Of a DNA stretch of 64,000 nucleotides, positions 1-64,000 are shown piece after piece; the stretch's first letter is position 1; each line of letters starts with the position of its first letter. The position numbers and the translations under genes are program-made. The DNA is from Sutcliffiella horikoshii (GTDB lineage: Bacteria > Bacillota > Bacilli > Bacillales > Bacillaceae_I): the NCBI RefSeq assembly GCF_019931755.1, contig NZ_CP082918.1:2336001-2400000 (forward strand), given 5' to 3'. The notes under the pieces were generated by a model, which did not search any database, was not told the DNA's origin, and saw nothing but the letters and a program-made list of their open reading frames with translations.

Positions 1-2532
1 TTTTTTCGAGAAGGCAAGTGATATCAAACCAAATCTTCTTATAAAGATTTCAATAATCAATAAGAAAAAAGCGATGATGATAAAAGGGAGCCACACCGTC
101 TGAGATTGGTAAACATTTTTATGATAGGGACGGAAGACATCTTTTGGGTCTTCTATCAGCATTCCATTTTGATTGGCTGTTATATTTTCAAGCAACTCCA
201 AATTTACAGGCCTTTGTTCAAATTCTGTGGAAAAAGGGACAACCATTCCGCTTGTAAAGGTTGAGACCGTCTCCCCTTCCTCTTCTTGTGTAATATTGAG
301 GAAGTAAATATCGGGTATGGCTGAAAATTCCACTTCGTACTGGCCAGGTCCCACCATTTTACTTTTAGCGTCTTCGATAATCTGCCCCTTATTGTTTGAT
401 ACAGAGATAGAAACCGGCATTAGTATATCCTCGATTGCTTCCACCTTCACGGAAGCTCTTCCTCCATCAACAGAGGAAGTGATGTCATAAGCACCTTGCT
501 CATAAGATGGCAATGACCATGTTATCATTTCGTTCCAAAAAGAGGTCCATTCTTTCCATGAAGGGAACCCACCACTCCAAGCTCCGGAAACATCGGACGT
601 CCAGGCGATCGTTCTACCAAGGCCGTAATTCATTCGAGCGAGGATTGGGTCCTCTTTTTCACTTGATATGATCTGTTCAGCCCTTGATTTCAGGGTAGTT
701 GCAATATACGTATTTAGAAACGGCGTCCCGCTTTCGAACCTCTTAGACCAATCATATCCTGCATATACAGTAGGTACATGTGGATTGTCTTCTATATATG
801 TTTTGGTAGTAAGGGCCGTCTCCCTTGAGAGAATACTCGGGACGGAGCTTGCCTCATAAACTTCATAAAACCTACCTGTCCCGATTTCTGCAAGTTCCTC
901 TAACAAGGAAGTATCTGCATCTCCACCGATTGCTACTGTGGATAATGTGACATTGTTCGTTAAGCCTTCTTCGATGATTTCTTCATAAGGTCCATCATTG
1001 GATTGTCCATCGGTCAGTAGAATAATATGCTTGCGTTTTAAATCCATCTCATTCAATTGCTCGTAAGCCTGGTTAAGTGCAGGGAATATATCTGTTCCAC
1101 CACCCAATGCAGTTGAACGGATTGTATCTATTACCTCTTCTTTATCCTTGATCGGTTCGGTCTCTACGACTGTCCAAGGTTCGGTATCAAAGGCAATAAA
1201 ACCAAATGTATCCTCTTCTTTTAACAGTTCTACAGAACGAGCGGCAGCCTCTTTCGCTAAATCAAATTTTTCTCCCATCATACTTCCCGAACGGTCCAGT
1301 ACGATGATTAAACCAAGTGATGGGATTTCCTTTTTGCCTTTTACATCCATATCCACCGGAAGTATTTTCTCAATCGGAGTTTGGAAATAACCGCCTAGAC
1401 CATAGGATTCATTACCTCCTGTCATTGTAAAGCCTACACCAAAATCCCTGACTGCGGTTTCAATGAGTTCCATCTGATTACCACTTAAAAGGTGACCAGA
1501 CACATTATGGAAAATAATACTTTCATATGCCAGGAAACCACTAAGTGTCGTCGGCAACAGGCTTGGATGGATACGATCAATCTTCCATCCGCTTGCATCT
1601 AACGCACGGAATACATTATCCCCTTCACCCTCTTGATCGACCATGAGTACTTTAGGTTGACCCGATACTAGTGTTAAGGAGTGAGATATATTGTTTTCCA
1701 CAATTTTATCTGATTTTGGAAAAATTTCTGCTTTAAATGTGTACAATCCAGGATCTGTTAATGGAACGGAATAGGAGTAATTATTCGATCCCTTTGCCAC
1801 TACAATTTCTTCTTTTATGATGGTTTCATTATTTTGAGTTATATGCAGAGTGGCTGTTGTGTCCACATTGGCTTCTAAACCGACCTGAAAAGGAACCGCT
1901 TCCCCTTCAAAGCTTGATTGTGGAGTATGAAAGGATTGAAGTGACACATCTTCCACAAAGGGTGACTGAAAAGCCATTGCATCCATTTCTATATTTCGTC
2001 CTGAATAAAAGGTGGATTGTCTGGCACTGTTCCCGTTTGTTTCTACTCCATCAGTCATCAAAACAATTCTGCCTTTACGATCCTCCGGGATGTAATTTGC
2101 AGCAAATTTCAATCCCTCTTCTAGATTCGTGAATTGAGGACTGTCATTTACAGAAAGCTGTTGAATCGTTTCTTGTTCGTCGGTAAAGGAACGTTCAAGT
2201 TTAGGCTTTTCTGAAAAAGTAACAATGCTATAACTATCCTCTTCTTTCTTTTGCTCGATCGCCTCATTAATGGAGGAAAGGATTTGCCCTTCCATCCTTT
2301 TCACACTGTCGGACTGATCGACAAGAAAAACGGTATGTGTTCCTTTTACAGGGGAAAGAAAAGATGGCATACATAGTCCAAGTATAAGTAGGAAATAGAT
2401 GATGCTTCGCAAGGAGATGATGACATATTCCTTTTTCCGCTTCGTTTTCTTTTTACGCCAGAACAAAACTAGACTGATTAAGACCGGGATAAGAAATAAA
2501 AGCATGAGAGGGTGTTCAATTTGAAATTCCAC
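1..2532 (-). CDS. VWA-domain membrane protein, C-terminus outside window
   Basis: Partial gene; 844 codons are visible and the reading frame runs off the left edge. The GTG start at 2532 has a GGGAGG ribosome site 9 nt upstream and overlaps the previous gene by 17 nt. Two membrane segments lie near residues 8-26 and 40-58. A first VWA domain carries a DQSDS metal site at about residue 72, then comes a GATase-like region, and a second VWA domain has DRSGS at about residue 413. Another membrane segment starts near residue 810. Two MIDAS motifs (DxSxS) suggest metal-dependent protein binding outside the membrane. It is the last visible gene of the MoxR/ABC operon. The precise role is unknown; I infer a partner of the MoxR ATPase. 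Confidence 0.85.
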   Translation of the reverse strand, partial: MEFQIEHPLMLLFLIPVLISLVLFWRKKKTKRKKEYVIISLRSIIYFLLILGLCMPSFLSPVKGTHTVFLVDQSDSVKRMEGQILSSINEAIEQKKEEDSYSIVTFSEKPKLERSFTDEQETIQQLSVNDSPQFTNLEEGLKFAANYIPEDRKGRIVLMTDGVETNGNSARQSTFYSGRNIEMDAMAFQSPFVEDVSLQSFHTPQSSFEGEAVPFQVGLEANVDTTATLHITQNNETIIKEEIVVAKGSNNYSYSVPLTDPGLYTFKAEIFPKSDKIVENNISHSLTLVSGQPKVLMVDQEGEGDNVFRALDASGWKIDRIHPSLLPTTLSGFLAYESIIFHNVSGHLLSGNQMELIETAVRDFGVGFTMTGGNESYGLGGYFQTPIEKILPVDMDVKGKKEIPSLGLIIVLDRSGSMMGEKFDLAKEAAARSVELLKEEDTFGFIAFDTEPWTVVETEPIKDKEEVIDTIRSTALGGGTDIFPALNQAYEQLNEMDLKRKHIILLTDGQSNDGPYEEIIEEGLTNNVTLSTVAIGGDADTSLLEELAEIGTGRFYEVYEASSVPSILSRETALTTKTYIEDNPHVPTVYAGYDWSKRFESGTPFLNTYIATTLKSRAEQIISSEKEDPILARMNYGLGRTIAWTSDVSGAWSGGFPSWKEWTSFWNEMITWSLPSYEQGAYDITSSVDGGRASVKVEAIEDILMPVSISVSNNKGQIIEDAKSKMVGPGQYEVEFSAIPDIYFLNITQEEEGETVSTFTSGMVVPFSTEFEQRPVNLELLENITANQNGMLIEDPKDVFRPYHKNVYQSQTVWLPFIIIAFFLLIIEIFIRRFGLISLAFSKK

Positions 2533-4321
2533 GTCTGTAAACCTCCCATTCTACCAGTAATACGACAAGAGCAAGTAATAAAAATAAATAGGAGATGTTA
2601 ATGCTTGTTGTTGTCTCCTTTTCCTGATCGCCAGAGGAAACTGCCGATATGTTAAAGCTTTCTTCTGTCTTAATCGATTTTTCTGATTCCTCTAACATGA
2701 TGGTAAAAGTCCTGGATTCTTCCGTTTGGTCCATTGTCTCTCTTAGTGTATACAGACCGGGTGTCAGCGGGAGATCCATAGGTTGTTCAAATGTCTCATA
2801 AGAGAAGACAACCTTATCATCCTTATCAAGGATTTCCGCTTTTTTGACATCAGAAGCAGGAAAATAATCCATCGTCTGACCAGGATAGAAATATCCCAAC
2901 ATACCTTTGTTCTGTGTCAATTCCTGAATAGAATGAAACATGAACAATGGGAAACCAGGATGGAGCGGCCAATCACTTGAGCCAAGCTCAAATGTTACGA
3001 CAATAATTGGGTCACCTTCATAGATTCCTGAAAGAATCAGAGGCGTTTCTCCCCTGCTTGCAACTACATCTAATGAGGAAAATTCCTTTGAAGAAAAAGC
3101 CTTTTCCACATACACATTCTCCATTTCCACTGATTGCATTAATGGATCTGCCATACTAGCGGATACCTCACCCGAAAGTACCACTTCATCTTCCCCATCT
3201 TCACCTGAAAGGAATACTAACTTAGGACCAGACGGCCAGTCGCTTCTCTCCACTCCTTTAATGAGGTGAACACCATCGAATTTAATTTCCTCCGCTGAAT
3301 TCGAGGAAAGGTGGATGACATTGGTGCTTGCTATTTCAACAGCCTTCCTGGCAAATGGATGTATGTCCTTATGAACGTAAACTGTAGGGTCCTGTTGCTG
3401 CCCCAGAAAAGCGAATTGTTCATTATCTAACTTATATTGCTTATCTCCACTCACGACAGCTCTATACATTGTCGCAGGTGGCAGTTCTTCAAGATAAATA
3501 GTCTTTACTTTGTTGCCTTCCACTGTCTCGGAAACTTGTTGCAGGTCTTCCTCTTGATCATTATAGATGGATAAGTTAAAGTCCATTGAATCGTTTCCTT
3601 CATTTTTCACAGTAACTACACCAACTACTTGGTTTTCACGCATGGTTACCCCAAAAGTTTCGACTGCCAAGTTTTGGTGGGAATTGCCTATGTTATGTGC
3701 AAAGAAGGTGGTGTTATTATGAAGCTCTAAAGGTGCTTCTTTGGAAAAATTGTCGGTTAAAAGCTGTATATTTCCGTTTTCTTCTCCTAAAAGACTCTTT
3801 GCCATATTGATGGAATCTATCACATTTGCTGAAACGTAAGAAGGACCCAAGTTTTCCACCAGTTCGACTGCTTCTTTAGGTGATTGTGACCTTTCCAATA
3901 GAATCTCAGGCGTTTCCTTGGCCACGATAACAGTCATTTCTTGATGATCAATTTTATCAAGTGTTTGCACCATTTTCTCCTTGGCCAACTCCAGACGAGA
4001 CTTTTCCCCTTCCAGTGCGGTCATGGATGCGGATGTATCCACAATGAAAACGATATGGTCTCCCTCTATTCCTTCCTTCTCAAAGAAGGGCTGAGTCAAA
4101 GTGAAAATAAGAAACAACAGTGCCAATAACTGAAGGTATAGCAGCAGATGGTGCTGCAACTTTCTCCACCAAGCTTGAGCTTCAAATTCGTTCATCCATT
4201 CCTGCCATAACAAAACAGAAGGGATCGCTTTCTTTTCATACTGCTTTCGAAAAAAATACATCAAGATAACTAAAAGTAAAAATGCACTGAACAAAAAATA
4301 TATTGGTGCTGTAAAACCCAT
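2516..4321 (-). CDS. BatA-like VWA-domain membrane protein
   Basis: About 601 residues. The N-terminus has the BatA/aerotolerance-regulator layout: a membrane segment at about residues 5-25, a basic and aromatic stretch, and a second segment at about 60-80. A VWA domain follows with an intact DTSAS metal site near residue 95. A final membrane helix sits about 20 residues before the C-terminus. The start is ambiguous among GTG 4330, ATG 4327 and ATG 4321; AGGTG is best spaced for 4321. It is coupled to the preceding DUF58 gene and overlaps the next VWA gene by 17 nt. Families of this type work with MoxR ATPases; the substrate here is unknown. Confidence 0.85.
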   Translation of the reverse strand: MGFTAPIYFLFSAFLLLVILMYFFRKQYEKKAIPSVLLWQEWMNEFEAQAWWRKLQHHLLLYLQLLALLFLIFTLTQPFFEKEGIEGDHIVFIVDTSASMTALEGEKSRLELAKEKMVQTLDKIDHQEMTVIVAKETPEILLERSQSPKEAVELVENLGPSYVSANVIDSINMAKSLLGEENGNIQLLTDNFSKEAPLELHNNTTFFAHNIGNSHQNLAVETFGVTMRENQVVGVVTVKNEGNDSMDFNLSIYNDQEEDLQQVSETVEGNKVKTIYLEELPPATMYRAVVSGDKQYKLDNEQFAFLGQQQDPTVYVHKDIHPFARKAVEIASTNVIHLSSNSAEEIKFDGVHLIKGVERSDWPSGPKLVFLSGEDGEDEVVLSGEVSASMADPLMQSVEMENVYVEKAFSSKEFSSLDVVASRGETPLILSGIYEGDPIIVVTFELGSSDWPLHPGFPLFMFHSIQELTQNKGMLGYFYPGQTMDYFPASDVKKAEILDKDDKVVFSYETFEQPMDLPLTPGLYTLRETMDQTEESRTFTIMLEESEKSIKTEESFNISAVSSGDQEKETTTSINISYLFLLLALVVLLVEWEVYRRGISN

Positions 4322-4326
4322 TCCCA

Positions 4327-5190
4327 TCACCTAATCCAACCTTTAGAGGTCATCCTTTTGAATAAAATATCTTCCACTTTCTCTCCTGTATGGCACATAA
4401 GGTAGGAGATTCCCCTCTCAAAACAGAACCCCTCGAGCATCTCCATCCTTTGTTTCATCTTTTCTTTATAATTCTTTCTAGTAAATTCAGAAACGGTCAC
4501 GTTCACTTCATGATTGGTTTCACTGTCAATGAGCATAAAGTCGCCATCAAAACTTGGATCTACTTCATCCTCTTCCAAGACTTGCAACAAATAGATTTGC
4601 TGTCGATTAGCTTGAATAATTTTCAATGTGTGGATGACCGAGTCAAGAGGTTCCAATAAGTCACTGATGACAATGGATACACTGCTCTTCCTTTGCACAT
4701 GATTTAAAGCCGCTTCAGAAAATAGCAGGGAGGACTCTTTAGCTTTAATCTCCTCTACATATTGAAGCATCTGATGGAGGTGTCCTTTTCCTTTGCGATA
4801 TAAATAAGGAGCCTGCTCCCCATGGACATCCATAATGGATATACGATCATCCTGACTAAGTCCAATATAGGCAAATGAAGCTGTGAGTGTTTTGGCTAGC
4901 TTCCACTTGGCAGGGGAACTTGCCATGGAATTTGTACAATCCAGATAAATGGTAGCAGATAGCTCTTGTTCATCTAGATACCGTTTAATATAGTGTTTTT
5001 GCGTACGTGCATAGATATTCCAGTCCACTTGCCTGAGGTCGTCACCCTGCTCATACATGCGATAATCAGAGAAATCATGAGATGCTCCGAACCTTGTCGA
5101 CTTTCTTGTTCCTTTATGCCAGCTTCTCTTGAGCTTGCCTGCTTGAAGCGTATGGGCCTGTAGTTGCTTTGTTATCATAGAATTCAACAT
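4327..5190 (-). CDS. DUF58 domain protein
   Basis: 287 residues. The family signature around FSDYRMYEQGDDLRQVDW (about residues 40-58) and the following IYART are clear. A VWA-like fold comes next, with a degenerate metal site (DCTNS, near residue 85). DUF58 proteins are regularly encoded directly after MoxR ATPases, as here: 5 nt separate it from the MoxR gene, and its stop lies against the start of the next VWA gene. No signal peptide or membrane helix is evident, so it is probably cytoplasmic or membrane-associated. The biochemical function is not established in the family. Confidence 0.92.
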   Translation of the reverse strand: MLNSMITKQLQAHTLQAGKLKRSWHKGTRKSTRFGASHDFSDYRMYEQGDDLRQVDWNIYARTQKHYIKRYLDEQELSATIYLDCTNSMASSPAKWKLAKTLTASFAYIGLSQDDRISIMDVHGEQAPYLYRKGKGHLHQMLQYVEEIKAKESSLLFSEAALNHVQRKSSVSIVISDLLEPLDSVIHTLKIIQANRQQIYLLQVLEEDEVDPSFDGDFMLIDSETNHEVNVTVSEFTRKNYKEKMKQRMEMLEGFCFERGISYLMCHTGEKVEDILFKRMTSKGWIR

Positions 5191-5195
5191 AACCG

Positions 5196-6203
5196 CTACC
5201 TGACATTCAATACTTTATCAGTGTACTGTATGGCATCCTCAAGAATTAGATCTTCTTTAATCCCAGAAGCTTCCCCTTCAAAATTCAGGAACAACCGGTG
5301 ACGAAGGACAGGGAAGGCAGCATGTTTAATATCCCCTTTGGAAACATGAAAGCGACCTGAACAAAATGCTCTTGCTTTTGCTACCTTTATTAAACTTTGA
5401 ACTCCACGAGGCCCCACACCGTATCGCACATATTTTTTCACAAGCTCACTGGCATGCTCTTCTTCAGGATGAGTTGCCATGATGAGTTGTACCGTGTAGT
5501 CTAACAATTCCTGTGAAACTAGTATTTCTTTTACTGCCAATTGGATTTTTTGCATTTTCTCTGTATCTAATAGCTTCTGAACATGATAGGATTCTGTTCC
5601 TGTTGTTCTTTTGATAATTTCATATAACTCTTCCTTCTTTGGATAGCCCATGTTAATTTTCAATAGGAAACGGTCCATCTGCGCTTCCGGCAGCGGATAA
5701 GTTCCTTCCATATCAATTGGATTCTGTGTTGCGAGCACAAAGAATGGAGAGGAAACCTTTCTTGTTTCCCCCATGATGGTAACTGTCTTCTCTGCCATCG
5801 CTTCTAAAAGGGAACTTTGTGTTTTTGGTGTTGCACGGTTTATTTCGTCCGCCAAAACAATATTGGAAAAAATAGGACCTTCATGAAACACAAAGGATTG
5901 CTTTCCGTTATCATGTATTTCGATCATTTTTGTACCGGTGATGTCAGATGGCATCAGATCAGGAGTAAACTGGATTCTTGAAAATTCAAAGCTTAAGACT
6001 TCGGATATTGTGCGAATAAGCATGGTCTTCCCCACACCCGGCATCCCTTCGAGTAAGGCATGGCCATCTGACACCATAGCCCAGATCAGTTGTTCAATCA
6101 CTTCCTCCTGTCCAACGATCACCTTTCCGATTTCTTGTTTCACTTCTTGCAATGTATCTTGATAATATTTCAGTTCCTTTTCTTTCTCTTCCAAACTGAT
6201 CAC
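5196..6203 (-). CDS. MoxR-family AAA+ ATPase
   Basis: 335 residues, normal length for MoxR ATPases. Walker A is GMPGVGKT at residues 53-60, Walker B is IVLADE at 115-120 followed by INRATPKTQS, and sensor 1 is the ATQNP motif. The PLPEAQMDRF segment typical of the MoxR clade is present. Such ATPases act as chaperones that remodel or load VWA-domain partners. The start directly abuts the stop of the upstream coiled-coil gene, so translation is probably coupled. Its partners here are presumably the DUF58 protein and the two VWA proteins encoded downstream. Confidence 0.95.
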   Translation of the reverse strand: MISLEEKEKELKYYQDTLQEVKQEIGKVIVGQEEVIEQLIWAMVSDGHALLEGMPGVGKTMLIRTISEVLSFEFSRIQFTPDLMPSDITGTKMIEIHDNGKQSFVFHEGPIFSNIVLADEINRATPKTQSSLLEAMAEKTVTIMGETRKVSSPFFVLATQNPIDMEGTYPLPEAQMDRFLLKINMGYPKKEELYEIIKRTTGTESYHVQKLLDTEKMQKIQLAVKEILVSQELLDYTVQLIMATHPEEEHASELVKKYVRYGVGPRGVQSLIKVAKARAFCSGRFHVSKGDIKHAAFPVLRHRLFLNFEGEASGIKEDLILEDAIQYTDKVLNVR

Positions 6204-7757
6204 TTAATCTGCTCCCTTCGGATCCACTTCACTAAAGTATTGTTTAACGACATTTTCTAACCTTGATGGCAATTGCATTCTATCAAGTGATTCCCTGTAA
6301 GACTTTTCATAAGAAGAGAATACTTCTCCATACGGTCTTGCTTCCCCTCTTAGGGTCGGAGAATCAGGAGCATCTTCGTATTCTGATTGCCCTTCTCCAG
6401 TTGGACCGCCATCCGTTTCATTTTGAACATCACTTTGGATGTTGGAGGGCACCGTAAAGGTTTGCTCCCCTACACCGACACCAGCCCCTAGCCCGTTGCC
6501 ACTGCCTCCTGGACCTTGTCCCTGTCCTTGGCCTTGTCCTTGACCCTGGCCTTGGCCCTGTCCTTGTCCTTGGCCCTGTCCTTGTCCCTGGCCTTGTCCC
6601 TGACCTTGACCTTGTCCCTGGCCCTGGCCCTGCCCTTGATTTTGGTTCTGGGCAGTTTGATTTGCAGAAGAATTGTTAGAATTGGATAAAGTCAGCTTTG
6701 AGGGGTTAAACCCTGCTTGCGACATTTTTCCGTGTTGATTAGAAGCTGCTGCTTGAAGGGCATTTTGTAAAGCTTCCATATCTGAAAGTGCCGAAATGTC
6801 CTGCATTATTTCCTCGAGTTGCTCTAATAATGCTTCCAATTCCTCCTCAGACAATTGCTCCATATCCAATTCCGCCTGGTCTAAAAGGCTTTCCGAAAGT
6901 TCGGACAACTCTTTTTTCTCTTCATCTGATAAGGAACCGATATTTTTCTTCATTTCATTAAGAAGTTTCTCGAGTTCTTCATTTTTTTTATTCAAAGCAA
7001 GGTTCGCCAATGAGTTATCGGGTTGTTCTTTTGCAAGTTCTTTTAAGCTGGCTTCCTTTTCTTGGAGCTCTTTCATTTTTTCAGATAAATTATTTTCTTT
7101 TTTCATTAGTTCTTTCAGGAGCTCATCTGCATCATTCTCATTTTTAAGATCTTTGAGCTCTTCTAACTCTTCCTTAATGCCTTCGTTATCTTTTAAATCC
7201 TCGGCATCTTTTTTTACTTTTTCCAGCGTTTCCTCAATAATTTCTCGTTCCGCCTCTAAAGCCTGTGCCTCTTGCATTTTGTCATTTGGGAACAAAATCA
7301 AGAGTGTGATGGCGCAAGCGGTTAACAAGGTCATAATTAATATTTTGGGGTGGAAATGCTTTAATTTTGCTTCTTTAATATCATTCTCTTTTCTCTTGAG
7401 ATGATCATAAGCCTCTTTACGCTGTAGTTGTGCGACCAAGGAGGTATCGTTGACGTAATCCAGAGACGTTGTTAATCTATCCTCTTCCAGAAACTCATCA
7501 GAGTATTTTGCTGCATCCCATGTTGAAGGCCTATTCCTCCAATAGAGTAGGAATACAGCTAAACAGACGATACCGCCTATCCATAGAGCCTTTTCCATTA
7601 AGTATGGAGTCACGACAATTCTAGCAACGATGAGCACACTTAAGAAGCTGACGCAAAATGCCAAGATGGCAAATTGCGCCTGTTTAGAAATGCGGTGAAA
7701 TCTAAGTTTTCTTCTGATGGAAATGAGAAACCTGACTATTTGATCCTTTTCCTTCAT
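6204..7757 (-). CDS. Membrane protein with coiled coil and Gln-Gly repeat
   Basis: 517 residues, product not assigned to a named family (a DUF4175-like membrane protein is possible). Two membrane helices near residues 28-70 and a third near 140-160 are followed by a long Glu/Lys/Leu-rich coiled coil (about 165-330). Then come an Asn/Gln-rich linker, about 20 Gln-Gly dipeptides (about 373-414) and a Gly-rich stretch. The C-terminal domain of about 75 residues contains Tyr and acidic residues. The layout suggests a membrane anchor with a long extended arm. The gene sits 7 nt after the ABC permease and abuts the MoxR gene, so it is probably a structural component of the same machine. Confidence 0.8.
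   Translation of the reverse strand: MKEKDQIVRFLISIRRKLRFHRISKQAQFAILAFCVSFLSVLIVARIVVTPYLMEKALWIGGIVCLAVFLLYWRNRPSTWDAAKYSDEFLEEDRLTTSLDYVNDTSLVAQLQRKEAYDHLKRKENDIKEAKLKHFHPKILIMTLLTACAITLLILFPNDKMQEAQALEAEREIIEETLEKVKKDAEDLKDNEGIKEELEELKDLKNENDADELLKELMKKENNLSEKMKELQEKEASLKELAKEQPDNSLANLALNKKNEELEKLLNEMKKNIGSLSDEEKKELSELSESLLDQAELDMEQLSEEELEALLEQLEEIMQDISALSDMEALQNALQAAASNQHGKMSQAGFNPSKLTLSNSNNSSANQTAQNQNQGQGQGQGQGQGQGQGQGQGQGQGQGQGQGQGQGQGQGQGQGPGGSGNGLGAGVGVGEQTFTVPSNIQSDVQNETDGGPTGEGQSEYEDAPDSPTLRGEARPYGEVFSSYEKSYRESLDRMQLPSRLENVVKQYFSEVDPKGAD
6514..6640 (-). repeat. Coding repeat, about 20 Gln-Gly units
   Basis: A run of six-base units encoding alternating glutamine and glycine inside the coiled-coil protein gene. 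Both CAA/CAG and several glycine codons are used, so the repeat is conserved at protein level more strictly than at DNA level. Its length could vary between strains. Confidence 0.9.
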
Positions 7758-7764
7758 AGGTCAT

Positions 7765-8610
7765 CTACCCTTTTCGTGATCTCATATTTGGGCGTAACTT
7801 TTTAATACTAAGTAAAATCAAGATGATAGAAATAGTGATATAGGAAATGATCAACCCAACACCGAGGTGCATATCTATTCCTGTCACATTTTTCAATTCC
7901 ATGGCTGCACCAGGCTCAAACAGCGCCAACATTACGCCAAAAGGATTAAACATTGCGATAAAATATGGGAGTGGGTTTGACTGTGGTCCAGCTCCCCCAT
8001 ATTGCGTAAAACTAATCGTGAACATGGTGATGATAGCTGTCCCAGCAGCAAGGAAAAAGGCTACACCGTACGTACAAACCATCGCAACAATCGTTTTACG
8101 AATGAGCGTGGAGAAGAAAACGCCGATACTTCCCAAGGTAGCCATGGAAAGCAAATATACTCCGAATGTCAATAACAGTAGTTTTGGTGAGATTCCCCCA
8201 AATAAAAATACGATGCTATATAACGGCAAGCTTGAAATTACAATTAATAATAAGAATGATAGGGATGACACCAACTTGCTGACAATGATACTTGTGGAAG
8301 ATTGCTGTGTGGTCAAAAGAATGTTCAATGTCTGTTTTTCCCGCTCACTGCTTATGATTCCCGCGGTTAATCCAGGGGTCATAAAGAAAATTAAAGCAAG
8401 CTGCACAAATGCTAAGATCATGAACATGTTTTTACTGTTTTCTGCTCGGAACATGCCCATCGTATTGAATCTTGTTTCCATGTAAATATAAAACAAAGCG
8501 ATTAAGCCTAGCACACCCAGGTAGAATAATATTCCCAGGAAGCTTTTGAAACTCCTGAAGCGTAACTTGAACTCTTTATTTAACATGGGGTTGATTAGTT
8601 GAGCTTTCAT
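7765..8610 (-). CDS. ABC-2 type transporter permease
   Basis: 281 residues with about six hydrophobic segments in the ABC-2 arrangement. The ISSEREKQTLNILLTT segment after the second helix is characteristic of ABC-2/NatB-like permeases. The start codon overlaps the stop of the ATP-binding gene by one base (TAATG), so the two are translationally coupled. Together they form an exporter of unknown cargo. Location in one operon with MoxR and VWA genes suggests that transport is linked to those proteins. Confidence 0.9.
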   Translation of the reverse strand: MKAQLINPMLNKEFKLRFRSFKSFLGILFYLGVLGLIALFYIYMETRFNTMGMFRAENSKNMFMILAFVQLALIFFMTPGLTAGIISSEREKQTLNILLTTQQSSTSIIVSKLVSSLSFLLLIVISSLPLYSIVFLFGGISPKLLLLTFGVYLLSMATLGSIGVFFSTLIRKTIVAMVCTYGVAFFLAAGTAIITMFTISFTQYGGAGPQSNPLPYFIAMFNPFGVMLALFEPGAAMELKNVTGIDMHLGVGLIISYITISIILILLSIKKLRPNMRSRKG

Positions 8611-9542
8611 TATTCCACACCCTTTGTAATTTCTAAGAAGATATCTTCCAGGTTAGATTCTTCTTGACTAAGACTTAGAATCATCACACCTGAATCTAAT
8701 GCTTTTTTAAGCAATTCAACTTGTTCTTCGTCGGTCCCTTCAAACGAGAAGGAAAGCAGATTTGAACGTTGCTCACTTAGTTGAATGTTGGAAACACTAG
8801 GTATATCCTCGAAAAATCTGATTGCTTTATCAATATCTTTAAGAATGAGCACTTTCAATACTTTATTGGCTTGCAACTGTTGGTGGATTTCTTCTACTCG
8901 TCCTGTAGCAACAAGCTTCCCACCATTGATAACGCCAATTTCATCACACATTTCCGCAAGTTCTGGCAGGATATGAGAAGAAATCATGATTGTTTTGCCC
9001 ATGCTTTTCAATTCCCTCAATATTTCCCTCATTTCAATTCTTGCCCTTGGATCCAACCCTGATGCGGGTTCATCCAAAATCAATACTTCAGGGTCATGTA
9101 TTAGTGCTCTTGCTAGACATAATCGTTGCTTCATTCCCCTTGATAATACATCTACATAAGCATCTTTCTTATCCGTCAGATTGACAAGCTCGAGAAGCTG
9201 AGGAATCAGCTTCTGCCTTTCCTCCAAAGGGATGCCATAGCTTGCTCCATAGAAGTCAAGATATTCATCGGTTTTGAACTGATCATAAACACCAAAGAAA
9301 TCAGGCATATATCCAATATATTTCCGAACCATTTTTGGATTTTTCGTAACATCATATCCGTTTACAAAAGCAGTCCCAGATGTAGGCGCAAGAAGCGTAG
9401 AGAGTATGGAAAATGTTGTGGATTTCCCCGCTCCATTGTGGCCGACAAATCCAAATACTGTACCTTTTTCAACCTTTAAGTTTAATGAATCCAACGCTGT
9501 AAATTTACCATATTTTTTTGTAAGATTAATGGTCTCTATCAT
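8610..9542 (-). CDS. ABC transporter ATP-binding protein
   Basis: 310 residues. Walker A GHNGAGKST is at residues 34-42, the signature is LSRGMKQR, and Walker B is VLILDEPASGLD. Length and C-terminal extension fit the ABC-2 (CcmA/NatA-like) group. The start overlaps the upstream 813-residue gene by 4 nt and its stop overlaps the permease start, a tight operon arrangement. It should power the adjacent permease; cargo is not deducible from sequence. Confidence 0.95.
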   Translation of the reverse strand: MIETINLTKKYGKFTALDSLNLKVEKGTVFGFVGHNGAGKSTTFSILSTLLAPTSGTAFVNGYDVTKNPKMVRKYIGYMPDFFGVYDQFKTDEYLDFYGASYGIPLEERQKLIPQLLELVNLTDKKDAYVDVLSRGMKQRLCLARALIHDPEVLILDEPASGLDPRARIEMREILRELKSMGKTIMISSHILPELAEMCDEIGVINGGKLVATGRVEEIHQQLQANKVLKVLILKDIDKAIRFFEDIPSVSNIQLSEQRSNLLSFSFEGTDEEQVELLKKALDSGVMILSLSQEESNLEDIFLEITKGVE

Positions 9543-11980
9543 TCTTTTAACGCTCCTTCTACCTGTAGCCCCGGTACTTGTATATCTCTATCAAAATTAT
9601 TTGGTACCTTTAAACGAACCGTAATGCTTCCCTGTTCATTGAAATAATCAGAAAGATTCCCCTCTAAAGTTACAGAAGCTTTATTTTCAAGTGCTTCTGC
9701 TTCACCCTTCTTATGATTAACGATAAAATACTCCACACTTCCATCTCTAGAGCGTAGTTTAATTTTCACTTCTTTCATTTCATCTTTCTCAATATCCACC
9801 ATATCCGGAAGGCTGTAGGTAAAGTCATACGTCCCTCCACCCAGGTATACATATGGCTCTCCAAAATCCAGACCGTTATGGTGTACCATTCCTGTTTCAC
9901 CTTCTGTTACTGCAAGGTTAGGAGACAAATGTTCTTCTGTAAAGCTAAAGCTTCCTCCACCTGAATTAGTGATTGTGACTGGTAATACAACAAGATGAGA
10001 GGCATTCGATTTTCCGGATTTTCCATCTACCTTCGTCTCCATCACCCCATCTGTTACATAACCCACCAAAATAGGTTGAGAGGCTATAGAGAAGATATCT
10101 TTTCTGTTTACAAGTAAATCCAGCATTTGAAACTTTTTATAGTCTTCAAGTTCATCTTTTTCAATTTGATTAGCGCCTGGTCCTTGATTATAATAACTTT
10201 GGAATTTTGGAAATGCCTTAGTAGCAGAAGTGCTGCTTGGTGCCGTCAACGCATTGGCGATGTTGCCTCCAGACACCTCATACTCTAGGTTCACTGATTC
10301 CCCTGCTTTAATATCTCCAAGTGCTTCTGAGTCGCGACCTGATAGTAGAAAAGCGTCCTTTAACTCATACTGCATCTGATTGGATATTGTCCCTTGTATT
10401 TTTCCGTCTTTTATAGAGAGTGCATGATCTATTTTCCCTAAAGGCAAGGCATTTACGTTACCAATACTTGTACGCGTTGACCAATACTCCACATCATTGA
10501 ATGTAATCTCTGTTCCTTTAGATAGAGAACTGACATAAGCATAGTTCTTCATCAGTTCGAAATTTTCATTATAACCGTATGTCATTGGGAAAAGCGTAGT
10601 ATTTTCTCCCGTTTCCATCTTATAATTGCCGCCACTATTTGTAAGGATACTCGCTACCCCATAGCCACTGGCAGTTTCCGTCTCATTGTCCAAGAGGAGT
10701 ATACTTGCTTCATTCACTTGTGTTCCTGATATTCTGTCTTTCGCACCAATACCGAAAACTGCAATACTTGTAAAGATGGCTACAGCTGGAATGATCCACC
10801 ATGCCTGTTCACGTTTGTCCGTTCTCTTGAGAATGAAATACAAAACAGGAATTACTAAGATTAAATATATCGCAAAGGCACCTATTAAAAGCGGCACCGA
10901 AACGATAGAACCCGGAAACGCTTCGCCAATTGGACTCAATTGGTGACTTAGCTCTTCCATGACAGGCATTTTATAGTAGTTGGGGCTCTTTGATGTAACC
11001 TTTTGAAGTACACTGCCCCACCATGTGTTTATTTCACTCCATTCTCCAAAAAGAGGGGAAGCCAAGTTACTTGCGATTTGGGTCACTGTCCCAGTCCCTG
11101 CGTTCATCATAAGTACAATCGGCGTATCTCCATCCTTCGTCAATACAGTTGCATCTTCTTTTAACAGATTACCAGTGAATATAGGAAGGTCTGGAAAACT
11201 ACTTTCCTTATTCAACTTTAAAAGGGACGTTTCATTAGTCGGATCTAGGAGTTGAAAGTCCTGCAGTTCTCCTAAATCTTGACTTAGGCCAACCTTTGTA
11301 TCAAACATCAAAGAGCCACCGTTATTTACCCAATCCTTAATAGCCTGTTGCTGTTGAGCTGTAAGTGTGGCCAACGGAAAATCGTGAACCAATAGAATAT
11401 CAAACATTTCCAGTCCATATGATTCATTGGGAATGTTTTCACTGCCGATGTTTAGCAACTCCATACTTTCGTTTTGATACTTTACTAGTTTTAAGAAGTT
11501 TACAGCATCATGTTTATTGCTGAGTACTCCTAGTACAACTCTGTTATCCCCGATATACCTTGGTTGAGCATTTGCATTTCCTTTTAGCTTTACTTCTTTT
11601 CCTTTTTCTACTCCACCTTCATAAAAACTGACAAAATCATTTCTTGTGCCTGAGTAGTTATATGACATATGATCGGAAGTGCCTTTTACTGCTAGTTCTA
11701 ACGTTTTGGAACCTCCTGCTTCTAACTCAACCGGGATGACATAACTACCGGACATATTATATGTAGGGCTGGAAAATACGACGATATCACCTTTAATCGC
11801 ATCGCCTTTGTTCACCACTTCAATCCTGATTGGATGACCCTTGCCCATCTGTACTTTGTTATCAACACCGAATTCCACTTTCACTTCCAAGTTTGTTTCC
11901 GCGCTTGAAAATGACGGATATAAAAATAAACCGATAACCATCAACAACAAACATTTTTTAACTAACAACCATACCTTCAC
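9539..11980 (-). CDS. Exported membrane protein, first gene of the MoxR/ABC operon
   Basis: 813 residues with an N-terminal signal peptide (hydrophobic core, cleavage near FSSAE at about 27). A beta-rich extracytoplasmic region is followed by a GATase-like segment (FDILLVHDFP ... WVNNGGSLMF, about 195-225). Two membrane helices lie around 355-410, and a further long extracytoplasmic region ends the protein. No catalytic motif is recognised. It opens the operon behind an ECF-type promoter, and a purine-rich AAAGGTGAAGGT precedes the ATG. I infer an envelope component working with the ABC pair, possibly as a sensor or periplasm-side adaptor. Confidence 0.85.
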   Translation of the reverse strand: MKVWLLVKKCLLLMVIGLFLYPSFSSAETNLEVKVEFGVDNKVQMGKGHPIRIEVVNKGDAIKGDIVVFSSPTYNMSGSYVIPVELEAGGSKTLELAVKGTSDHMSYNYSGTRNDFVSFYEGGVEKGKEVKLKGNANAQPRYIGDNRVVLGVLSNKHDAVNFLKLVKYQNESMELLNIGSENIPNESYGLEMFDILLVHDFPLATLTAQQQQAIKDWVNNGGSLMFDTKVGLSQDLGELQDFQLLDPTNETSLLKLNKESSFPDLPIFTGNLLKEDATVLTKDGDTPIVLMMNAGTGTVTQIASNLASPLFGEWSEINTWWGSVLQKVTSKSPNYYKMPVMEELSHQLSPIGEAFPGSIVSVPLLIGAFAIYLILVIPVLYFILKRTDKREQAWWIIPAVAIFTSIAVFGIGAKDRISGTQVNEASILLLDNETETASGYGVASILTNSGGNYKMETGENTTLFPMTYGYNENFELMKNYAYVSSLSKGTEITFNDVEYWSTRTSIGNVNALPLGKIDHALSIKDGKIQGTISNQMQYELKDAFLLSGRDSEALGDIKAGESVNLEYEVSGGNIANALTAPSSTSATKAFPKFQSYYNQGPGANQIEKDELEDYKKFQMLDLLVNRKDIFSIASQPILVGYVTDGVMETKVDGKSGKSNASHLVVLPVTITNSGGGSFSFTEEHLSPNLAVTEGETGMVHHNGLDFGEPYVYLGGGTYDFTYSLPDMVDIEKDEMKEVKIKLRSRDGSVEYFIVNHKKGEAEALENKASVTLEGNLSDYFNEQGSITVRLKVPNNFDRDIQVPGLQVEGALKE

Positions 11981-12039
11981 CTTTTTTTCCCCCTAAATAT
12001 AACAATCTCTCTTTTCTATATTTAAATAACTATCTCTTA

Positions 12040-12066
12040 GACGTACCCTTATAGGAAAAAGTTTCA
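12040..12066 (-). promoter_or_regulatory. ECF-sigma-like promoter (TGAAAC-17-CGTC)
   Basis: On the minus strand TGAAAC (12066-12061) is followed after exactly 17 bp by CGTC (12043-12040). This matches the extracytoplasmic-function consensus in Bacillus (sigma M/W/X type, TGAAAC with CGTC or CGTA). It lies 60 bp upstream of the operon's first ATG and just after the terminator of the germination operon, which is where a promoter is needed. Confidence 0.7.
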
Positions 12067-12073
12067 AATTCAA

Positions 12074-12103
12074 TAAAAAAAAGAAGGGTTTTTTTCCCTT
12101 CTT
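12074..12103 (-). terminator. Terminator of the germination operon
   Basis: An 8-bp perfect stem (AAGAAGGG/CCCTTCTT) with a 7-nt loop is followed on the minus strand by seven T residues. It lies directly after the gerC stop codon. Confidence 0.9.
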
Positions 12104-13228
12104 TTAATCCATCACGCCGGTACGCAAGATTTCCACGTCAATTTTCACTTTAAACTCTGCGTTCTGATAATGATCTTTCCATTCCTCTTTGCTGAATGTA
12201 TCATACCCTACTTTTGCACGATAATAGTTCCCAAATCCAACTGGGTCTGCGCCCATTTCTTTGCTTTTATTAAGCACCTGTATTAATTGCCGTTCCATTT
12301 CTTTTCCTATTGCCTCTTCCATCCTTTTTATAGCTTCTGGATTACCCAAATCATAGTTTTCTGATATCTCTTGCATTCGGGATTTCACTTTAATTTTTAT
12401 TGAAAATGATGGGGTTTGTTTGTCAAGCAACTTTATGTCAGTATCGCTTCTAAGATGATCAAGTGAAATATATACACTTTCCTTTTGTTTATTGTTACTA
12501 GTAAGAATGTATTCATTAACTTTTTCCTTAGGAAGAATTATTTCCGTACTCCCAGCCTCAAAGGGATCCAACAGCAGCTTTAAATAGAAAGAATCACTAC
12601 TATCTAACTGACCTACTGCCCTATCTTCTTGAAATAGTGAAATACCTTCGATTATAATTGTTCCGTCTTTAAAGTTTAATAAAGGGAGAACCGGATCGCG
12701 TCCTTCACTGTAATAACACTGCATAAATTCATGCAAAGTTGGCGAAAGCAGGGAATCCGCTTCTACGTTTTGAGTAATCAAGTCATATAGAAAAGTCCCC
12801 GCATTTGTTACATCTTCTGATTCTTGAGAAAGTTGAAGAAGGTCATATGCCTGTGGTTTACTTACCGCAAGATACGACATTGTACCTACTTCCGAATCTC
12901 GAGATAAGGTATCTATAATAGAAATTATTCCACTTTTTGCTAACTCCTCTCCATAAATCGCTACTCTCAATTGTCCAGATACTAGTCTTCTACTAGAAGC
13001 AAGGTTTTCTTTTTGGCGCACACCTTTACTTGTGTGCGCCAGGGATGTGACCATTTTCGTATTATTTGGATGCAATGGATCGAATTCATAATAGATGATT
13101 GAACCTTTTAGCATCCCATCCTGATTATCATAACCGACAGCTGTAATTAATCCGAGTTCCTCTAATGGTTTTTGGTTGACACACCCATTTAAGATGACAA
13201 GTAAACAAATCATTAATATCTTTTTCAT
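12104..13228 (-). CDS. gerC: Ger(x)C spore germination lipoprotein
   Basis: 374 residues from the ATG at 13228, giving MKKILMICLLVILNGC with a lipobox Cys at 16. This start overlaps the gerB stop by 4 nt (ATGA), with GGTGGGG upstream; a longer reading from 13267 lacks a signal at its end. The family-typical ELGLITAVGYD segment follows the lipobox. The protein is the C subunit of a GerA-type germinant receptor, anchored to the outer face of the spore inner membrane. The paralogue group (GerA, GerB, GerK and so on) and thus the germinant cannot be told from sequence alone. Confidence 0.93.
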   Translation of the reverse strand: MKKILMICLLVILNGCVNQKPLEELGLITAVGYDNQDGMLKGSIIYYEFDPLHPNNTKMVTSLAHTSKGVRQKENLASSRRLVSGQLRVAIYGEELAKSGIISIIDTLSRDSEVGTMSYLAVSKPQAYDLLQLSQESEDVTNAGTFLYDLITQNVEADSLLSPTLHEFMQCYYSEGRDPVLPLLNFKDGTIIIEGISLFQEDRAVGQLDSSDSFYLKLLLDPFEAGSTEIILPKEKVNEYILTSNNKQKESVYISLDHLRSDTDIKLLDKQTPSFSIKIKVKSRMQEISENYDLGNPEAIKRMEEAIGKEMERQLIQVLNKSKEMGADPVGFGNYYRAKVGYDTFSKEEWKDHYQNAEFKVKIDVEILRTGVMD

Positions 13229-14334
13229 CTTGTCTGTACCCCACCTTTCATTTTTTTCCTTATCCATACAATAACTGCAAGGGGAATGGGGTAGACGAAA
13301 ATAGAATAAAATCCAAACAATCCCACAATATCAACAAATTCATTGATGTTGGCACGTTTTTGAAAAAAAATGGAACAGATTAAGACTAATATACTGGTTA
13401 TAATGACAAGGCTTTTCTGCCTTAGGTTGAATATTCGCTTTAAACCTTTAGTAGCAGCCCAAAGCATAAACAATGTATTAGGTAGAATGATCACAAGCCA
13501 TAAGGACACTGCAAGAAATTCAAATCTCTCCAGATTTGGAAACTGTACTATTTTAAACATCGACAGTGTTGCCCATATCGTTTTTTCGAGTTGCTCACCG
13601 CTATAGTATCCAACTGCAACAAAGGTTACGGCAAAAATTAGAGCGAACGTGAAAAAAACTCCGATTTGAGCGTATATATGCACTCTATGTTTGTCACGAA
13701 TATACGGGTAAACGAATAACAACATCTCCAACCCTAAAACAGTGAAAGAAGTCTTGTATGCTCCCAATAGCAATTCTTTTGGAGAAGCTTCCATGATTGG
13801 AAAAAAATTTGTCCAATCAATGTACCGTATGGGAACTACAAGCATGAAAATAAGCCAAATAGTTAAAAAGAACCCTAAAAAACTTACACCAACTATTGTC
13901 TTTATCCCTCCATATACACCATAAATAGAAATCAGGAGTAGAATTAAGACGATCGCCCACGTCTCTAAATCTGGAAAAATCCAAGCCTGCACAATTTCCG
14001 TATAACCTAAAAGGATCGCCATCAGTCCTGCTAGAAGATAGAGGACTAAGACTAAATTAATTATGTTCCCTATCCACTTACCGAATAATAACTTATGTAT
14101 TTGAAACAAGTCTTTGTTTTCAAATGTTTTGAGAATATAGCACATGGCATATACAACTACTGCCATCCCAATATAACTAATGATGATGGAAATCCATGCA
14201 TCCTGGCCAGCTTCAAGGAAAATGATACGTTGTATACCAGCAATTCCAACACCCGTTTGGTTTGTGTGGACAATAAAGAACACCAAATATGCAGATAGTA
14301 CGACAGAATTCTTCTTATTAGCAGTATTCATCAT
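13225..14334 (-). CDS. gerB: GerAB-type germination permease
   Basis: 369 residues with about ten hydrophobic segments, of the amino acid permease-like endospore germination family. It is the B subunit of a GerA-type receptor and is thought to hold the germinant-binding site in this family. It lies 9 nt after gerA and overlaps gerC by 4 nt. A GGTGAAG ribosome site precedes two consecutive ATG codons. It is integral to the spore inner membrane. Confidence 0.93.
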   Translation of the reverse strand: MMNTANKKNSVVLSAYLVFFIVHTNQTGVGIAGIQRIIFLEAGQDAWISIIISYIGMAVVVYAMCYILKTFENKDLFQIHKLLFGKWIGNIINLVLVLYLLAGLMAILLGYTEIVQAWIFPDLETWAIVLILLLISIYGVYGGIKTIVGVSFLGFFLTIWLIFMLVVPIRYIDWTNFFPIMEASPKELLLGAYKTSFTVLGLEMLLFVYPYIRDKHRVHIYAQIGVFFTFALIFAVTFVAVGYYSGEQLEKTIWATLSMFKIVQFPNLERFEFLAVSLWLVIILPNTLFMLWAATKGLKRIFNLRQKSLVIITSILVLICSIFFQKRANINEFVDIVGLFGFYSIFVYPIPLAVIVWIRKKMKGGVQTR

Positions 14335-14343
14335 TTCTTCACC

Positions 14344-15816
14344 TTATTCATCTATGTCCTGAGATCTTTGATGACGAAAAGTAAAAAATCCTTTCTTATC
14401 CGGATTGGTCCTTAATAGATGGATTGGCATCCGAAAAATGGTATTTAATGCATGCTCTTTGTCAAATGGGTAAATAGGTTTAAGGTAAGGTACGCCTATG
14501 CTTGTCAAGCGAATTAAGTGAATGAGTAAAAAGCATAATCCAAGACTAATCCCAATTCCTCCCCATATACCTGCTAGAATTAATATCGGAAATCTTATCA
14601 CCCTCACTGCAGTCCCCATTAAATAACTTGGTGCAGTAAAGGAACCCAGAGCGCTTAGAGCTACAACGATAATGAGAATATTACTAGTAAATCCTGCTTC
14701 TACTGCCGCTTGTCCTAATACAATACCTCCAACTATACCCATTGTTTGCCCCACTTTTGTAGGTAGCCTTGCTCCTGCTTCTCTAAGCAATTCAATCATT
14801 ATTTCTAATAATAAAGCTTCAAAAATAGGAGTAAATGGTACTTTTGATCTTGATTCTCCGAGTGAAACCAACAAGGTAGACGGAATCATTTCATAGTGAT
14901 ATGTAATGATGGCAACATATGCTGGAGTCAGAATAACAGAAAGGAACATGGTCAAATAACGTAAGAACCTGATAAAACTTCCCATGTTCCATCGCATATA
15001 AACATCTTCTGTAGATTCAAAGAAATTAAAAAGTGAAGCAGGACCAAGCAGAACCATGGGACTTCTGTCCACAAATACTGCAACCATTCCTCTTTCTACG
15101 CTGTATGTCACCCTATCAGGAAGTTCTGTTTGAACATACTGTGGAAAGATGGAATAGCTGTTGTCCTCTATTAATTGAGCCAACACAGAAGTATCAAGAA
15201 TATCATTTACTTGTAACGCGTTTATTTGATCCCTTATCGATTGGACTATTTCCTCGTCTGCCATCCCTTTTAAGTAAACTATTCTTATTTCTGTCGCGTT
15301 CTTTTTTCCTACAGACATTTTTTCTGTACAAAGGTCTTCAGAAATTATATTTTGTCTAATAATACTAATATTTGTACTTAAGGATTCAGTAAAGGAAATC
15401 TTTGGGCCAAAAACAAGCGATTCTGTTTCTGCTTTTTCTAACCCTCTTTCCACTTTTTTTACTAAGTTGATTAATAATCCTTTCTCAGCCTTAGTGGTAA
15501 ATAAAAATACATTTCCATCCAATAACTTATTGATTATTTCATCCATATCATCTGTCAGCTTGGCTAAGGTTGTTGGCAATTGATAAATTAATTCTTGAAA
15601 GTCTACAGAACTATCTTTAGTTTTCTCTATAATAGAAGGTAATATTGTTTGATTCAGCACAGTAAGGTCAACAAGATTTTTTAAATAAATGAAAAGGATA
15701 GATGAATCATTTCTTTTCATTTCATAGAAAAAAAGATCAGGACTATCATGAAAGGTCTTTTTGAAATGCTCTTGAAGATCGCATATATCGTATGTTGAAA
15801 GATTCTTTTTCTCCAT
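14344..15816 (-). CDS. gerA: GerAA-type spore germination protein
   Basis: 490 residues from ATG 15816, which has GAAGGGTGG upstream; an in-frame start 48 nt further out looks less likely. The long hydrophilic N-terminal domain contains VFVDRSPMVLLGPASLFNFF before a C-terminal block of about five membrane helices, as in the GerA/SpoVAF family. It is the A subunit of the receptor formed with the next two genes. The expected sigma-G promoter was searched for upstream but nothing convincing was found. Confidence 0.93.
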   Translation of the reverse strand: MEKKNLSTYDICDLQEHFKKTFHDSPDLFFYEMKRNDSSILFIYLKNLVDLTVLNQTILPSIIEKTKDSSVDFQELIYQLPTTLAKLTDDMDEIINKLLDGNVFLFTTKAEKGLLINLVKKVERGLEKAETESLVFGPKISFTESLSTNISIIRQNIISEDLCTEKMSVGKKNATEIRIVYLKGMADEEIVQSIRDQINALQVNDILDTSVLAQLIEDNSYSIFPQYVQTELPDRVTYSVERGMVAVFVDRSPMVLLGPASLFNFFESTEDVYMRWNMGSFIRFLRYLTMFLSVILTPAYVAIITYHYEMIPSTLLVSLGESRSKVPFTPIFEALLLEIMIELLREAGARLPTKVGQTMGIVGGIVLGQAAVEAGFTSNILIIVVALSALGSFTAPSYLMGTAVRVIRFPILILAGIWGGIGISLGLCFLLIHLIRLTSIGVPYLKPIYPFDKEHALNTIFRMPIHLLRTNPDKKGFFTFRHQRSQDIDE

Positions 15817-15918
15817 ATGGACCACCCTTCCATTATTCCCATATATAAGTATACTTACCAACATGCGAGATTTTATGAAAATCTCTTTAAGACATTTCTG
15901 GAATACTGGTTTAAATTC

Positions 15919-15950
15919 AAAGGCCGGTCCTCTGGTATAGGGCCGGCTTA
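15919..15950 (-). terminator. Possible terminator after nucleoside hydrolase gene
   Basis: GC-rich imperfect inverted repeat (AAGCCGGCCC with GGACCGGCCTT, one bulge) followed on the minus strand by TTTGAATTT. It overlaps the last codon of the hydrolase gene. The U-run is weak. Confidence 0.4.
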
Positions 15951-16928
15951 AGGAATTTTATTATTATTTAATTCAAATGTTAATACTTCCATGACCCGTT
16001 TAATAAATGATGGGTAGTTGAACTCCATTGCTATTCGATGAACAGGATATACAGCCAATTGCACAAAATCGCGAAAATCTCCAATTGTCTGCCCGAAAGC
16101 CGGTCCTGTGGAGGTTACTACCCTCACCGGTTTTAATTCATATTGGATTTCCTTTTCATTAAAAACTCCCCATAGGGTGACCACATCATGAAGAGGAGCT
16201 CCGGGGATGTTCGGGATCTGCGATTTATAAAATTGCCAATAATAGTCCATCATTGGTTTAATGATGGTTCCTAGTTGGTTGTTTTTTTCTTGATTTATTT
16301 TATCTATTTCATTCACCATATCTGCAGTCAAAATCGCTTTTTGTGTTACATTTAGCGGAAATATAGTCAGGTTTTTAGCATAATTAATAACAATATTGGC
16401 AGCATACGGGTCTCCATAAATATTTGCTTCTGCTACCGGAGTGACGTTTCCTGGAAAATTAAAAGTCCCTCCCATCACAAAGAATTCCCTTACCTTTGCC
16501 ACTGTTTCAGGATAAAGGATAAAGGAGGTAGCCAGGGAAGTCAGTCTTCCAACACATACTATGGATAGTTCTCCTTCATATTTTTCTATAATGTCATAAA
16601 TTTGGTGAAAGTTTTCAAACACATTATTATTTTCTTGAAAATCCTCTGGCAGTACATATCCTCCAAATCCCTCCGGTCCATGAACTTCAGGATAATAGAT
16701 TGGAGGATCTCCTATCATAGACCTTTCAGCTCCTCCAATAAGGGGAATATCGTATCTACCAGTATTTCTTTGTATATACTTGGCATTTCTGATAGCTGTT
16801 CTTTTATTGACGTTTCCGTATTCTGCAACTACTCCTACAATCTCCACATTTTTTTCATAATAGGCATAAATGATCGCCATTATATCATCAATTCCAAAAT
16901 CGGCAAACAATAGCACTTTCTTCTTCAT
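15948..16928 (-). CDS. Nucleoside hydrolase homologue with altered first catalytic Asp
   Basis: 326 residues, normal length for inosine-uridine nucleoside hydrolases, which cleave ribonucleosides to base and ribose. Conserved sites visible are GIDD (12-15), GNV, the VGRLTS loop, EANIYGDP and APLHD. However, the family start motif DxDxGxDD reads FADFGIDD: the first Asp, calcium ligand and proposed general base, is Phe8. The gene may therefore encode a binding protein or an enzyme with a different mechanism. A GAGGTGG ribosome site precedes the ATG. It lies upstream of, and in the same direction as, the germinant receptor operon. Inosine-responsive germination and spore nucleoside hydrolases are known in Bacillus, but a link here is inference. 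Confidence 0.85.
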   Translation of the reverse strand: MKKKVLLFADFGIDDIMAIIYAYYEKNVEIVGVVAEYGNVNKRTAIRNAKYIQRNTGRYDIPLIGGAERSMIGDPPIYYPEVHGPEGFGGYVLPEDFQENNNVFENFHQIYDIIEKYEGELSIVCVGRLTSLATSFILYPETVAKVREFFVMGGTFNFPGNVTPVAEANIYGDPYAANIVINYAKNLTIFPLNVTQKAILTADMVNEIDKINQEKNNQLGTIIKPMMDYYWQFYKSQIPNIPGAPLHDVVTLWGVFNEKEIQYELKPVRVVTSTGPAFGQTIGDFRDFVQLAVYPVHRIAMEFNYPSFIKRVMEVLTFELNNNKIP

Positions 16929-17059
16929 ATAGATCCACCTCTAAGTTATGGAGTCCTTATTTATTCTTTATATGAAGACAAACCATGACAAACATACAGG
17001 CACAAGGGACAGGGGCTGAATAGTCTAATAGGGATTAAATTGGATAGGAGGAAGGAAAC

Positions 17060-17320
17060 ATGTCTCAATATTATAATCAGTGTCGTCGTTACCAGGGGCA
17101 AATGGTCACGGTAAGATGTCGTGACGGTTCATCCCATCACGGAAGAATCGTAAGAGTGTCTCCAAGCCACGTTTACATTCAACCAACAGGGAGAAATAGA
17201 TTCGGTGGATATGGCATGGGATTATGGGGTGGATATTACGGAGGATATGGATATAATCCTGTAGCAGTCCCTCTTGCATTTGTAACAGGTGTCGTGTTAG
17301 GCGGTTTATTATTCTGGTAA
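17060..17320 (+). CDS. Small Gly/Tyr-rich membrane-tailed protein
   Basis: 86 residues, not assigned to a named family. A strong AGGAGGAAGG ribosome site precedes the ATG. The N-terminal half (about 14-42) has an Sm-like look: GQMVTVRCRDGSSHHGRIV followed by VYIQP. A Gly/Tyr-rich linker (about 46-68) leads to a hydrophobic C-terminal helix (about 70-86). Possibly a surface or spore-associated protein. The function is unknown. Confidence 0.75.
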   Translation: MSQYYNQCRRYQGQMVTVRCRDGSSHHGRIVRVSPSHVYIQPTGRNRFGGYGMGLWGGYYGGYGYNPVAVPLAFVTGVVLGGLLFW

Positions 17321-17359
17321 AAAATTAGTATCACGGATTTCCCCGAAAAATCCGTTTAG

Positions 17360-17435
17360 CCTCGTTCACAATTGTGTTAGATTTTTCTGTACTTCATTAT
17401 GTTATAGTAGATTAGTACAGTTTATGTGAACGAGG
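17360..17435 (+). promoter_or_regulatory. Inverted repeat and palindrome upstream of PCYCGC lipoprotein gene
   Basis: CCTCGTTCACA (17360-17370) and TGTGAACGAGG (17425-17435) are perfect 11-bp inverted copies. The left arm runs into the 10-bp palindrome CACAATTGTG (17367-17376). A TATAGT -10-like hexamer at 17403-17408 lies between the arms. The right arm contains the GAGG ribosome site of the gene starting at 17444. This could be a repressor operator pair or an RNA stem hiding the ribosome site; neither is proven. Confidence 0.5.
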
Positions 17436-17443
17436 TGTAATTT

Positions 17444-17959
17444 ATGAAAAAATTGGCATTTACTGTTTCCTGTATGTTGGTTCTTACTGTGGGTTGTTCC
17501 AATACGGAAACGCAAAATAACAATGCAAAACACAGTGATGAACAACACCATCATAATGAGAAGCCATCATTTTTCCAAGGAGACCTTAGGGAAGAAACAG
17601 CTTCTGTTGAAGTATTGCCGTCATTTTTAGAGGACAAGCCCGAAGACATGCAACTTATCTATTCTGCTGCAGCCCAGCATAAAGAAGTTTTGGAGTTTAT
17701 TCCATGTTATTGTGGATGCGGCACTTCTGCTGGACATAAAAGCAGTTATAATTGTTTTGTGCATGAAGCTAATGAAGATGGTTCCCTGGTTTGGGATGAC
17801 CATGGTACAAGATGTGGGGTCTGTTTAGAAATAGCAGCCACTTCCGTCTTGGAATACAGCAAAGGGAAAAGCGTAGAAGAAATCAGACATATGATTGACG
17901 AAGCCTATAAAGAAGGCTATTCAACACCTACTCCAACTCCAGAACCTGCGGATGGGTAG
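17444..17959 (+). CDS. PCYCGC motif lipoprotein
   Basis: 171 residues. A lipoprotein signal (LTVGC, Cys18) is followed by a His/Asn-rich linker, and the family motif PCYCGCG is at 87-93. Further Cys residues near 108, 124 and 127 could bind metal or form disulfides. The C-terminus is TPTPTPEPADG, probably disordered. The PCYCGC family is conserved in Bacillaceae without a settled function. The gene stands alone between an operator-like repeat and a bidirectional terminator. Confidence 0.9.
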   Translation: MKKLAFTVSCMLVLTVGCSNTETQNNNAKHSDEQHHHNEKPSFFQGDLREETASVEVLPSFLEDKPEDMQLIYSAAAQHKEVLEFIPCYCGCGTSAGHKSSYNCFVHEANEDGSLVWDDHGTRCGVCLEIAATSVLEYSKGKSVEEIRHMIDEAYKEGYSTPTPTPEPADG

Positions 17960-17968
17960 AATAAAGAA

Positions 17969-18012
17969 TAAAAGGGTCCCGGAAATGATGACATTTCCCG
18001 GGGCCCTTTTTT
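17969..18012. terminator. Bidirectional terminator
   Basis: A long stem (AAAGGGTCCCGGAAATG with CATTTCCCGGGGCCCTTT, small bulges) has T-rich tails on both strands. It separates the convergent PCYCGC lipoprotein and degV genes. Confidence 0.9.
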
Positions 18013-18017
18013 ATGAT

Positions 18018-18860
18018 CTATTCTGCATAATACATTAGAGCCATTGCACCTGGACCTGTGTGTGTAGAGATTACAGGGGTAGTATAAGCTATTTGAATAT
18101 CTTCAAACCCTGAAGCTTCATAAAGAGCATCTTTTAATGCCTGTGCCTGTTTTAATGATCCGGCATGGGCAATCCCCACACCCTTTACCACTTTCCCTGC
18201 AATATCTTCCTTAAACTGCTTTGTAAAGAATTTAATTACTTGTGATTGGCTTCTTACTTTTGTCACCGGCGTATAGACCCCATCTGCCAAAGAGGCGATC
18301 GGCTTGATGTTCAACAATGAACCGATTAGTGCCTTTCCTCTTCCGATTCGGCCACCCTTCACTAAATTGTCTAATGTATCTACCATAATGAATAGATCCG
18401 TATTGGAACGAATCTCACTTATCTTATTAACGATTTCTTCCAACCCTTTACCTTGCTTGGCCATTTTTGCAGCGGCCACTACCTGGAAAGATAAAGCAAA
18501 AGAAATGAACCTCGAATCAATTACTGTTACATCACTGTCGCTAATACCAGCGGCGCTTTCAGCAGAACCTACCGTCCCGCTCATGCCTCCGGTCATATGT
18601 ATGGATAGGATTTTACTACCATCTTCACCTAAACGGTTGTAAACATCTACAAAAGTACCCACAGCAGGTTGGGAACTTTTTGGCAATTCAGTAGAATGTT
18701 TCATTTTATCCATAAATTCATCAGGTTTAATTCCAAATCGATCTATGTATGATTCCCCGTCAATCGTAATGGATAACGGAACAATTTCTATGTTTAATTC
18801 TTCAATGATGGACTGATCAATATCAACAGTTGAATCTGTCACTATCTTTACATTTGTCAT
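18018..18860 (-). CDS. DegV family fatty-acid-binding protein
   Basis: 280 residues from ATG 18860, chosen because GGGGAAGTG lies 6 nt upstream. Family motifs are KIVTDSTVDI at the N-terminus, the LPKSSQPAVG segment, and GRIGRGKALIGSLLNIKPI. DegV/FakB proteins bind a fatty acid and present it to the FakA kinase for phospholipid synthesis. A second family member lies at 30,745. FakB paralogues commonly differ in acyl preference. The gene appears monocistronic. Confidence 0.93.
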   Translation of the reverse strand: MTNVKIVTDSTVDIDQSIIEELNIEIVPLSITIDGESYIDRFGIKPDEFMDKMKHSTELPKSSQPAVGTFVDVYNRLGEDGSKILSIHMTGGMSGTVGSAESAAGISDSDVTVIDSRFISFALSFQVVAAAKMAKQGKGLEEIVNKISEIRSNTDLFIMVDTLDNLVKGGRIGRGKALIGSLLNIKPIASLADGVYTPVTKVRSQSQVIKFFTKQFKEDIAGKVVKGVGIAHAGSLKQAQALKDALYEASGFEDIQIAYTTPVISTHTGPGAMALMYYAE

Positions 18861-18931
18861 TAAATTCACTTCCCCAATTATATCCTTTTTACTATTATAC
18901 CTTTGAAGCGGGCTTGTTCAAACTTAAAACA

Positions 18932-18961
18932 AAAAAAATACAGGGTGTGGGCCCTGTATTA
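18932..18961 (-). terminator. Terminator of the 83-residue protein gene
   Basis: A nine-bp perfect stem (AATACAGGG/CCCTGTATT) is followed on the minus strand by eight T residues. Confidence 0.88.
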
Positions 18962-18983
18962 ATATTATCACATTAACGTGAGT

Positions 18984-19235
18984 TTAAGCATTATTTTTTA
19001 ATATATCTGTTTTGACAACTTTACAATAATCAGGCCATTTCAACACTGTTCGCAAGTAATCCTTGAAAGAATAGACTTGCTTTGGCTCCTTCTCAGACAG
19101 GATTATTTTTATAAATCTCTCCAATCTGACTCGAACCATAAAATGATATGTGCTATCGTCCTCCAATACTGGAATTTCAATGACTTTTACCTTCTGTCCC
19201 TCATTAATCGTGAACTCTAGGCTTTTCCATAGCAA
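18984..19235 (-). CDS. Hypothetical 83-residue protein
   Basis: 83 residues, family not recognised. It is soluble, rich in Lys/Val/Ile, with alternating hydrophobic residues suggesting beta strands in the first half (FTINEGQKVKVIEIPV). The second half looks helical and ends in KNNA. It has its own terminator and sits between DegV and the YedK gene, both on the same strand. Confidence 0.65.
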   Translation of the reverse strand: MLWKSLEFTINEGQKVKVIEIPVLEDDSTYHFMVRVRLERFIKIILSEKEPKQVYSFKDYLRTVLKWPDYCKVVKTDILKNNA

Positions 19236-19345
19236 AATATCAATCCTCTTTTTTCACCCGTTTAAGATTATTATACCCTAAATATTGAAATAAGTGTAAA
19301 CTTTCATTAGACAAAATAAAACAAATTTATATAGACATGATACAT

Positions 19346-19993
19346 TCAGGACCATTGTTTTTTTGGAGAGTTAACGATAGCGGAAACTTCATAAGCTTGC
19401 ATATAATCAGCTTCGAAGGGTTGCAACATAGCAGTTATCTGACTACTTGTGATCTCTTGTCTAGAAAGCCAAATTTTCTCATGTTCTTCTTTTAAAATCA
19501 CAGGCATTCTGTCATGGACACCTTCCACAAGTTTATTTGGTCTTGTCGTTATTAATGTACAGCTCACCATTTCTTCTTCCTTTGTAACCCAGCGGTCCCA
19601 TAGCCCAGCAAAAGCGAAAGGCTGTTCATTGGTTTTTGTAAACCTTATGGGCTTCTTTTCACCGTTTTGCTTCTTCCATTCATAAAAACCATCTGCTGGA
19701 ATTATACATCTTTTTCTTTCCAACAGCCTTCGAAAACTTACTTTTTCATGTAGTGTTTCTGCACGGGCATTAATCATTTTGTACCCGATTTTTTTGTCTT
19801 TAGCAAAACTCGGTACCAAGCCCCAATGAAGATAGCCTGCTCTGTTTTTGTTTTCTCCTTGTACGATGGCCAATATGGGCTGACCTGGAGCAATATTGTA
19901 GCTGATTTGATATTCAAGGTTATTTGCATTTTCAAGAAAAAAGCGTTCTTCTAACTTATGTAGTTCTGTTGTTAAGGAAAATCTACCGCACAT
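19346..19993 (-). CDS. SOS response-associated peptidase, YedK/HMCES family
   Basis: 215 residues. The catalytic and DNA-crosslinking Cys2 follows the initiator Met (MCGRFSL). The conserved NARAETL, the FYEW glutamate and the EGVHDRMPVIL histidine are all present, so the active site is complete. These proteins form a thiazolidine crosslink with abasic sites in single-stranded DNA and self-process the link. No LexA-type box was identified upstream. Confidence 0.95.
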   Translation of the reverse strand: MCGRFSLTTELHKLEERFFLENANNLEYQISYNIAPGQPILAIVQGENKNRAGYLHWGLVPSFAKDKKIGYKMINARAETLHEKVSFRRLLERKRCIIPADGFYEWKKQNGEKKPIRFTKTNEQPFAFAGLWDRWVTKEEEMVSCTLITTRPNKLVEGVHDRMPVILKEEHEKIWLSRQEITSSQITAMLQPFEADYMQAYEVSAIVNSPKKQWS

Positions 19994-20032
19994 TATTTGA
20001 ACACTTCCTTTTAATTGGTGTTTTCATTTTAC

Positions 20033-20061
20033 AGGAAAAGCCACTACTTTTGTAGTGGCTT
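20033..20061 (-). terminator. Terminator of plsC
   Basis: A ten-bp perfect stem (AAGCCACTAC/GTAGTGGCTT) with an AAAA loop is followed by TTTTCC on the minus strand. Confidence 0.8.
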
Positions 20062-20077
20062 CAGTTGATACTTATCA

Positions 20078-20788
20078 TCAGATTCCCTGTTTGATTTTTT
20101 CTTGGATTTGTATACCAAGTTGATTGCCATCGACTTTTTCGTCTTGTGGCAGGAAGATTGGGTCGTGTACCGTTACTTTGACTTGAGCAGGTTTGAAACC
20201 GAATTTGCTTTCTTCCATTATTTTATAGGATCCTGAAATCGTGATTGGAACAACGGGCACTTTGCTATCTGTTGCCAGACGTAAGCCGCCTTTTTTGAAT
20301 TCTCCCATTTCGTCCCCTTTGCTTCTGGTCCCCTCAGGGAAAATCACCAATGAATGACCCTTTTTCAACGTAGCAATTCCATCCCTTATAGACTGGACCG
20401 CTTTTCTTCTATCCTTGCGATCAATGAACACACAGTTCATTGCTTCCATCCACCTTGGTATAAATGGAATCTTTTTCACTTCAACCTTGGAAATGAAACC
20501 AAGTGGCTTTTCTAAAAATCCAATTAAGATTGGTACATCGAAGTTGCCTTGATGATTACTGACAAAAAGTACAGGACCTTTTGGAACTTTCTCCTGTCCT
20601 ACCACCTCTATTTTAGAACCAGTAAGTTTCACCAATGTCTTGGCCCAGTGCTTAGGCTTTTGATGAATGATTGTATCTTTTTCTTCCACTGTCATCGGAG
20701 TGTCTATATTTTGCACTCTCTTAATTGTCGGCAAACTGTAGATTAAATAGCCGAAAAAATAAGCAAACCACCATATCGTACGTAACAT
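20078..20788 (-). CDS. plsC: 1-acyl-sn-glycerol-3-phosphate acyltransferase
   Basis: 236 residues. The acyltransferase block I NHQGNFD (HxxxxD) and block III FPEGTRS are intact, and an N-terminal hydrophobic helix anchors it to the membrane. It transfers an acyl chain to lysophosphatidic acid to form phosphatidic acid. AGGGAGAG precedes the ATG. It follows dfrA by 24 nt and may be read through from thyA-dfrA. Confidence 0.93.
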   Translation of the reverse strand: MLRTIWWFAYFFGYLIYSLPTIKRVQNIDTPMTVEEKDTIIHQKPKHWAKTLVKLTGSKIEVVGQEKVPKGPVLFVSNHQGNFDVPILIGFLEKPLGFISKVEVKKIPFIPRWMEAMNCVFIDRKDRRKAVQSIRDGIATLKKGHSLVIFPEGTRSKGDEMGEFKKGGLRLATDSKVPVVPITISGSYKIMEESKFGFKPAQVKVTVHDPIFLPQDEKVDGNQLGIQIQEKIKQGI

Positions 20789-20812
20789 TTCCTTCTCTCC
20801 CTAAAGCCACAT

Positions 20813-21307
20813 CTATCTGTCTGATAAACCTGTTCTTTTAAACTTTTTAAAATAGTAATCATAAGGATTTTTTTCATCCTTTATACCTTTTTCACTAGAG
20901 ACCAATTCCCAGTCTTGTTCATTCACTTCGGGAAAATATGTATCTCCTTCAAATTCTTCATCTATATAGGTTAAATATAAAAAGTCTGCCATAGGGAGTG
21001 TTTCTTTGAAAATATGAGCCCCGCCTATAATAAAAAGCTCTTCACCGTCCACATTCAACCTTTTAATTTCCTCTATAGAATGGAGCGTTTCACACCCATC
21101 TGCATGAAACTCCTGCCTGGATAAAATGATATTCCTTCTTTTAGGCAGTGGTTTGCCGATGGATTCATATGTCTTCCTGCCCATTACAATGGTGCTGCCA
21201 AGGGTGACTTTCTTAAAGTAAGCTAAGTCTGCAGGAATTCGCCATGGAAGGTCATTGTCCTTACCAATTAAGCTATTTTTATCTGTAGCTACAATAATGG
21301 AAATCAT
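20813..21307 (-). CDS. dfrA: Dihydrofolate reductase
   Basis: 164 residues, normal for chromosomal DHFR. The substrate-binding acid is Asp27 in [14 protein letters not shown]; the NADPH-binding GRKTYESIG and IIGGAHIF motifs are present. It regenerates tetrahydrofolate from the dihydrofolate made by thymidylate synthase. Its start overlaps the thyA stop by 4 nt, so the two enzymes are translationally coupled. Confidence 0.97.
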
Positions 21308-22098
21308 ACACTGACGACCCCTTTGATATGAGGGTGCGCGTCGTAGTCCACAAGTGTAAAATCTTCATATTTGAAGTCAAAGATTGAAGTTACTTCTTTG
21401 TTTAATTTCATTTTAGGCAACTTCTTTGGTTCACGCCCCAATTGCAAGTTGATTTGATCAATGTGATTGGAATAAATATGTGCATCACCAAAGGTATGAA
21501 TGAATTCACCTGGTTCTAAGTCACAAACTTGCGCAACCATCATGGTAAGCAAGGCATATGAAGCAATATTAAAAGGGACGCCGAGGAATACATCGGCCGA
21601 CCTTTGGTAAAGTTGACAAGATAATTTTCCGTTAGCTACGTAAAATTGAAACATGGTATGACAAGGCGGTAAAGCCATAGAATCGACATTCGCCACATTC
21701 CATGCAGAGACGATCAGTCTTCTTGAATCTGGGTTATGTTTAATTTGTTCAATCAGGTTAGTTATTTGATCAATGCTTTCTCCATCTGGTGTTGGCCATG
21801 ACCTCCATTGGTATCCATATACAGGGCCGAGGTCTCCGTTTTCATCTGCCCATTCATTCCAGATTCTTACCCCATTATCTTGCAAGTATTTTATATTTGT
21901 ATCTCCGTTTAAAAACCAGAGTAGTTCATGAATGATTGATTTTACGTGTAGTTTTTTGGTTGTTACTAATGGAAACCCTTCTTGAAGGTCGAATCTCATT
22001 TGATAACCAAAAGTGCTAATCGTTCCTGTGCCTGTCCGGTCTTCTTTTTCGGTACCGTTATGTAAGATGTGTTTGCATAAATCCAGATATTGTTTCAT
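21304..22098 (-). CDS. thyA: Thymidylate synthase
   Basis: 264 residues from ATG 22098, which has GAGGTGAAG upstream; this gives the exact E. coli-like length. A longer in-frame reading from 22146 adds 16 atypical residues. The catalytic Cys146 is in ALPPCHT, with [14 protein letters not shown] for nucleotide binding. It converts dUMP to dTMP using methylene-THF. The length and sequence match the ThyB type of B. subtilis rather than the phage-like ThyA type. Confidence 0.97.
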
Positions 22099-22179
22099 TC
22101 TTTCTTCACCTCTTGGACTGTCTTTATTCTTAGTACATTCTATCATAAAAGCCCTGCGATTTTACTACTAACACAAAAA

Positions 22180-22203
22180 GAAAAAACATTCCTGGGAATG
22201 CTT
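22180..22203 (-). terminator. Terminator of the metalloprotease gene
   Basis: A short stem (CATTCC/GGAATG) is followed on the minus strand by TTTTTTCTTTTT. It lies directly after the protease stop codon. Confidence 0.75.
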
Positions 22204-22205
22204 TT

Positions 22206-22955
22206 CTAATAAGTGTTGGATATTAGGTTTCTGGTTACGGGGAGTTTTTCCATGTTTTGATAAAATAGGAATGTGTGGGGTGCGCTTTTCGCTAATTCTA
22301 GTCTTGACACATCATTTAAGTAGTACATGGCAAACGTCTCTGCGAAATATTCTTCTGGGAAAGTGTGAAAATAGTTTCTGTTTGGAAACAAGGCAGAAAC
22401 CTCACTTTTCCATGCTTTGATGAAAGTCTGGTTAAAGCGGACATTCCCTAAGACATAACGGTCAATGGAATGTGCGAGTTCATGCAGTTCTAAATTCACA
22501 GAACCATGTCCCAATCCTTTATTGCTATGTCCAATCTTTGCTAATACAAGCTTGGAACCCCCAATGCCGGGAACATCTTCCCAGTTAGAGCCCTGATCAC
22601 TATACCCCCTGGGCTTAACACCATGTAAATGTTCAAACCCTTCCACATCTGTAAGATTTCCGTTAAATAAATATAGGTGAACATTCTGTTGGACCAATAC
22701 GTGTAATATGTGGGATGGTATATGGGAAACGTGACGGATCATGATTGCTGCTTCTTCTTCGGAGAAACTCCCTGGTGGAAGATAGATAAGTTGATTTAAA
22801 GCTTCTCGGTTAGCTATATCTTTAAGGTGGGAATCCATTTCAGAAGACCTATACTGTTTAAGTGAAATCGCATCCAAGCTGGCATATGCTTTCCAATATA
22901 TCGGAATAATTGTCATTGTAATCAATATTACTATTGCAAATAAACGTTTCTTCAT
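22206..22955 (-). CDS. Anthrax lethal factor-like (M34/ATLF) metalloprotease
   Basis: 249 residues with an N-terminal signal peptide or anchor (about 5-22). The zinc motif HELAH is at 158-162, with a downstream glutamate in AETFAMYY (Glu206) as likely third ligand; this is the layout of the anthrax lethal factor N-/C-terminal domain family. GGTGAGG precedes the ATG. It lacks the other lethal factor domains, so it is a stand-alone exported peptidase. Its target is unknown; small ATLF proteins occur in many non-pathogenic Bacilli. Confidence 0.85.
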   Translation of the reverse strand: MKKRLFAIVILITMTIIPIYWKAYASLDAISLKQYRSSEMDSHLKDIANREALNQLIYLPPGSFSEEEAAIMIRHVSHIPSHILHVLVQQNVHLYLFNGNLTDVEGFEHLHGVKPRGYSDQGSNWEDVPGIGGSKLVLAKIGHSNKGLGHGSVNLELHELAHSIDRYVLGNVRFNQTFIKAWKSEVSALFPNRNYFHTFPEEYFAETFAMYYLNDVSRLELAKSAPHTFLFYQNMEKLPVTRNLISNTY

Positions 22956-23161
22956 CTTTCCTCACCTTCTCTAGTTGTCCTGTTCATGTTGTGTAAAAAT
23001 TATTAGAAAATTCAATTCTATTATAATAGTATTATAACATCTAGGGCTTTAATTGGTATGACATTTTTGTAATCTCTTCTTAATAAAAGGGATTAATTTT
23101 TTCCAGTCTACCTTCACCCTCTAACGAAAAGAGGCCTCTCTTGTTTTATTTTATTGTCATC

Positions 23162-23550
23162 GAGGTCTTCATCACAGCGATGAGGACTTCTCTACTCCTT
23201 TTTTCTTTTCACCGAGGTCTTCATATCGACGATGAGGACTTCTCTAATCCTTTTTCCTCGTCAGTGAGGTCTTCATGACGGCGATGAGGACTTCTCTAAT
23301 CCTTTTTCCTCGTCAGTGAGGTCTTCATGACGGCGATGAGGACTTCTCTAATCCTTTTTCCTTGTCACCAAGGTCTTCATAGCGGCGATGAGGACTTCTC
23401 TAATCCTTTTTTCTTATCACCGAGGTCTTCGTATCGACGATGAGGACTTCTCTACTCCTTTTTCCTTGTCAGTGAGGTCTTCATGACGGCGATGAGGACT
23501 TCTCTACTCCTTTTTCCTTGTCACCAAGGTCTTTATATCGGCGATGAGGA
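23162..23550. repeat. Tandem array, 52-bp period, about 7.5 copies
   Basis: The GAGGTCTTCAT-like core recurs at 23162, 23214, 23266, 23318, 23370, 23422, 23474 and 23526, exactly 52 bp apart. In every full unit GAGGTCTTCAT can pair with ATGAGGACTTC across a 7-nt loop (two G-U pairs). A T-rich stretch separates units. A decayed partial unit precedes the array from about 23,115. It is non-coding (52 is not a multiple of three). From the protease start to 23,600 nothing else is seen apart from AT-rich promoter-like sequence near 23,000. Confidence 0.95.
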
Positions 23551-23597
23551 ATTAGTACGAAGGCTATTCTACAATTAAATTATTCCTATACAACAAG

Positions 23598-23632
23598 AAA
23601 AAGAGTGATTCTACAAGAGAATCACTCTTTTC
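23598..23632 (-). terminator. Terminator of pgpA
   Basis: A strong stem (AAAAGAGTGATTCT with AGAATCACTCTTTT) has a short ACAAG loop and T-rich sequence after it on the minus strand. Confidence 0.88.
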
Positions 23633-23642
23633 AAACATGCTC

Positions 23643-24173
23643 TTATACAATTACTTCCTCTTCGCTTAATTCAGCCTCTTCTATATCTCTTGATCTGTGG
23701 GCAATCCTACTTGCTGCTGCTGCTGCAAGAGCACATACTATATCATCCATAAAGGTATGAACTTCTTCCCCTTCATGTTCGTCCAACCTCTTTATGATCC
23801 CAAATTTCTCTTTATCGAGAAATCCAAAGTTCGTCAATCCAATGGATCCGTACACGTTTACAATCGATAATGGGATGATTTCGTCAATACCATATAACGG
23901 TTCGTCAGTCTCCACCAAGTATTGAAGTGGATCTGGGAGCAGTTTTTTTTCTGCTAAAATATCAAGCGACAGCCCCGTTAGCACTGCATGAACAATTTCC
24001 CTTTTTTCCAAAACCTTCTCGACGTTATGTACACAATCTTCGAGGGTGACATTACTAATATATTTTTTTTGAAGAAGAAGAACGATTTCAGCGATATCCT
24101 GTATGGTGACGCCTCTGTCTTCTAACATCTTTTTTGTTGTTTCTCTCATCTCTTTTAACGTATATTTTCTCAT
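23643..24173 (-). CDS. pgpA: Phosphatidylglycerophosphatase A (YpjQ-like)
   Basis: 176 residues with the PgpA-family core: YGIDEIIPLSIVNVYGSIG and the HTFMDDIVCALAAAA segment. This group removes the phosphate of phosphatidylglycerophosphate or acts on a related lipid phosphate. No strong membrane helix is seen apart from the Ala-rich region. AGAGGGGG precedes the ATG. It directly follows the ypjP gene, as ypjP and ypjQ are neighbours in B. subtilis. Confidence 0.88.
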   Translation of the reverse strand: MRKYTLKEMRETTKKMLEDRGVTIQDIAEIVLLLQKKYISNVTLEDCVHNVEKVLEKREIVHAVLTGLSLDILAEKKLLPDPLQYLVETDEPLYGIDEIIPLSIVNVYGSIGLTNFGFLDKEKFGIIKRLDEHEGEEVHTFMDDIVCALAAAAASRIAHRSRDIEEAELSEEEVIV

Positions 24174-24191
24174 ATGGCCCCCTCTTTCTCT

Positions 24192-24773
24192 CTAGCTCAA
24201 CCATTTAGGTGGTGTGTTCTTCGCCCAGAAAATAGATCCCAAAGCATGGTGCCCATGAAAATCATCATGATAAGTATGATAATGAAAATTAAAATAATAA
24301 CCGTCAAGTGGTGGATGATCCTTTCTCACATGAAAGCGGATAAGATCTTTTCCAGTAACAGCATGATAAATATGAAAAATCTTTTCGCTATCTCCACCTG
24401 TCGGGTTTTCAGAAATAGTCAAATTACTGAGATCTTCTTCAGGATGCTCTTCTGCCAGATCCTTTAACACCTGTTCCATTTTTGGGAAAATTACATCTTT
24501 AAACTCATCTTGTATTTTAGGACCGATTCTTGAGCCGAATTTTGCAAAACTTTGTAGTTCAGCCTGTTCGGTAGCTAAAGACAGGAATGAATCTTTTGAC
24601 AACCTTTGCTCAAAGGGTTCAATAAATTCATTTGAATAATCTTTGTTTGTTACATCGCCAAACGACGAATCATCCTTTTGGTCATCTATCGTCAAATAGG
24701 CAGGTGGCGATACTGTACCGAACGTAAGCGCTGTAATTAGTACGACTAACGATTTCTTAAGCCATTTCGGCAT
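24192..24773 (-). CDS. ypjP: YpjP-like exported protein
   Basis: 193 residues from ATG 24773, chosen for the AAAGGAAG site 6 nt upstream. The N-terminus PKWLKKSLVVLITALTFG is a signal peptide or anchor. The C-terminal half is rich in His and Tyr (FNFHYHTYHDDFHGHH, about 165-180), a possible metal-binding surface. The function of YpjP is unknown. It is followed after 18 nt by pgpA. Confidence 0.85.
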   Translation of the reverse strand: MPKWLKKSLVVLITALTFGTVSPPAYLTIDDQKDDSSFGDVTNKDYSNEFIEPFEQRLSKDSFLSLATEQAELQSFAKFGSRIGPKIQDEFKDVIFPKMEQVLKDLAEEHPEEDLSNLTISENPTGGDSEKIFHIYHAVTGKDLIRFHVRKDHPPLDGYYFNFHYHTYHDDFHGHHALGSIFWAKNTPPKWLS

Positions 24774-25036
24774 GACAGTCTTCCTTTCCATCTGTTTAAC
24801 CCCATTCTATTATTTTCTCTATTATTATGTAAAACTAGTATATCACAAAAGTAAGAAAATTTTATCAATTTTGCGTTAACTTTTCTTTTCTAAGCTTGCA
24901 CGTCTTACATCTCGTTAATTTTTGTTACGGAATCAGTAATAATCACTTGAATTTAGTAAAAATGATTTAATAATGATTCATTTATTTGTGTTTTTTTGTT
25001 AATATTAATGAATAGTACATATTGGAGGTTAAACTC

Positions 25037-25111
25037 ATGGCAGATATTGCGATTTTGGTATCAAGCTTTGTTACTTTAGGTGCATTAATTTATTTATGTT
25101 TTGCTGATTGA
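25037..25111 (+). CDS. 24-residue single-helix membrane peptide
   Basis: ATG 25037 is preceded by GGAGG with 8-nt spacing and followed by an open frame to TGA at 25111. The peptide MADIAILVSSFVTLGALIYL plus CFAD is almost entirely one membrane helix. A strong terminator begins 13 nt after the stop, so the unit looks complete. The TTG-rich AT stretch at 24,945-25,020 is a plausible promoter region. Small hydrophobic proteins of this kind occur in Bacilli, but the function is unknown. Confidence 0.6.
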   Translation: MADIAILVSSFVTLGALIYLCFAD

Positions 25112-25124
25112 TGTGATGGAAATA

Positions 25125-25162
25125 AAAACTCGTGTTGAGATATGCTCAACACGAGTTTTTTT
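25125..25162. terminator. Terminator between small peptide gene and ypiP
   Basis: A twelve-bp perfect stem (ACTCGTGTTGAG/CTCAACACGAGT) is followed by a T-run on the plus strand; the minus strand side is also T-rich. It serves the small peptide gene and probably the convergent ypiP gene. Confidence 0.9.
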
Positions 25163-25171
25163 ATATTCTAG

Positions 25172-25945
25172 CTAACACTCTATATAGCCAAAATGGAATT
25201 TAGCAGTTTTTCTTTCTAAGACAGTAAATCCAAATTGAGCAAACTTTTCGCTTTGCCAATGGTCTTTTAATACTACTCTCTCTTTGGCAACTCTTATTGC
25301 TTCCTGCAGTATATGTTTATTAAAAGCGTCTTTTACTGCAATGCTTCTTAGGGGCGCTATTCCATTAGATTCTTGGATCTCAATATCAAACATAGGGTCA
25401 AAATATACAACATCGAAGCTCTTATCTTGCAGAGTTGATAAAAGGTCCTGATGTTTACCTTGGAGGACTTTGATGCGTCTCATTGCTTCTTCTACGTTAC
25501 TATTTTCTGATTCCCAAGCAGCGAGGCCTTTTTTTACAAGATAAGCTAGAACCTCATTTCCCTCTATGCCCCACACTTTTCCTTTTTCACCTGTTGCCAA
25601 GCTTGCCATGATGCTGTCTGAAGCGAGACCAAGTGTGCAATCAAGAAAACTCATTCCTTCTTTTAACTCTGTTGCTTCTAAAAACGGTTCTATTTCTCCT
25701 TTAAGCCACCTTTTAACTCGAAAGCCAGCGGTATTTGGATGAAAGAAAATAGGTTCTGTTATATTTAAGCGATACCATTCATAACGATTTTTCCCTATAA
25801 CTAAGACATCTTGATTATATTCCTTGAATAAAGTAAGGACTGATTTTTTATTTCTTTGTATGTACATGCACCCAAGGTCTTGTGAAATATGCTTTGCAGT
25901 TTGAATCATTTCTTCATTGGTTCTCCCCGCGGTGGTTACAATCAT
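25172..25945 (-). CDS. ypiP: SAM-dependent methyltransferase, YpiP-like
   Basis: 257 residues. The N-terminal domain of about 80 residues is followed by a class I methyltransferase fold: FLDCTLGLASDS is motif I, and VVYFDPMFD the catalytic-site motif. It resembles YpiP and RsmJ-type rRNA methyltransferases, although the substrate is not established. The DPMF motif fits N- or base-methylation rather than carboxyl methylation. It lies downstream of brxA on the same strand. Confidence 0.85.
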   Translation of the reverse strand: MIVTTAGRTNEEMIQTAKHISQDLGCMYIQRNKKSVLTLFKEYNQDVLVIGKNRYEWYRLNITEPIFFHPNTAGFRVKRWLKGEIEPFLEATELKEGMSFLDCTLGLASDSIMASLATGEKGKVWGIEGNEVLAYLVKKGLAAWESENSNVEEAMRRIKVLQGKHQDLLSTLQDKSFDVVYFDPMFDIEIQESNGIAPLRSIAVKDAFNKHILQEAIRVAKERVVLKDHWQSEKFAQFGFTVLERKTAKFHFGYIEC

Positions 25946-26003
25946 AATTTGCTCCTTTATAAAAGGATGTGCGCAGTATAATACCTACACACATCCTTGC
26001 GAA

Positions 26004-26438
26004 TTAACAGTATTGATGAAAAGCTCCTTGAAGGTTGGTCATGATATTTTCCATCGTGTTTGCTTCAATATCATGGCGATGGATGAAATGTACTACTTCT
26101 TTCCCTTTTAACAATGCCATGGAAGGCGAAGAAGGTGGGATGTCTCCAAAGATCTCCCGCATTTTGGAAGTAGCTTCTTTATCTTGGCCAGCGAAAACCG
26201 TTATCAGGTGATCTGGTGTTTTGTCGGCTTGGATAATGCTTTGGGTTGCTGCCGGTCGTGCCAATCCTGCTGCACAACCGCAGACAGAGTTCACTACTAC
26301 AAGTGTTGTTCCTTCTACTTTATTGAAGTATTCCTCTACTTCATCGCTTGTGGTTAGTTCTTCAAATCCTGCTCTTGTTAGTTCATCTCTCATCGGTTTT
26401 ACTATTTGTTTCATATAATCTTCATATGCCATAGACAT
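26004..26438 (-). CDS. brxA: Bacilliredoxin BrxA (YphP)
   Basis: 144 residues from ATG 26438, which is optimally spaced from GGAGG; an ATG 6 nt further upstream sits too close. The CGC active site is at Cys53-Gly-Cys55 in VVNSVCGCAAGLARPA. BrxA removes bacillithiol from S-bacillithiolated proteins. The sequence is very close to what I recall of B. subtilis YphP. It lies 14 nt after ypgR. Confidence 0.95.
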   Translation of the reverse strand: MSMAYEDYMKQIVKPMRDELTRAGFEELTTSDEVEEYFNKVEGTTLVVVNSVCGCAAGLARPAATQSIIQADKTPDHLITVFAGQDKEATSKMREIFGDIPPSSPSMALLKGKEVVHFIHRHDIEANTMENIMTNLQGAFHQYC

Positions 26439-26452
26439 GTTCATTTCCTCCT

Positions 26453-27574
26453 TTAGTTATTTCTTTCTGTCATTTGTTTCCAGACGGAGCCTTTTGCTTC
26501 TTCTCCGCCTTCTATGCGTTGGATAGCCATTTTTACTTGCATGCTCACTTCGAATTCTGGGTCGTTTTCTGCTTCTCGTAGTGCAGGAAGCGCAGTTTCG
26601 TCACCAACTTCGTAAAGGAACATGGCCGCTCTCCAACGAACTAATTTGTTTTTATCTTTCAAAGCTTCTATCATGGCTGGCATCGCTGCTTTATCGCCAA
26701 GGTCTGACATACAATCTCCAGCTGTTCTTCTAACTGTTACGGACTTATCTTTCAATGCTTTTGACAAGTAAGGTAAGATGTCTGATTCTTCAAGCATTCC
26801 AAAATAAACCGTTGCCAACCTGCGTATAGAACCCTTTTCGTCTTCTAGTGCCTTAGCCAGTACTGGGATGTCGTCTGGTTTTGGATCCATTTGATCTAGA
26901 GCAGCAAAGCGTTTGGACCAATCAGGGTCATCTAGCATTTCCAATGTCACTTTATAACGTTCTTTTGATTTTATTGTATTCGACTTATCCTTATTATCTT
27001 CTTGTTTTACCATTTTTTCCAAGCGATCGTCTGTAAATGTCGCAGAAAGCTCTTCCACTATCTCTACCCCAACAGCCTCTAAGTCTCCATAACGGACACC
27101 ATGTTCCTTCCATTCACGTTCAAGCACCACATTATCTTGCTTTTCTTGTGCGGAAAGAATAGCTTTCATGAACCTTTCGGGTAAACCGACACGTTTTTCC
27201 TGATCCCCATCTGTCAATTTCACTTGCATCGGAATTCCTTGGAACATCTGAACAAAGACTTTCACTTCGCCAAAACCTTCTAGTGATCTTTGATCTTCTG
27301 TGTCTTGATTTTCCTCTGTTTCACCAAAAGCAGCCCTTACTTCTGAAAGAATCCCTTTCCAATCAAAGCGGGCATTTCTTTCTACGGCCAGGAAATCCGC
27401 TACATGATAAACCCCTTTTACACCTTCTATACCTAGTATGTCCTGGATGATTTCAGGTGCCTGGTCGCTATTGTCTTTTGTATAATTGTTTCTTGAACCT
27501 GCCGGCAGTTCCTCACTAAGGATAACTTTCATCGTGTTAGGACTTGGAGTTGGTTCAATTGATTGTATATTCAA
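26453..27574 (-). CDS. YpgR/CvfC family protein: Nfu N-terminal domain plus HEAT repeats
   Basis: 373 residues. Residues 1-90 resemble the NifU/Nfu N-terminal domain (SPNTMKVILSEELPAGS). Residues about 215-360 form HEAT-like repeats (WSKRFAALDQM, GSIRRLATVY, VTVRRTAGDCM, KLVRWRAAMFL). The family is called conserved virulence factor C in staphylococci; its mechanism is unclear. It lies between the ABC-F and brxA genes in a probable operon. Confidence 0.9.
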   Translation of the reverse strand: MNIQSIEPTPSPNTMKVILSEELPAGSRNNYTKDNSDQAPEIIQDILGIEGVKGVYHVADFLAVERNARFDWKGILSEVRAAFGETEENQDTEDQRSLEGFGEVKVFVQMFQGIPMQVKLTDGDQEKRVGLPERFMKAILSAQEKQDNVVLEREWKEHGVRYGDLEAVGVEIVEELSATFTDDRLEKMVKQEDNKDKSNTIKSKERYKVTLEMLDDPDWSKRFAALDQMDPKPDDIPVLAKALEDEKGSIRRLATVYFGMLEESDILPYLSKALKDKSVTVRRTAGDCMSDLGDKAAMPAMIEALKDKNKLVRWRAAMFLYEVGDETALPALREAENDPEFEVSMQVKMAIQRIEGGEEAKGSVWKQMTERNN

Positions 27575-27595
27575 GAATAAACACCCCTTCTTTAC

Positions 27596-29503
27596 TTATG
27601 ATTGCTCTTTAATCTTTTCTACTTTTTCAGATAGTTCTTCCCATCTGTTCATTGCCTCTTCCAACAGTTGGTTGGTTTGGTCTTGTTCTGAAAGCCACTT
27701 GCTGACCTTTTCATAATCGCTTCCTGCGGTTGCAATCTCTGTCTCGATGGTTTCAAGCTTTTCCTCAAGCTCCATAATTTTTTCCTCTATTGTCTCCCAG
27801 TCTTTTTGTTCCTGGTAGGACAATTTCAAGGTTTTTTGTTTTTGTCGTGTTACAGTTTGTGTTTCTTTTTTTGCTTGCTCTAACTGTTTTTGCTCTTTAC
27901 GCTTTAGTTGTTGATCTTGAACATAATCTGAGTATTCGCCGAAAATCCTTTTAACGTTACCGTCACCTTCAAGGATAAACAGTTCATCAACGACTTTATC
28001 TAAGAAATAGCGATCATGGGAAACGGTTATGACAACTCCAGGGAATTCTTCCAAATATCCCTCTAAAATGGTCAATGTCTCCGTATCCAAATCATTTGTC
28101 GGCTCATCAAGCAGCAAGACATTTGGCTGTGACATGAGTATTCTTAATAAGTATAACCTTTTTCTTTCGCCTCCTGAAAGTTTCCGTATCGGAGTCCCGT
28201 GGGAATGCGGAGGAAAAAGAAAACGCTCGAGTAACTGTGACGCACTGATGTGCTGACCGTCTTCGCCTTTAATGACTTCAGCTTCTTCTTTAATATATTC
28301 TATCATTCTTTGATCAAGATTCATTTCCTGCTGCTCTTGGGTGTAGTAACCAAGTTTAACCGTCAATCCAATATCCACTTTACCGTGGTCAGGTGAGATT
28401 TTCTGAGCAAAGATATTTAAAAGAGTAGATTTCCCAACCCCATTTGGTCCGACAATTCCTACTCTGTCTTTTTGCTTGATCAATAAGCTAACATTTTTCA
28501 GAATAACCTTGCTTTCAAATTGAAGCGAAACATCTTCTATTTCCATTACTTTTTTTCCGAGTCTTGCAGAGCCCGTCAGAAGTTCTAATTCACCTGTGGA
28601 GGTAGAGGAGGATACTTTCTCATCCAAGTCCTCAAAACGTTTAATTCTTGCTTTTTGTTTTGTCGTTCTGGCTTTTGCTCCTTTTCGCATCCATTCCAAC
28701 TCTTGGCGATAGAGGCTCTTCTGTTTTGCTTCCACTTTAAGCTCTTCTTCCTGCCTGATAGCTTTTGCTTCCAGATAATCTCCATAATTTCCCGAATAAG
28801 TATAAATGGATCCATTATGCAACTCAAATATTTTGTTTGTTACCTTATCAAGGAAATAGCGATCATGCGTTACAAGCAGCACCGCTCCTTGGTATTTACT
28901 CAGGTAGTCTTCCAGCCATTCGATCGCCTCAAAATCAAGATGGTTGGTAGGCTCATCCAAAATTAGCAAATCGGCAGCTTCCACCAACGTTTGTGATAGG
29001 GCGACACGTTTTTTTTGTCCACCAGAAAGGTTGGATATTTGCTGGTTAGTATCCGTAATTCCCAGTTTATTGAGAATGGCCTTGGCATTTGAGCTTGCAT
29101 CCCATGCTTGGAGTTGGTCCATTTGTGATTGCAGCTTAGCAAGTTGATCCTGAAGTTTTTCGTTCAGCGGGTCAGCTTGGATTTGCACTAGGAACTTTTC
29201 ATATTGCCTAATAACATTGTTTGTATTTGAGTCTTTGCTGAAGATTTGTTCCATTACAGAAAAAGTCTCATTTAATTCAGGCTGTTGAGACAGAAACCCA
29301 ATTGTATAGTCATTGGAAGTAGTGATAGTTCCTGCATCAGGAGTTTCTAGTCCAGCGATGATTTTTAATAAGGTCGATTTCCCTGTACCATTTACACCTA
29401 TAAGGCCGACTCTTTCTTTTTCCTGTATACTGAAAGAAGCATTTCCGAGAAGCACTTTTTCCACATATGATTTTGATAAATCTTCCCCAATCAACATTTT
29501 CAT
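27596..29503 (-). CDS. ABC-F family ATPase (YfmR/Uup-like)
   Basis: About 635 residues with two ATPase domains and no membrane segments. Walker A motifs are GVNGTGKST and GPNGVGKST; signatures are LSGGQKKR and LSGGERKR. A C-terminal coiled coil (about 540-635) is typical of Uup/YfmR. ABC-F proteins act on ribosomes, for example to resolve stalling. I prefer ATG 29503; ATG 29518 overlapping ypgQ is the alternative and neither has a strong ribosome site. YfmR identity is likely but not certain. Confidence 0.92.
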   Translation of the reverse strand: MKMLIGEDLSKSYVEKVLLGNASFSIQEKERVGLIGVNGTGKSTLLKIIAGLETPDAGTITTSNDYTIGFLSQQPELNETFSVMEQIFSKDSNTNNVIRQYEKFLVQIQADPLNEKLQDQLAKLQSQMDQLQAWDASSNAKAILNKLGITDTNQQISNLSGGQKKRVALSQTLVEAADLLILDEPTNHLDFEAIEWLEDYLSKYQGAVLLVTHDRYFLDKVTNKIFELHNGSIYTYSGNYGDYLEAKAIRQEEELKVEAKQKSLYRQELEWMRKGAKARTTKQKARIKRFEDLDEKVSSSTSTGELELLTGSARLGKKVMEIEDVSLQFESKVILKNVSLLIKQKDRVGIVGPNGVGKSTLLNIFAQKISPDHGKVDIGLTVKLGYYTQEQQEMNLDQRMIEYIKEEAEVIKGEDGQHISASQLLERFLFPPHSHGTPIRKLSGGERKRLYLLRILMSQPNVLLLDEPTNDLDTETLTILEGYLEEFPGVVITVSHDRYFLDKVVDELFILEGDGNVKRIFGEYSDYVQDQQLKRKEQKQLEQAKKETQTVTRQKQKTLKLSYQEQKDWETIEEKIMELEEKLETIETEIATAGSDYEKVSKWLSEQDQTNQLLEEAMNRWEELSEKVEKIKEQS

Positions 29504-29507
29504 TTTG

Positions 29508-30137
29508 TTATATCTCATTCCATTCTTTCATAAATTGATCTACAAACTTCATCATAAATTCGTGGCGTTCCGAAGCAATCTTTTTCGCTTCTTCCGTTTG
29601 AAGTGTATCTTTTAATAGAAATAACTTTTCATGGAAGTGATTGATAGCAGTGGACTTTTCCCCTCGGTACTGCTCATAGGTCATAGATGTTCTAGCCTCT
29701 ATCAGGGGATCGTACATCGCTTGTCCTTTTGCTGCCGAATACATGAATGTTCGGGCAGTCCCGATGGCACCTAGTGCATCAAGCCTGTCCGCATCTTGGA
29801 CAATTTTCCCCTCAAGTGAGTCAAGTACTACCCCATTACCACCTTTAAACCCAATGTTTTCAATTGTATATATAATTTCATCTATATGTATTTTAGTTAG
29901 TGGCAGTTCAGACAATAGTGCAGCTATTTCTTCTTTGGCCTTGTCTTTATTTGCAGTTATTTTGTCATCCAGTACATCATGCAAAAGTGCAATGATCTCT
30001 ACCATTAGAAGATTTGCTTTCTCTTCTTTTCCAATATGTAAGGCAAGTCTTCGGACTCTTTGGATATGAAACCAGTCATGTCCTGTACTGTCATTGTTGA
30101 ATATCGATTCTACGTATTCTTCTACTTTATGTATCAC
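29508..30137 (-). CDS. ypgQ: HD-domain phosphohydrolase (YpgQ-like)
   Basis: 209 residues. The HD signature is complete: His in GHDWFHIQRV, HD in ALLHDVLDD, and the distal Asp in QDADRLDALGAIG. Such proteins hydrolyse nucleotides or other phosphoesters. YpgQ of B. subtilis has been described as a pyrophosphohydrolase acting on (d)NTPs, from memory. It starts the ypgQ/ABC-F/ypgR/brxA/ypiP run. Confidence 0.92.
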   Translation of the reverse strand: MIHKVEEYVESIFNNDSTGHDWFHIQRVRRLALHIGKEEKANLLMVEIIALLHDVLDDKITANKDKAKEEIAALLSELPLTKIHIDEIIYTIENIGFKGGNGVVLDSLEGKIVQDADRLDALGAIGTARTFMYSAAKGQAMYDPLIEARTSMTYEQYRGEKSTAINHFHEKLFLLKDTLQTEEAKKIASERHEFMMKFVDQFMKEWNEI

Positions 30138-30308
30138 TAAATGTAACTCCCTTTTTCATTTGATTCCTTTTCATTTTAACATGTTAAAGTCAATATCTAT
30201 ACCATTTCGCAATGGATGTCATTTCTTAAGTGTAACATATGGGTGATTACTTTCATAAAATGGGCTGAGACTGCTTTATTACTTTTAGTTATTGGTTTAT
30301 ACACCGCT

Positions 30309-30402
30309 GTTGATTTCCGCAAATGGCTTCGCTTTCCAAGGGGCGCTGCTGGAACTCACGGACCGCCCGCAGGCAAGCGAAGCGCCTGGAACGGAAATCA
30401 AC
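30309..30402. repeat. MITE-like palindromic repeat
   Basis: GTTGATTTCCG (30309-30319) is repeated inverted as CGGAAATCAAC (30392-30402). The interior contains GGCTTCGCTTTCC and the inverse GGCAAGCGAAGCG, so it is two similar ends joined head to head. Related copies lie at 43,731 and 43,950. It occupies most of the 30,138-30,489 gap; the rest is AT-rich upstream sequence. Confidence 0.8.
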
Positions 30403-30489
30403 TGGATTATAAACTCGCTTATCATCAAAAAAGCTAACGGCAATGTCTGGGTTAGCAGACGTTGCGCATTAGCTAGAAAGGAGAAAGAT

Positions 30490-30741
30490 ATGAATTTCCC
30501 ATGGATTATGAACCGTACTCAGATTGGAACTGCCTGGTTTGGGACTCATATTGTCCTTATAAGATGCAATTATATAACCAATCAAGTGGTAGCGGTAGCC
30601 AAGAGTGACCATGCACCGTTCGAACCAACTGCTAACAGCTGTGCTGAAACGTTGTCCAGATATCTTAGTATTGGTTATACCTTAATAGGAGCCTATCCTC
30701 TTGGTGATAAGGAAGTCCAATATGTCCTTCAATATCGCTGA
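30490..30741 (+). CDS. Hypothetical 83-residue protein
   Basis: AAGGAG lies 6 nt before ATG 30490. The frame stays open upstream to 30292, but that part reads through the MITE-like repeat and has no good start signal. The protein has two Cys, mixed hydrophobic character (IGTAWFGTHIVLIRCNYITN) and no signal peptide. It ends 3 nt before the convergent degV stop. The family is not recognised. Confidence 0.6.
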   Translation: MNFPWIMNRTQIGTAWFGTHIVLIRCNYITNQVVAVAKSDHAPFEPTANSCAETLSRYLSIGYTLIGAYPLGDKEVQYVLQYR

Positions 30742-30744
30742 TTT

Positions 30745-31587
30745 TTACTCGTTGTACCAGGAGATGCCGATTGTGTTGACTCCAGCATGTACGGCAATGG
30801 CCGTAGATAACGGAAAGCGGTTAATCGGAATATCAGGATATTTCCCCCTAAGGTTGTCCACTAGTGCGTCCGCTTCTTCTGTATTTGTTCCATGAAGGAC
30901 AAACAGCTCTTTTATAGTAGAATTCGCTTGGGCCTCATCTAAGAAATCCACTATTTTTGATAGCGCTTTCTTCTGTGTGCGTACTTTTTCCGCGACATCC
31001 AGTTTGCCATCTTTAATTTGTATGATTGGTTTTATTTGAAGCAGACTGCCTAATAACTTTTGAACTCCAGACATTCGGCCGCTTCGATGCAACTGTTCTA
31101 AACTGCCTATCAGAACGTATATGTCACATTTAGTGGCTAATTCATTTAAATATTCCACAATTTCTTCATGTGATTTTCCTGCTTCTTGCGCCTCAATTCC
31201 CTTTTTCACCATTGCAGATAAGGGAAAGGAAATGACTTTGGAATCTATGGTATCAACAGGAATATCCACAAGCTCCCCTGCCTGTGTACTAGATGACACG
31301 GTTCCGCTCAAATGACTGGATAAATGGACAGAAATGATCCGATCGTATGATTCTGACAATTTATTGTACAACTCAACAAATGCACCTACAGAAGGTTGCG
31401 ATGTTTTGGGTGGCGTGTTACTCGCCTCAAGTTTTGTATAAAAATCCTCTAATGATAGTGTCACACCATCAAGAAATTCCTCTTCTTCAAAGTAGACCAC
31501 CATCGGAATGCTGTATACATCAGGATGATTTGTCAACATCTCGTCCAAAAACGCCGTGCTATCTGTAACCCATGCTATTTTCTCCAT
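30745..31587 (-). CDS. DegV family fatty-acid-binding protein (second copy)
   Basis: 280 residues, with WVTDSTAFLD, PPKTSQPSVGAFVELY, HLSSHLSGTV and LLGSLLQIKPII as family motifs. It is the second FakB/DegV homologue in the window; the two are clearly diverged. GGGGGAG precedes the ATG. Presents fatty acids to a FakA kinase (kinase gene not in this window). It probably ends at the convergent small gene without an obvious terminator. Confidence 0.93.
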   Translation of the reverse strand: MEKIAWVTDSTAFLDEMLTNHPDVYSIPMVVYFEEEEFLDGVTLSLEDFYTKLEASNTPPKTSQPSVGAFVELYNKLSESYDRIISVHLSSHLSGTVSSSTQAGELVDIPVDTIDSKVISFPLSAMVKKGIEAQEAGKSHEEIVEYLNELATKCDIYVLIGSLEQLHRSGRMSGVQKLLGSLLQIKPIIQIKDGKLDVAEKVRTQKKALSKIVDFLDEAQANSTIKELFVLHGTNTEEADALVDNLRGKYPDIPINRFPLSTAIAVHAGVNTIGISWYNE

Positions 31588-31631
31588 TAATAACTCCCCC
31601 TGTTCTCTATCTTTTTTCCTATTTTATTCTA

Positions 31632-32489
31632 CTATTCTGATAATAATTCTTGCAACCGTGGAAATACCTTTAGTGCAGTGTCATGAAAAACTGCTTGATG
31701 GTAGTCTTTTGGAATGATTTCTTTTATAAACGAGAGATAGGATCCGACGGTAATAAGTGGCCAATCGGTACCAAACATCAATTTTTCGTAATGGTCGCAA
31801 TAATCCAGTGCATGTAACAGATGTTGAAGAAATCTCGTTTTCTTATGACGGTTTATTTCCTGATTGGTACCAACAATCAAGCCGGAAAGATCGGCATACA
31901 TATTTTTATTTTTATATACGACTTCCGCACCATCCAATACCCATGGATCCCCGAAATGTGCCATCACAAACGTCACATCTCTGTTAAACACCGCTACCTC
32001 GTCTAAAGTCAAAGGATGAGAATACTTTAATAGTCCTCTTTCTGAGTAGGTATCCCCTGTGTGGAACACAACCGGTAAATTATATTTGGCAGCCAAGCGG
32101 TATACTGGGACATAGACTTCATCATATGCGTAAAAAGGGTAGTAACCCAAATATATTTTCATTCCTACCACATTTCGCTTCTGAATTTCCCTTTCTAAAC
32201 TTTGTATATTCTCTTCCTGTAATTTATAAGGATTTATCCCGGGACAATAGCCCATGGTTGGAGGAATGGAGTTTGCCAGATTCAATCCCATCGGTGTATT
32301 ACTTTTATAATCAGGGAATGCATTTGGCTCTGTCTCTGTGACCCCCATTGCCACGGCCCCTACCACATTATAATCTTTCCATTCATTAAGAAGTCCTTCA
32401 TATGTATAGGAGAGTCGGGATATGTTATCAGCGGTGTCCTGAAAGCTCTTTATTTTAGAAAAATGGACATGGGCATCAATAATCTTCAA
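31632..32489 (-). CDS. Amidohydrolase 2-family metal-dependent hydrolase
   Basis: 285 residues, TIM-barrel type. The metal-binding sites are HVHF (residues 7-9), VVFHTGD, the VMAHFGDPW histidine and MFGTDWP aspartate. Relatives include ACMSD-like decarboxylases and aromatic-acid hydrolases; the substrate is unknown here. It stands 44 nt upstream of degV on the same strand, so co-transcription is possible. Confidence 0.88.
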   Translation of the reverse strand: MKIIDAHVHFSKIKSFQDTADNISRLSYTYEGLLNEWKDYNVVGAVAMGVTETEPNAFPDYKSNTPMGLNLANSIPPTMGYCPGINPYKLQEENIQSLEREIQKRNVVGMKIYLGYYPFYAYDEVYVPVYRLAAKYNLPVVFHTGDTYSERGLLKYSHPLTLDEVAVFNRDVTFVMAHFGDPWVLDGAEVVYKNKNMYADLSGLIVGTNQEINRHKKTRFLQHLLHALDYCDHYEKLMFGTDWPLITVGSYLSFIKEIIPKDYHQAVFHDTALKVFPRLQELLSE

Positions 32490-32544
32490 TAGGTTACTCC
32501 TTTCTTTGAATAGTGATATTATTATTTATTCGATAGTAATATAG

Positions 32545-32577
32545 AAAAACCCTTCTCTATTTTAAGAAAAGGGTTTG
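32545..32577 (-). terminator. Terminator of the glutathione peroxidase gene
   Basis: AAACCCTT and AAGGGTTT form a perfect 8-bp stem followed on the minus strand by TTCTATATT. It lies between the peroxidase and amidohydrolase genes. Confidence 0.65.
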
Positions 32578-32640
32578 CTTTTATATTAACTTTAATAATG
32601 CAGACTTATTCTTATGCCTGAAAAAATAGGGATGAAATTA

Positions 32641-33120
32641 TTATAGTAATTTTTCAATATCATTTTTCATTTTTGATGGGGAAGTTGCGGATGCAAAGCG
32701 TTCCACTACTTTTCCGTCTCTGTCAACCAGGAACTTTGTGAAATTCCATTTTACTGCTTTAGATCCCAACAATCCCTTTGCATTTTCTTTTAAATAGTCA
32801 AATAGTGGGTGAGCATCCTCTCCGTTCACATCCACCTTTGAAAACATCGGGAAAGAGACACCATAATTCAACTGACAAAATTCATTTATGTCTTCTTCTT
32901 TACCAGGCTCTTGGTTTCCAAACTGGTTACATGGAAAGCCAAGTACCATAAACTTTTTGTCCTTGTATTCTTTGTACAGCTCCTCCAGCTCTTCAAATTG
33001 TGGTGTGAAGCCACATTTGCTTGCTGTATTGACAATCAATAGAACATAATCTTTATATTCTGAAAGCGGGACTTCATTTCCTTTAATATCGAGTGCAGAA
33101 AAATCATAGATTGTTGTCAA
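32641..33120 (-). CDS. bsaA: Glutathione peroxidase-family thiol peroxidase
   Basis: 159 residues from a TTG start at 33120 preceded by GAGGTGAT, giving [10 protein letters not shown] at the N-terminus as in relatives. A longer reading from an ATG at 33174 adds 18 residues unlike the family. The catalytic Cys36 (NTASKCGFT), Gln in [11 protein letters not shown] and Trp-Asn in KWNFTKF are intact. As Bacilli lack glutathione, the reductant is likely thioredoxin or bacillithiol (inference). Confidence 0.92.
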
Positions 33121-33193
33121 TGTAATCACCTCATTTTTCTTTTCATTATGGATGAAGGTTTTTTCTCTGTCCATTAATTGTGTGTTTATTCAC

Positions 33194-34885
33194 TTAGAAT
33201 AAACCTACCGCTTTTCCTTTTTCATCAACATCCATCTTCAGTGCTGCCGGTTCTTTCGGAAGTCCAGGCATCGTCATGATGTTACCTGTTAATGCAACGA
33301 TGAATCCTGCGCCAACGGAAGGCTTCAGCTCTCTAATAGTAACCGTGAAGTTCTCTGGCCTCCCAAGCTTTTTCGCATCATCTGTCAGTGAATATTGGGT
33401 CTTCGCCATACACACTGGCAAGTGCCCCCATCCTTCTCCAACTATTTGCTGAAGTTGTTTCTGTGCAGCTGGCAACAACTCCACACCTGATCCTCCGTAA
33501 ACATTCTTCACAATTGCCTCAAGCTTTTGTTCAAGCGTATCCTCTGATTGATAGAGCGGTGTATAGGCAGGCTTTTTAGTCTCCATTTGTTCAAGGACCG
33601 TTTGGGCTAGCTCTAGACCACCATCTCCACCCTGCTCCCATACTTGGGTAAGGGCCATAGGAATTTCATTATTTTGACACCAGTTTTTCACGAACTCTAT
33701 TTCAGCAGCAGTATCTGTTATAAATTCATTAAGGGCTATCACATATGGCAGGCCGAACTTTTCTACTGTTTCCACATGTTTTTTTACATTTTCAATCCCT
33801 ATACTCAGCGCTTCAAGGTTCTCTTCTTTTAACTGATCTTTTGACATGCCTCCATGCATCTTAATGGCACGGATCGTAGCTACGATGACCACTGCCTCGG
33901 GATTAAATCCAAGCGCAGGCGTTTTAATGTGCAGGAATTTTTCCGCGCCAAGATCTGCTCCGAACCCGGCTTCTGTGACCACGTAATCCCCTAGTTTTGC
34001 TGCCATTTGTGTCGCAATCACACTGTTACATCCATGAGCTATGTTGGCAAAAGGACCTCCATGAATAATGGCAGGCGTATGTTCCATCGTCTGTACAAGG
34101 TTTGGCATGCAAGCGTCTTTAAGAAGTAACGTCAAAGCACCTTCTACTTTTAAATCCTTTACTGTCACTGGTTTTTTATCTAAGTCGTATCCGATGACAA
34201 TTCTAGCAAGTCTCTCTTTCAAATCAGCTACATCTTTTGCCAAACAAAAAATCGCCATAATTTCAGAAGCAACCGTAATATCAAAGCCATCTTCTCGAGG
34301 AACCCCTTGTGTTGGTCCGCCCATTCCGATGACTACTTTTCTCAGCGAACGGTCATTGAGGTCAAGGACCCTTTTCCAAGTAATTCTTCTTGTATCAATC
34401 TTTAAGTCATTTCCCTGATGGATATGGTTATCAATCATCGCAGCTAGCGCATTATTTGCCGTCGTAATGGCATGGATATCCCCTGTGAAATGAAGGTTGA
34501 TATCTTCCATCGGCAACACCTGGGAGTACCCTCCCCCAGTTGCTCCTCCCTTCATTCCCATCGTTGGTCCAAGTGAAGGTTCGCGCATAGCAATAATTGT
34601 ATTTTTTCCTAGCTTGTTAAGGGCCTGTCCAAGTCCAACTGTGACTGTAGATTTCCCTTCTCCGGCCGGAGTAGGATTTATCGCCGTAACTAAAATCACT
34701 TTACCATTTTGTTTATTATGTAAACGTTTCGTAATGTCAAGGGAGAGCTTTGCTTTGTACTTTCCATAAAGCTCTATTTCATCTTCTTCAATATCAAGCA
34801 GACTTGCAATATCCATAATCTTTTTCATAGAAGCTTGCTGGGCAATTTCAATATCGCTCTGCACTGCTGTCTTGGTATGCTTCAT
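33194..34885 (-). CDS. fhs: Formate--tetrahydrofolate ligase
   Basis: 563 residues, full length. The ATP-binding loop is [10 protein letters not shown], and the family segments [20 protein letters not shown] and [12 protein letters not shown] are present. It makes 10-formyl-THF from formate, ATP and THF, feeding purine synthesis and the folate pool used by thyA and dfrA. GGGGGAA precedes the ATG. No THF-riboswitch-like leader is visible upstream. Confidence 0.97.
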
Positions 34886-35089
34886 CCTTCATTCCCCCGT
34901 TATAAATGATAGACTTTTTTGTTTTTTTACAATGCTATTATTGTACCACTATTCCTGAAAATTATGGATTGGTTCTGCACTTATAATTAGCAGCGAGAAA
35001 ATTTACGTAAAATTTAAAAAACTATTAATTCTACATAATAAATGGTTGATAGAATTTTTAGTAGGTAAAATTGGATAGGAGGCTTAAAG

Positions 35090-36265
35090 ATGAGGAAAAA
35101 AGGGCTGAAGATTATTATTTTGACTGCTTCTTATGGAAACGGCCATCTGCAGGTAGCTAATTCACTTTATCAAGAATGTCTAAATAGGGGCTTAACAGAT
35201 GTAAAAATATGCAATCTTTATGCAGAATCACATCCATTCATTTCAGAAGTGACAGAAAATCTATATACAAAAAGTTTTACGTATGGGAAGCAATTCTATA
35301 AGCTGTTTTATTACGGAACGGATATCATTCAAAATAAAAAGATGCTACGTTGGTATTATCAGTATGGACTTAAACGACTCACTTCCCTAATCCAATCAGA
35401 AGAACCCGACATCTTAATAAACACCTTTCCCATTAACGCTGTACCTGAATTCCGTCGCCGGACTGGAATTGTCATACCCTCCTTTAATATCATTACTGAT
35501 TATTGCCTACACAGTCTTTGGCTCCATGATGATATTGATAAATATTATGTTGCCAGCAATGAATTGAAAGCAAAGGTTCATTCACGCGGGGTACCTGTTT
35601 CCAAAGTTGTGGTAAGCGGCATCCCCATCCGTCCTGCCTTTTCTCAATCGTACGATAAACAGGCTCTTTATGAAAAGTATCATATAAGCCCTGAGAAAGA
35701 CTTAATCCTCTTAATTGCAGGAGCACATGGTGTGCTTAAGAATATTAAAGACGTTTGTGAAACTCTTCTGTTAAGTACTGATCACCAATTGGCGGTAGTA
35801 TGCGGCAAAAATCTTTCATTAAGAAACGAGTTGGCACAACTATATAATAGTTACTCAGGTAGGTTTCATTGCTTCGGGTATCTGGAGAGAATCGATGAAC
35901 TTTACAAGCTGGCAAATGTTATGATTACTAAGCCAGGTGGCATTACACTAACAGAGGCAACCGCTACCGGAACACCACTCATCCTTTATAAGCCTGTCCC
36001 TGGTCAGGAAAAAGAAAATGCACTATTTTTTTCTGAAAAAGGAGCAGCACTGATCGCCAAGAATCATGATGAGTTAGTGCTTCATATTAATACATTACTT
36101 CAAAGCAAACAGAATCAATCTTCTCTTCAGTCATCAATTGAAAAATTGTATCTGCCAGCATCTCAAGAGGTGATTATGACCGATATTCTCAAAGAGAGCG
36201 AAAATATTGCGAGAATTAATTATTCCTCTACTATTAAATCACCGAAAAAAAAGCTTGGGAGCTAA
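35090..36265 (+). CDS. ugtP: Diglucosyl diacylglycerol synthase UgtP-like glycosyltransferase
   Basis: 391 residues of the MGDG synthase/UgtP family. The N-terminal domain begins with ILTASYGNGHLQVANSL, and the UDP-sugar domain has GVLKNI and the ITKPGGITLTEATATGTP donor-binding motif. It transfers glucose from UDP-glucose to diacylglycerol, making the glycolipid anchor of lipoteichoic acid, and links nutrient status to cell size in B. subtilis. GGATAGGAGG precedes the ATG. It faces opposite to its neighbours. Confidence 0.92.
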   Translation: MRKKGLKIIILTASYGNGHLQVANSLYQECLNRGLTDVKICNLYAESHPFISEVTENLYTKSFTYGKQFYKLFYYGTDIIQNKKMLRWYYQYGLKRLTSLIQSEEPDILINTFPINAVPEFRRRTGIVIPSFNIITDYCLHSLWLHDDIDKYYVASNELKAKVHSRGVPVSKVVVSGIPIRPAFSQSYDKQALYEKYHISPEKDLILLIAGAHGVLKNIKDVCETLLLSTDHQLAVVCGKNLSLRNELAQLYNSYSGRFHCFGYLERIDELYKLANVMITKPGGITLTEATATGTPLILYKPVPGQEKENALFFSEKGAALIAKNHDELVLHINTLLQSKQNQSSLQSSIEKLYLPASQEVIMTDILKESENIARINYSSTIKSPKKKLGS

Positions 36266-36290
36266 TATTTACGCTTCCAAGCTTTTCTTG
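36245..36290. terminator. Bidirectional terminator after ugtP
   Basis: AAAAGCTTGGGAGC pairs with GCTTCCAAGCTTTT over the ugtP stop codon, with T-rich sequence on both sides. It also serves the convergent DUF3934 gene. Confidence 0.85.
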
Positions 36291-36295
36291 TTATA

Positions 36296-36448
36296 TTATT
36301 CCGATTCACTATTGCCTTTGGCTTTTACACCTTTACTTTTGTAAGGTTTATTGCTTTTGGCCTTGTTGGCTGCTTTCTGCCAGCGGCTCCATCCCTTTTT
36401 GCCTGTTCCGCGGCCAGTTCCTCCGCCCTTGCTCTTTCCACTACTCAT
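36296..36448 (-). CDS. DUF3934 family small basic protein
   Basis: 50 residues from ATG 36448, preceded by GGAGTG. The sequence is Gly/Lys-rich, with GTGKKGWSRWQKAANKAK as the family core. It is soluble and strongly basic, possibly nucleic-acid binding. The in-frame extension to 36499 lacks a ribosome site. Function is unknown. Confidence 0.85.
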   Translation of the reverse strand: MSSGKSKGGGTGRGTGKKGWSRWQKAANKAKSNKPYKSKGVKAKGNSESE

Positions 36449-36551
36449 TTGTTTCACTCCTATATATATAACAACTAAGATTGTGATTTCGTTAAACATC
36501 TAGCTTACTACATTAGAGTGATTTAGCAAAGGGTTTTTATGTGGAGGAGTG

Positions 36552-37241
36552 CTATTCGCCTGTTGTGTAGACTTCTTCAAACGGCTGCACTACCACAAAT
36601 CCGTTACCTGCGAATTTCATTTGAATCGATTCGCCGCTTCCTCTTCCAAGGAAAGTTTTCAATTGCACATCTGTAACAAACTCCGGTTGAAGGTTTCCTG
36701 ACCATGCTACCGTTGCATTTGGATCTGTATAAACAGGCTGTCCTGGATGTACCATCAAAGTAAGAGGCTCATAGTGTGAGGTAAAGGCAACCATGCCCTG
36801 ACCTTCCAATCTTACATTGAATAGACCACCAGCCATCATACCTGCCACTCTTCTCATAAGCTTAATGTCCCAGTTCAATCCCTTCTCAAAAGCAAGCAGA
36901 TCGTTGCCATTGATATATATGCTGTCACCTTCGAGATCAAGAATCGTAATTTTTTTACCCTGATCGGCAATATACAGTTTCCCTTTCCCTGAAGCCTTCA
37001 TAAGTTGTGAACCTTCCCCAGTAAGAGCCTTTTTCATCAGTTTCCCAAAACCGTGTTCTAACATACCTTCTCGTTGAAACTTGATGGCCCCTTCATTGGA
37101 GATCATCGAGCCCATTTTGGCCCAAATATCTCCATTAAGATTCACCTCAAGTATCCTTTCCGTCTCTAACTCAAATAGACCTTGCCCTTTATCCTCTTGC
37201 CTGCTTTTTTGAATAAATTGCTGAATGGAGTATTTAGACAT
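36552..37241 (-). CDS. AIM24 family protein
   Basis: 229 residues, all-beta. Core AIM24 features include EGMLEHGFGKLMKKALTGEG, YINGNDLLAFE and GGLFNVRLEGQGMVAFTSH. Bacterial AIM24/TerB-associated proteins are of uncertain function, often linked to membrane or stress physiology. AAGGGG precedes the ATG. It lies 15 nt after the methyltransferase gene and is likely co-transcribed with it. Confidence 0.92.
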   Translation of the reverse strand: MSKYSIQQFIQKSRQEDKGQGLFELETERILEVNLNGDIWAKMGSMISNEGAIKFQREGMLEHGFGKLMKKALTGEGSQLMKASGKGKLYIADQGKKITILDLEGDSIYINGNDLLAFEKGLNWDIKLMRRVAGMMAGGLFNVRLEGQGMVAFTSHYEPLTLMVHPGQPVYTDPNATVAWSGNLQPEFVTDVQLKTFLGRGSGESIQMKFAGNGFVVVQPFEEVYTTGE

Positions 37242-37256
37242 AAACGAATCGCCCCT

Positions 37257-37937
37257 TTATTTTTTCTGGAATTCAAAAACCCACATGAACGTTAAAGCTT
37301 GTTTTAAAAAACGAGGTAAATTAGTGGTATCGAGTTTTTTAGCTTCTTCCTTATATACGGGCATCCCGTCCAAAAGTTCCCAACCTTCTTCTAGAGCAAG
37401 CCGTTCAAACTCCCACGGCATCATGGTGTTGCAGATTGCTTCTTTTCCATACAGCCTTTGGTAGCTATGTGCCCTTGGTCCGGCAGTGGGCCCCAACAAT
37501 CCCAAAAACAATTTCCCTCCTGGCTTTAACACTTTATGAAATTCTTCTAACACTTGAAGAGGTTGTTCTACCCACTCGATAGAATTAATGGCCATCACGG
37601 CATCCATGGAATCATTCTCTAATGGTAGTTCCGTCAAACTCCCTTTTTGAAAATTAATGTTTGTATGTACCCGTTTTTGTACCGCTCTTTCTATCATGGC
37701 TTCTGCTATATCCACTCCTGTTACATGGTACCCGCTCTCAGCCAGTAAGAAGGAACCAAAACCATCTCCACAGCCTGCATCCAACACATGAGCTTCTTGT
37801 CTTAACCTCTCTTTTATAAAAGGAATGATCGTTTTCCTGCTACCGTTTAACCACATATTTTCACTGTTTTCGTGCCAAAAATCTGCTCGCTCATTCCAAA
37901 CCTTCTCTGTTTCTTCATTCCAATTGAACTTCTTCAT
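37257..37937 (-). CDS. Class I SAM-dependent methyltransferase
   Basis: 226 residues from ATG 37937, which has GGGGAGGG 5 nt upstream. Motif I is VLDAGCGDGFGSF, acidic motif II is VTGVDIAEAMI, and INSIEWVEQPLQVLEEFHKV fits the UbiE/COQ5-like small-molecule group. The substrate is unknown. It is the first gene of a pair with AIM24. Confidence 0.92.
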   Translation of the reverse strand: MKKFNWNEETEKVWNERADFWHENSENMWLNGSRKTIIPFIKERLRQEAHVLDAGCGDGFGSFLLAESGYHVTGVDIAEAMIERAVQKRVHTNINFQKGSLTELPLENDSMDAVMAINSIEWVEQPLQVLEEFHKVLKPGGKLFLGLLGPTAGPRAHSYQRLYGKEAICNTMMPWEFERLALEEGWELLDGMPVYKEEAKKLDTTNLPRFLKQALTFMWVFEFQKK

Positions 37938-38038
37938 ACGAACCCTCCCCATTTGAAATCGCCAATAACTACTAAGCAACTGAATAATTTTATTCTACAA
38001 GGAAACGCTACAATCGTATAGAGAAAGGAGGATCTACT

Positions 38039-38263
38039 TTGAGCGAAACATTTGTAGCTGTTCAGAAAAATGGCGATGGTGATATCACAGGGTTTAAGAC
38101 ATCCAGCGGCAGAGTTCTCTCCTATCAAGAAGCTGTAAACGACGTAAATCAAGGCACTGTCCTCGGAGCAAATGTGTTTAAAGGTAAGGACGGCGATATG
38201 TATATAAGAGGAAACGCCGACGGGGATCCAACAAACAACCTGGATAACTTACCTTTATTCTAA
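38039..38263 (+). CDS. DUF3892 family protein
   Basis: 74 residues from a TTG start with AAAGGAGG 7 nt upstream. The KNGDGDITGFKTSSGRVLSY segment and the later GANVFKG are typical of DUF3892. It is small and soluble, and the function is unknown. It precedes a 47-residue hydrophilic peptide gene, with which it shares a terminator. Confidence 0.85.
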   Translation: MSETFVAVQKNGDGDITGFKTSSGRVLSYQEAVNDVNQGTVLGANVFKGKDGDMYIRGNADGDPTNNLDNLPLF

Positions 38264-38286
38264 ACTTTCAGAAGGAGCCAACAATC

Positions 38287-38430
38287 ATGACGAAGAAGAA
38301 TAACAAAGGCGGTAGCCAAAATCAGAACAGCCCTACAAGCAGCTTTACAGCCGGGAGCGAAAAAGTTGCCGGGGATAATAGCAAAGGCAATAAGCGTAAT
38401 AAGGATCAAAAAGATAAAACAGAATTATAA
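38287..38430 (+). CDS. Small hydrophilic peptide, spore-like composition
   Basis: 47 residues, very rich in Asn, Lys, Gly and Ser, with SFTAGSEKVAGDN in the middle. AGAAGGAG lies 9 nt before the ATG and the stop is followed by a clear terminator. The composition resembles minor small spore proteins, but no family could be assigned. Confidence 0.6.
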   Translation: MTKKNNKGGSQNQNSPTSSFTAGSEKVAGDNSKGNKRNKDQKDKTEL

Positions 38431-38436
38431 TACTTA

Positions 38437-38470
38437 GGAGCTGCCATTTAGGCAGCTCTCTTATTTTTTC
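38437..38470 (+). terminator. Terminator of the DUF3892 unit
   Basis: GAGCTGCC and GGCAGCTC form a perfect 8-bp stem, followed by TCTTATTTTTTC on the plus strand. Confidence 0.9.
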
Positions 38471-38549
38471 TCCACATACCCAAAAAATCCTATATAATTT
38501 CATTAAGAGTTATTCCATTGAAACTGTAAATGTAAAGGAGCCGTGCATC

Positions 38550-39236
38550 ATGTATATACCTAAGCAATTTAGAAAAGAAGAAACAAGCGATATAGTCCAA
38601 TTTATCCGAGCAAACAGCTTTGGAGTATTATTCTCTCAACATAACGGAGTGCCCACCGCTACACATTTGCCATTCATCATATCTACTGAAGAGGACGGCA
38701 GTATTACACTACTTTCCCATATGGCTAAGGCGAATCCTCAGTGGAAAACCATGGACTCTAAAGATGCACTAGCAGTATTTAACGGGCCTCATGCCTATAT
38801 TTCTGCTTCCTGGTATGAAGAAGAGAATACTGTTTCCACTTGGAATTATGTAAGTGCCCATGCACATGGGAAAGTAGAAGTTATACAAGACGACCAGGCA
38901 CTATTACATATCTTGAAAGAAGCAACAGATTTCTACGAAGAAGGGTTCGAGAAACCTTGGAGATTGGAAGATAACCGCGAAACTGTCGAAAGTATGTTAA
39001 ATGGAATTGTAGGGTTAAGGATGAGAGTGGAAAACCTTCAAGGTAAGTGGAAGTTGAACCAACATCATTCAACAGAAAGAAAAGAGCGTGTCATCCAACA
39101 ACTAAAAAAACAACCACACTATGACTCAAATGAAATTGCTAGATTAATGGAATTAGAGCTACAACCTAAAAAAGAGGAGGCTGGGACAAAACCCTCCTCT
39201 AAACTGAAAAAGCCGGTGAGATTTTACAATGAGTAA
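38550..39236 (+). CDS. paiB: PaiB-family FMN-binding protein with IS-derived C-terminus
   Basis: 228 residues. The family core is intact: MYIPKQFR start, HLPFIIS, KANPQW, FNGPHAYISASWY and STWNY. PaiB is a flavin-binding split-barrel protein described in B. subtilis as a negative transcriptional regulator. The last 20 or so codons, from 39177, lie inside the IS1182-family element and encode EAGTKPSSKLKKPVRFYNE. The native 3' end was therefore replaced; B. subtilis PaiB is about 207 residues, so the fold is probably unaffected. AAAGGAG precedes the ATG. Confidence 0.9.
   Translation: MYIPKQFRKEETSDIVQFIRANSFGVLFSQHNGVPTATHLPFIISTEEDGSITLLSHMAKANPQWKTMDSKDALAVFNGPHAYISASWYEEENTVSTWNYVSAHAHGKVEVIQDDQALLHILKEATDFYEEGFEKPWRLEDNRETVESMLNGIVGLRMRVENLQGKWKLNQHHSTERKERVIQQLKKQPHYDSNEIARLMELELQPKKEEAGTKPSSKLKKPVRFYNE
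39177..39192. repeat. Left terminal inverted repeat of the IS
   Basis: GAGGCTGGGACAAAAC. It matches the inverted right end at 15 of 16 positions and overlaps the 3' end of paiB. Confidence 0.9.
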
Positions 39237-39332
39237 AATTTCACCGGCTTTGTTTATTTTGGAATTAAAATAAGGACCACTTCTGATAAAATAAAGTTAC
39301 CACACCAAATCTCATCGGAAAGAAGGGTCCTT

Positions 39333-40901
39333 ATGTTTAAAAATTATATCATGAATCAAATAGTTTTGCCTTTAGATTTAGAAGTGAAATTACAAAAAAA
39401 TGATATTGCCTTCCATGTCCATCACTTAGTTGAAAGTATCCCTCACGAAGTGTTCGAACCATTTCTCCGAAATGAAGGCTGCCCAGCTTATCATCCGCGT
39501 ATGATGCTTAAAATTATCTTATGCGCCTACACACAATCAGTTTTTTCAGGACGTAAAATTGAAGCCTTAGTAAAAGACAGTATTCGTATGATGTGGCTAG
39601 CTCAAGGATATGAACCAAGCTATCGCACCATCAACCGATTCCGTGTGCAACCAGAAGTGAAAGAATTAATTCGCGAGTGTTTTGTCCAATTCCGTTGCCA
39701 ATTGGTTGAAGAAAAACTCATTGATCAAGAAGCCATTTTTATTGATGGTACAAAGATTGAAGCAAATGCGAATAAATTTACATTTGTATGGAGGAAATCT
39801 ATCGAGAAATATCATGAAGGTTTAATTGAAAAGTCAAACCAGTTATACAACGAGCTTCTTAAGAAGGAAATCATCCCTGAAATGGAACGTGAAACTGCTG
39901 AACAATTAACAGTGAAAGAGCTCGCTCAATTGGTTCAAAAAGTAGACGAAGTTGTAACCGAGTATGATAAAAAAATTGAAGCTACCTCAGACATTCCTAA
40001 ACGAAAAGCCTTAAGAGGTGAGCGCAAATATCCGAAACAAGTCCGTAAACAATTGATTGATTTTGTCGTACGTAAACAGAAATATCAACAAGACTTAGAA
40101 ACCTTTGGTACACGTAATAGCTACTCTAAAACAGATACCGATGCGACATTCATGCGAATGAAAGATGATTATATGAAAAACGGACAATTGAAAGCTGGGT
40201 ACAATGTACAAATCGCCACGGAAGGTCAATACACGCTAGCCTATAGTTTGTTTTCAAACCCAACAGATACCCGTACGTTGATACCATTTCTAGATGAAAT
40301 CGAGCAACATTATTTTGAGTTGCCGAATCACATTGTCGCAGACGCAGGTTATGGCAGTGAACAAAACTTTACCGATATTCTTTACAACAGAAAACGAGAA
40401 GCACTTATTACCTATAATCTATATTTGAAGGAACAAAAGAAAAAGTACAAACAAAACACATTTAACCCCGACAATTGGGAGTATGATGAAGAAACAGATA
40501 CCTATACATGCCCAAATCAAAAACGACTTACATTTCAATACCACTCTACTCGCAATGATCGTACAGGCTTTGAACGGAAGTTCAAAATCTATGAGTGCGA
40601 AGGCTGTTTTGGGTGTCCATTCCGTTCAACGTGTACCAAAGCAAAAGAAGGCAACAATCGAAAACTTATGGTGAATGAGAAGTGGGAGCAACAAAAAGAA
40701 TATGTAAGATCTAAGCTTTCAGAAGAGAAAACGAGTTCCATCTATCGAAAACGCAAAATCGATGTGGAACCAGTTTTTGGATTTTTGAAGGCTAATTTAC
40801 GTTTCGCTCGATTTTCTGTGAGAGGAAAATCGAAGGTCGAAAATGAAATGGGCCTCGCGTTAATGGCAGTGAATTTGAGGAAATTCACTGCCAATCACTG
40901 A
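39333..40901 (+). CDS. IS1182 family transposase
   Basis: 522 residues, full length. The N-terminal transposase domain contains YEPSYRTINRFR, and the catalytic domain has IFIDGTKIEANANKF, IVADAGYGSEQNF and the C-terminal RKIDVEPVFGFLKANLRF with the last acidic residue. A Cys cluster (CEGCFGCPFRSTC) before the end is typical of the family. It is open from start to stop, so potentially active. Codon use is more uniform than in neighbouring genes, in keeping with recent arrival. Confidence 0.95.
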   Translation: MFKNYIMNQIVLPLDLEVKLQKNDIAFHVHHLVESIPHEVFEPFLRNEGCPAYHPRMMLKIILCAYTQSVFSGRKIEALVKDSIRMMWLAQGYEPSYRTINRFRVQPEVKELIRECFVQFRCQLVEEKLIDQEAIFIDGTKIEANANKFTFVWRKSIEKYHEGLIEKSNQLYNELLKKEIIPEMERETAEQLTVKELAQLVQKVDEVVTEYDKKIEATSDIPKRKALRGERKYPKQVRKQLIDFVVRKQKYQQDLETFGTRNSYSKTDTDATFMRMKDDYMKNGQLKAGYNVQIATEGQYTLAYSLFSNPTDTRTLIPFLDEIEQHYFELPNHIVADAGYGSEQNFTDILYNRKREALITYNLYLKEQKKKYKQNTFNPDNWEYDEETDTYTCPNQKRLTFQYHSTRNDRTGFERKFKIYECEGCFGCPFRSTCTKAKEGNNRKLMVNEKWEQQKEYVRSKLSEEKTSSIYRKRKIDVEPVFGFLKANLRFARFSVRGKSKVENEMGLALMAVNLRKFTANH

Positions 40902-40984
40902 GGGAGTAGGAACTCTTACTCCTAAAATTAGAAAAAGATGAATTTGAGTGTGCTCAAATTCATCTTTTTCACTATTTGAAGCTA

Positions 40985-41000
40985 GTTATGTCCCAGCCTC
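40985..41000. repeat. Right terminal inverted repeat of the IS
   Basis: GTTATGTCCCAGCCTC, the inverted partner of the left end with one mismatch. Confidence 0.9.
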
Positions 41001-41105
41001 TTTTGTTTTGCGTTTTCAAAGAAATATCTTCCATATACCCTTTAAAATGTTTATAATATTCTCTTGTTAGTGCTTTCATTCGGAAAGGACCAGGAGGTTG
41101 AAAAC

Positions 41106-42134
41106 ATGATTGAAGTGAAAAACATCAGCAAGCATTACCGTTTATTCGAAAGGGATCCAGGACTATCCGGTGCGGTAAAAGCTTTATTTAAAAGAAAATA
41201 TATAAATAAAACCGCAGTAAATGATATCAGCTTCACCATCCCAAAAGGTGAGATTGTAGGGTACATCGGTTCTAATGGAGCCGGTAAATCCACTACTATC
41301 AAAATGATAAGTGGAATTCTCACGCCAGACGAAGGCTCTGTCATCGTAAATGGCATCACTCCTTATTCAGATAGAACCAAAAATGCTAAAAATATCGGGG
41401 CTGTTTTCGGTCAACGTACACAGCTATTTTGGGATATTCCAGTCCAAGAATCTCTTGAACTATTAAAACATATCTACGAAGTTCCACAAGAAGTTTATGA
41501 AAGAAACCTTGCGAAATTTAAGGAAGTGTTAGATTTGGAAGCGCTTTTGCCGATTCCGGTGAGACAGCTTTCTCTAGGGCAAAAGATACGTTGTGAGCTT
41601 GCAGCAGCCTTTTTACACAACCCATCCGTTGTTTATCTAGATGAACCCACCATTGGTTTAGATGCATCAGTCAAAATAAAGATTCGTCAATTTATTAAAC
41701 AAATGAACAAGGAACATCAGACAACCGTCATTTTAACCACCCATGATATGCAAGACATTGAGGAGCTGTGTCATCGTATCATCATTATCGATAAAGGCAG
41801 TGTCATTTATGATGGAAGTCTACTTGGTCTTAAGCAACAGACAAGGTTTAACCGGACAATCAAGCTTGAAATTGATTCCAATGGGCCATTTATCCTTCCT
41901 TCTGCCTTGAAAAATTCTGTTCTTGTTGAATTACCAGAGGAACAAGATCACTTTTTACTCCATTTTAACAATACGGTCATTTCTGGCAGTGAAATTATGA
42001 AAGAGATTATGAGAGACTACCTCGTTCAAGATTTTACAATAACAGAACTTGGGATCGAGAAAGTGGTACAGGAAATTTACGAACGGGGGCCAGAACATGC
42101 GGAAGTACTTGGAGCTGTTAAAGTCTCAAATTAA
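41106..42134 (+). CDS. ABC-2 exporter ATP-binding protein
   Basis: 342 residues from ATG 41106, which follows CAGGAGG; an earlier in-frame ATG at 41064 has no such site. Walker A is GSNGAGKST, the signature LSLGQKIR, and Walker B VVYLDEPTIGLD. It belongs to the large COG4586-like ATPases with a C-terminal extension that pair with two permeases. A TATAAT at 41052-41057, just outside the IS right end, is a possible -10. Cargo is unknown. Confidence 0.93.
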   Translation: MIEVKNISKHYRLFERDPGLSGAVKALFKRKYINKTAVNDISFTIPKGEIVGYIGSNGAGKSTTIKMISGILTPDEGSVIVNGITPYSDRTKNAKNIGAVFGQRTQLFWDIPVQESLELLKHIYEVPQEVYERNLAKFKEVLDLEALLPIPVRQLSLGQKIRCELAAAFLHNPSVVYLDEPTIGLDASVKIKIRQFIKQMNKEHQTTVILTTHDMQDIEELCHRIIIIDKGSVIYDGSLLGLKQQTRFNRTIKLEIDSNGPFILPSALKNSVLVELPEEQDHFLLHFNNTVISGSEIMKEIMRDYLVQDFTITELGIEKVVQEIYERGPEHAEVLGAVKVSN

Positions 42135-42888
42135 AGTCGAGACGGCTTACCTAGCTTGGTACTGGGCTGATGTTGTCTCCACTTTGCTCCGGTTGGTCAT
42201 TATGTATTTTTTCTGGGTGGCTGTCTTCCAAAATCGAACAGAGATCTCCTCCATTTCCTTTGAATCCATGATTACATACGTTGTGATTGCCATGATGCTA
42301 GAAAACTATGTATCTGGTGCAGGAAATGAGATGGCCAGAAATATTAAAAATGGCGATATAGCGTTGGAATTATTAAAGCCCTACGATTACCTGACTAAGT
42401 TAATCTTTATGGACCTCGGTTCTAAAGCAAACAGCTTTGTACGTACGACTATCCCTATTTTTCTTGTAGCCATCATTTTTATTGGAATTCAAGCCCCTCC
42501 ATCTCTCGAGGTTGCTATTTTGTTTTTGGCCAGCATGCTGGTTGGGATTTTAATTGGTACACAAATCGACCTTATCATTGGCGTGCTAGCTTTTTGGACG
42601 GTCAATGTGTGGGGAGTGAGAGTATTACGCGAAGCTATTGTGAAATTCTTTTCAGGAGCCCTCATTCCACTTACCCTCTTTCCGGGTTGGTTTCAAGAAG
42701 TGAGCAGCTACCTGCCTTTTCAGTCCATGATTTTCGTACCTGTAGCAATATACACTGGCCAAATAAAAATGGGCCCTGATGCCTTGATTGCCTTTGCAAC
42801 GCAACTGTTCTGGCTAGCCCTTTTATTTATCGTTGTCAGAGTAGTTTGGACTCAAGCTGTAAAAAAAGTAACCGTGTTTGGAGGTTAG
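42097..42888 (+). CDS. ABC-2 exporter permease, first
   Basis: 263 residues from ATG 42097, which overlaps the ATPase gene by 38 nt and has GGGGG upstream. It has about six membrane segments and belongs to the COG4587/DUF990-type permeases. GAGNEMARNIKNGDIALELLKPYDY is the loop typical of this group. It forms a heterodimeric channel with the next gene product. Confidence 0.9.
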   Translation: MRKYLELLKSQIKVETAYLAWYWADVVSTLLRLVIMYFFWVAVFQNRTEISSISFESMITYVVIAMMLENYVSGAGNEMARNIKNGDIALELLKPYDYLTKLIFMDLGSKANSFVRTTIPIFLVAIIFIGIQAPPSLEVAILFLASMLVGILIGTQIDLIIGVLAFWTVNVWGVRVLREAIVKFFSGALIPLTLFPGWFQEVSSYLPFQSMIFVPVAIYTGQIKMGPDALIAFATQLFWLALLFIVVRVVWTQAVKKVTVFGG

Positions 42889-42891
42889 TCT

Positions 42892-43695
42892 ATGTGGAAA
42901 AAGTGTAAACGATATACGTTCTTATACGGAAAATACTTTAGCAATCACTTAAAAGTGATGATGGAGTATAAAGCAGACTTTTTCATCGGATTGTTCTCGG
43001 TTATGGTCCAACAATTCACTGCTCTTTTTTTCTTAAAAATTGTGTTTGATCACATAGAAGTCCTAAAAGGCTGGACTTTCTATGAAATTCTTTTCATATA
43101 TGCCATCGCCTTTTTAGGCCGCTCCATTCACCATATTTTCTTTGATAATTTATGGACGCTTGGATGGCAGTATATAAGATCTGGTAACTTTGACAGACTA
43201 CTGCTAAGACCTGTCAACCCTCTTTTTCAAATTGTAGCGGAAAGAGTGCAGCAGGACGGGTTCGGACAATTAATCATCGGTGGGATTGTGTTAACGATCG
43301 CCAGTGTGAATTTGGAGATTGAATGGACGGTACAAAGTCTGCTTTTATTATTTGTTTTTATTATTTCAAGTGGAATCTTATTTGTTGCCATTAACCTGTT
43401 TTTTATTACTTTTTCATTTTGGATGGTAGACAGTCTTCCTATTGTGGTTTCCGTTTTTCAGTTAAGTGAGTTTGCAAGGTATCCTTTGACCATCTATCCA
43501 AAGGCTGTCACGTTGATCATCACTTGGCTGATTCCATATGGATTTACGGCTTACTACCCTGCAACCTATTTTTTCGAAAAGGAATCCGTGGTCGCAATGG
43601 CACTTATTACACCCGTTATTGCCGTTATTTCTTTTATCATTGCATACTGGTTCTGGAACAAAGGAATTCGGGCCTTTACTAGTACAGGGAGTTAA
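42892..43695 (+). CDS. ABC-2 exporter permease, second
   Basis: 267 residues with about six membrane segments, COG3694-like. RSGNFDRLLLRPVNPLFQ aligns with the GDIALELLKP loop of its partner. It begins 3 nt after the first permease. With the two preceding genes it forms a complete three-gene exporter. A terminator hairpin lies at 44,099, after two MITE-like repeats. Confidence 0.9.
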   Translation: MWKKCKRYTFLYGKYFSNHLKVMMEYKADFFIGLFSVMVQQFTALFFLKIVFDHIEVLKGWTFYEILFIYAIAFLGRSIHHIFFDNLWTLGWQYIRSGNFDRLLLRPVNPLFQIVAERVQQDGFGQLIIGGIVLTIASVNLEIEWTVQSLLLLFVFIISSGILFVAINLFFITFSFWMVDSLPIVVSVFQLSEFARYPLTIYPKAVTLIITWLIPYGFTAYYPATYFFEKESVVAMALITPVIAVISFIIAYWFWNKGIRAFTSTGS

Positions 43696-43730
43696 AGCCA
43701 AAAGCAAAAAAATAGTCATTTGTTTATCAC

Positions 43731-43862
43731 AGTTGTTCCTTTCCGCAAATGGCTTCGCTTTCCGCGGGACGGTGCTTGAGCCTCCTCACTTCGTTGTGGG
43801 GTCTCAATCTACCGTTACTCCCCCGCTGGAGTCTTTGCCATTTGCTCCAATCCACAGCTAGA
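43731..43862. repeat. MITE-like repeat, copy A
   Basis: Begins CAGTTGTTCCTTTCCGC and contains GGCTTCGCTTTCCGCGGG, TTGAGCCTCCTC and GGGGTCTCA. It is homologous to the reverse complement of copy B at 43,950 but more diverged. No transposase is present. Confidence 0.75.
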
Positions 43863-43949
43863 AATTACGTAAGAAATGTTAATGCTTTTTAAACAACACG
43901 ATTAGATGGTTTTTATTTGTTATTAAACTTAGTTTAATGAAGTAACCTT

Positions 43950-44079
43950 GTTGGTTGGAGTGGAAGGCGCGCAGACGCCCGCGGGAGGAAGGGACAGGTG
44001 AGACCCCGGAAGGCGAAGCCTGAGGAGGCTCACGGACCGCCCGCAGGCAAGCGAAGCGCTTGGAACGGAAATCAACTGT
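43950..44079. repeat. MITE-like repeat, copy B
   Basis: Runs from GTTGGTTGGAGTGGAAGG to CGGAAATCAACTG, with GACGCCCGCGGGAGG, TGAGGAGGCTCACGG and GGCAAGCGAAGCG inside. It is inverted relative to copy A. Together the two copies and AT-rich sequence fill the gap between the convergent exporter operons (43,696-44,140). Confidence 0.78.
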
Positions 44080-44098
44080 TTCTAATACTTTATGTTAA

Positions 44099-44135
44099 AA
44101 AAAGCCACTCCAGGTTGTGGTGGCTTTTTTGCTGT
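44099..44135. terminator. Bidirectional terminator between two exporter operons
   Basis: AAAAGCCAC and GTGGCTTTT form a stem with an 11-nt loop, with A/T runs on both flanks. Confidence 0.88.
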
Positions 44136-44140
44136 TTATT

Positions 44141-44893
44141 TTACCTAAACCTCAAAAGCTGCTTTCTATTGTTAAACAGGGTTGGATATGACAATAATCC
44201 AAGCATGGTGCTTGTGACAGATGCTGTCGTTAGTAATAAGAATACGATAAGCAGTTGAAATTGAACGGCCTGAATGGGACTGGCTCCAGCAATTATCTGA
44301 CCGCTCATCATTCCCGGGAGCTGAACAAGTCCAATCGTTTTCTGACTTTCAATCGTCGGAATCATGCTGGCTTTGATTGCCTGTATCAATTGGGTATGTA
44401 TGGCCTGTTTGGTTGTCCCGCCAAGGGAAAGAATTAGATCGATTTCATCCTCTCTTGCTTCTATCTCAGAAAGGAATCTATTGAGAAAAAGAATGCCTAG
44501 CACCATGGAGTTCCCGATAATCATGCCGCTTATCGGAATGATATATTGTGCAGTTGCCGGAATAATATTGAATCCAATCAAGATCCCTTGTGTCAGTACT
44601 TCAATAAAAATGAAGGTTATGGCCACCTTCCAAGTGATCCCTTTAATCGGTGTCTTTTTTCTCGCAACATTTTGAACGGCGGCGCCAATAATAATCAGTA
44701 CCATTAAAATGATAAAGAAATAACCACTTGATTCAAAAACGAAGGTTAACAGATAACCGACGATAAATAGCTGAACAACAGATCTGATTACAGCAATTAT
44801 CGTATCCTTTTCTAGGCCAAGTCGGAATGTTTTAGAAAGCATGATAGGTATCACAACAAAAATAAGGGCTATTGCGAGTGTAAAGGCGTTCAT
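44141..44893 (-). CDS. fetB: FetB/YbbM-type ABC transporter permease
   Basis: 250 residues with about seven membrane segments, UPF0014/TIGR00245 family. The segments GMIIGNSMVLGILFLNRF, LSLGGTTKQA and QLPGMMSGQIIAGASP are diagnostic. The E. coli homologue FetAB exports iron; metal specificity here is inferred only. It overlaps the ATPase gene by 4 nt. Confidence 0.9.
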   Translation of the reverse strand: MNAFTLAIALIFVVIPIMLSKTFRLGLEKDTIIAVIRSVVQLFIVGYLLTFVFESSGYFFIILMVLIIIGAAVQNVARKKTPIKGITWKVAITFIFIEVLTQGILIGFNIIPATAQYIIPISGMIIGNSMVLGILFLNRFLSEIEAREDEIDLILSLGGTTKQAIHTQLIQAIKASMIPTIESQKTIGLVQLPGMMSGQIIAGASPIQAVQFQLLIVFLLLTTASVTSTMLGLLSYPTLFNNRKQLLRFR

Positions 44894-45609
44894 TTCAACT
44901 CCCCCTTAAGAAATGCTTGTACATATTCGTTTGTTGAGTTTTGAATATCCTGACTTTTACCTGCTTCTAATAATTCTCCGTCCATTAAGATCCATGTATA
45001 GGTTCCGACTGTTAAAGCCTGATTCAAGTTATGGGTGATCCATATTATAGTAGTGCCGTACTTTTTGCTTACCCTTTGTATTAATTCATCGATTTCTCTT
45101 TGTGAAGTATGATCCAACGAAGAAGTTATTTCATCCAACAGTAACACTTTCGGACGATTCACAAGTGTCCTTGCAATGGATAACTTTTGTCTTTGTCCGC
45201 CTGAAAGATCTTTCACATTCTGATGCAACTGGCCTTCTTCAAGTCCCACTACATTTAATATGTTGATCGCCTCTTCCTCTTCAAGAGAGCGCTCTTGCAG
45301 CCGCAAAGGTAAAGAAAGGTTATCAAATACATCTCCGTCAACCATCGGAGCACTTTGAAGGGCAATCCCTACCTGCTTGCGAAGCTCTGTTGGTTCGTAG
45401 TTATTCAACTCTTTTCCATTAATTATTATTTCACCTGATGTAGGAGTCAAAAGACCATTAAGCATTTTCAACAAAGTGGTCTTACCCGCCCCAGAGGGTC
45501 CGACAAAGGTGGTGATTTCTCCTTCGGTTATGCCTCCCGAAATACCTTTAAGAATAAGTTTATCATCGGTTTTATACTGTACATTCTTTAACTGTATAGC
45601 CTCCTTCAA
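44890..45609 (-). CDS. fetA: FetA/YbbL-type ABC transporter ATP-binding protein
   Basis: 239 residues from a TTG start with GGAGGGG upstream. Walker A is GPSGAGKTT, the signature LSGGQRQK, Walker B VLLLDE, and the His switch ITHN. It is the nucleotide-binding partner of the FetB-type permease. The pair is transcribed toward the exporter operon, with a shared terminator. Confidence 0.92.
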   Translation of the reverse strand: MKEAIQLKNVQYKTDDKLILKGISGGITEGEITTFVGPSGAGKTTLLKMLNGLLTPTSGEIIINGKELNNYEPTELRKQVGIALQSAPMVDGDVFDNLSLPLRLQERSLEEEEAINILNVVGLEEGQLHQNVKDLSGGQRQKLSIARTLVNRPKVLLLDEITSSLDHTSQREIDELIQRVSKKYGTTIIWITHNLNQALTVGTYTWILMDGELLEAGKSQDIQNSTNEYVQAFLKGELK

Positions 45610-45654
45610 CGGTACCCCTCCTTTCCAGTTAATAGTACATACTATACCCTTGTT

Positions 45655-45694
45655 TCTAAAAAAAATAAGGCCGGGTAGCTCACGCTCGGCCTTT
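45655..45694 (-). terminator. Terminator of topB
   Basis: An AAGGCCGaGC...GtCCGGCCTT type stem is followed on the minus strand by ATTTTTTTT. Confidence 0.9.
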
Positions 45695-45713
45695 TACGTA
45701 ATTTAAGAAAAAG

Positions 45714-47885
45714 CTAAAATACAAATTGTAATTTATCTTCCTTCCATTCTAATGAAGCATTAAAAACCTTTTCTCCTTTTTTAAAACCCTTAATTTCAGC
45801 AGTTCTTCCTTCTGTTAAAAGTTTTTTCGCGTTTGTAGCAGAGATGGTCTTACCGAGAATTTTTTTAGAAATGGTGAAGTTGCACTTATTGGAGTTGTAG
45901 TTCGAACATCCGTAAAATGATCCTTTGTCCACTACATCTCCATCGCACTTTTTACACGCACCCACCTTTGTTCCCACTCCCGCCGAACCACGTCCCTTGC
46001 GCTTGCCTTTTGAATATTTAAATTCACTAATGTCCATTCCTTCGAATGACCATTGATCGCTTTCATTCTTTGCATCCTCTATCAATTTTATGGACAGTTT
46101 TTTTGCCTGTTCCATGAATTCTTCAGGTGAAGCTGTACCTTGACCTATTTCATGCAGGCGCTGCTCCCATTTTGCCGTCATTTCGGGACTCGCGAGAATG
46201 CTAGATCCGATCGATTTAATCAGCAACTTGCCTTTATTGGTAGCAAATACTTGATTTCGTTTGACATCAATATATTTTCTGTCTTTTAGCACACCGATGA
46301 TCCCGGCGCGGGTCGCTTCTGTTCCAAGACCCTCGGTTTTATTCAGAACCTTGGTAAGCTCTCCATCTTCTAAATGTTTGCCAGCTGTCTTCATCACCGT
46401 AATGAGTTGTCCTTCTGTATAACGTTTAGGAGGCTGAGTCTTTCCTTCTTTCACTTTTACGTCATGAACACGCCCTGTTTCTCCATGTTCTAGGGAAGGT
46501 AGATCTTGTTCCTCTTCATCTGTTTCTTTTTCTTTCTTGTTGCCATATATGACTGTTCGCCAACCTGCCTGCACCTCTTCTTTTCCTTTTGAAAAAAATG
46601 TGGCGCGACCATCTACTAGTGTATGTATCGTCGTGTAGTCAAAAATTGCTTTATCATAATGAGCCGCAATAAGTCGCTTTGCGATAAGTGTATAAATCTT
46701 CTCTTCATCCGGTGACATCTTAGATGGATCTGTTACTTGCTCTGTTGGGATGATCGCATAGTGATCTGTTACCTTTTTCTCATTTACCACCCGTTTATTA
46801 TTCATGACGGATGAGAATGGAAGTGGAAAATAATCTTTAAATGCGTTAAATGCACTCAATTTTTGCAAGGTTTCAGGAAACATTCCTGCCTCTTCTTTCG
46901 TCACAAAGCTTGAATCAGAACGAGGATAGGAGATGATTCCTTTCACATAAAGTTTTTGGGCCACCTCTAATGTTTTTTGCGGAGAGAATTTATATAGGCT
47001 ATTGGCAGTAGCTTGCAAAGAAGAAAGGTTAAAGAGAAATGGAGGCTGAAATTCTTTCCGTTCTTTCTCGATGTTTTCTATTTTCGCTTCTTTTCCTTTA
47101 CAGAACTGCACAATCTTTTCTGCTAAGTTCGCATCATCAAGCCTTGATTCTTCGTCCTTATGCCATTTACCTTTATATTTCTTTCCATTCATATCAAAAG
47201 TGGCCAGCACTTCCCAAAACGGCTTTGAGACAAAGTTTTCAATTTCAAGCTCCCTTTTTACAATCAACGCAAGTGTTGGGGTCTGTACTCTTCCTGTGGA
47301 GAATACATCGGATATTCCCTTTTGCTGCAGGAGCAACGTATACGCTCGTGATGCATTCATTCCGACTAGCCAGTCCGCACAAGATCTACTTAAAGCTTCA
47401 TAGTAGACATTTCTGGTTTCGTGTTCCGCTAAAAGGTTATCAAAACCTTTTTGGACAGCCTTTGGGGTTAAGGAGGAAATCCACAACCGCTTTAGTGGTT
47501 TATGACAATTGCTAACAAGAAGGATGATACGAATGATCGCCTCTCCTTCCCGTTCTGCATCACCTGCCATAATTACTTCTGAAACTTCAGGGTGATGTAC
47601 TAATTTTTTGACGGTTTGGAATTGCTTCCATTTGGATTTGGTTACTTTGTGTTGGAATTTTTCGGGTATGATTGGGAGAGTTTGCAGGGACCAGCGTTTC
47701 CACGCCTTATCGTATTCTTCCGGAGACAACAGTTCACAAAGATGTCCAACAGCCCATGTTAGCAAGGCACCTCTAGGGAACATCGGTTGAGGGGGAATCT
47801 CAACATAGCCATCCTTTTTCTTGTAGGAAAATGGAGCAGCAAGCTTTAATCCTTGATCTGGCTTTTCAGCAATTATTAATTTCAC
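45714..47885 (-). CDS. topB: DNA topoisomerase III
   Basis: About 723 residues. The Toprim domain begins with KLIIAEKPDQG and has AGDAEREGEAI; the active-site tyrosine is in GIISYPRSDS. After the core come GLGTEATRAGII and a C-terminal zinc-ribbon-like segment (CKKCDGDVV ... CSNYNSNKC). Type IA enzyme that relaxes and decatenates DNA. I prefer GTG 47885: the GTG at 47897 overlaps its own GGAG site and cannot be spaced properly. Confidence 0.95.
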   Translation of the reverse strand: MKLIIAEKPDQGLKLAAPFSYKKKDGYVEIPPQPMFPRGALLTWAVGHLCELLSPEEYDKAWKRWSLQTLPIIPEKFQHKVTKSKWKQFQTVKKLVHHPEVSEVIMAGDAEREGEAIIRIILLVSNCHKPLKRLWISSLTPKAVQKGFDNLLAEHETRNVYYEALSRSCADWLVGMNASRAYTLLLQQKGISDVFSTGRVQTPTLALIVKRELEIENFVSKPFWEVLATFDMNGKKYKGKWHKDEESRLDDANLAEKIVQFCKGKEAKIENIEKERKEFQPPFLFNLSSLQATANSLYKFSPQKTLEVAQKLYVKGIISYPRSDSSFVTKEEAGMFPETLQKLSAFNAFKDYFPLPFSSVMNNKRVVNEKKVTDHYAIIPTEQVTDPSKMSPDEEKIYTLIAKRLIAAHYDKAIFDYTTIHTLVDGRATFFSKGKEEVQAGWRTVIYGNKKEKETDEEEQDLPSLEHGETGRVHDVKVKEGKTQPPKRYTEGQLITVMKTAGKHLEDGELTKVLNKTEGLGTEATRAGIIGVLKDRKYIDVKRNQVFATNKGKLLIKSIGSSILASPEMTAKWEQRLHEIGQGTASPEEFMEQAKKLSIKLIEDAKNESDQWSFEGMDISEFKYSKGKRKGRGSAGVGTKVGACKKCDGDVVDKGSFYGCSNYNSNKCNFTISKKILGKTISATNAKKLLTEGRTAEIKGFKKGEKVFNASLEWKEDKLQFVF

Positions 47886-47907
47886 TACATCTTCCACTCC
47901 ACTCTAT

Positions 47908-47966
47908 AAAAATAAATGTAGGAAAAGAGTGTGGCTTCCCTTCTCTTTTCCTACATTTATTATAAA
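47908..47966 (-). terminator. Strong hairpin after the 81-residue protein gene
   Basis: Sixteen-bp perfect arms (AAATGTAGGAAAAGAG at 47914-47929 and its complement at 47943-47958) are followed on the minus strand by TTATTTTTATAG. It separates the small gene from topB. Confidence 0.85.
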
Positions 47967-47988
47967 AGCAAAACATTTGTTTGTATAG

Positions 47989-48234
47989 TTACACGGTCAC
48001 AATATTTTTTCTGGGCACTATGTTCTGGACAGTGATTAATGGGTATGCACTTTGTTGAGTTTCTCCAACTAAGAGGTATTCACCTACTTCCAGCGCGAAG
48101 GAATCCATGAAATATATAACAGTTAAAGATTCACGCAAGCTGTTGTAAATGGTCTCCTCATCTAATGAATACAAATGAAGATTCGTTTTAATACGCAATA
48201 TTATTTCCCTGCCTTCAAACGTTGTCCGCAGCAT
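47989..48234 (-). CDS. Hypothetical 81-residue protein
   Basis: GGAGGGA lies 6 nt before the ATG. The sequence is soluble and mixed alpha/beta, with TFEGREIILRIKTNLHLYSL at the start and VGEYLLVGETQQ later. No known motif is seen. It is divergent from the cold-shock gene and has its own terminator. Confidence 0.65.
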   Translation of the reverse strand: MLRTTFEGREIILRIKTNLHLYSLDEETIYNSLRESLTVIYFMDSFALEVGEYLLVGETQQSAYPLITVQNIVPRKNIVTV

Positions 48235-48303
48235 AGCTTATCCCTCCTTTACCTATTTATATGAAAGGATAAAAAAAATAAAACAGGTACAAAGTTTGAA
48301 ACC

Positions 48304-48333
48304 TTGACTATAATAGAAGAAATATTGTATATT
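48304..48333 (+). promoter_or_regulatory. Sigma-A promoter of cspD
   Basis: TTGACT (48304-48309), 18 bp, then TATATT (48328-48333). The predicted transcript carries a leader of about 90 nt before the cold-shock gene, as is common for csp mRNAs. Confidence 0.65.
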
Positions 48334-48429
48334 GAAATTGTCATTAAACCGCTTTCTTTTTTAGGAAATTGGTTGTGATAATACAATTTCACGGCACATT
48401 GTGCGCTATTTTTAGGAGGAAAAAGAACA

Positions 48430-48630
48430 ATGCAAAACGGTAAAGTAAAATGGTTCAACAACGAAAAAGGTTTTGGATTTATTGAAGTAGAAGGTGGAGA
48501 AGACGTATTCGTACATTTCTCTGCAATCACTGGCGACGGTTTCAAATCTTTAGAAGAAGGCCAAGAAGTTTCTTTCGAAATCGTTGAAGGAAACCGCGGA
48601 CCACAAGCTGCTAACGTTACAAAACTTTAA
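48430..48630 (+). CDS. cspD: Cold-shock protein
   Basis: 66 residues, complete cold-shock domain. RNP1 is KGFGFIEV and RNP2 is VFVHFSAI. It binds single-stranded RNA and DNA as a chaperone for transcription and translation. AGGAGGAAAAAG precedes the ATG. The choice of cspD rather than cspB is by gene neighbourhood and is not certain. Confidence 0.95.
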
Positions 48631-48653
48631 TTTATAATTGTAAAATATATATA

Positions 48654-48696
48654 AAAGCGAGAGACCATCATTTGTTTGATGGTCTCTTTCGTTTTA
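48654..48696 (+). terminator. Terminator of the cold-shock gene
   Basis: GAGACCATCA and TGATGGTCTC form a perfect 10-bp stem, extended by AAAGCGA, followed by TTTCGTTTT. Confidence 0.9.
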
Positions 48697-48750
48697 ATGA
48701 ATATCTTTTGCCTCTTTTACTAATTCTAAAATAAGAAGGAGGCTGTAAAA

Positions 48751-49032
48751 ATGGATAAACAACAATATAATAACAATACTGAATTGCACACAGGATATAA
48801 TGATCTGGCTCAAGTTCAGGTGTCCATCCAATCTGCAGAAAAAATGGTGGGGTCGGCTACTATGAGTCTTGATCCTGAAGCTATGGATCATGCAGAAAGA
48901 GCCATTTCTAATGCTAGATCTCTACTTAACGATGCAAAAAGCGCAGGAACGGGGCTAGATACCGATTTTCTTCAAAATTGTGAATTATCCCTCACTCAAT
49001 GCGAACATCAGCTTTCCGAAGCACGAAAATAA
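48751..49032 (+). CDS. ypzA: DUF2564 family protein (YpzA-like)
   Basis: 93 residues, soluble and helical. HTGYNDLAQVQVSIQSAEKM is the conserved family core; two Cys (NCELSLTQCEHQ) lie near the end. GAAGGAGG precedes the ATG. In B. subtilis a homologue sits in the same neighbourhood. The function is unknown, and expression in sporulation has been suggested for the family. Confidence 0.85.
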   Translation: MDKQQYNNNTELHTGYNDLAQVQVSIQSAEKMVGSATMSLDPEAMDHAERAISNARSLLNDAKSAGTGLDTDFLQNCELSLTQCEHQLSEARK

Positions 49033-49057
49033 CCGCCTGGATGGGCGGTTTTTTTGT
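49030..49057 (+). terminator. Terminator of the DUF2564 gene
   Basis: AACCGCC and GGGCGGTT form a GC-rich stem followed by seven T residues, immediately after the stop codon. Confidence 0.9.
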
Positions 49058-49088
49058 GCAGCAAAAAACCAGCCGGTAAAGCGCGAAT

Positions 49089-49277
49089 TTATTTGCGCTC
49101 CACTAACTGGTCTCCTAATTTCTTGATTTCAGCACCTACTGTACATTCACTGATGCAAAAAGATTGAGCATGCGTCTTGCCGTAGTCTTTTCGTAACGTT
49201 TGTTTAACCAGGCACTCCGTACAGTACGTATCTAAAATTTCACCAACTTCCAAAAGTATCTTTTTTCGATTAATCAT
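49089..49277 (-). CDS. ypeQ: YpeQ-like small zinc-finger protein
   Basis: 62 residues. Cys/His positions in YCTECLVKQTLRKDYGKTH and FCISECTVG fit the small zf-C2HCIx2C family. Presumably binds one zinc; possible role in nucleic-acid or protein binding. It follows ypeP by 23 nt on the same strand, matching the B. subtilis order. Confidence 0.88.
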   Translation of the reverse strand: MINRKKILLEVGEILDTYCTECLVKQTLRKDYGKTHAQSFCISECTVGAEIKKLGDQLVERK

Positions 49278-49300
49278 TATTTACTGTCACTCCTATATAT

Positions 49301-49954
49301 TCACAATTGCAATTTACTTTCTATCGGGGTTCCTTCTAATGCCTGTTTGGCCAGCTGATGGGCCTCTGTATTATCTTTTCTGTTTACAGGTTCATATACT
49401 GGCCTGATTTTAAGCTCTTTCAACTTTTGTTCTATCTTATCAAGCCAACGGTTAAATAGGTCATCGTAACACGGCCATTCTCCAGACAGTTGGTTTAAAA
49501 CCACAAGGGAGTCACCCTTAAAAGTAACTTCCATTGAACGTATTTCAAGATACTCCAATTGTTGAACCAGAAAATAAAAAGCTGCATACTCCGCTTCGTT
49601 GTTCGATTCCAATTCTTCAATCCTTGCATTTATTCTGTATCTGTAGTCTTTTCTATTTTGATTATAATAAACCACATTTCCGATTCCCGCCAGTTTTGTG
49701 TCTGTGTCGTATCCTCCGTCAAAATAGGCGACAACATCTGAAATTCCTACTTCACTCTGCTTAATCCACTTGTTTATTTCTTTTTTCGTCCATTCTGACC
49801 CATCTTGATCAAAGAAAGAGAGACGTTTTACTCTCCCCGTCTTTTCTATATCTTCAGCAAGCCTAAGAGCCAGCCTAATATCCAGTTCGTCACTTCTAAA
49901 AGTGGTCTCAATGTGTTTTGGTGTGTGATAGTGCCATTCTAAGGTTAATTTCAT
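49301..49954 (-). CDS. ypeP: YpeP-like RNase H-fold protein, altered active site
   Basis: 217 residues. An N-terminal domain of about 70 residues precedes an RNase H fold. Of the four catalytic carboxylates, Asp79 (AYFDGG), Glu122 (NNEAEY) and Asp148 (FKGDSL) are present, but the fourth is His199 (NTEAHQLA instead of ADxLA). Activity is therefore doubtful. B. subtilis YpeP is, from memory, also not an active RNase H. It lies beside a second RNase H-like gene on the opposite strand. Confidence 0.85.
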   Translation of the reverse strand: MKLTLEWHYHTPKHIETTFRSDELDIRLALRLAEDIEKTGRVKRLSFFDQDGSEWTKKEINKWIKQSEVGISDVVAYFDGGYDTDTKLAGIGNVVYYNQNRKDYRYRINARIEELESNNEAEYAAFYFLVQQLEYLEIRSMEVTFKGDSLVVLNQLSGEWPCYDDLFNRWLDKIEQKLKELKIRPVYEPVNRKDNTEAHQLAKQALEGTPIESKLQL

Positions 49955-50121
49955 GTTTTGGGTACCCCTTTACATCTATGTGTTCCTTACTTATACCCAA
50001 TGGTGCGAAGAAGTATGGGTAAATGGCTTTATTACTTTATTATTATTGTGTATTCTTATCTTATCACAGGACATATCGAAATATGTTCGTGTAACACTTA
50101 TTTAATAGGCAGGCGAATGCA

Positions 50122-50514
50122 ATGATTGAGGTATATATTGACGGGGCGAGTGCTGGAGATCCAGGTCCTTCTGGCGCTGGAATATTTATAAAAGGGCATG
50201 GCCGTGCTGAACAATACAGTATTCCGCTTGGAATGATGTCAAATCATGAAGCAGAATTTCATGCATTGATCGAAGCATTGAAAATATGTACAAAACAAGG
50301 CTATCAAATTGTTTCTTTTCGTACTGATTCTCAAGCTGTCGAGAACGCGATGGAAAAGCGATTTGCAAAAAAGCCGCAATATCGGGTGCTGTTAGAAGAG
50401 GCGTTGAACCTGTCCGATCAGCTTGATTTATTTTTTATAAAATGGGTGCCGAGTAAAGAGAATAAGGTGGCGGATGAACTGTCGAGGAAGGCGATTCAAC
50501 TTAATAAACAATAA
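50122..50514 (+). CDS. ypdQ: RNase HI-like protein (YpdQ)
   Basis: 130 residues. All four active-site acids are visible: Asp7 (YIDGAS), Glu45 (NHEAEF), Asp69 (FRTDSQ) and Asp118 (KVADELS). The basic handle region of E. coli RNase HI is missing, so the substrate may differ. It is divergent from ypeP. A ribosome site is weak (GGCAGGCG). Downstream lies only the 52-bp array. Confidence 0.88.
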   Translation: MIEVYIDGASAGDPGPSGAGIFIKGHGRAEQYSIPLGMMSNHEAEFHALIEALKICTKQGYQIVSFRTDSQAVENAMEKRFAKKPQYRVLLEEALNLSDQLDLFFIKWVPSKENKVADELSRKAIQLNKQ

Positions 50515-50560
50515 GGGGAATTGGGTGCGGTCTCTGTTAGTTTGAGCTTTGGTTGTCCGA

Positions 50561-50997
50561 TTTAGGTCGTTAAGACGTGGTGTCTGTTACCGTTTGTGAT
50601 TTTTATTGGCGGCTTTGGGCATTGAGACGGCTTCTTTGGTTACCGTTTGGGCTTTTGTTGAGCTGGTTCGGGCGTTGAGATGGCTTCTCTGTTACCGTTT
50701 GGGCTTTTGGTAAGCTGCTTCGGGCGTTGAGACGGCTCCTCTGTTACCGTTTGGGCTTTGGGTGACGGACTTCGGGCGTTGAGACGCCTCCTATATTACT
50801 TTTCACCCTTTTACCGAGTTGCTTCGGGCATATAGAACGCCTCTATTTTACCTTTCGTCCCTTTAACAAGCTGCTTCGGGCATATAGAACGCCTCTATAT
50901 TACCTTTCTCCCCTTTAACAAGTGGTTTCGGGCATATAGAACGCCTCTATGTTACCTTTCTCCCCTTTGACAAGTGGTTTCGGGCATATAGAAGCAG
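50561..50997. repeat. Tandem array, 52-bp period, about 9 copies
   Basis: The TTCGGGC-like core recurs at 50561 (decayed), 50614, 50667, 50719, 50771, 50823, 50875, 50927 and 50979: two 53-bp steps, then 52 bp throughout. The first half uses a GTTGAGACGGCTTCTCTGTT version, the second half CATATAGAACGCCTCTATAT, so the array has two sub-blocks. In the second form ATATAGA pairs with TCTATAT. It fills the gap between ypdQ and the convergent DUF6123-like gene. It is not coding. Confidence 0.95.
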
Positions 50998-51058
50998 CCA
51001 TTCAATTACACTCCCCTCACAATAAAGAAAACTTCCCCAAAAAAATTGGGAAAGTCCT

Positions 51059-51331
51059 CTATATAATCTTCTTTTCCTTGGCCAATTCAAAAGCCGCATG
51101 CTTAGTATGGACTTGTTCCTGTTTGATCATTTCCAAAAATGATACAAAGAAACTTCCATCAAACTGCTTTTGGGCTTTTAGTGTAATTTCGATGGCTATG
51201 TTGACTAAGTAATCCGAGCTGTCTGTATAATGTTTTCCAAATTCTATAAAACCAAGAGAATCTTCTCCGAATTTAAAGCCTTTTGCGGTAAGTTGTTGAA
51301 GGTAATCTTCTGTACTCCATGATTTGTTCAT
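51059..51331 (-). CDS. Small conserved protein (DUF6123-like)
   Basis: 90 residues, soluble and helical. WSTEDYLQQLTAKGFKFGED and the C-terminal FLEMIKQEQVHTKHAAFELA look like the Bacillus DUF6123 family, from memory. No catalytic motif is seen. It ends at the right edge of the 52-bp array and lies 62 nt after the PAP2-related gene. Confidence 0.7.
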   Translation of the reverse strand: MNKSWSTEDYLQQLTAKGFKFGEDSLGFIEFGKHYTDSSDYLVNIAIEITLKAQKQFDGSFFVSFLEMIKQEQVHTKHAAFELAKEKKII

Positions 51332-51393
51332 GTCTATCCATCCTTTTGTTCGTCCCCTTCCTCAATTTTACCGCAAAATTTGTCGTTTGCCCA

Positions 51394-51882
51394 TCAAAGT
51401 TTGTCCCAAAGTTCCAATTTTTTCTTTTTAGGCAACAAGCGCATTCCCAAAAAAGCGAGAGCGATACCGAATAAAGCCCCTCCAACTACTTCCTCTGGCT
51501 GGTGTCCCAACCGTTCTTTAAGACGCTTTTTCAATTTATCATGGACATTCTTATCAGGTTTCCCCTCTAATCTATCCAACTTTTCAGCAAGGTCATTTAC
51601 AGCAAGGGTTATCTCTCCTGTTTGCCTTCTAACTCCTTGTGCATCATACATAACAATGAGCCCAAAAATGACGGAAAGTGCAAAATCTATCGTTTTGAAT
51701 CCCCTTTTTAAAGCAATGATGGTGGCAAGAGCAGATACTCCGGCCGAATGTGAGCTTGGCATTCCTCCCGTTTCAAAGAAGGTATTCCATTCCCATTTTC
51801 CCGTTCTAAGAAATTTTATTGGAATCTTTAGAAATTGTGCCAACGTGATAGCACTTAAAGCAATTTTAAGTGGTCGGTTCAA
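51394..51882 (-). CDS. Divergent PAP2/DUF212 membrane protein (YuiD-like)
   Basis: 162 residues from a TTG start at 51882, which has AAGAGGTGAT in front; in-frame ATG and GTG starts up to 51924 lack a ribosome site. Family motifs are TGGMPSSHSAGVSALAT, MYDAQGVRRQTGE and the C-terminal GHQPEEVVGGALFGI. There are about four membrane segments. Related to acid phosphatases of the PAP2 type; substrate is unknown. The SSHSA histidine is conserved. Confidence 0.85.
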   Translation of the reverse strand: MNRPLKIALSAITLAQFLKIPIKFLRTGKWEWNTFFETGGMPSSHSAGVSALATIIALKRGFKTIDFALSVIFGLIVMYDAQGVRRQTGEITLAVNDLAEKLDRLEGKPDKNVHDKLKKRLKERLGHQPEEVVGGALFGIALAFLGMRLLPKKKKLELWDKL

Positions 51883-51978
51883 ACTAATCACCTCTTGTGT
51901 AGTTTGAGTCATTCTGAACTTCACAATGCAACATAATTTTTAGCTGAAAAAGGAAAACTACTAATGGAGGTGAGAAGC

Positions 51979-52119
51979 ATGAGTAGAAATAAGTCAGCAA
52001 ACAGAGGAAAAAAAGCACCTGGTGTAAACCCTCAAGGATATGGTCAAGATGCGGAGTTTGCGCAGGAAGTAAACTCCAAGCTTGAAAATAAAGCGAAAAA
52101 AGATAACACGAAACGTTAA
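51979..52119 (+). CDS. sspL: Small acid-soluble spore protein SspL-like
   Basis: 46 residues. GGAGG lies 7 nt before the ATG. The middle APGVNPQGYGQDAEFAQE and the end KAKKDNTKR match the SspL pattern. It is made in the forespore in B. subtilis under sigma-G or sigma-F. A minor spore core protein, with its place next to the YpcP exonuclease gene conserved. Confidence 0.85.
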   Translation: MSRNKSANRGKKAPGVNPQGYGQDAEFAQEVNSKLENKAKKDNTKR

Positions 52120-52149
52120 AAAAGAGAAGATGACTTGCTCATCTTCTCC
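52118..52149. terminator. Terminator between sspL and ypcP
   Basis: GAGAAGATGA and TCATCTTCTC form a perfect 10-bp stem. Six T residues follow on the minus strand, so it mainly serves the exonuclease gene. Confidence 0.85.
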
Positions 52150-53018
52150 TAACAAACTTTATCTATAAACACATGTAAATTTTTAAATTCCAGCTCGTCA
52201 AATTTACTTGCGACTTTGTTGCGGTCAATCTTAATGGTGGCATCATGCAATTCACAAGAAACCGGTACATCACACTTAATTGTTGCAAGCTCTCTTGACA
52301 GGTGCAGTAATTCCAAGCTGTCTTCAAATTTCTGACGTTGACTTTTCGTAAGAGCTGACAGATTTTCTAAGATTCCATCTACTGTCTGATACTCCATCAA
52401 AAGTTTTGTAGCGGTCTTTTCCCCAACACCTTTAACTCCAGGGTAGTTATCACTGCTGTCCCCCATTATGGCTTTAAGGTCGATGAGTTGCTGCGGTGTA
52501 AGGCCTTTTTTCTCATAGAAGCCATTCTCATCTAACACTTCATAATTGCCATAGCCTTTCATTAACAATGCTACTTTGATATTCGGTTTGATCAGCTGAA
52601 GTACGTCTTGGTCACCAGTCAGAATGATAACCTCTGCTTCTTCTCGATAAAGTTCTGCAAGGGTTCCTAAGCAGTCATCTGCTTCAAAGCCTGCAAGGCC
52701 AATATTAGGGATATCAAACGCCTCTACCACTTCTTTTACAAGGTCAAATTGTGGAATCAACTCTTGTGGCGGTGCAGGTCTGTTTGCTTTATAGTCATCA
52801 AACATTTCTGTGCGGAAGGTTTTGCTTCCCATGTCCCAGCAGCAGACAACATGTGTCGGCTCGAACGTTTCCATGGAAGTAATCATATGTTTAACAAATC
52901 CCTGAATAGCATTCGTTGGGATTCCGTTGGATGTATACATGAATCGATTATAAACACTGGTTGCGAAAAATGAACGGAATAATAAAGCCATTCCATCTAT
53001 CAGTAATACTTTTTTCAA
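52149..53018 (-). CDS. ypcP: 5'-3' exonuclease (YpcP, PolA-like nuclease domain)
   Basis: 289 residues, corresponding to the free-standing 5' nuclease domain of DNA polymerase I. Metal-binding acids are in LLIDGMAL, CCWDMGSKTFR, FEADDCLG, ILTGDQDVLQL and KAIMGDSSDN; the helix-hairpin-helix is PGVKGVGEKTATKLL. It removes RNA primers and flaps alongside Pol I. A GGGAGTG site precedes the ATG. Confidence 0.95.
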   Translation of the reverse strand: MKKVLLIDGMALLFRSFFATSVYNRFMYTSNGIPTNAIQGFVKHMITSMETFEPTHVVCCWDMGSKTFRTEMFDDYKANRPAPPQELIPQFDLVKEVVEAFDIPNIGLAGFEADDCLGTLAELYREEAEVIILTGDQDVLQLIKPNIKVALLMKGYGNYEVLDENGFYEKKGLTPQQLIDLKAIMGDSSDNYPGVKGVGEKTATKLLMEYQTVDGILENLSALTKSQRQKFEDSLELLHLSRELATIKCDVPVSCELHDATIKIDRNKVASKFDELEFKNLHVFIDKVC

Positions 53019-53106
53019 AAGAACACTCCCTCTCTATTCCGTTTCTGATTATAGCATAAATCGGGGTGTGTGGACAGGCACTCATAGATAGACCGTGAAG
53101 GGCAAA

Positions 53107-53189
53107 TAGTCAAAAAAAATACTGAATTAGTCAAATAAGCAGGTGAATTAATCAAAAAACCCTTCAATTAGTCAAAAAATCACTCGAAT
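53107..53189. repeat. Short A-rich tandem repeat, 20-21 bp units
   Basis: Four units of the pattern TAGTCAAAnnnnnnnnTGAAT at 53107, 53128, 53149 and 53169. On the minus strand each reads ATTCA...TTGACTA. It lies in the 316-bp gap before the SASP-like gene, which otherwise holds only that gene's terminator. Confidence 0.65.
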
Positions 53190-53272
53190 ATATCGAGAAT
53201 CCATTTATTTCCTGAATCTTTAAAGGATTTATGTAGGGGCAAATCAAATAATTCCTAAAAACTGTTCCATTT

Positions 53273-53316
53273 AATAAAAAAACTGCCCAAAGTCGAAAAA
53301 ATCGACCTTTGGACAG
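53273..53316 (-). terminator. Terminator of the SASP-like gene
   Basis: CTGcCCAAAGtCGA and TCGAcCTTTGGaCAG form a long stem with an AAAAA loop, followed on the minus strand by a T-run of about eight bases. Confidence 0.88.
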
Positions 53317-53334
53317 CGTTTTATTGCTTTAAAA

Positions 53335-53469
53335 CTATTGGTTTTTCTTATTTGTCATTTTTGCTGCTTCGTATTCCGCATATGAAGCAAACTCTGAATC
53401 CATGTTACCTTTTTGTTTGGCGTTATTGTTGCGTTGTGCATTGGCATTTCCTTTTTTCGTACGTCCCAT
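53335..53469 (-). CDS. Small SASP-like protein
   Basis: 44 residues, ATG 53469 preceded by GGAGGAG. The first half is basic and Asn-rich (TKKGNANAQRNNNAKQKG), and the segment MDSEFASYAEYEAAK resembles the EFASET repeats of gamma-type spore proteins. A minor spore protein is likely but the family was not identified. It has its own strong terminator. Confidence 0.65.
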   Translation of the reverse strand: MGRTKKGNANAQRNNNAKQKGNMDSEFASYAEYEAAKMTNKKNQ

Positions 53470-53550
53470 TCGAAATCTCCTCCTTCATATGGTGAATCTC
53501 TTATAGTTTGCGCAAGAGAATACCATTTAAGTGAGGGTAAATTTAGTTCT

Positions 53551-54381
53551 TTATTTAGAAATTGGGTTGTCTGTGTAACTTATCCAGTCGCTCCAGCTAC
53601 CGGTATACAACTTTACTTTTTCATAACCAGCTTCTTTGAGGGCTAAAAACATTGAGCAGGCAGTTACACCCGAACCGCAGTAGACGACCACTTCTTTAGA
53701 AGGGTCAAGCTTAGAAAATCTTTCTTTCAACTCTTCCGTCTCTTTCCATTTTCCATTCTCAACGTTTTCCATCCAGAAAAAGTTAAGAGCACCCGGAATA
53801 TGACCGGCAACCTTATCGATTGGCTCTTCTACTCCCCTATAGCGGTTAGGTTCTCTTGCATCAAGAAGGTACGCTGAACCACTTTCGAAGGCAGGTAGTT
53901 GGGATTTAACTTCTTTCATATCTGTTAGCAAATCTTCTTCCACTTTTAATGTAAGAGTACCTCGCTTTTCATGAGTAGGCACTTCTGCTGTTACAGGATA
54001 ACCTTGCTTCACCCATGCACTGTAGCCACCATCCATAATCCAAACTTTCTCATGACCCAAAACTTTAAGCAAAAACCACAGCCTTGAGGCCATCGCACCG
54101 TTCTGATCATCATAAATAAGTACCTTGCCACCGTCATGAACCCCGATATCTTCAAGTTTAGAATGAAGTTCATGAATATCAGGTAACGGATGTCTGCCCC
54201 CATGTGTAGCGACTGAGCTGGATAAGTCTTTATTCAAGTGCATATAATGTGCCCCTGGGATGTGATGTTCTTTATATTCTTCAAGACCTTTATCAGGTGC
54301 AGGAAGATGGAAGCGACAATCAATGATCGTGAGTTCGTTTAAATGCTCCCTCACCCAATTTACCGAAACAATATGTTTCAT
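53551..54381 (-). CDS. Rhodanese/3-mercaptopyruvate sulfurtransferase
   Basis: 276 residues with two rhodanese domains. The active C-terminal loop is CGSGVTAC, the form typical of mercaptopyruvate sulfurtransferases; the N-terminal domain ends with IYDDQNGAMASRLWF and lacks the Cys. LLDAREPNRYRGVEEP supplies the conserved Arg/Glu. Transfers sulfur to cyanide or a thiol acceptor. It lies 17 nt after the DUF2533 gene. Confidence 0.92.
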   Translation of the reverse strand: MKHIVSVNWVREHLNELTIIDCRFHLPAPDKGLEEYKEHHIPGAHYMHLNKDLSSSVATHGGRHPLPDIHELHSKLEDIGVHDGGKVLIYDDQNGAMASRLWFLLKVLGHEKVWIMDGGYSAWVKQGYPVTAEVPTHEKRGTLTLKVEEDLLTDMKEVKSQLPAFESGSAYLLDAREPNRYRGVEEPIDKVAGHIPGALNFFWMENVENGKWKETEELKERFSKLDPSKEVVVYCGSGVTACSMFLALKEAGYEKVKLYTGSWSDWISYTDNPISK

Positions 54382-54398
54382 GCTTTCCCCTCCGCATG

Positions 54399-54656
54399 CT
54401 AGTTACTTCGAGAAACAAATTCCTCTACCATTTCTTTCGTTACCAGTTGTCTTTGAGGTGCTATTCCTTTTCGTGCAAGTTCATTTATTCTTTTCGTTAC
54501 CTCGTTAATTTTTTCCGTTGTATATGGTTTCTTTTGACGGCAAAGTACGATGGCCTCTTCTATGTATGCTTCTCTTTGCTGCTCAAGTTGCAGAAAATTC
54601 ATTACCACTTGATTTTGTTTTCTAGAATGCTCACTTATGGCTTTATGTACGCTCAT
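54399..54656 (-). CDS. ypbS: DUF2533 family protein (YpbS-like)
   Basis: 85 residues, soluble and helical, with MSVHKAISEHSRKQN at the start. The basic, Gln/Glu-rich composition suggests a coiled coil. Its start overlaps the preceding 72-residue gene by 14 nt. The homologue YpbS is a neighbour of dynA in B. subtilis. The function is unknown. Confidence 0.85.
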   Translation of the reverse strand: MSVHKAISEHSRKQNQVVMNFLQLEQQREAYIEEAIVLCRQKKPYTTEKINEVTKRINELARKGIAPQRQLVTKEMVEEFVSRSN

Positions 54657-54861
54657 GGTTGTTCCTCCAATTTATCTGTTCTTTTTTCATTAATTGTATT
54701 ATGTTCTCTTTCGGTTGCCAACAATCAAATTTATAATTCGGCTTTGTTTCAAAACCAAGTCTGCTGCAACGGTAAATAGTATGAGTAGTTAATTTTATCA
54801 CTTGATAATGTTTACAGGTAGCACAAGCATGAAATCGATTTCCTTTTGTGATCTCACTCAC
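54643..54861 (-). CDS. Small four-Cys protein
   Basis: 72 residues. CATCKHYQ and the later YRCSRLGF and KFDCWQP give four Cys spaced as in a small zinc-binding domain. The start overlaps the nucleotidyltransferase gene by 8 nt, the end overlaps ypbS by 14 nt; translational coupling is likely. The family is not named with certainty. Confidence 0.75.
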   Translation of the reverse strand: MSEITKGNRFHACATCKHYQVIKLTTHTIYRCSRLGFETKPNYKFDCWQPKENIIQLMKKEQINWRNNHERT

Positions 54862-55597
54862 CCTCTAATCCCAGCTGTTGAAAAAACAAATCCTCCAACA
54901 TGTTACGATTTACCGTTCCCTCTTTTAATAAAATCAAAGACTCTTCAGCAGCATGGATAAAAGTACTTACTTTAGTAAAAAGTTGCGGAATGTGTGGTTT
55001 ATCCGTTATTTCTTCTCCGGTCTTTAAGCTAAATAAATGAGATAAGTCTTCCTTGGTAAATGTCTTGCTTTTCTTTATAAGTTCTTCTAATTCTAAGGTT
55101 ACTGGTTCATGGTGTATAACCTGTTCTAACATCAATGATGCCCGGACGGCATGAACAAGGTGAGAAACGACATTCTTTTTTCTCCATACTTGGAGATTGT
55201 TTTTCGCCATGTTCGCATAATGAAAAGCAAGTACCTTTCTGGAGTAATCCTTTAAAACGGTGTCTTTTAAAGAAAGCATGGCAAAATCCAACTCCCTATA
55301 TACAATAGGAGATAGCATCCATTCATATAAAGATGGGTTGGACTTGCCGGCCAGTAACAATGCTTTTTTAAGGTCCCAACCTTGAATGTCGTATATGTCA
55401 TCCTGCTGGGTAATGGTATCTTCCTTCTTCCATAAGGAAAGATAATCTTTTAGGGGAGCAACATAGATGAACCTGATATCATAATCACTGTCTTCGGTAG
55501 CAAATCCATATGCCCTGCTACCTGCTTCACAGGCATAAAGGATCTTCACCTTATGGGTTAATTCGATAGTAGTGAGCATATCCTCTATCCGGTTCAC
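54854..55597 (-). CDS. Nucleotidyltransferase (RlaP/YcgL-like)
   Basis: 247 residues. The polymerase-beta motif is GSRAYGFATEDSDYDIRFIY, with the two metal-binding Asp in DSDYD. This belongs to the RlaP family (predicted RNA repair nucleotidyltransferases); B. subtilis YcgL is a relative. The substrate is unknown. It follows dynA by 12 nt and overlaps the small four-Cys gene. Confidence 0.88.
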   Translation of the reverse strand: MNRIEDMLTTIELTHKVKILYACEAGSRAYGFATEDSDYDIRFIYVAPLKDYLSLWKKEDTITQQDDIYDIQGWDLKKALLLAGKSNPSLYEWMLSPIVYRELDFAMLSLKDTVLKDYSRKVLAFHYANMAKNNLQVWRKKNVVSHLVHAVRASLMLEQVIHHEPVTLELEELIKKSKTFTKEDLSHLFSLKTGEEITDKPHIPQLFTKVSTFIHAAEESLILLKEGTVNRNMLEDLFFQQLGLEGE

Positions 55598-55609
55598 CTG
55601 TTTTCCCCC

Positions 55610-58600
55610 TTATTTTTGCTGTATGGTTTCTAGCACTTGTTCCAGATGCGGGATGTCCTGTTCTTGTTCAAGTGCTGACTTCATTCCTTCGTAATAGTCC
55701 TCGAGCTGTCTCAGGATATACTTTTTGACCTCATCAAGAGCCGTTTCCATTTCACCGTTATAATGGTGAGTTAGTTCCTGTGCGCTATCCTTTAAGTATG
55801 TGTCCATCAATGGAGACAGTTGCTCTTCTAGAAATGTTGCCATCTTTTGCTTTTCATTTTTCTCGAAAAAAGCTTTCGAATTTCGGAAGTAGCCAAGCGT
55901 TTGTTTTTCAAGCTTGGAAGAAATAGCGGGAAAAGAAGTTTTCACTTTAAAAGTTGTAAAATCCTCCGTTTCCAAAACACGCAAGGAAAGCTGAGTTTCT
56001 ACCCGTTGAGCCTCCGCTTCTAACTCCTTTTGCCAGGAGTGCAAGCTCTTACGGATAAAGTTCTCTGTCCGCACGGTAGTTGCTCTAACTTCTTGGGAAA
56101 GATTGTGAGAAATATCTGTCACAAGTTCATGCAGGCAACTGATAAGCTGTGCTTTCATATTTCTTCCGTCTTCCCTGATCACTGCAGGATTGAAGCTTTC
56201 TTTAAAGAAATCAGAAAAACGTAATAATGTTCGTTGCTTAATATAATATACCAGTTCGTTTATTTCTTGCTCAAGCAGCGTATAGAAGCTCTCTGTTGCG
56301 TACCCTTTAATCTGAGTTTCCAGCTTCTCTTTGTTACTAGCATGTAAAAGCTGCAACTTCTCTTTTTCCTCGGAACCAAGCTTTGCTTGTTGAACAAAAT
56401 GCTCAAATAAAGCGACCGCCCGGTTTAGGTCTGATTGTGCTGCATGAAGACTCATCTCAACCAAATCAGACTGAATGAAGGCTGAAAATGCTTTTTCAAA
56501 ATCATCCATCAAAGAGCTTTCCAAAAATGGATGTTCAAATGAGCGGTCTTCTTTTTCTTTCAGGGCAAGAAGACTTGAAACTGGATATAATCTTGGATGA
56601 CGAATTCCATAAGCAGTCAATTGATCTCCAACATAGTCACATACGAGTTCGAGTTCTTCCTCATTATTTGCAAGATCTGCTGCATTAACAAGGAAGAACA
56701 TTTTATCCATGGCAAAAGCGTCTTTTACCCTGCCCAGTTGAATCAAAAACTCCCTGTCTGCTTTTGAAAATGCGTGCTGATAATACGTGACAAAAAGAAT
56801 GGCATCAGCGTTCTTAATGTAATCAAATGACACATCGGTATGTCTTGCATTAATGGAATCCGCTCCAGGTGTGTCCACAAGTGTCAGCCCTTGTCTTGTG
56901 AATGGGCAATCATAAAACACTTCGATCCATTCCACAAAACATGATTTCTCTTCTTGTGCGACATACGCTTCAAACTCACTTAGCGTCACCTGTTGGAGCG
57001 TCCCTAATTTCGCCTTCATTTCATCCCAACCTGTTAAAAAGGCCTTTAAAAAATGAAAATGCGTTTTCTTGTTGGCATCCAGTTCAAGATGCTCATTTTT
57101 GGAAATGATGCTCTTGATTGCCGGAACGGCTTCTTCAAGACCCAATACTTCCATATTGAAAATTTGCAAGGCCTGTTTTACATCCTGAAACAGCTGATCA
57201 GTTGTTTTCATTTGTACACAAACCGTTCCATGAGGATTATCCTTGGTCACAGGAGAAATCTTGTTGATGGAAGCAGTTGTTGGATTTGGAGATACAGGCA
57301 GCACCTTTTCACCAAATAAAGCATTTGCAAGAGAAGATTTCCCTGCACTGAATGCACCAAATAACGCAACGGTAAAGGTCTGGTTTTCGATTTTTTCTGC
57401 TCTCTTTTTCAAGTCATCAACAATCGTCTGAAACCCATGTATCCCCTTTAAAGAGTTTGCTGTCTCGTGGAGTCCTCTCACTAACTTTGCCGGGTCATTC
57501 TGGTTTATTGTATCTAGAGTACCTTCTTGTTTCTGAATGTCAGTTTTTCGCTTACCTGTCGAGGAAGGCAATTCATCTCCGCGAACTTTTCTATAGGAAC
57601 GGTGCAGATATTTGGTAATAAGATCTCCTGTATCACTTTGACCTAAATTCGCTGCAGTCTTAACTAAAATACTGTTTAGTTCTTCATATTGTTGTTCAAG
57701 TTTCATATGCAGCTGTGTAATCGCTTCTTGGGCATGATGTACCGCTGCTAATTTTTCCACTTCCACCGTCAATTCTTTTGTGCTATCTTGCATTTGTTTC
57801 TCAAGTTTTTCAAAGAAATCTTCCATGAATCTTTGTACTTGTTTCTGGTATTCTAGCTTGATGGAATGTGCTAAATCTTTTGTATAATGCAAAACGGCGT
57901 TTCCGGTATAGCCAGCACCAGGTTTTACATGGCTGGCAACAAACTCTTCCGAAATCGAAACCGTCAGCTCCTGGACTTTATCAAAAATGGCGGGAGAATA
58001 AAAGTTTTGCTCTTTTAGAAAGGAAATAATATGTTCATGAATGAACTTCTCGACCTGTGTTTTCACACGCTCTCTCAAATCACTTCGAAAAGCGGCACTT
58101 CTTTGCTCGCGCTCCTCTTGTGTTTTTTTTCCAGAGAACAGAAGCCCCACCTTGAATCCCTTTTGTTGCGATTCAAGATAACGTTCTGCTAGCTCCCTCA
58201 TCTCAAAAGGTGTGATATTGGCATTTTCCAAGATTCGCTTTGTCTGATTGATAAACTCCTCTTTCATTTCAGCCGTTTCAGATTGGATGGTAGTAAGTTT
58301 ATATTTTCTTATCCTTAAAGTCTCCGCAACATCTCTTGGCAGGTCTCCAACAGAGTCAATCGTTTGCTCATGACTGTTCATTTCCTCTGCCCGCTGATCG
58401 AGCTGCCATTCTTTATGTTCATCTATTACTTGAATGAGCGCTCGCTCAATCGTCTTTGGCAGGATATCCAATTTGTCCTGTCTTAAGATTTGAATCGTTT
58501 CTTTAACGATGGCAAGGTCGTTAAGAGGATGACTGGCATCCTTCAGGCTAGTAAAATAGATGCTTGCAGGGATAATTCCCCAATCCCCAAAGGACTCCAT

Positions 58601-59287
58601 TATTCTATCGTTATAGGTGGAAAACGGGATTTCTTCCTCCCGATGCTTATCTATTTGGTTAACAATTAAATAGATCTTCTTCTCCTTGTCTTGAAGTTCT
58701 TTAATAAACTTAAGGTTTACTTCAGACTGGACGTGATTGTAGTCCATCACATAAAAAATGACGTCTGCCAAATGCAAGGCTGATTCTGTGGAAATGCGAT
58801 GAGCATCGTCTGTAGAATCCACCCCTGGAGTGTCTAATATAACCATATCAGCCGGAAGTTTTTCAAACGGAAATTGGTATTCAACAGATTCTACTTGGTC
58901 TCCGTTTTTACAATACGCTTTAACATGCTCAAATGAGACTGGCGGGAGGATCTCGAGTGATTCTCCCTCAAAAAAATGAACATGGGCAAGCTCTTCCCCA
59001 TTTCTAATTTGAACAACATTGGCGGAAGTTGGAATAGGACTGGCCGGCAGAATTGCTTCCTCTAATATCTCATTGATAAAGGATGACTTCCCCGCGGAAA
59101 AATGTCCGCAAAATGCTATACTTAATTCTTTTGTAGTTTGTTTATGTAAAAGTTCTGCCACTTTTCTGGCACTTTTTTGATCGCCGCGTTTGTGCAGTTT
59201 TTCTAAAATTAGCTGCAGCTTCATTTGGAGCTGACTTGTCTCTTGTTCTTGCTGCTGAATTTGCTGTTTTGGATTGTTTGATCCCAT
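55610..59287 (-). CDS. dynA: Bacterial dynamin DynA (two fused GTPases)
   Basis: About 1225 residues from ATG 59287, which has AAGGGG 9 nt upstream. Two dynamin modules: G1 GHFSAGKSS at 61-69 with DTPGVDST and NQID, and a second G1 GAFSAGKSS near 650 with DTPGADSI and NAAD. Coiled coils follow each. DynA tethers and fuses membranes and protects against pore formers and phage in B. subtilis. Both GTPase sites look intact. In-frame sequence extends to 59368 but lacks a ribosome site. Confidence 0.95.
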   Translation of the reverse strand: MGSNNPKQQIQQQEQETSQLQMKLQLILEKLHKRGDQKSARKVAELLHKQTTKELSIAFCGHFSAGKSSFINEILEEAILPASPIPTSANVVQIRNGEELAHVHFFEGESLEILPPVSFEHVKAYCKNGDQVESVEYQFPFEKLPADMVILDTPGVDSTDDAHRISTESALHLADVIFYVMDYNHVQSEVNLKFIKELQDKEKKIYLIVNQIDKHREEEIPFSTYNDRIMESFGDWGIIPASIYFTSLKDASHPLNDLAIVKETIQILRQDKLDILPKTIERALIQVIDEHKEWQLDQRAEEMNSHEQTIDSVGDLPRDVAETLRIRKYKLTTIQSETAEMKEEFINQTKRILENANITPFEMRELAERYLESQQKGFKVGLLFSGKKTQEEREQRSAAFRSDLRERVKTQVEKFIHEHIISFLKEQNFYSPAIFDKVQELTVSISEEFVASHVKPGAGYTGNAVLHYTKDLAHSIKLEYQKQVQRFMEDFFEKLEKQMQDSTKELTVEVEKLAAVHHAQEAITQLHMKLEQQYEELNSILVKTAANLGQSDTGDLITKYLHRSYRKVRGDELPSSTGKRKTDIQKQEGTLDTINQNDPAKLVRGLHETANSLKGIHGFQTIVDDLKKRAEKIENQTFTVALFGAFSAGKSSLANALFGEKVLPVSPNPTTASINKISPVTKDNPHGTVCVQMKTTDQLFQDVKQALQIFNMEVLGLEEAVPAIKSIISKNEHLELDANKKTHFHFLKAFLTGWDEMKAKLGTLQQVTLSEFEAYVAQEEKSCFVEWIEVFYDCPFTRQGLTLVDTPGADSINARHTDVSFDYIKNADAILFVTYYQHAFSKADREFLIQLGRVKDAFAMDKMFFLVNAADLANNEEELELVCDYVGDQLTAYGIRHPRLYPVSSLLALKEKEDRSFEHPFLESSLMDDFEKAFSAFIQSDLVEMSLHAAQSDLNRAVALFEHFVQQAKLGSEEKEKLQLLHASNKEKLETQIKGYATESFYTLLEQEINELVYYIKQRTLLRFSDFFKESFNPAVIREDGRNMKAQLISCLHELVTDISHNLSQEVRATTVRTENFIRKSLHSWQKELEAEAQRVETQLSLRVLETEDFTTFKVKTSFPAISSKLEKQTLGYFRNSKAFFEKNEKQKMATFLEEQLSPLMDTYLKDSAQELTHHYNGEMETALDEVKKYILRQLEDYYEGMKSALEQEQDIPHLEQVLETIQQK

Positions 59288-59432
59288 TTCTATTGTCCCC
59301 TTAGTTGTGTGTATCATTTCTCCGCTACTTAAGTCTATTTTACTTGATGTTGCAGTATTTTCCCACATAAGACGCCTTATTTATTAATATTTTTATTCAG
59401 GAAACTTGTGCATGTTTTGTATTGGCCAATTT

Positions 59433-59475
59433 ATAAAAAAACAGGCCTCCTACACGAATGATGTAGAAGACCTGT
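59433..59475 (-). terminator. Terminator of the 31-residue peptide gene
   Basis: ACAGGcCTcCTACA and TGTAGaAGaCCTGT form a 14-position stem, followed on the minus strand by TTTTTTTATAA. Confidence 0.85.
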
Positions 59476-59485
59476 TATGTATTAT

Positions 59486-59581
59486 TTAATTAATCGACCT
59501 TGGCTCACATGTATGCTGTAATACAACTTTCATTAATACTGAATACGCTACCACAGTAGTACCAATCAACAATAATGTCAT
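59486..59581 (-). CDS. 31-residue membrane peptide
   Basis: ATG 59581 is preceded by GAGGGGG (10 nt spacing). One hydrophobic helix (TLLLIGTTVVAYSVLM) is followed by a short polar tail with a Cys. A terminator follows 11 nt after the stop. It lies between bpsB and dynA. Too short to assign. Confidence 0.55.
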   Translation of the reverse strand: MTLLLIGTTVVAYSVLMKVVLQHTCEPRSIN

Positions 59582-59658
59582 GTTGGTATGTCCCCCTCGT
59601 TGATAGTGATAATTATTATCATAATCATACCAGCTTATCGGCTAATTGACAATGACTT

Positions 59659-60228
59659 TCATTCAGATTCCTTCTGAAAAGTTGGCGAAAAGCGATTTCG
59701 GTCCTCCATATAAGAAGCGTAGTTGGTTGTTGTTTCAGCTAAAGCCCTTTCTTCAAGGGGAATTCGTACACTTAACATCCACGCGTTAAGTATGGTGAAG
59801 ACTAAGACCGTATAAAAAGCATGAAACATCAATGGTATCAGCAAAATCTCTAACATAACTATTGTATAGTTGGGATGACGGAGAAACTTGTATGGACCTG
59901 TTTTCACAATGGATGCATCAGGTAGAATCAATACCTTTGTGTTCCAAAACTTCCCTAACGACTGTATAGACCAAACTCGGAGTGATTGTGTCATGATAAA
60001 TAGACTTAGAATAGCCGGCCAAAAAGGGCTTATTGTCCGGTCGAATAGGATGACTTCTGCTAAGAAACTTGTTAAAAAAGCGACATGGAGACTGACCATG
60101 TATTTGTAATGCTCTTTGCCGTATTCTTTAGCCCCCATTGATCTGATCCATTTCTCATTTCTTCTTGCAATGCCTAGTTCCACCACTCGTTGTGTGACGA
60201 TAAATGCAAAAAACAATGCGAAGATCAT
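59659..60228 (-). CDS. bpsB: Isoprenylcysteine methyltransferase-family protein BpsB
   Basis: 189 residues with about four membrane segments. The C-terminal signature GPYKFLRHPNYTIVMLEIL is typical of the isoprenylcysteine carboxyl methyltransferase group. In B. subtilis BpsB methylates alkylpyrones made by BpsA. It begins 6 nt after bpsA on the same strand, so the pair forms one pathway operon. Confidence 0.92.
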   Translation of the reverse strand: MIFALFFAFIVTQRVVELGIARRNEKWIRSMGAKEYGKEHYKYMVSLHVAFLTSFLAEVILFDRTISPFWPAILSLFIMTQSLRVWSIQSLGKFWNTKVLILPDASIVKTGPYKFLRHPNYTIVMLEILLIPLMFHAFYTVLVFTILNAWMLSVRIPLEERALAETTTNYASYMEDRNRFSPTFQKESE

Positions 60229-60234
60229 GTTACA

Positions 60235-61314
60235 TCACTCCCATTCTAATAAAAGCATTTCAGAACTGAAACCCGGTCCAAGTGCAGCTGCAATCCCTTT
60301 CTCCCCTTTTTTCGGACTCTTTTCCATGATTTCCTTTAAAACGTATAAGACAGTTGCAGAAGACATATTTCCATATTCTTTTAGCACCTGTAGGGAAGTA
60401 TTCAACTTTTCTGCCTCTAACCCTAAACAATCTTGGTATGCTTCCAACACCTTTTTCCCACCAGGGTGTAAGACAAAATGGTCCAGTTCATCTAGTTTTA
60501 CGTGATGGTTATCTAGAAACCGTGTGACATTAGGGGCTAGCCAGTTCGTAATGATAACAGGGATATCCCGAGAGAAAACCACATACAGTCCTTCATTCTT
60601 AATCTCCCACCCCATCACATCTTCTGAATTCTCCATTAATGTAGACTGACTTCCTAACACTTTCGGATAAGCACCCTTACTATCTATCTGAACCTCATCT
60701 CCGGCCAGCAACACACAGGCAATGCCATCTGCAAAAAGAGAGGTTCCTACCAGATTACTTTTCGACCGGTCATTTTTTTGAAAGGTAAGACTGCAAAGTT
60801 CCACACATAATACAAGTACCTTTGCTTTAGGAAAGGCAAGACAATATTCATATGCTCTTGAAAGTCCCGCAGCACCTCCAGCACAACCGAGTCCCCAAAT
60901 TGGTATTCTTTTAGTGTAAGGTGAAAACGGAAGGATATTCATGATTCTAGCTTCTATGCTTGGTGTGGACATGCCTGTAGTAGATATATAAAAGATAGCT
61001 TCAATATCTTCATGTGCTATAGATTGTGAGAGTGTTGCAGAATTATATAAACATGCATTAATTGCCTCTGCTCCATAAGCAACCGCCTCTTTTATGTAAA
61101 TATCATTTTTTTCTTGAAGCGTATGTGGTTCCCTGAACCACTCTACGTCTCTGGCAAAATGCCGTTTCTCTATTTGGCCATTCTGAAAGACAGTAAGAAG
61201 GCGGTTAATATCCTTAAAAGAATCTTCGAATAGTTCTTTGGCAAATTCGACAACCGTATCTTGTTGGATCGGATATTTAGGAATGGACGTTCCAACAGAC
61301 AAAATTTTTGGCAT
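60235..61314 (-). CDS. bpsA: Type III polyketide synthase BpsA
   Basis: 359 residues of the chalcone synthase fold. The catalytic Cys144 is in GLGCAGGAAG, His in FVLHPGGKKVLEAYQ and Asn in YGNMSSATVLYVL. BpsA elongates long-chain acyl-CoA with malonyl-CoA to alkylpyrones; with bpsB it forms a short operon. The products are thought to affect the membrane. The start follows GAGGTGC. Confidence 0.94.
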   Translation of the reverse strand: MPKILSVGTSIPKYPIQQDTVVEFAKELFEDSFKDINRLLTVFQNGQIEKRHFARDVEWFREPHTLQEKNDIYIKEAVAYGAEAINACLYNSATLSQSIAHEDIEAIFYISTTGMSTPSIEARIMNILPFSPYTKRIPIWGLGCAGGAAGLSRAYEYCLAFPKAKVLVLCVELCSLTFQKNDRSKSNLVGTSLFADGIACVLLAGDEVQIDSKGAYPKVLGSQSTLMENSEDVMGWEIKNEGLYVVFSRDIPVIITNWLAPNVTRFLDNHHVKLDELDHFVLHPGGKKVLEAYQDCLGLEAEKLNTSLQVLKEYGNMSSATVLYVLKEIMEKSPKKGEKGIAAALGPGFSSEMLLLEWE

Positions 61315-61410
61315 AATTTGAGCACCTCATCCGGTTTGGTACTGTTAATTTTTCCAGAATTTATATAATTATACCGATGAGTGACTTTCTAAGAGGGAAT
61401 AACTTGCGGG

Positions 61411-61448
61411 AAAAAAGAAAAAACCTTCCCAAACTAATCCGGGAAGGT
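61411..61448 (-). terminator. Terminator of the GNAT gene
   Basis: ACCTTCCC and GGGAAGGT form an 8-bp stem, followed on the minus strand by TTTTTCTTTTTT. Confidence 0.88.
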
Positions 61449-61532
61449 ACATGTCGTTTTAAAGGAGTTGTTGTGTTGTGCATTTTTATTATAACGAATA
61501 CCGCTAAATTTATCACTATAAATAATTGGAAA

Positions 61533-62066
61533 TCACTTTTTGTAGAACTTTGCCATCCAAAGCTCATCCACATATTCTCCATTAATAAAGGCTTGTTCTT
61601 TTTGATTTCCTTCTTCATGGAATCCATACTTTTTATAAAGTTGGTAGGCAACCTGATTCGATGAGAAGACAGTTAACGATAATTTCCTAATATGTTGTTC
61701 ACACCACATATCTGTATAATCCATGATTTTTTTTCCAATGCCGAGTCCTTGAGCTTCTTCAGCTAACCATGTTCGGAACAAGCCTGTATGCCGCTTCATC
61801 TGGATTTCTCCCCGAATAACACGGGCTATCCCGACCACTCTTCCATTTCTTTCTACTCCAATATACATATTTTCCTTTTTCTTCATATCACGGATGAAAA
61901 GCTTTTCTTCCTCGGGAGTTCGAGGGACATCCTTCTGTATGTATTGACCTGCAGCAATAATACTCTCTACTGCCGTCACGATATCTCCTGCATCTGATTC
62001 TTCCACCGGCCGTAAAATGACGGTCGACTCGTCTTTAGCTGTAAATTCAAAACGTAAATCTAACAT
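61533..62066 (-). CDS. GNAT family N-acetyltransferase
   Basis: 177 residues. The acetyl-CoA-binding motif EEAQGLGIGKKIMDY (Q/RxxGxG/A) and the AYQLYKKYGFHEEG motif are conserved. The substrate cannot be predicted; a small molecule or ribosomal protein is possible. AGGAGGAAC precedes the ATG. It stands alone with its own terminator. Confidence 0.93.
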   Translation of the reverse strand: MLDLRFEFTAKDESTVILRPVEESDAGDIVTAVESIIAAGQYIQKDVPRTPEEEKLFIRDMKKKENMYIGVERNGRVVGIARVIRGEIQMKRHTGLFRTWLAEEAQGLGIGKKIMDYTDMWCEQHIRKLSLTVFSSNQVAYQLYKKYGFHEEGNQKEQAFINGEYVDELWMAKFYKK

Positions 62067-62235
62067 GATGTTCCTCCTATAAACTCTTTAGGTACTACAT
62101 CCTACTTCATTTATCTTTATTCTTCAACAAAAAACCCTTTATCAACCATGAAATTGCTGAAATTTGTTGAAAAATAGAATAGGAAGTGTGGTATGATTAA
62201 TTTGTACTATATAGAAGGATTAAAGGAGGTGCCAA

Positions 62236-62694
62236 ATGTCCCTTTCAGAGAGTTTAACACAGGTTTTCAACAGGACTTTAGACTCTCTTAAGACGGTTAT
62301 TCCGATAGAGTTCACCTTTGATCAACCCAGTTTATATACGGAAAACCTAACGAATGTTACTTATGGAGTGCTTATCATGTTAACCGGAGACATTCGTGGT
62401 CAGCTGATTATCCAGGGAGACCAACATGCTTTTCAGCACATCGGAGAAATGATGTTTGGCATGCAGCTAGAAGGTGAAATGCTTCAATCTTTTACAGGTG
62501 AGCTTGGAAATATGATTGCAGGGACCCTCTCATCAAAAGTGGCGGGAAGTGGCATCAATATGGATATCACACCTCCTGACGTATTGAGCGAACAACAAAA
62601 AGAGTTTCACCTAATGCACCGATTACATACTCCTGTTTATTTAAAAGATACACTGCACATGCAAATCATTATGGAGTTGGAAGAAGCTTCATAA
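62236..62694 (+). CDS. CheX-like chemotaxis phosphatase domain protein
   Basis: 152 residues with the CheC/CheX/FliY fold. The family motif ExxN appears as GELGNMIAGTLSSKV (about residues 91-105). The N-terminal VFNRTLDSLKTVIPIEF is typical of CheX. AAAGGAGG precedes the ATG. CheX removes phosphate from CheY-P; here no other chemotaxis gene is near. It could act on another response regulator. Confidence 0.88.
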   Translation: MSLSESLTQVFNRTLDSLKTVIPIEFTFDQPSLYTENLTNVTYGVLIMLTGDIRGQLIIQGDQHAFQHIGEMMFGMQLEGEMLQSFTGELGNMIAGTLSSKVAGSGINMDITPPDVLSEQQKEFHLMHRLHTPVYLKDTLHMQIIMELEEAS

Positions 62695-62699
62695 CCATT

Positions 62700-62727
62700 G
62701 GACCCTCCTATATGGAGGGTTTTTTGT
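62700..62727 (+). terminator. Terminator of the CheX-like gene
   Basis: ACCCTCC and GGAGGGT form a 7-bp stem with a TATAT loop, followed by TTTTTTG. Confidence 0.9.
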
Positions 62728-62781
62728 GTTTATTAAAGAGAAAAAGACCAGAGACTTTCTCCCTGGTTTTTCTGCCATCTA

Positions 62782-64000
62782 TCATGTTAATTGATAAATT
62801 TTATTATACTTATCTTCCAAATACTTAATGAGGTGGTCCGCATTTAACTCTTCCCCTGTTACATCCTTCAAGATTTCTAAAGGCTTTTTCAATTTACCGT
62901 GTTGATGGACTTTTTCTGTTAACCATTCTTTCACCGGTCCAAGATCTCCGTTTGCCAAAAGCTCATCATAGTTTGGCAAATCCTTCAGCATGGCTTGTTT
63001 AAATTGAGCTGCGTACATATAACCTAATGCATAGGAAGGGAAGTATCCGAAGCTTCCACCAGACCAATGCACATCCTGAAGCACTCCTTTGGCATCATTT
63101 GGAGGGGTGATACCAAGATAACTCTGGTACTTTTCATTCCAAGCCTTTGGAAGATCCTTCACTTCCAACTCATCATTAAAGAGAGCTTTTTCCAACTCAT
63201 ATCGAATCATGATGTGTAAAGAGTACGTTAATTCATCCGCTTCAATTCTTATGAGTGACGGTTTGGACTCGTTGATGGCAAGGTAGAATTCTTCTAGGCT
63301 GATTTCATCAAACTTGCCGCCTGCATAGCGTTGAAGACTTTCATAATGACGCTTCCAGAAGTTTTCATGACGGCCTACAAAGTTCTCATAAAATAAAGAT
63401 TGAGATTCGTGAATCCCCATAGATGTTCCGGTGCACAATCCTGTGCCTTGAAGTTCTTTAGAGATATTCTGCTCATACAGCGCATGTCCACATTCGTGAA
63501 TGGTTCCAAAAACAGCCGTTCGGAAGTCCTCCTCATCATATTTAGTCGTAACACGTACGTCTCCAGGGTTCAATCCAATTGCGAAAGGATGGACGGTTTC
63601 ATCCAATCTACCTGCATCAAAGTCATACGATAGCTCCTTTAATATCTCTACGCTGAAATCACGTTGCTTGTCTTTTGGAAATGACACCAACAATTCCTTT
63701 GCCCTCGGTTGAACGGAGGAATCTGCAATGTTTTGAACGAGAGGAACAATTCTTTCTTTTAGCTTAGCAAACACCTCATCCAATTTTTCAACTGTAATCC
63801 CCGGTTCGTACATATCTAATAAAGTATTATATTTGTTTCCTTCATAGCCCCAATATTCAATGAATTTTTTATTGAAGCCAACCAGTTTTTCTAAATATGG
63901 TTGTAAAAGAGAGAAATCCGATTTTTCTTTTGCTTTTTCCCAAAAGGACTCTGCTTTGGTTGAAAGCACTACGTACTCTTGATATTCCTTTGCTGGAACT
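62782..64000 (-). CDS. Carboxypeptidase M32 (YpwA-like), N-terminus outside window
   Basis: Partial: about 406 residues are visible and the frame stays open to the window's right edge, with PAKEYQEYV ahead of the first in-frame start candidate. The M32 zinc site is HECGH, followed by the downstream glutamate in GIHESQSLFYENF. Full-length homologues have about 500 residues, so roughly 100 N-terminal residues are missing here. A thermostable-type metallocarboxypeptidase that trims C-terminal residues of peptides. Confidence 0.95.
   Translation of the reverse strand, partial: VPAKEYQEYVVLSTKAESFWEKAKEKSDFSLLQPYLEKLVGFNKKFIEYWGYEGNKYNTLLDMYEPGITVEKLDEVFAKLKERIVPLVQNIADSSVQPRAKELLVSFPKDKQRDFSVEILKELSYDFDAGRLDETVHPFAIGLNPGDVRVTTKYDEEDFRTAVFGTIHECGHALYEQNISKELQGTGLCTGTSMGIHESQSLFYENFVGRHENFWKRHYESLQRYAGGKFDEISLEEFYLAINESKPSLIRIEADELTYSLHIMIRYELEKALFNDELEVKDLPKAWNEKYQSYLGITPPNDAKGVLQDVHWSGGSFGYFPSYALGYMYAAQFKQAMLKDLPNYDELLANGDLGPVKEWLTEKVHQHGKLKKPLEILKDVTGEELNADHLIKYLEDKYNKIYQLT

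Follow-up and report, generated by a model that had tools for sequence, protein, structure and literature searches.

A conserved eight-gene operon of Sutcliffiella horikoshii that joins a GldG-like ABC-2 unit to a MoxR/DUF58/VWA module and probably tends the cell envelope

Eight genes follow one another on the reverse strand at the edge of the window, by which we mean the whole stretch of 64,000 nucleotides of Sutcliffiella horikoshii DNA that was analysed (NZ_CP082918.1, positions 2,336,001 to 2,400,000). In 5' to 3' order they are EXP (9539..11980; 813 residues, a GTG start, a signal sequence and a beta-rich N-terminal domain), ABCA (8610..9542; a DrrA/GldA-like ABC ATPase of 310 residues), ABCP (7765..8610; an ABC-2 permease of 281 residues with six TM helices, weakly GldF-like), CCQG (6204..7757; 517 residues with three N-terminal TM helices, a coiled-coil-like part, a Gln-Gly linker and a conserved C-terminal segment), MOXR (5196..6203; a MoxR AAA+ ATPase of 335 residues with no TM helix), DUF58 (4327..5190; 287 residues, no TM helix and a VWA-like motif, D-x-[TS]-x-S), BATA (2516..4330; a BatA N-terminal domain and a VWA domain in 604 residues with three TM helices) and VWA2, the 5' part of which occupies 1..2532 (two VWA domains, three TM helices and a Lys-rich tail). 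Searches against Pfam upheld the labels originally given to these genes (VWA, BatA with VWA, DUF58, AAA_3 MoxR, ABC-2 permease and ABC ATPase), with the correction that the last gene is incomplete in the window; the complete VWA2 has 921 residues and ends at contig position 2335767, 234 bp beyond the window edge.

The original prediction of a tightly packed set on one strand was confirmed: neighbouring genes either overlap or lie no more than 7 nt apart. Overlaps join EXP to ABCA (4 nt), ABCA to ABCP (1 nt), DUF58 to BATA (4 nt) and BATA to VWA2 (17 nt); ABCP and CCQG are 7 nt apart, MOXR and DUF58 5 nt, and CCQG and MOXR abut with a gap of 0. The locus L010, which stops within BATA, has identical junction values. 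This spacing suggests that a single transcript carries all eight genes. A terminator-like stem-loop at 12079..12105 (reverse strand), at the end of the upstream gene set, was taken as the upstream border of the operon; the terminator consensus gives nine matches against 11.5 expected in shuffles, and its match to the stem (12105-12079) is no proof of function. By eye, the gene set upstream of the stem resembles a (spore-)germinant receptor, and the downstream neighbour of the operon is a convergent MFS-like gene.

An ECF-sigma-type promoter precedes EXP at 12040..12065 on the reverse strand, with GAAAC at 12065-12061, 17 nt starting with TTTTT, and CGTC at 12043-12040. It reads GAAACTTTTT-N12-CGTC and lies 60-85 nt ahead of the GTG start; the sequence preceding the gene reads TTGAAACTTTTT-N12-CGTC. 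The -35 half agrees with the SigW consensus TGAAACXTTT, as published in the consulted part of PMC6713349. Across the genome GAAACTTTTTN7-13CGTC has three sites, that of EXP included, and the reversed-pattern control has one. Of 52 upstream regions, 23 contain a strict pattern, GAAAC-N15-18-CGTC within 150 nt before EXP; 13 of these are from the genus of the window and 10 from elsewhere, and 200 shuffles averaged 0.045 regions and never exceeded one. The strict pattern precedes none of 214 other program-made ORFs of at least 200 residues. Independent promoters within the set had been named as grounds for rejecting a coupled unit; as far as this promoter type is concerned they are not seen, with no strict site before 346 other genes matching the operon profiles (ORFs of at least 200 residues, a few stray ABC ATPases included).

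In a named set of 80 loci kept from 172 relatives, the strict site occurs 20 times (shuffles 0.09) and a relaxed one 48 times (shuffles 0.4), the relaxed patterns having been shaped after some sequences were viewed and many rows being close relatives, not independent. Neither form was found in the named-set loci of Lysinibacillus, Neobacillus and Ornithinibacillus (0/3 each). Outside the order, 27 loci of the eight-gene type have no strict site, five relaxed sites (shuffles 0.1) and eight sites of the form GNAAC-N14-18-CGTC (shuffles 0.17), a pattern likewise shaped after some sequences were viewed. Sigma-70-like sites are fewer than expected (28 against 36.1 in shuffles). The motif suggests that the operon headed by EXP is under ECF sigma control, and because the promoter is of ECF type a role in envelope stress is likely. 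The envelope role that had been proposed is strengthened to this extent, but many lineages have no such site.

Different ECF sigmas prefer CGTC or CGTA. The host genome has 34 matches to Sigma70_r4_2, not all of them ECF sigmas, and the upstream regions of 20 were inspected without shuffle comparison. One of these genes (L104) has GAAAC..CGTA upstream; for three more (L106, L112 and L114) the upstream site is looser and its end reads CGTC. Judged against Bacillus subtilis sequences, L104, L113 and L123 may be SigW-, SigM- and SigX-like, respectively.

EXP is large and by hydropathy prediction mostly extracytoplasmic. It comprises a GATase1/GIFT-like domain at about residues 146-333, two TM helices at about 359-413 and a beta-rich C-terminal part; the predicted fold is GIFT-like, as in IFT52 and GldG. 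The window protein itself matches GATase1-like Pfam families only below the cut-off, and among 27 family members DUF7408 is matched at E <=0.01 by 23 and DUF4350 by four. GATase1-type catalysis needs a catalytic cysteine. Of 80 relatives, 73 have no cysteine past residue 40, and since the usual catalytic cysteine is missing the GATase1-like fold looks like a binding domain. The closest named relatives are from S. horikoshii KcN35-3 (92%) and CH28_1T (90%); three unclassified Bacillus strains follow at 89-90%, and the record S. horikoshii DSM 8719 stands at 73%. Among 54 proteins listed, annotations of relatives, where named, are hypothetical, uncharacterized, DUF4350 or DUF7408. Sequence searches against solved structures gave no match for EXP, ABCP or DUF58.

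In ABCA the Walker A, signature and Walker B motifs are intact in 80/80 relatives, and in MOXR Walker A, Walker B and TQNP are present in 77/77. MOXR passes the bpMoxR cut-off (55.7 against 27) and belongs to an operon clade that excludes the other three genes with strong AAA_3 matches in this genome. For DUF58, 76 of 77 relatives have the VWA-like motif within their N-terminal 140 residues. In VWA2 the second VWA domain is nested in a GATase1-like fold; the structure model of this protein has a pTM of only 0.47. CCQG of the window has no Pfam match above cut-off, and its weaker matches (keratin head, CFAP143, TrAA12 and others) were set aside as low-complexity or coiled-coil noise. DUF4175/TIGR02302 is an alphaproteobacterial TM protein rich in Gln and Gly. 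CCQG was not assigned to it: DUF4175 is absent from the matches of the first member and from the 25 commonest of the 44 families matched by 26 members at E <=0.1, and the window protein has no match to TIGR02302 at E up to 0.01.

Topology was estimated from hydropathy plots and the positive-inside rule only. On this estimate the VWA domains of BATA and VWA2 are outside the membrane, the Lys-rich tail of VWA2 is cytosolic and DUF58 is the sole VWA-like partner in the cytosol. The idea that the MoxR chaperone remodels the VWA proteins does not survive in its direct form: MOXR is cytosolic and the VWA domains of BATA and VWA2 are predicted to be extracytoplasmic, so direct action on them is unlikely.

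Our model, to which we give a probability of about 0.5, is that the operon encodes an envelope-stress machine in which MoxR and DUF58 service a GldG-type permease core. An ECF sigma would switch the operon on upon cell-envelope stress. EXP and the ABC-2 permease would form the membrane core, a pair that resembles GldG and GldF and has large domains outside the cytoplasm; powered by the GldA/DrrA-like ATPase ABCA, it would pull or move an envelope component, be it a lipid, a glycan or a surface protein. Cytosolic MoxR, with DUF58 as a VWA-like adaptor, would assemble, reset or unjam the core, and BATA, VWA2 and CCQG may relay this action outward. The VWA domains of BATA and VWA2 could act as metal-dependent clamps close to the membrane, and the coiled coil and flexible (Q/S)G linker of CCQG might reach into the wall. 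Topology, assembly into a single complex and direction of transport are all presumed in this scheme.

We looked for the same gene order across relatives, as had been advised, and found it in most loci; the halves proved to be linked, where their being unlinked would have spoken against the proposal. Within the family EXP is present in 17 of 18 genomes, the remaining genome being 80% complete. The order sample comprises 299 genomes of 116 genera; EXP was found in 46 of the genomes and 25 of the genera, the operon being absent from most of the order. VWA2 is matched in 70 of the 299 genomes. In 42 the match is strong (E <1e-200); elsewhere E is no better than 1e-18, and the matched part is mostly a VWA domain. 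The strong matches and EXP go together: full VWA2 is found in 42 of the 46 EXP genomes (the exceptions are G065, G116, G207 and G232) and EXP in 42/42 strong-VWA2 genomes. The complete eight-gene order is kept in 45 of 50 family and order loci and in 77 of 80 named loci, the remaining five and three having EXP-ABCA-ABCP only. One of the 45, L084, has VWA2 split over two ORFs. The three-gene loci L070, L096 and L168 retain the strict promoter site; the site therefore goes with the exporter.

Farther afield, the EXP profile matched 65 of 398 genomes of the phylum sample, and 40 loci from outside the order were examined and sorted by hand into classes. All eight genes are in order in 20 (some genes cut or in two ORFs), 11 have an ECF sigma context and two have EXP-ABCA-ABCP alone; the other classes are a seven-gene set (one), a contig or region end (five) and a break after CCQG (one). 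Opposite-strand ORFs interrupt operon genes in L223, L248 and L251, and some relatives have gaps of 100-900 nt within the operon. With the order conserved in the family and order, named and phylum loci, chance co-location was dismissed. The eight-gene set is probably an old machine tending the cell envelope, shared with very distant Bacillota.

Genes flanking the operon vary among the 40 phylum loci, which marks out the eight genes as the unit, and no cargo gene is conserved beside it. An ABC unit need not move cargo, as FtsEX, a precedent for the transmission of signal or force, illustrates. The ABC-2 unit might likewise be a transmitter, with ATP use inside altering the outer domains of EXP, which would in turn govern wall enzymes or surface proteins, and the MoxR set acting as the switch. 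The lack of an adjoining cargo gene and the large, mostly external EXP, with its cysteine-poor GATase1-like fold resembling a binding domain, would suit this. We nevertheless think it improbable: an ABC-2 permease paired with a DrrA/GldA-like ATPase is generally regarded as an exporter, the family matches of ABCA and ABCP fit that role, and Pfam recognised no wall enzyme among the eight proteins. We give still less credence to an operon that, like NorQ/NorD or RavA/ViaA, matures or secures one membrane or surface complex, with the ABC unit exporting a part of it. Consulted portions of PMC9976466 and PMC3893208 do report MoxR/VWA pairs as maturation factors, but the loci examined show neither an enzyme nor a client gene conserved within the operon or next to it. 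A serviced, GldG-type permease core remains our preferred reading.

Parts of the set occur apart in two groups of loci. Firstly, in the 11 phylum loci with a sigma context, an ECF sigma gene is followed by a gene for a protein of 442-513 residues and then by EXP-ABCA-ABCP, with junctions from the sigma gene to EXP that range from a 59 nt overlap to a 29 nt gap. In one of these loci (L235) the ABCP ORF overlaps ABCA by 376 nt. For three pairs Pfam identified sigma-70 regions and PD40 propeller repeats; the remaining pairs were assigned by profiles built from the same loci. The propeller protein is probably the anti-sigma factor of the adjoining sigma; propeller anti-sigmas go unmentioned in the consulted part of a paper on ECF/anti-sigma pairs (PMC7406223). 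GT[AT]AC-N14-18-CGTC lies upstream of nine of the 11 sigma genes (shuffles 0.05) and GNAAC sites in two of the 11 loci. No promoter site was found between the propeller and EXP genes in any of the 11, and GT[AT]AC sites are absent from all 27 loci of the eight-gene type outside the order. On an EXP tree of 77 rows (14 near-duplicates removed), one change suffices for the sigma context, the tree being a quick one with no mixture model and with long-branch warnings. Full VWA2 was found in none of 18 tested genomes that have EXP and the ABC genes and no linked MoxR module, and three positive controls were recovered; one of the searched genomes, G423, gave a single partial VWA match. The sigma loci appear to be a second, independent tie of the exporter to ECF control.

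Secondly, the MoxR module occurs in places with no ABC ATPase. That the module is never without the exporter is true of the order sample; it had to be abandoned for the phylum, where VWA2 (E <1e-40) is found in 51 of 398 genomes with an EXP match in 44 and none in seven. A wider profile recovered an EXP-like gene beside the module in three of the seven (L262, at 14 bits, L264 and L266) and nothing on the stretches examined of L260, L261, L263 and L265. Among 17 VWA2 loci picked because their EXP match was weak or lacking, an ABC ATPase is present in one (L267), and no MoxR gene is in the stretch in three (L260, L263 and L272, the latter two reaching a contig edge). In nine of the 17 an EXP-like gene is followed by a small protein with four to seven TM helices and then by the MoxR module, and none of these nine stretches shows an ABC ATPase. 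What separates the small protein from MoxR is a CCQG match in five of the nine (one of 17 bits only) and, in the other four, an unmatched gene of 434-579 residues with one to three TM helices. Taken as a family, the nine small proteins align with ABCP at an hhalign probability of 87.5 and E of 3.6e-6 (one profile); probabilities against the CCQG, EXP and BATA profiles are 0.1-0.4 per cent.

The claim of a single coupled unit of ABC pair and MoxR stands for most loci, where the order is conserved, but has to be relaxed in two respects: the exporter does without the module in some lineages (18/18 genomes tested), and the ABC ATPase is not in every lineage an obligate companion of the module. In the nine ATPase-less loci the permease outlives the ATPase beside MoxR, and in the sigma loci the ATPase-permease pair outlives MoxR. 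As far as gene content can tell, the common core across lineages is EXP plus permease.

Such separability would also be expected if the operon served two independent stress functions from one promoter, with EXP-ABCA-ABCP as an exporter or detoxifier and the MoxR/DUF58/BatA set acting on unrelated clients. The three-gene unit stands alone in 3/80 named, 5/50 family and order and 2/40 phylum loci and beside ECF sigma genes in 11/40, full VWA2 is missing from all 18 such genomes tested, and MoxR/DUF58/VWA sets have been described with no mention of an ABC pair in the consulted part of PMC5700661. Against this, the gene order is fixed across distant Bacillota, EXP is present in all 42 strong-VWA2 genomes of the order sample, and the nine ATPase-less loci keep EXP-like and permease-like genes ahead of the MoxR module. 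We consider separate functions rather unlikely, and continue to favour a MoxR module that services the permease core.

A tentative extension, which we hold to be possible though far from probable, is a machine with two engines, in which a core of GIFT-domain protein and ABC-2 permease would be worked by the ABC ATPase, by the MoxR module or by both. The assignments, equally tentative, would be the ABC ATPase alone in the ECF-sigma lineages, both engines in the eight-gene operon and MoxR alone in the ATPase-less loci. If this were true, a MoxR chaperone could replace the ATPase of an ABC-type permease.

To our knowledge, MoxR/DUF58/VWA sets are widespread chaperone modules with no agreed substrate. 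The consulted part of PMC5700661 likewise associates no clear function with them. Here the gene order ties such a set to one definite membrane target, the GldG-type ABC unit, and the promoter ties it to ECF-sigma control; the question of the MoxR substrate becomes open to direct experiment in a Bacillus relative that is cultivable and harmless. A literature search, with most subscription journals outside its reach, found no description of the eight-gene set.

Several known systems share parts of this architecture. The combination of a GAAAC-type -35 and a CGTC-type -10 that marks an ECF sigma regulon is present at the window site and, in strict form, in the 23/52 and 20/80 upstream regions noted above. 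MoxR-vWA ternary conflict systems also have MoxR with VWA partners (PMC7159879, in part), but the propeller, STAND and FtsH partners of those systems were not found by Pfam among the eight proteins, none of which has a propeller domain, fused to a VWA protein or otherwise. DUF58, BatA and ABC transporter have no occurrence in the text of that paper (PMC7159879).

Also related are the Bat/cmdA-cmdD operons, MoxR-DUF58-VWA sets of Bacteroides, Borrelia and Rhizobium (RL3499-RL3502), which likewise hold MoxR, DUF58 and VWA/Bat genes in one operon (PMC5700661, in part). In Rhizobium, envelope and cell-shape changes are tied to this operon (PMC5700661), and RL3499 and RL3500 are required for normal growth on complex medium (PMC5118466); a role in envelope integrity or stress is reported for relatives of this type (PMC5700661, PMC11834572; all as given in the consulted parts). 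The eight-gene operon has the adjacent MoxR, DUF58 and BatA/VWA genes, in an order kept in 77/80 loci, and the intact AAA+ motifs (77/77). It differs from the Bat/cmd operons as described there in its head, formed by a GIFT-like protein with an ABC-2 unit, in the additional coiled-coil Gln-Gly protein and, often, in an ECF-type promoter.

The head of the operon resembles the GldA/GldF/GldG transporter of gliding bacteria in its GldA- and GldF-like sequence matches and in a partner protein with a GIFT-like fold, a domain named for GldG and IFT52 (PMC10191852, PMC7226087, in the parts consulted). ABCA and ABCP fall short of the GldA and GldF equivalogs (255.8 bits against a cut-off of 402.6, and 34.6 against 288.5); the partner protein does have a GIFT-type domain. 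Unlike the GldA/GldF/GldG transporter, the operon has a MoxR module attached.

The archaeal arCOG01314 system comprises a DUF4350/GldG-like protein, MoxR and a secreted vWA protein and is predicted to be a secretion or membrane-remodelling complex (Makarova, Galperin and Koonin 2015; PMC5898192, in part). In both, a GldG-like protein of DUF4350 type, anchored in the membrane and extracellular, is encoded together with MoxR and VWA genes, as profiles, the GIFT-like fold and gene order indicate for the operon. In the consulted text of PMC5898192 no ABC ATPase or permease is named for the archaeal system, an ABC transporter being named for another; DUF58 has no occurrence there, and neither a coiled-coil Gln-Gly protein nor ECF control is mentioned. 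Within the reach of these sources, the eight-gene set joins two known themes, the Bat/cmd operons and the archaeal DUF4350-MoxR-vWA system, neither of which shows the ABC pair or ECF control. GldG-type transporters and the archaeal system may form one machine family.

ECF sigma and beta-propeller (PD40) protein genes precede the unit of EXP, the GldG-type membrane protein gene, and the ABC ATPase and permease genes in 11 loci of distant Bacillota (L225, L230, L232, L234, L235, L236, L241, L243, L246, L247 and L257), the sigma/propeller pairs being assigned from scanned Pfam domains in three and by profiles built from those loci in the remainder. The propeller protein looks like an unusual anti-sigma factor. 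In the window's own genome, a genome-wide search for the ECF-sigma-type pattern found before the operon's EXP, GAAACTTTTTN7-13CGTC, gave only two further sites, at C1:806980-807004 (L101) and C1:2816321-2816345 (L103). One is closely followed by an apparent gene for a small membrane protein, and no clear gene follows the other.

Nine MoxR operons (L264, L266, L268, L269, L270, L271, L273, L275 and L276) retain EXP-like and ABC-2-permease-like genes, and no ABC ATPase was found within the stretch fetched for each. Ahead of its eight-gene operon, L093 (G053:C6:66891-72980) carries a further EXP and permease that have diverged; in the genome search, the match to this second EXP contains one TGA.

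At 48283-48690 on the plus strand, the window also matches the cspA thermoregulator RNA with 85 bits, the gathering score being 78. A set of three genes immediately upstream of the operon (window 12104-15864, minus strand) has translations that, judged by eye, read as a gerA-type spore germinant receptor.
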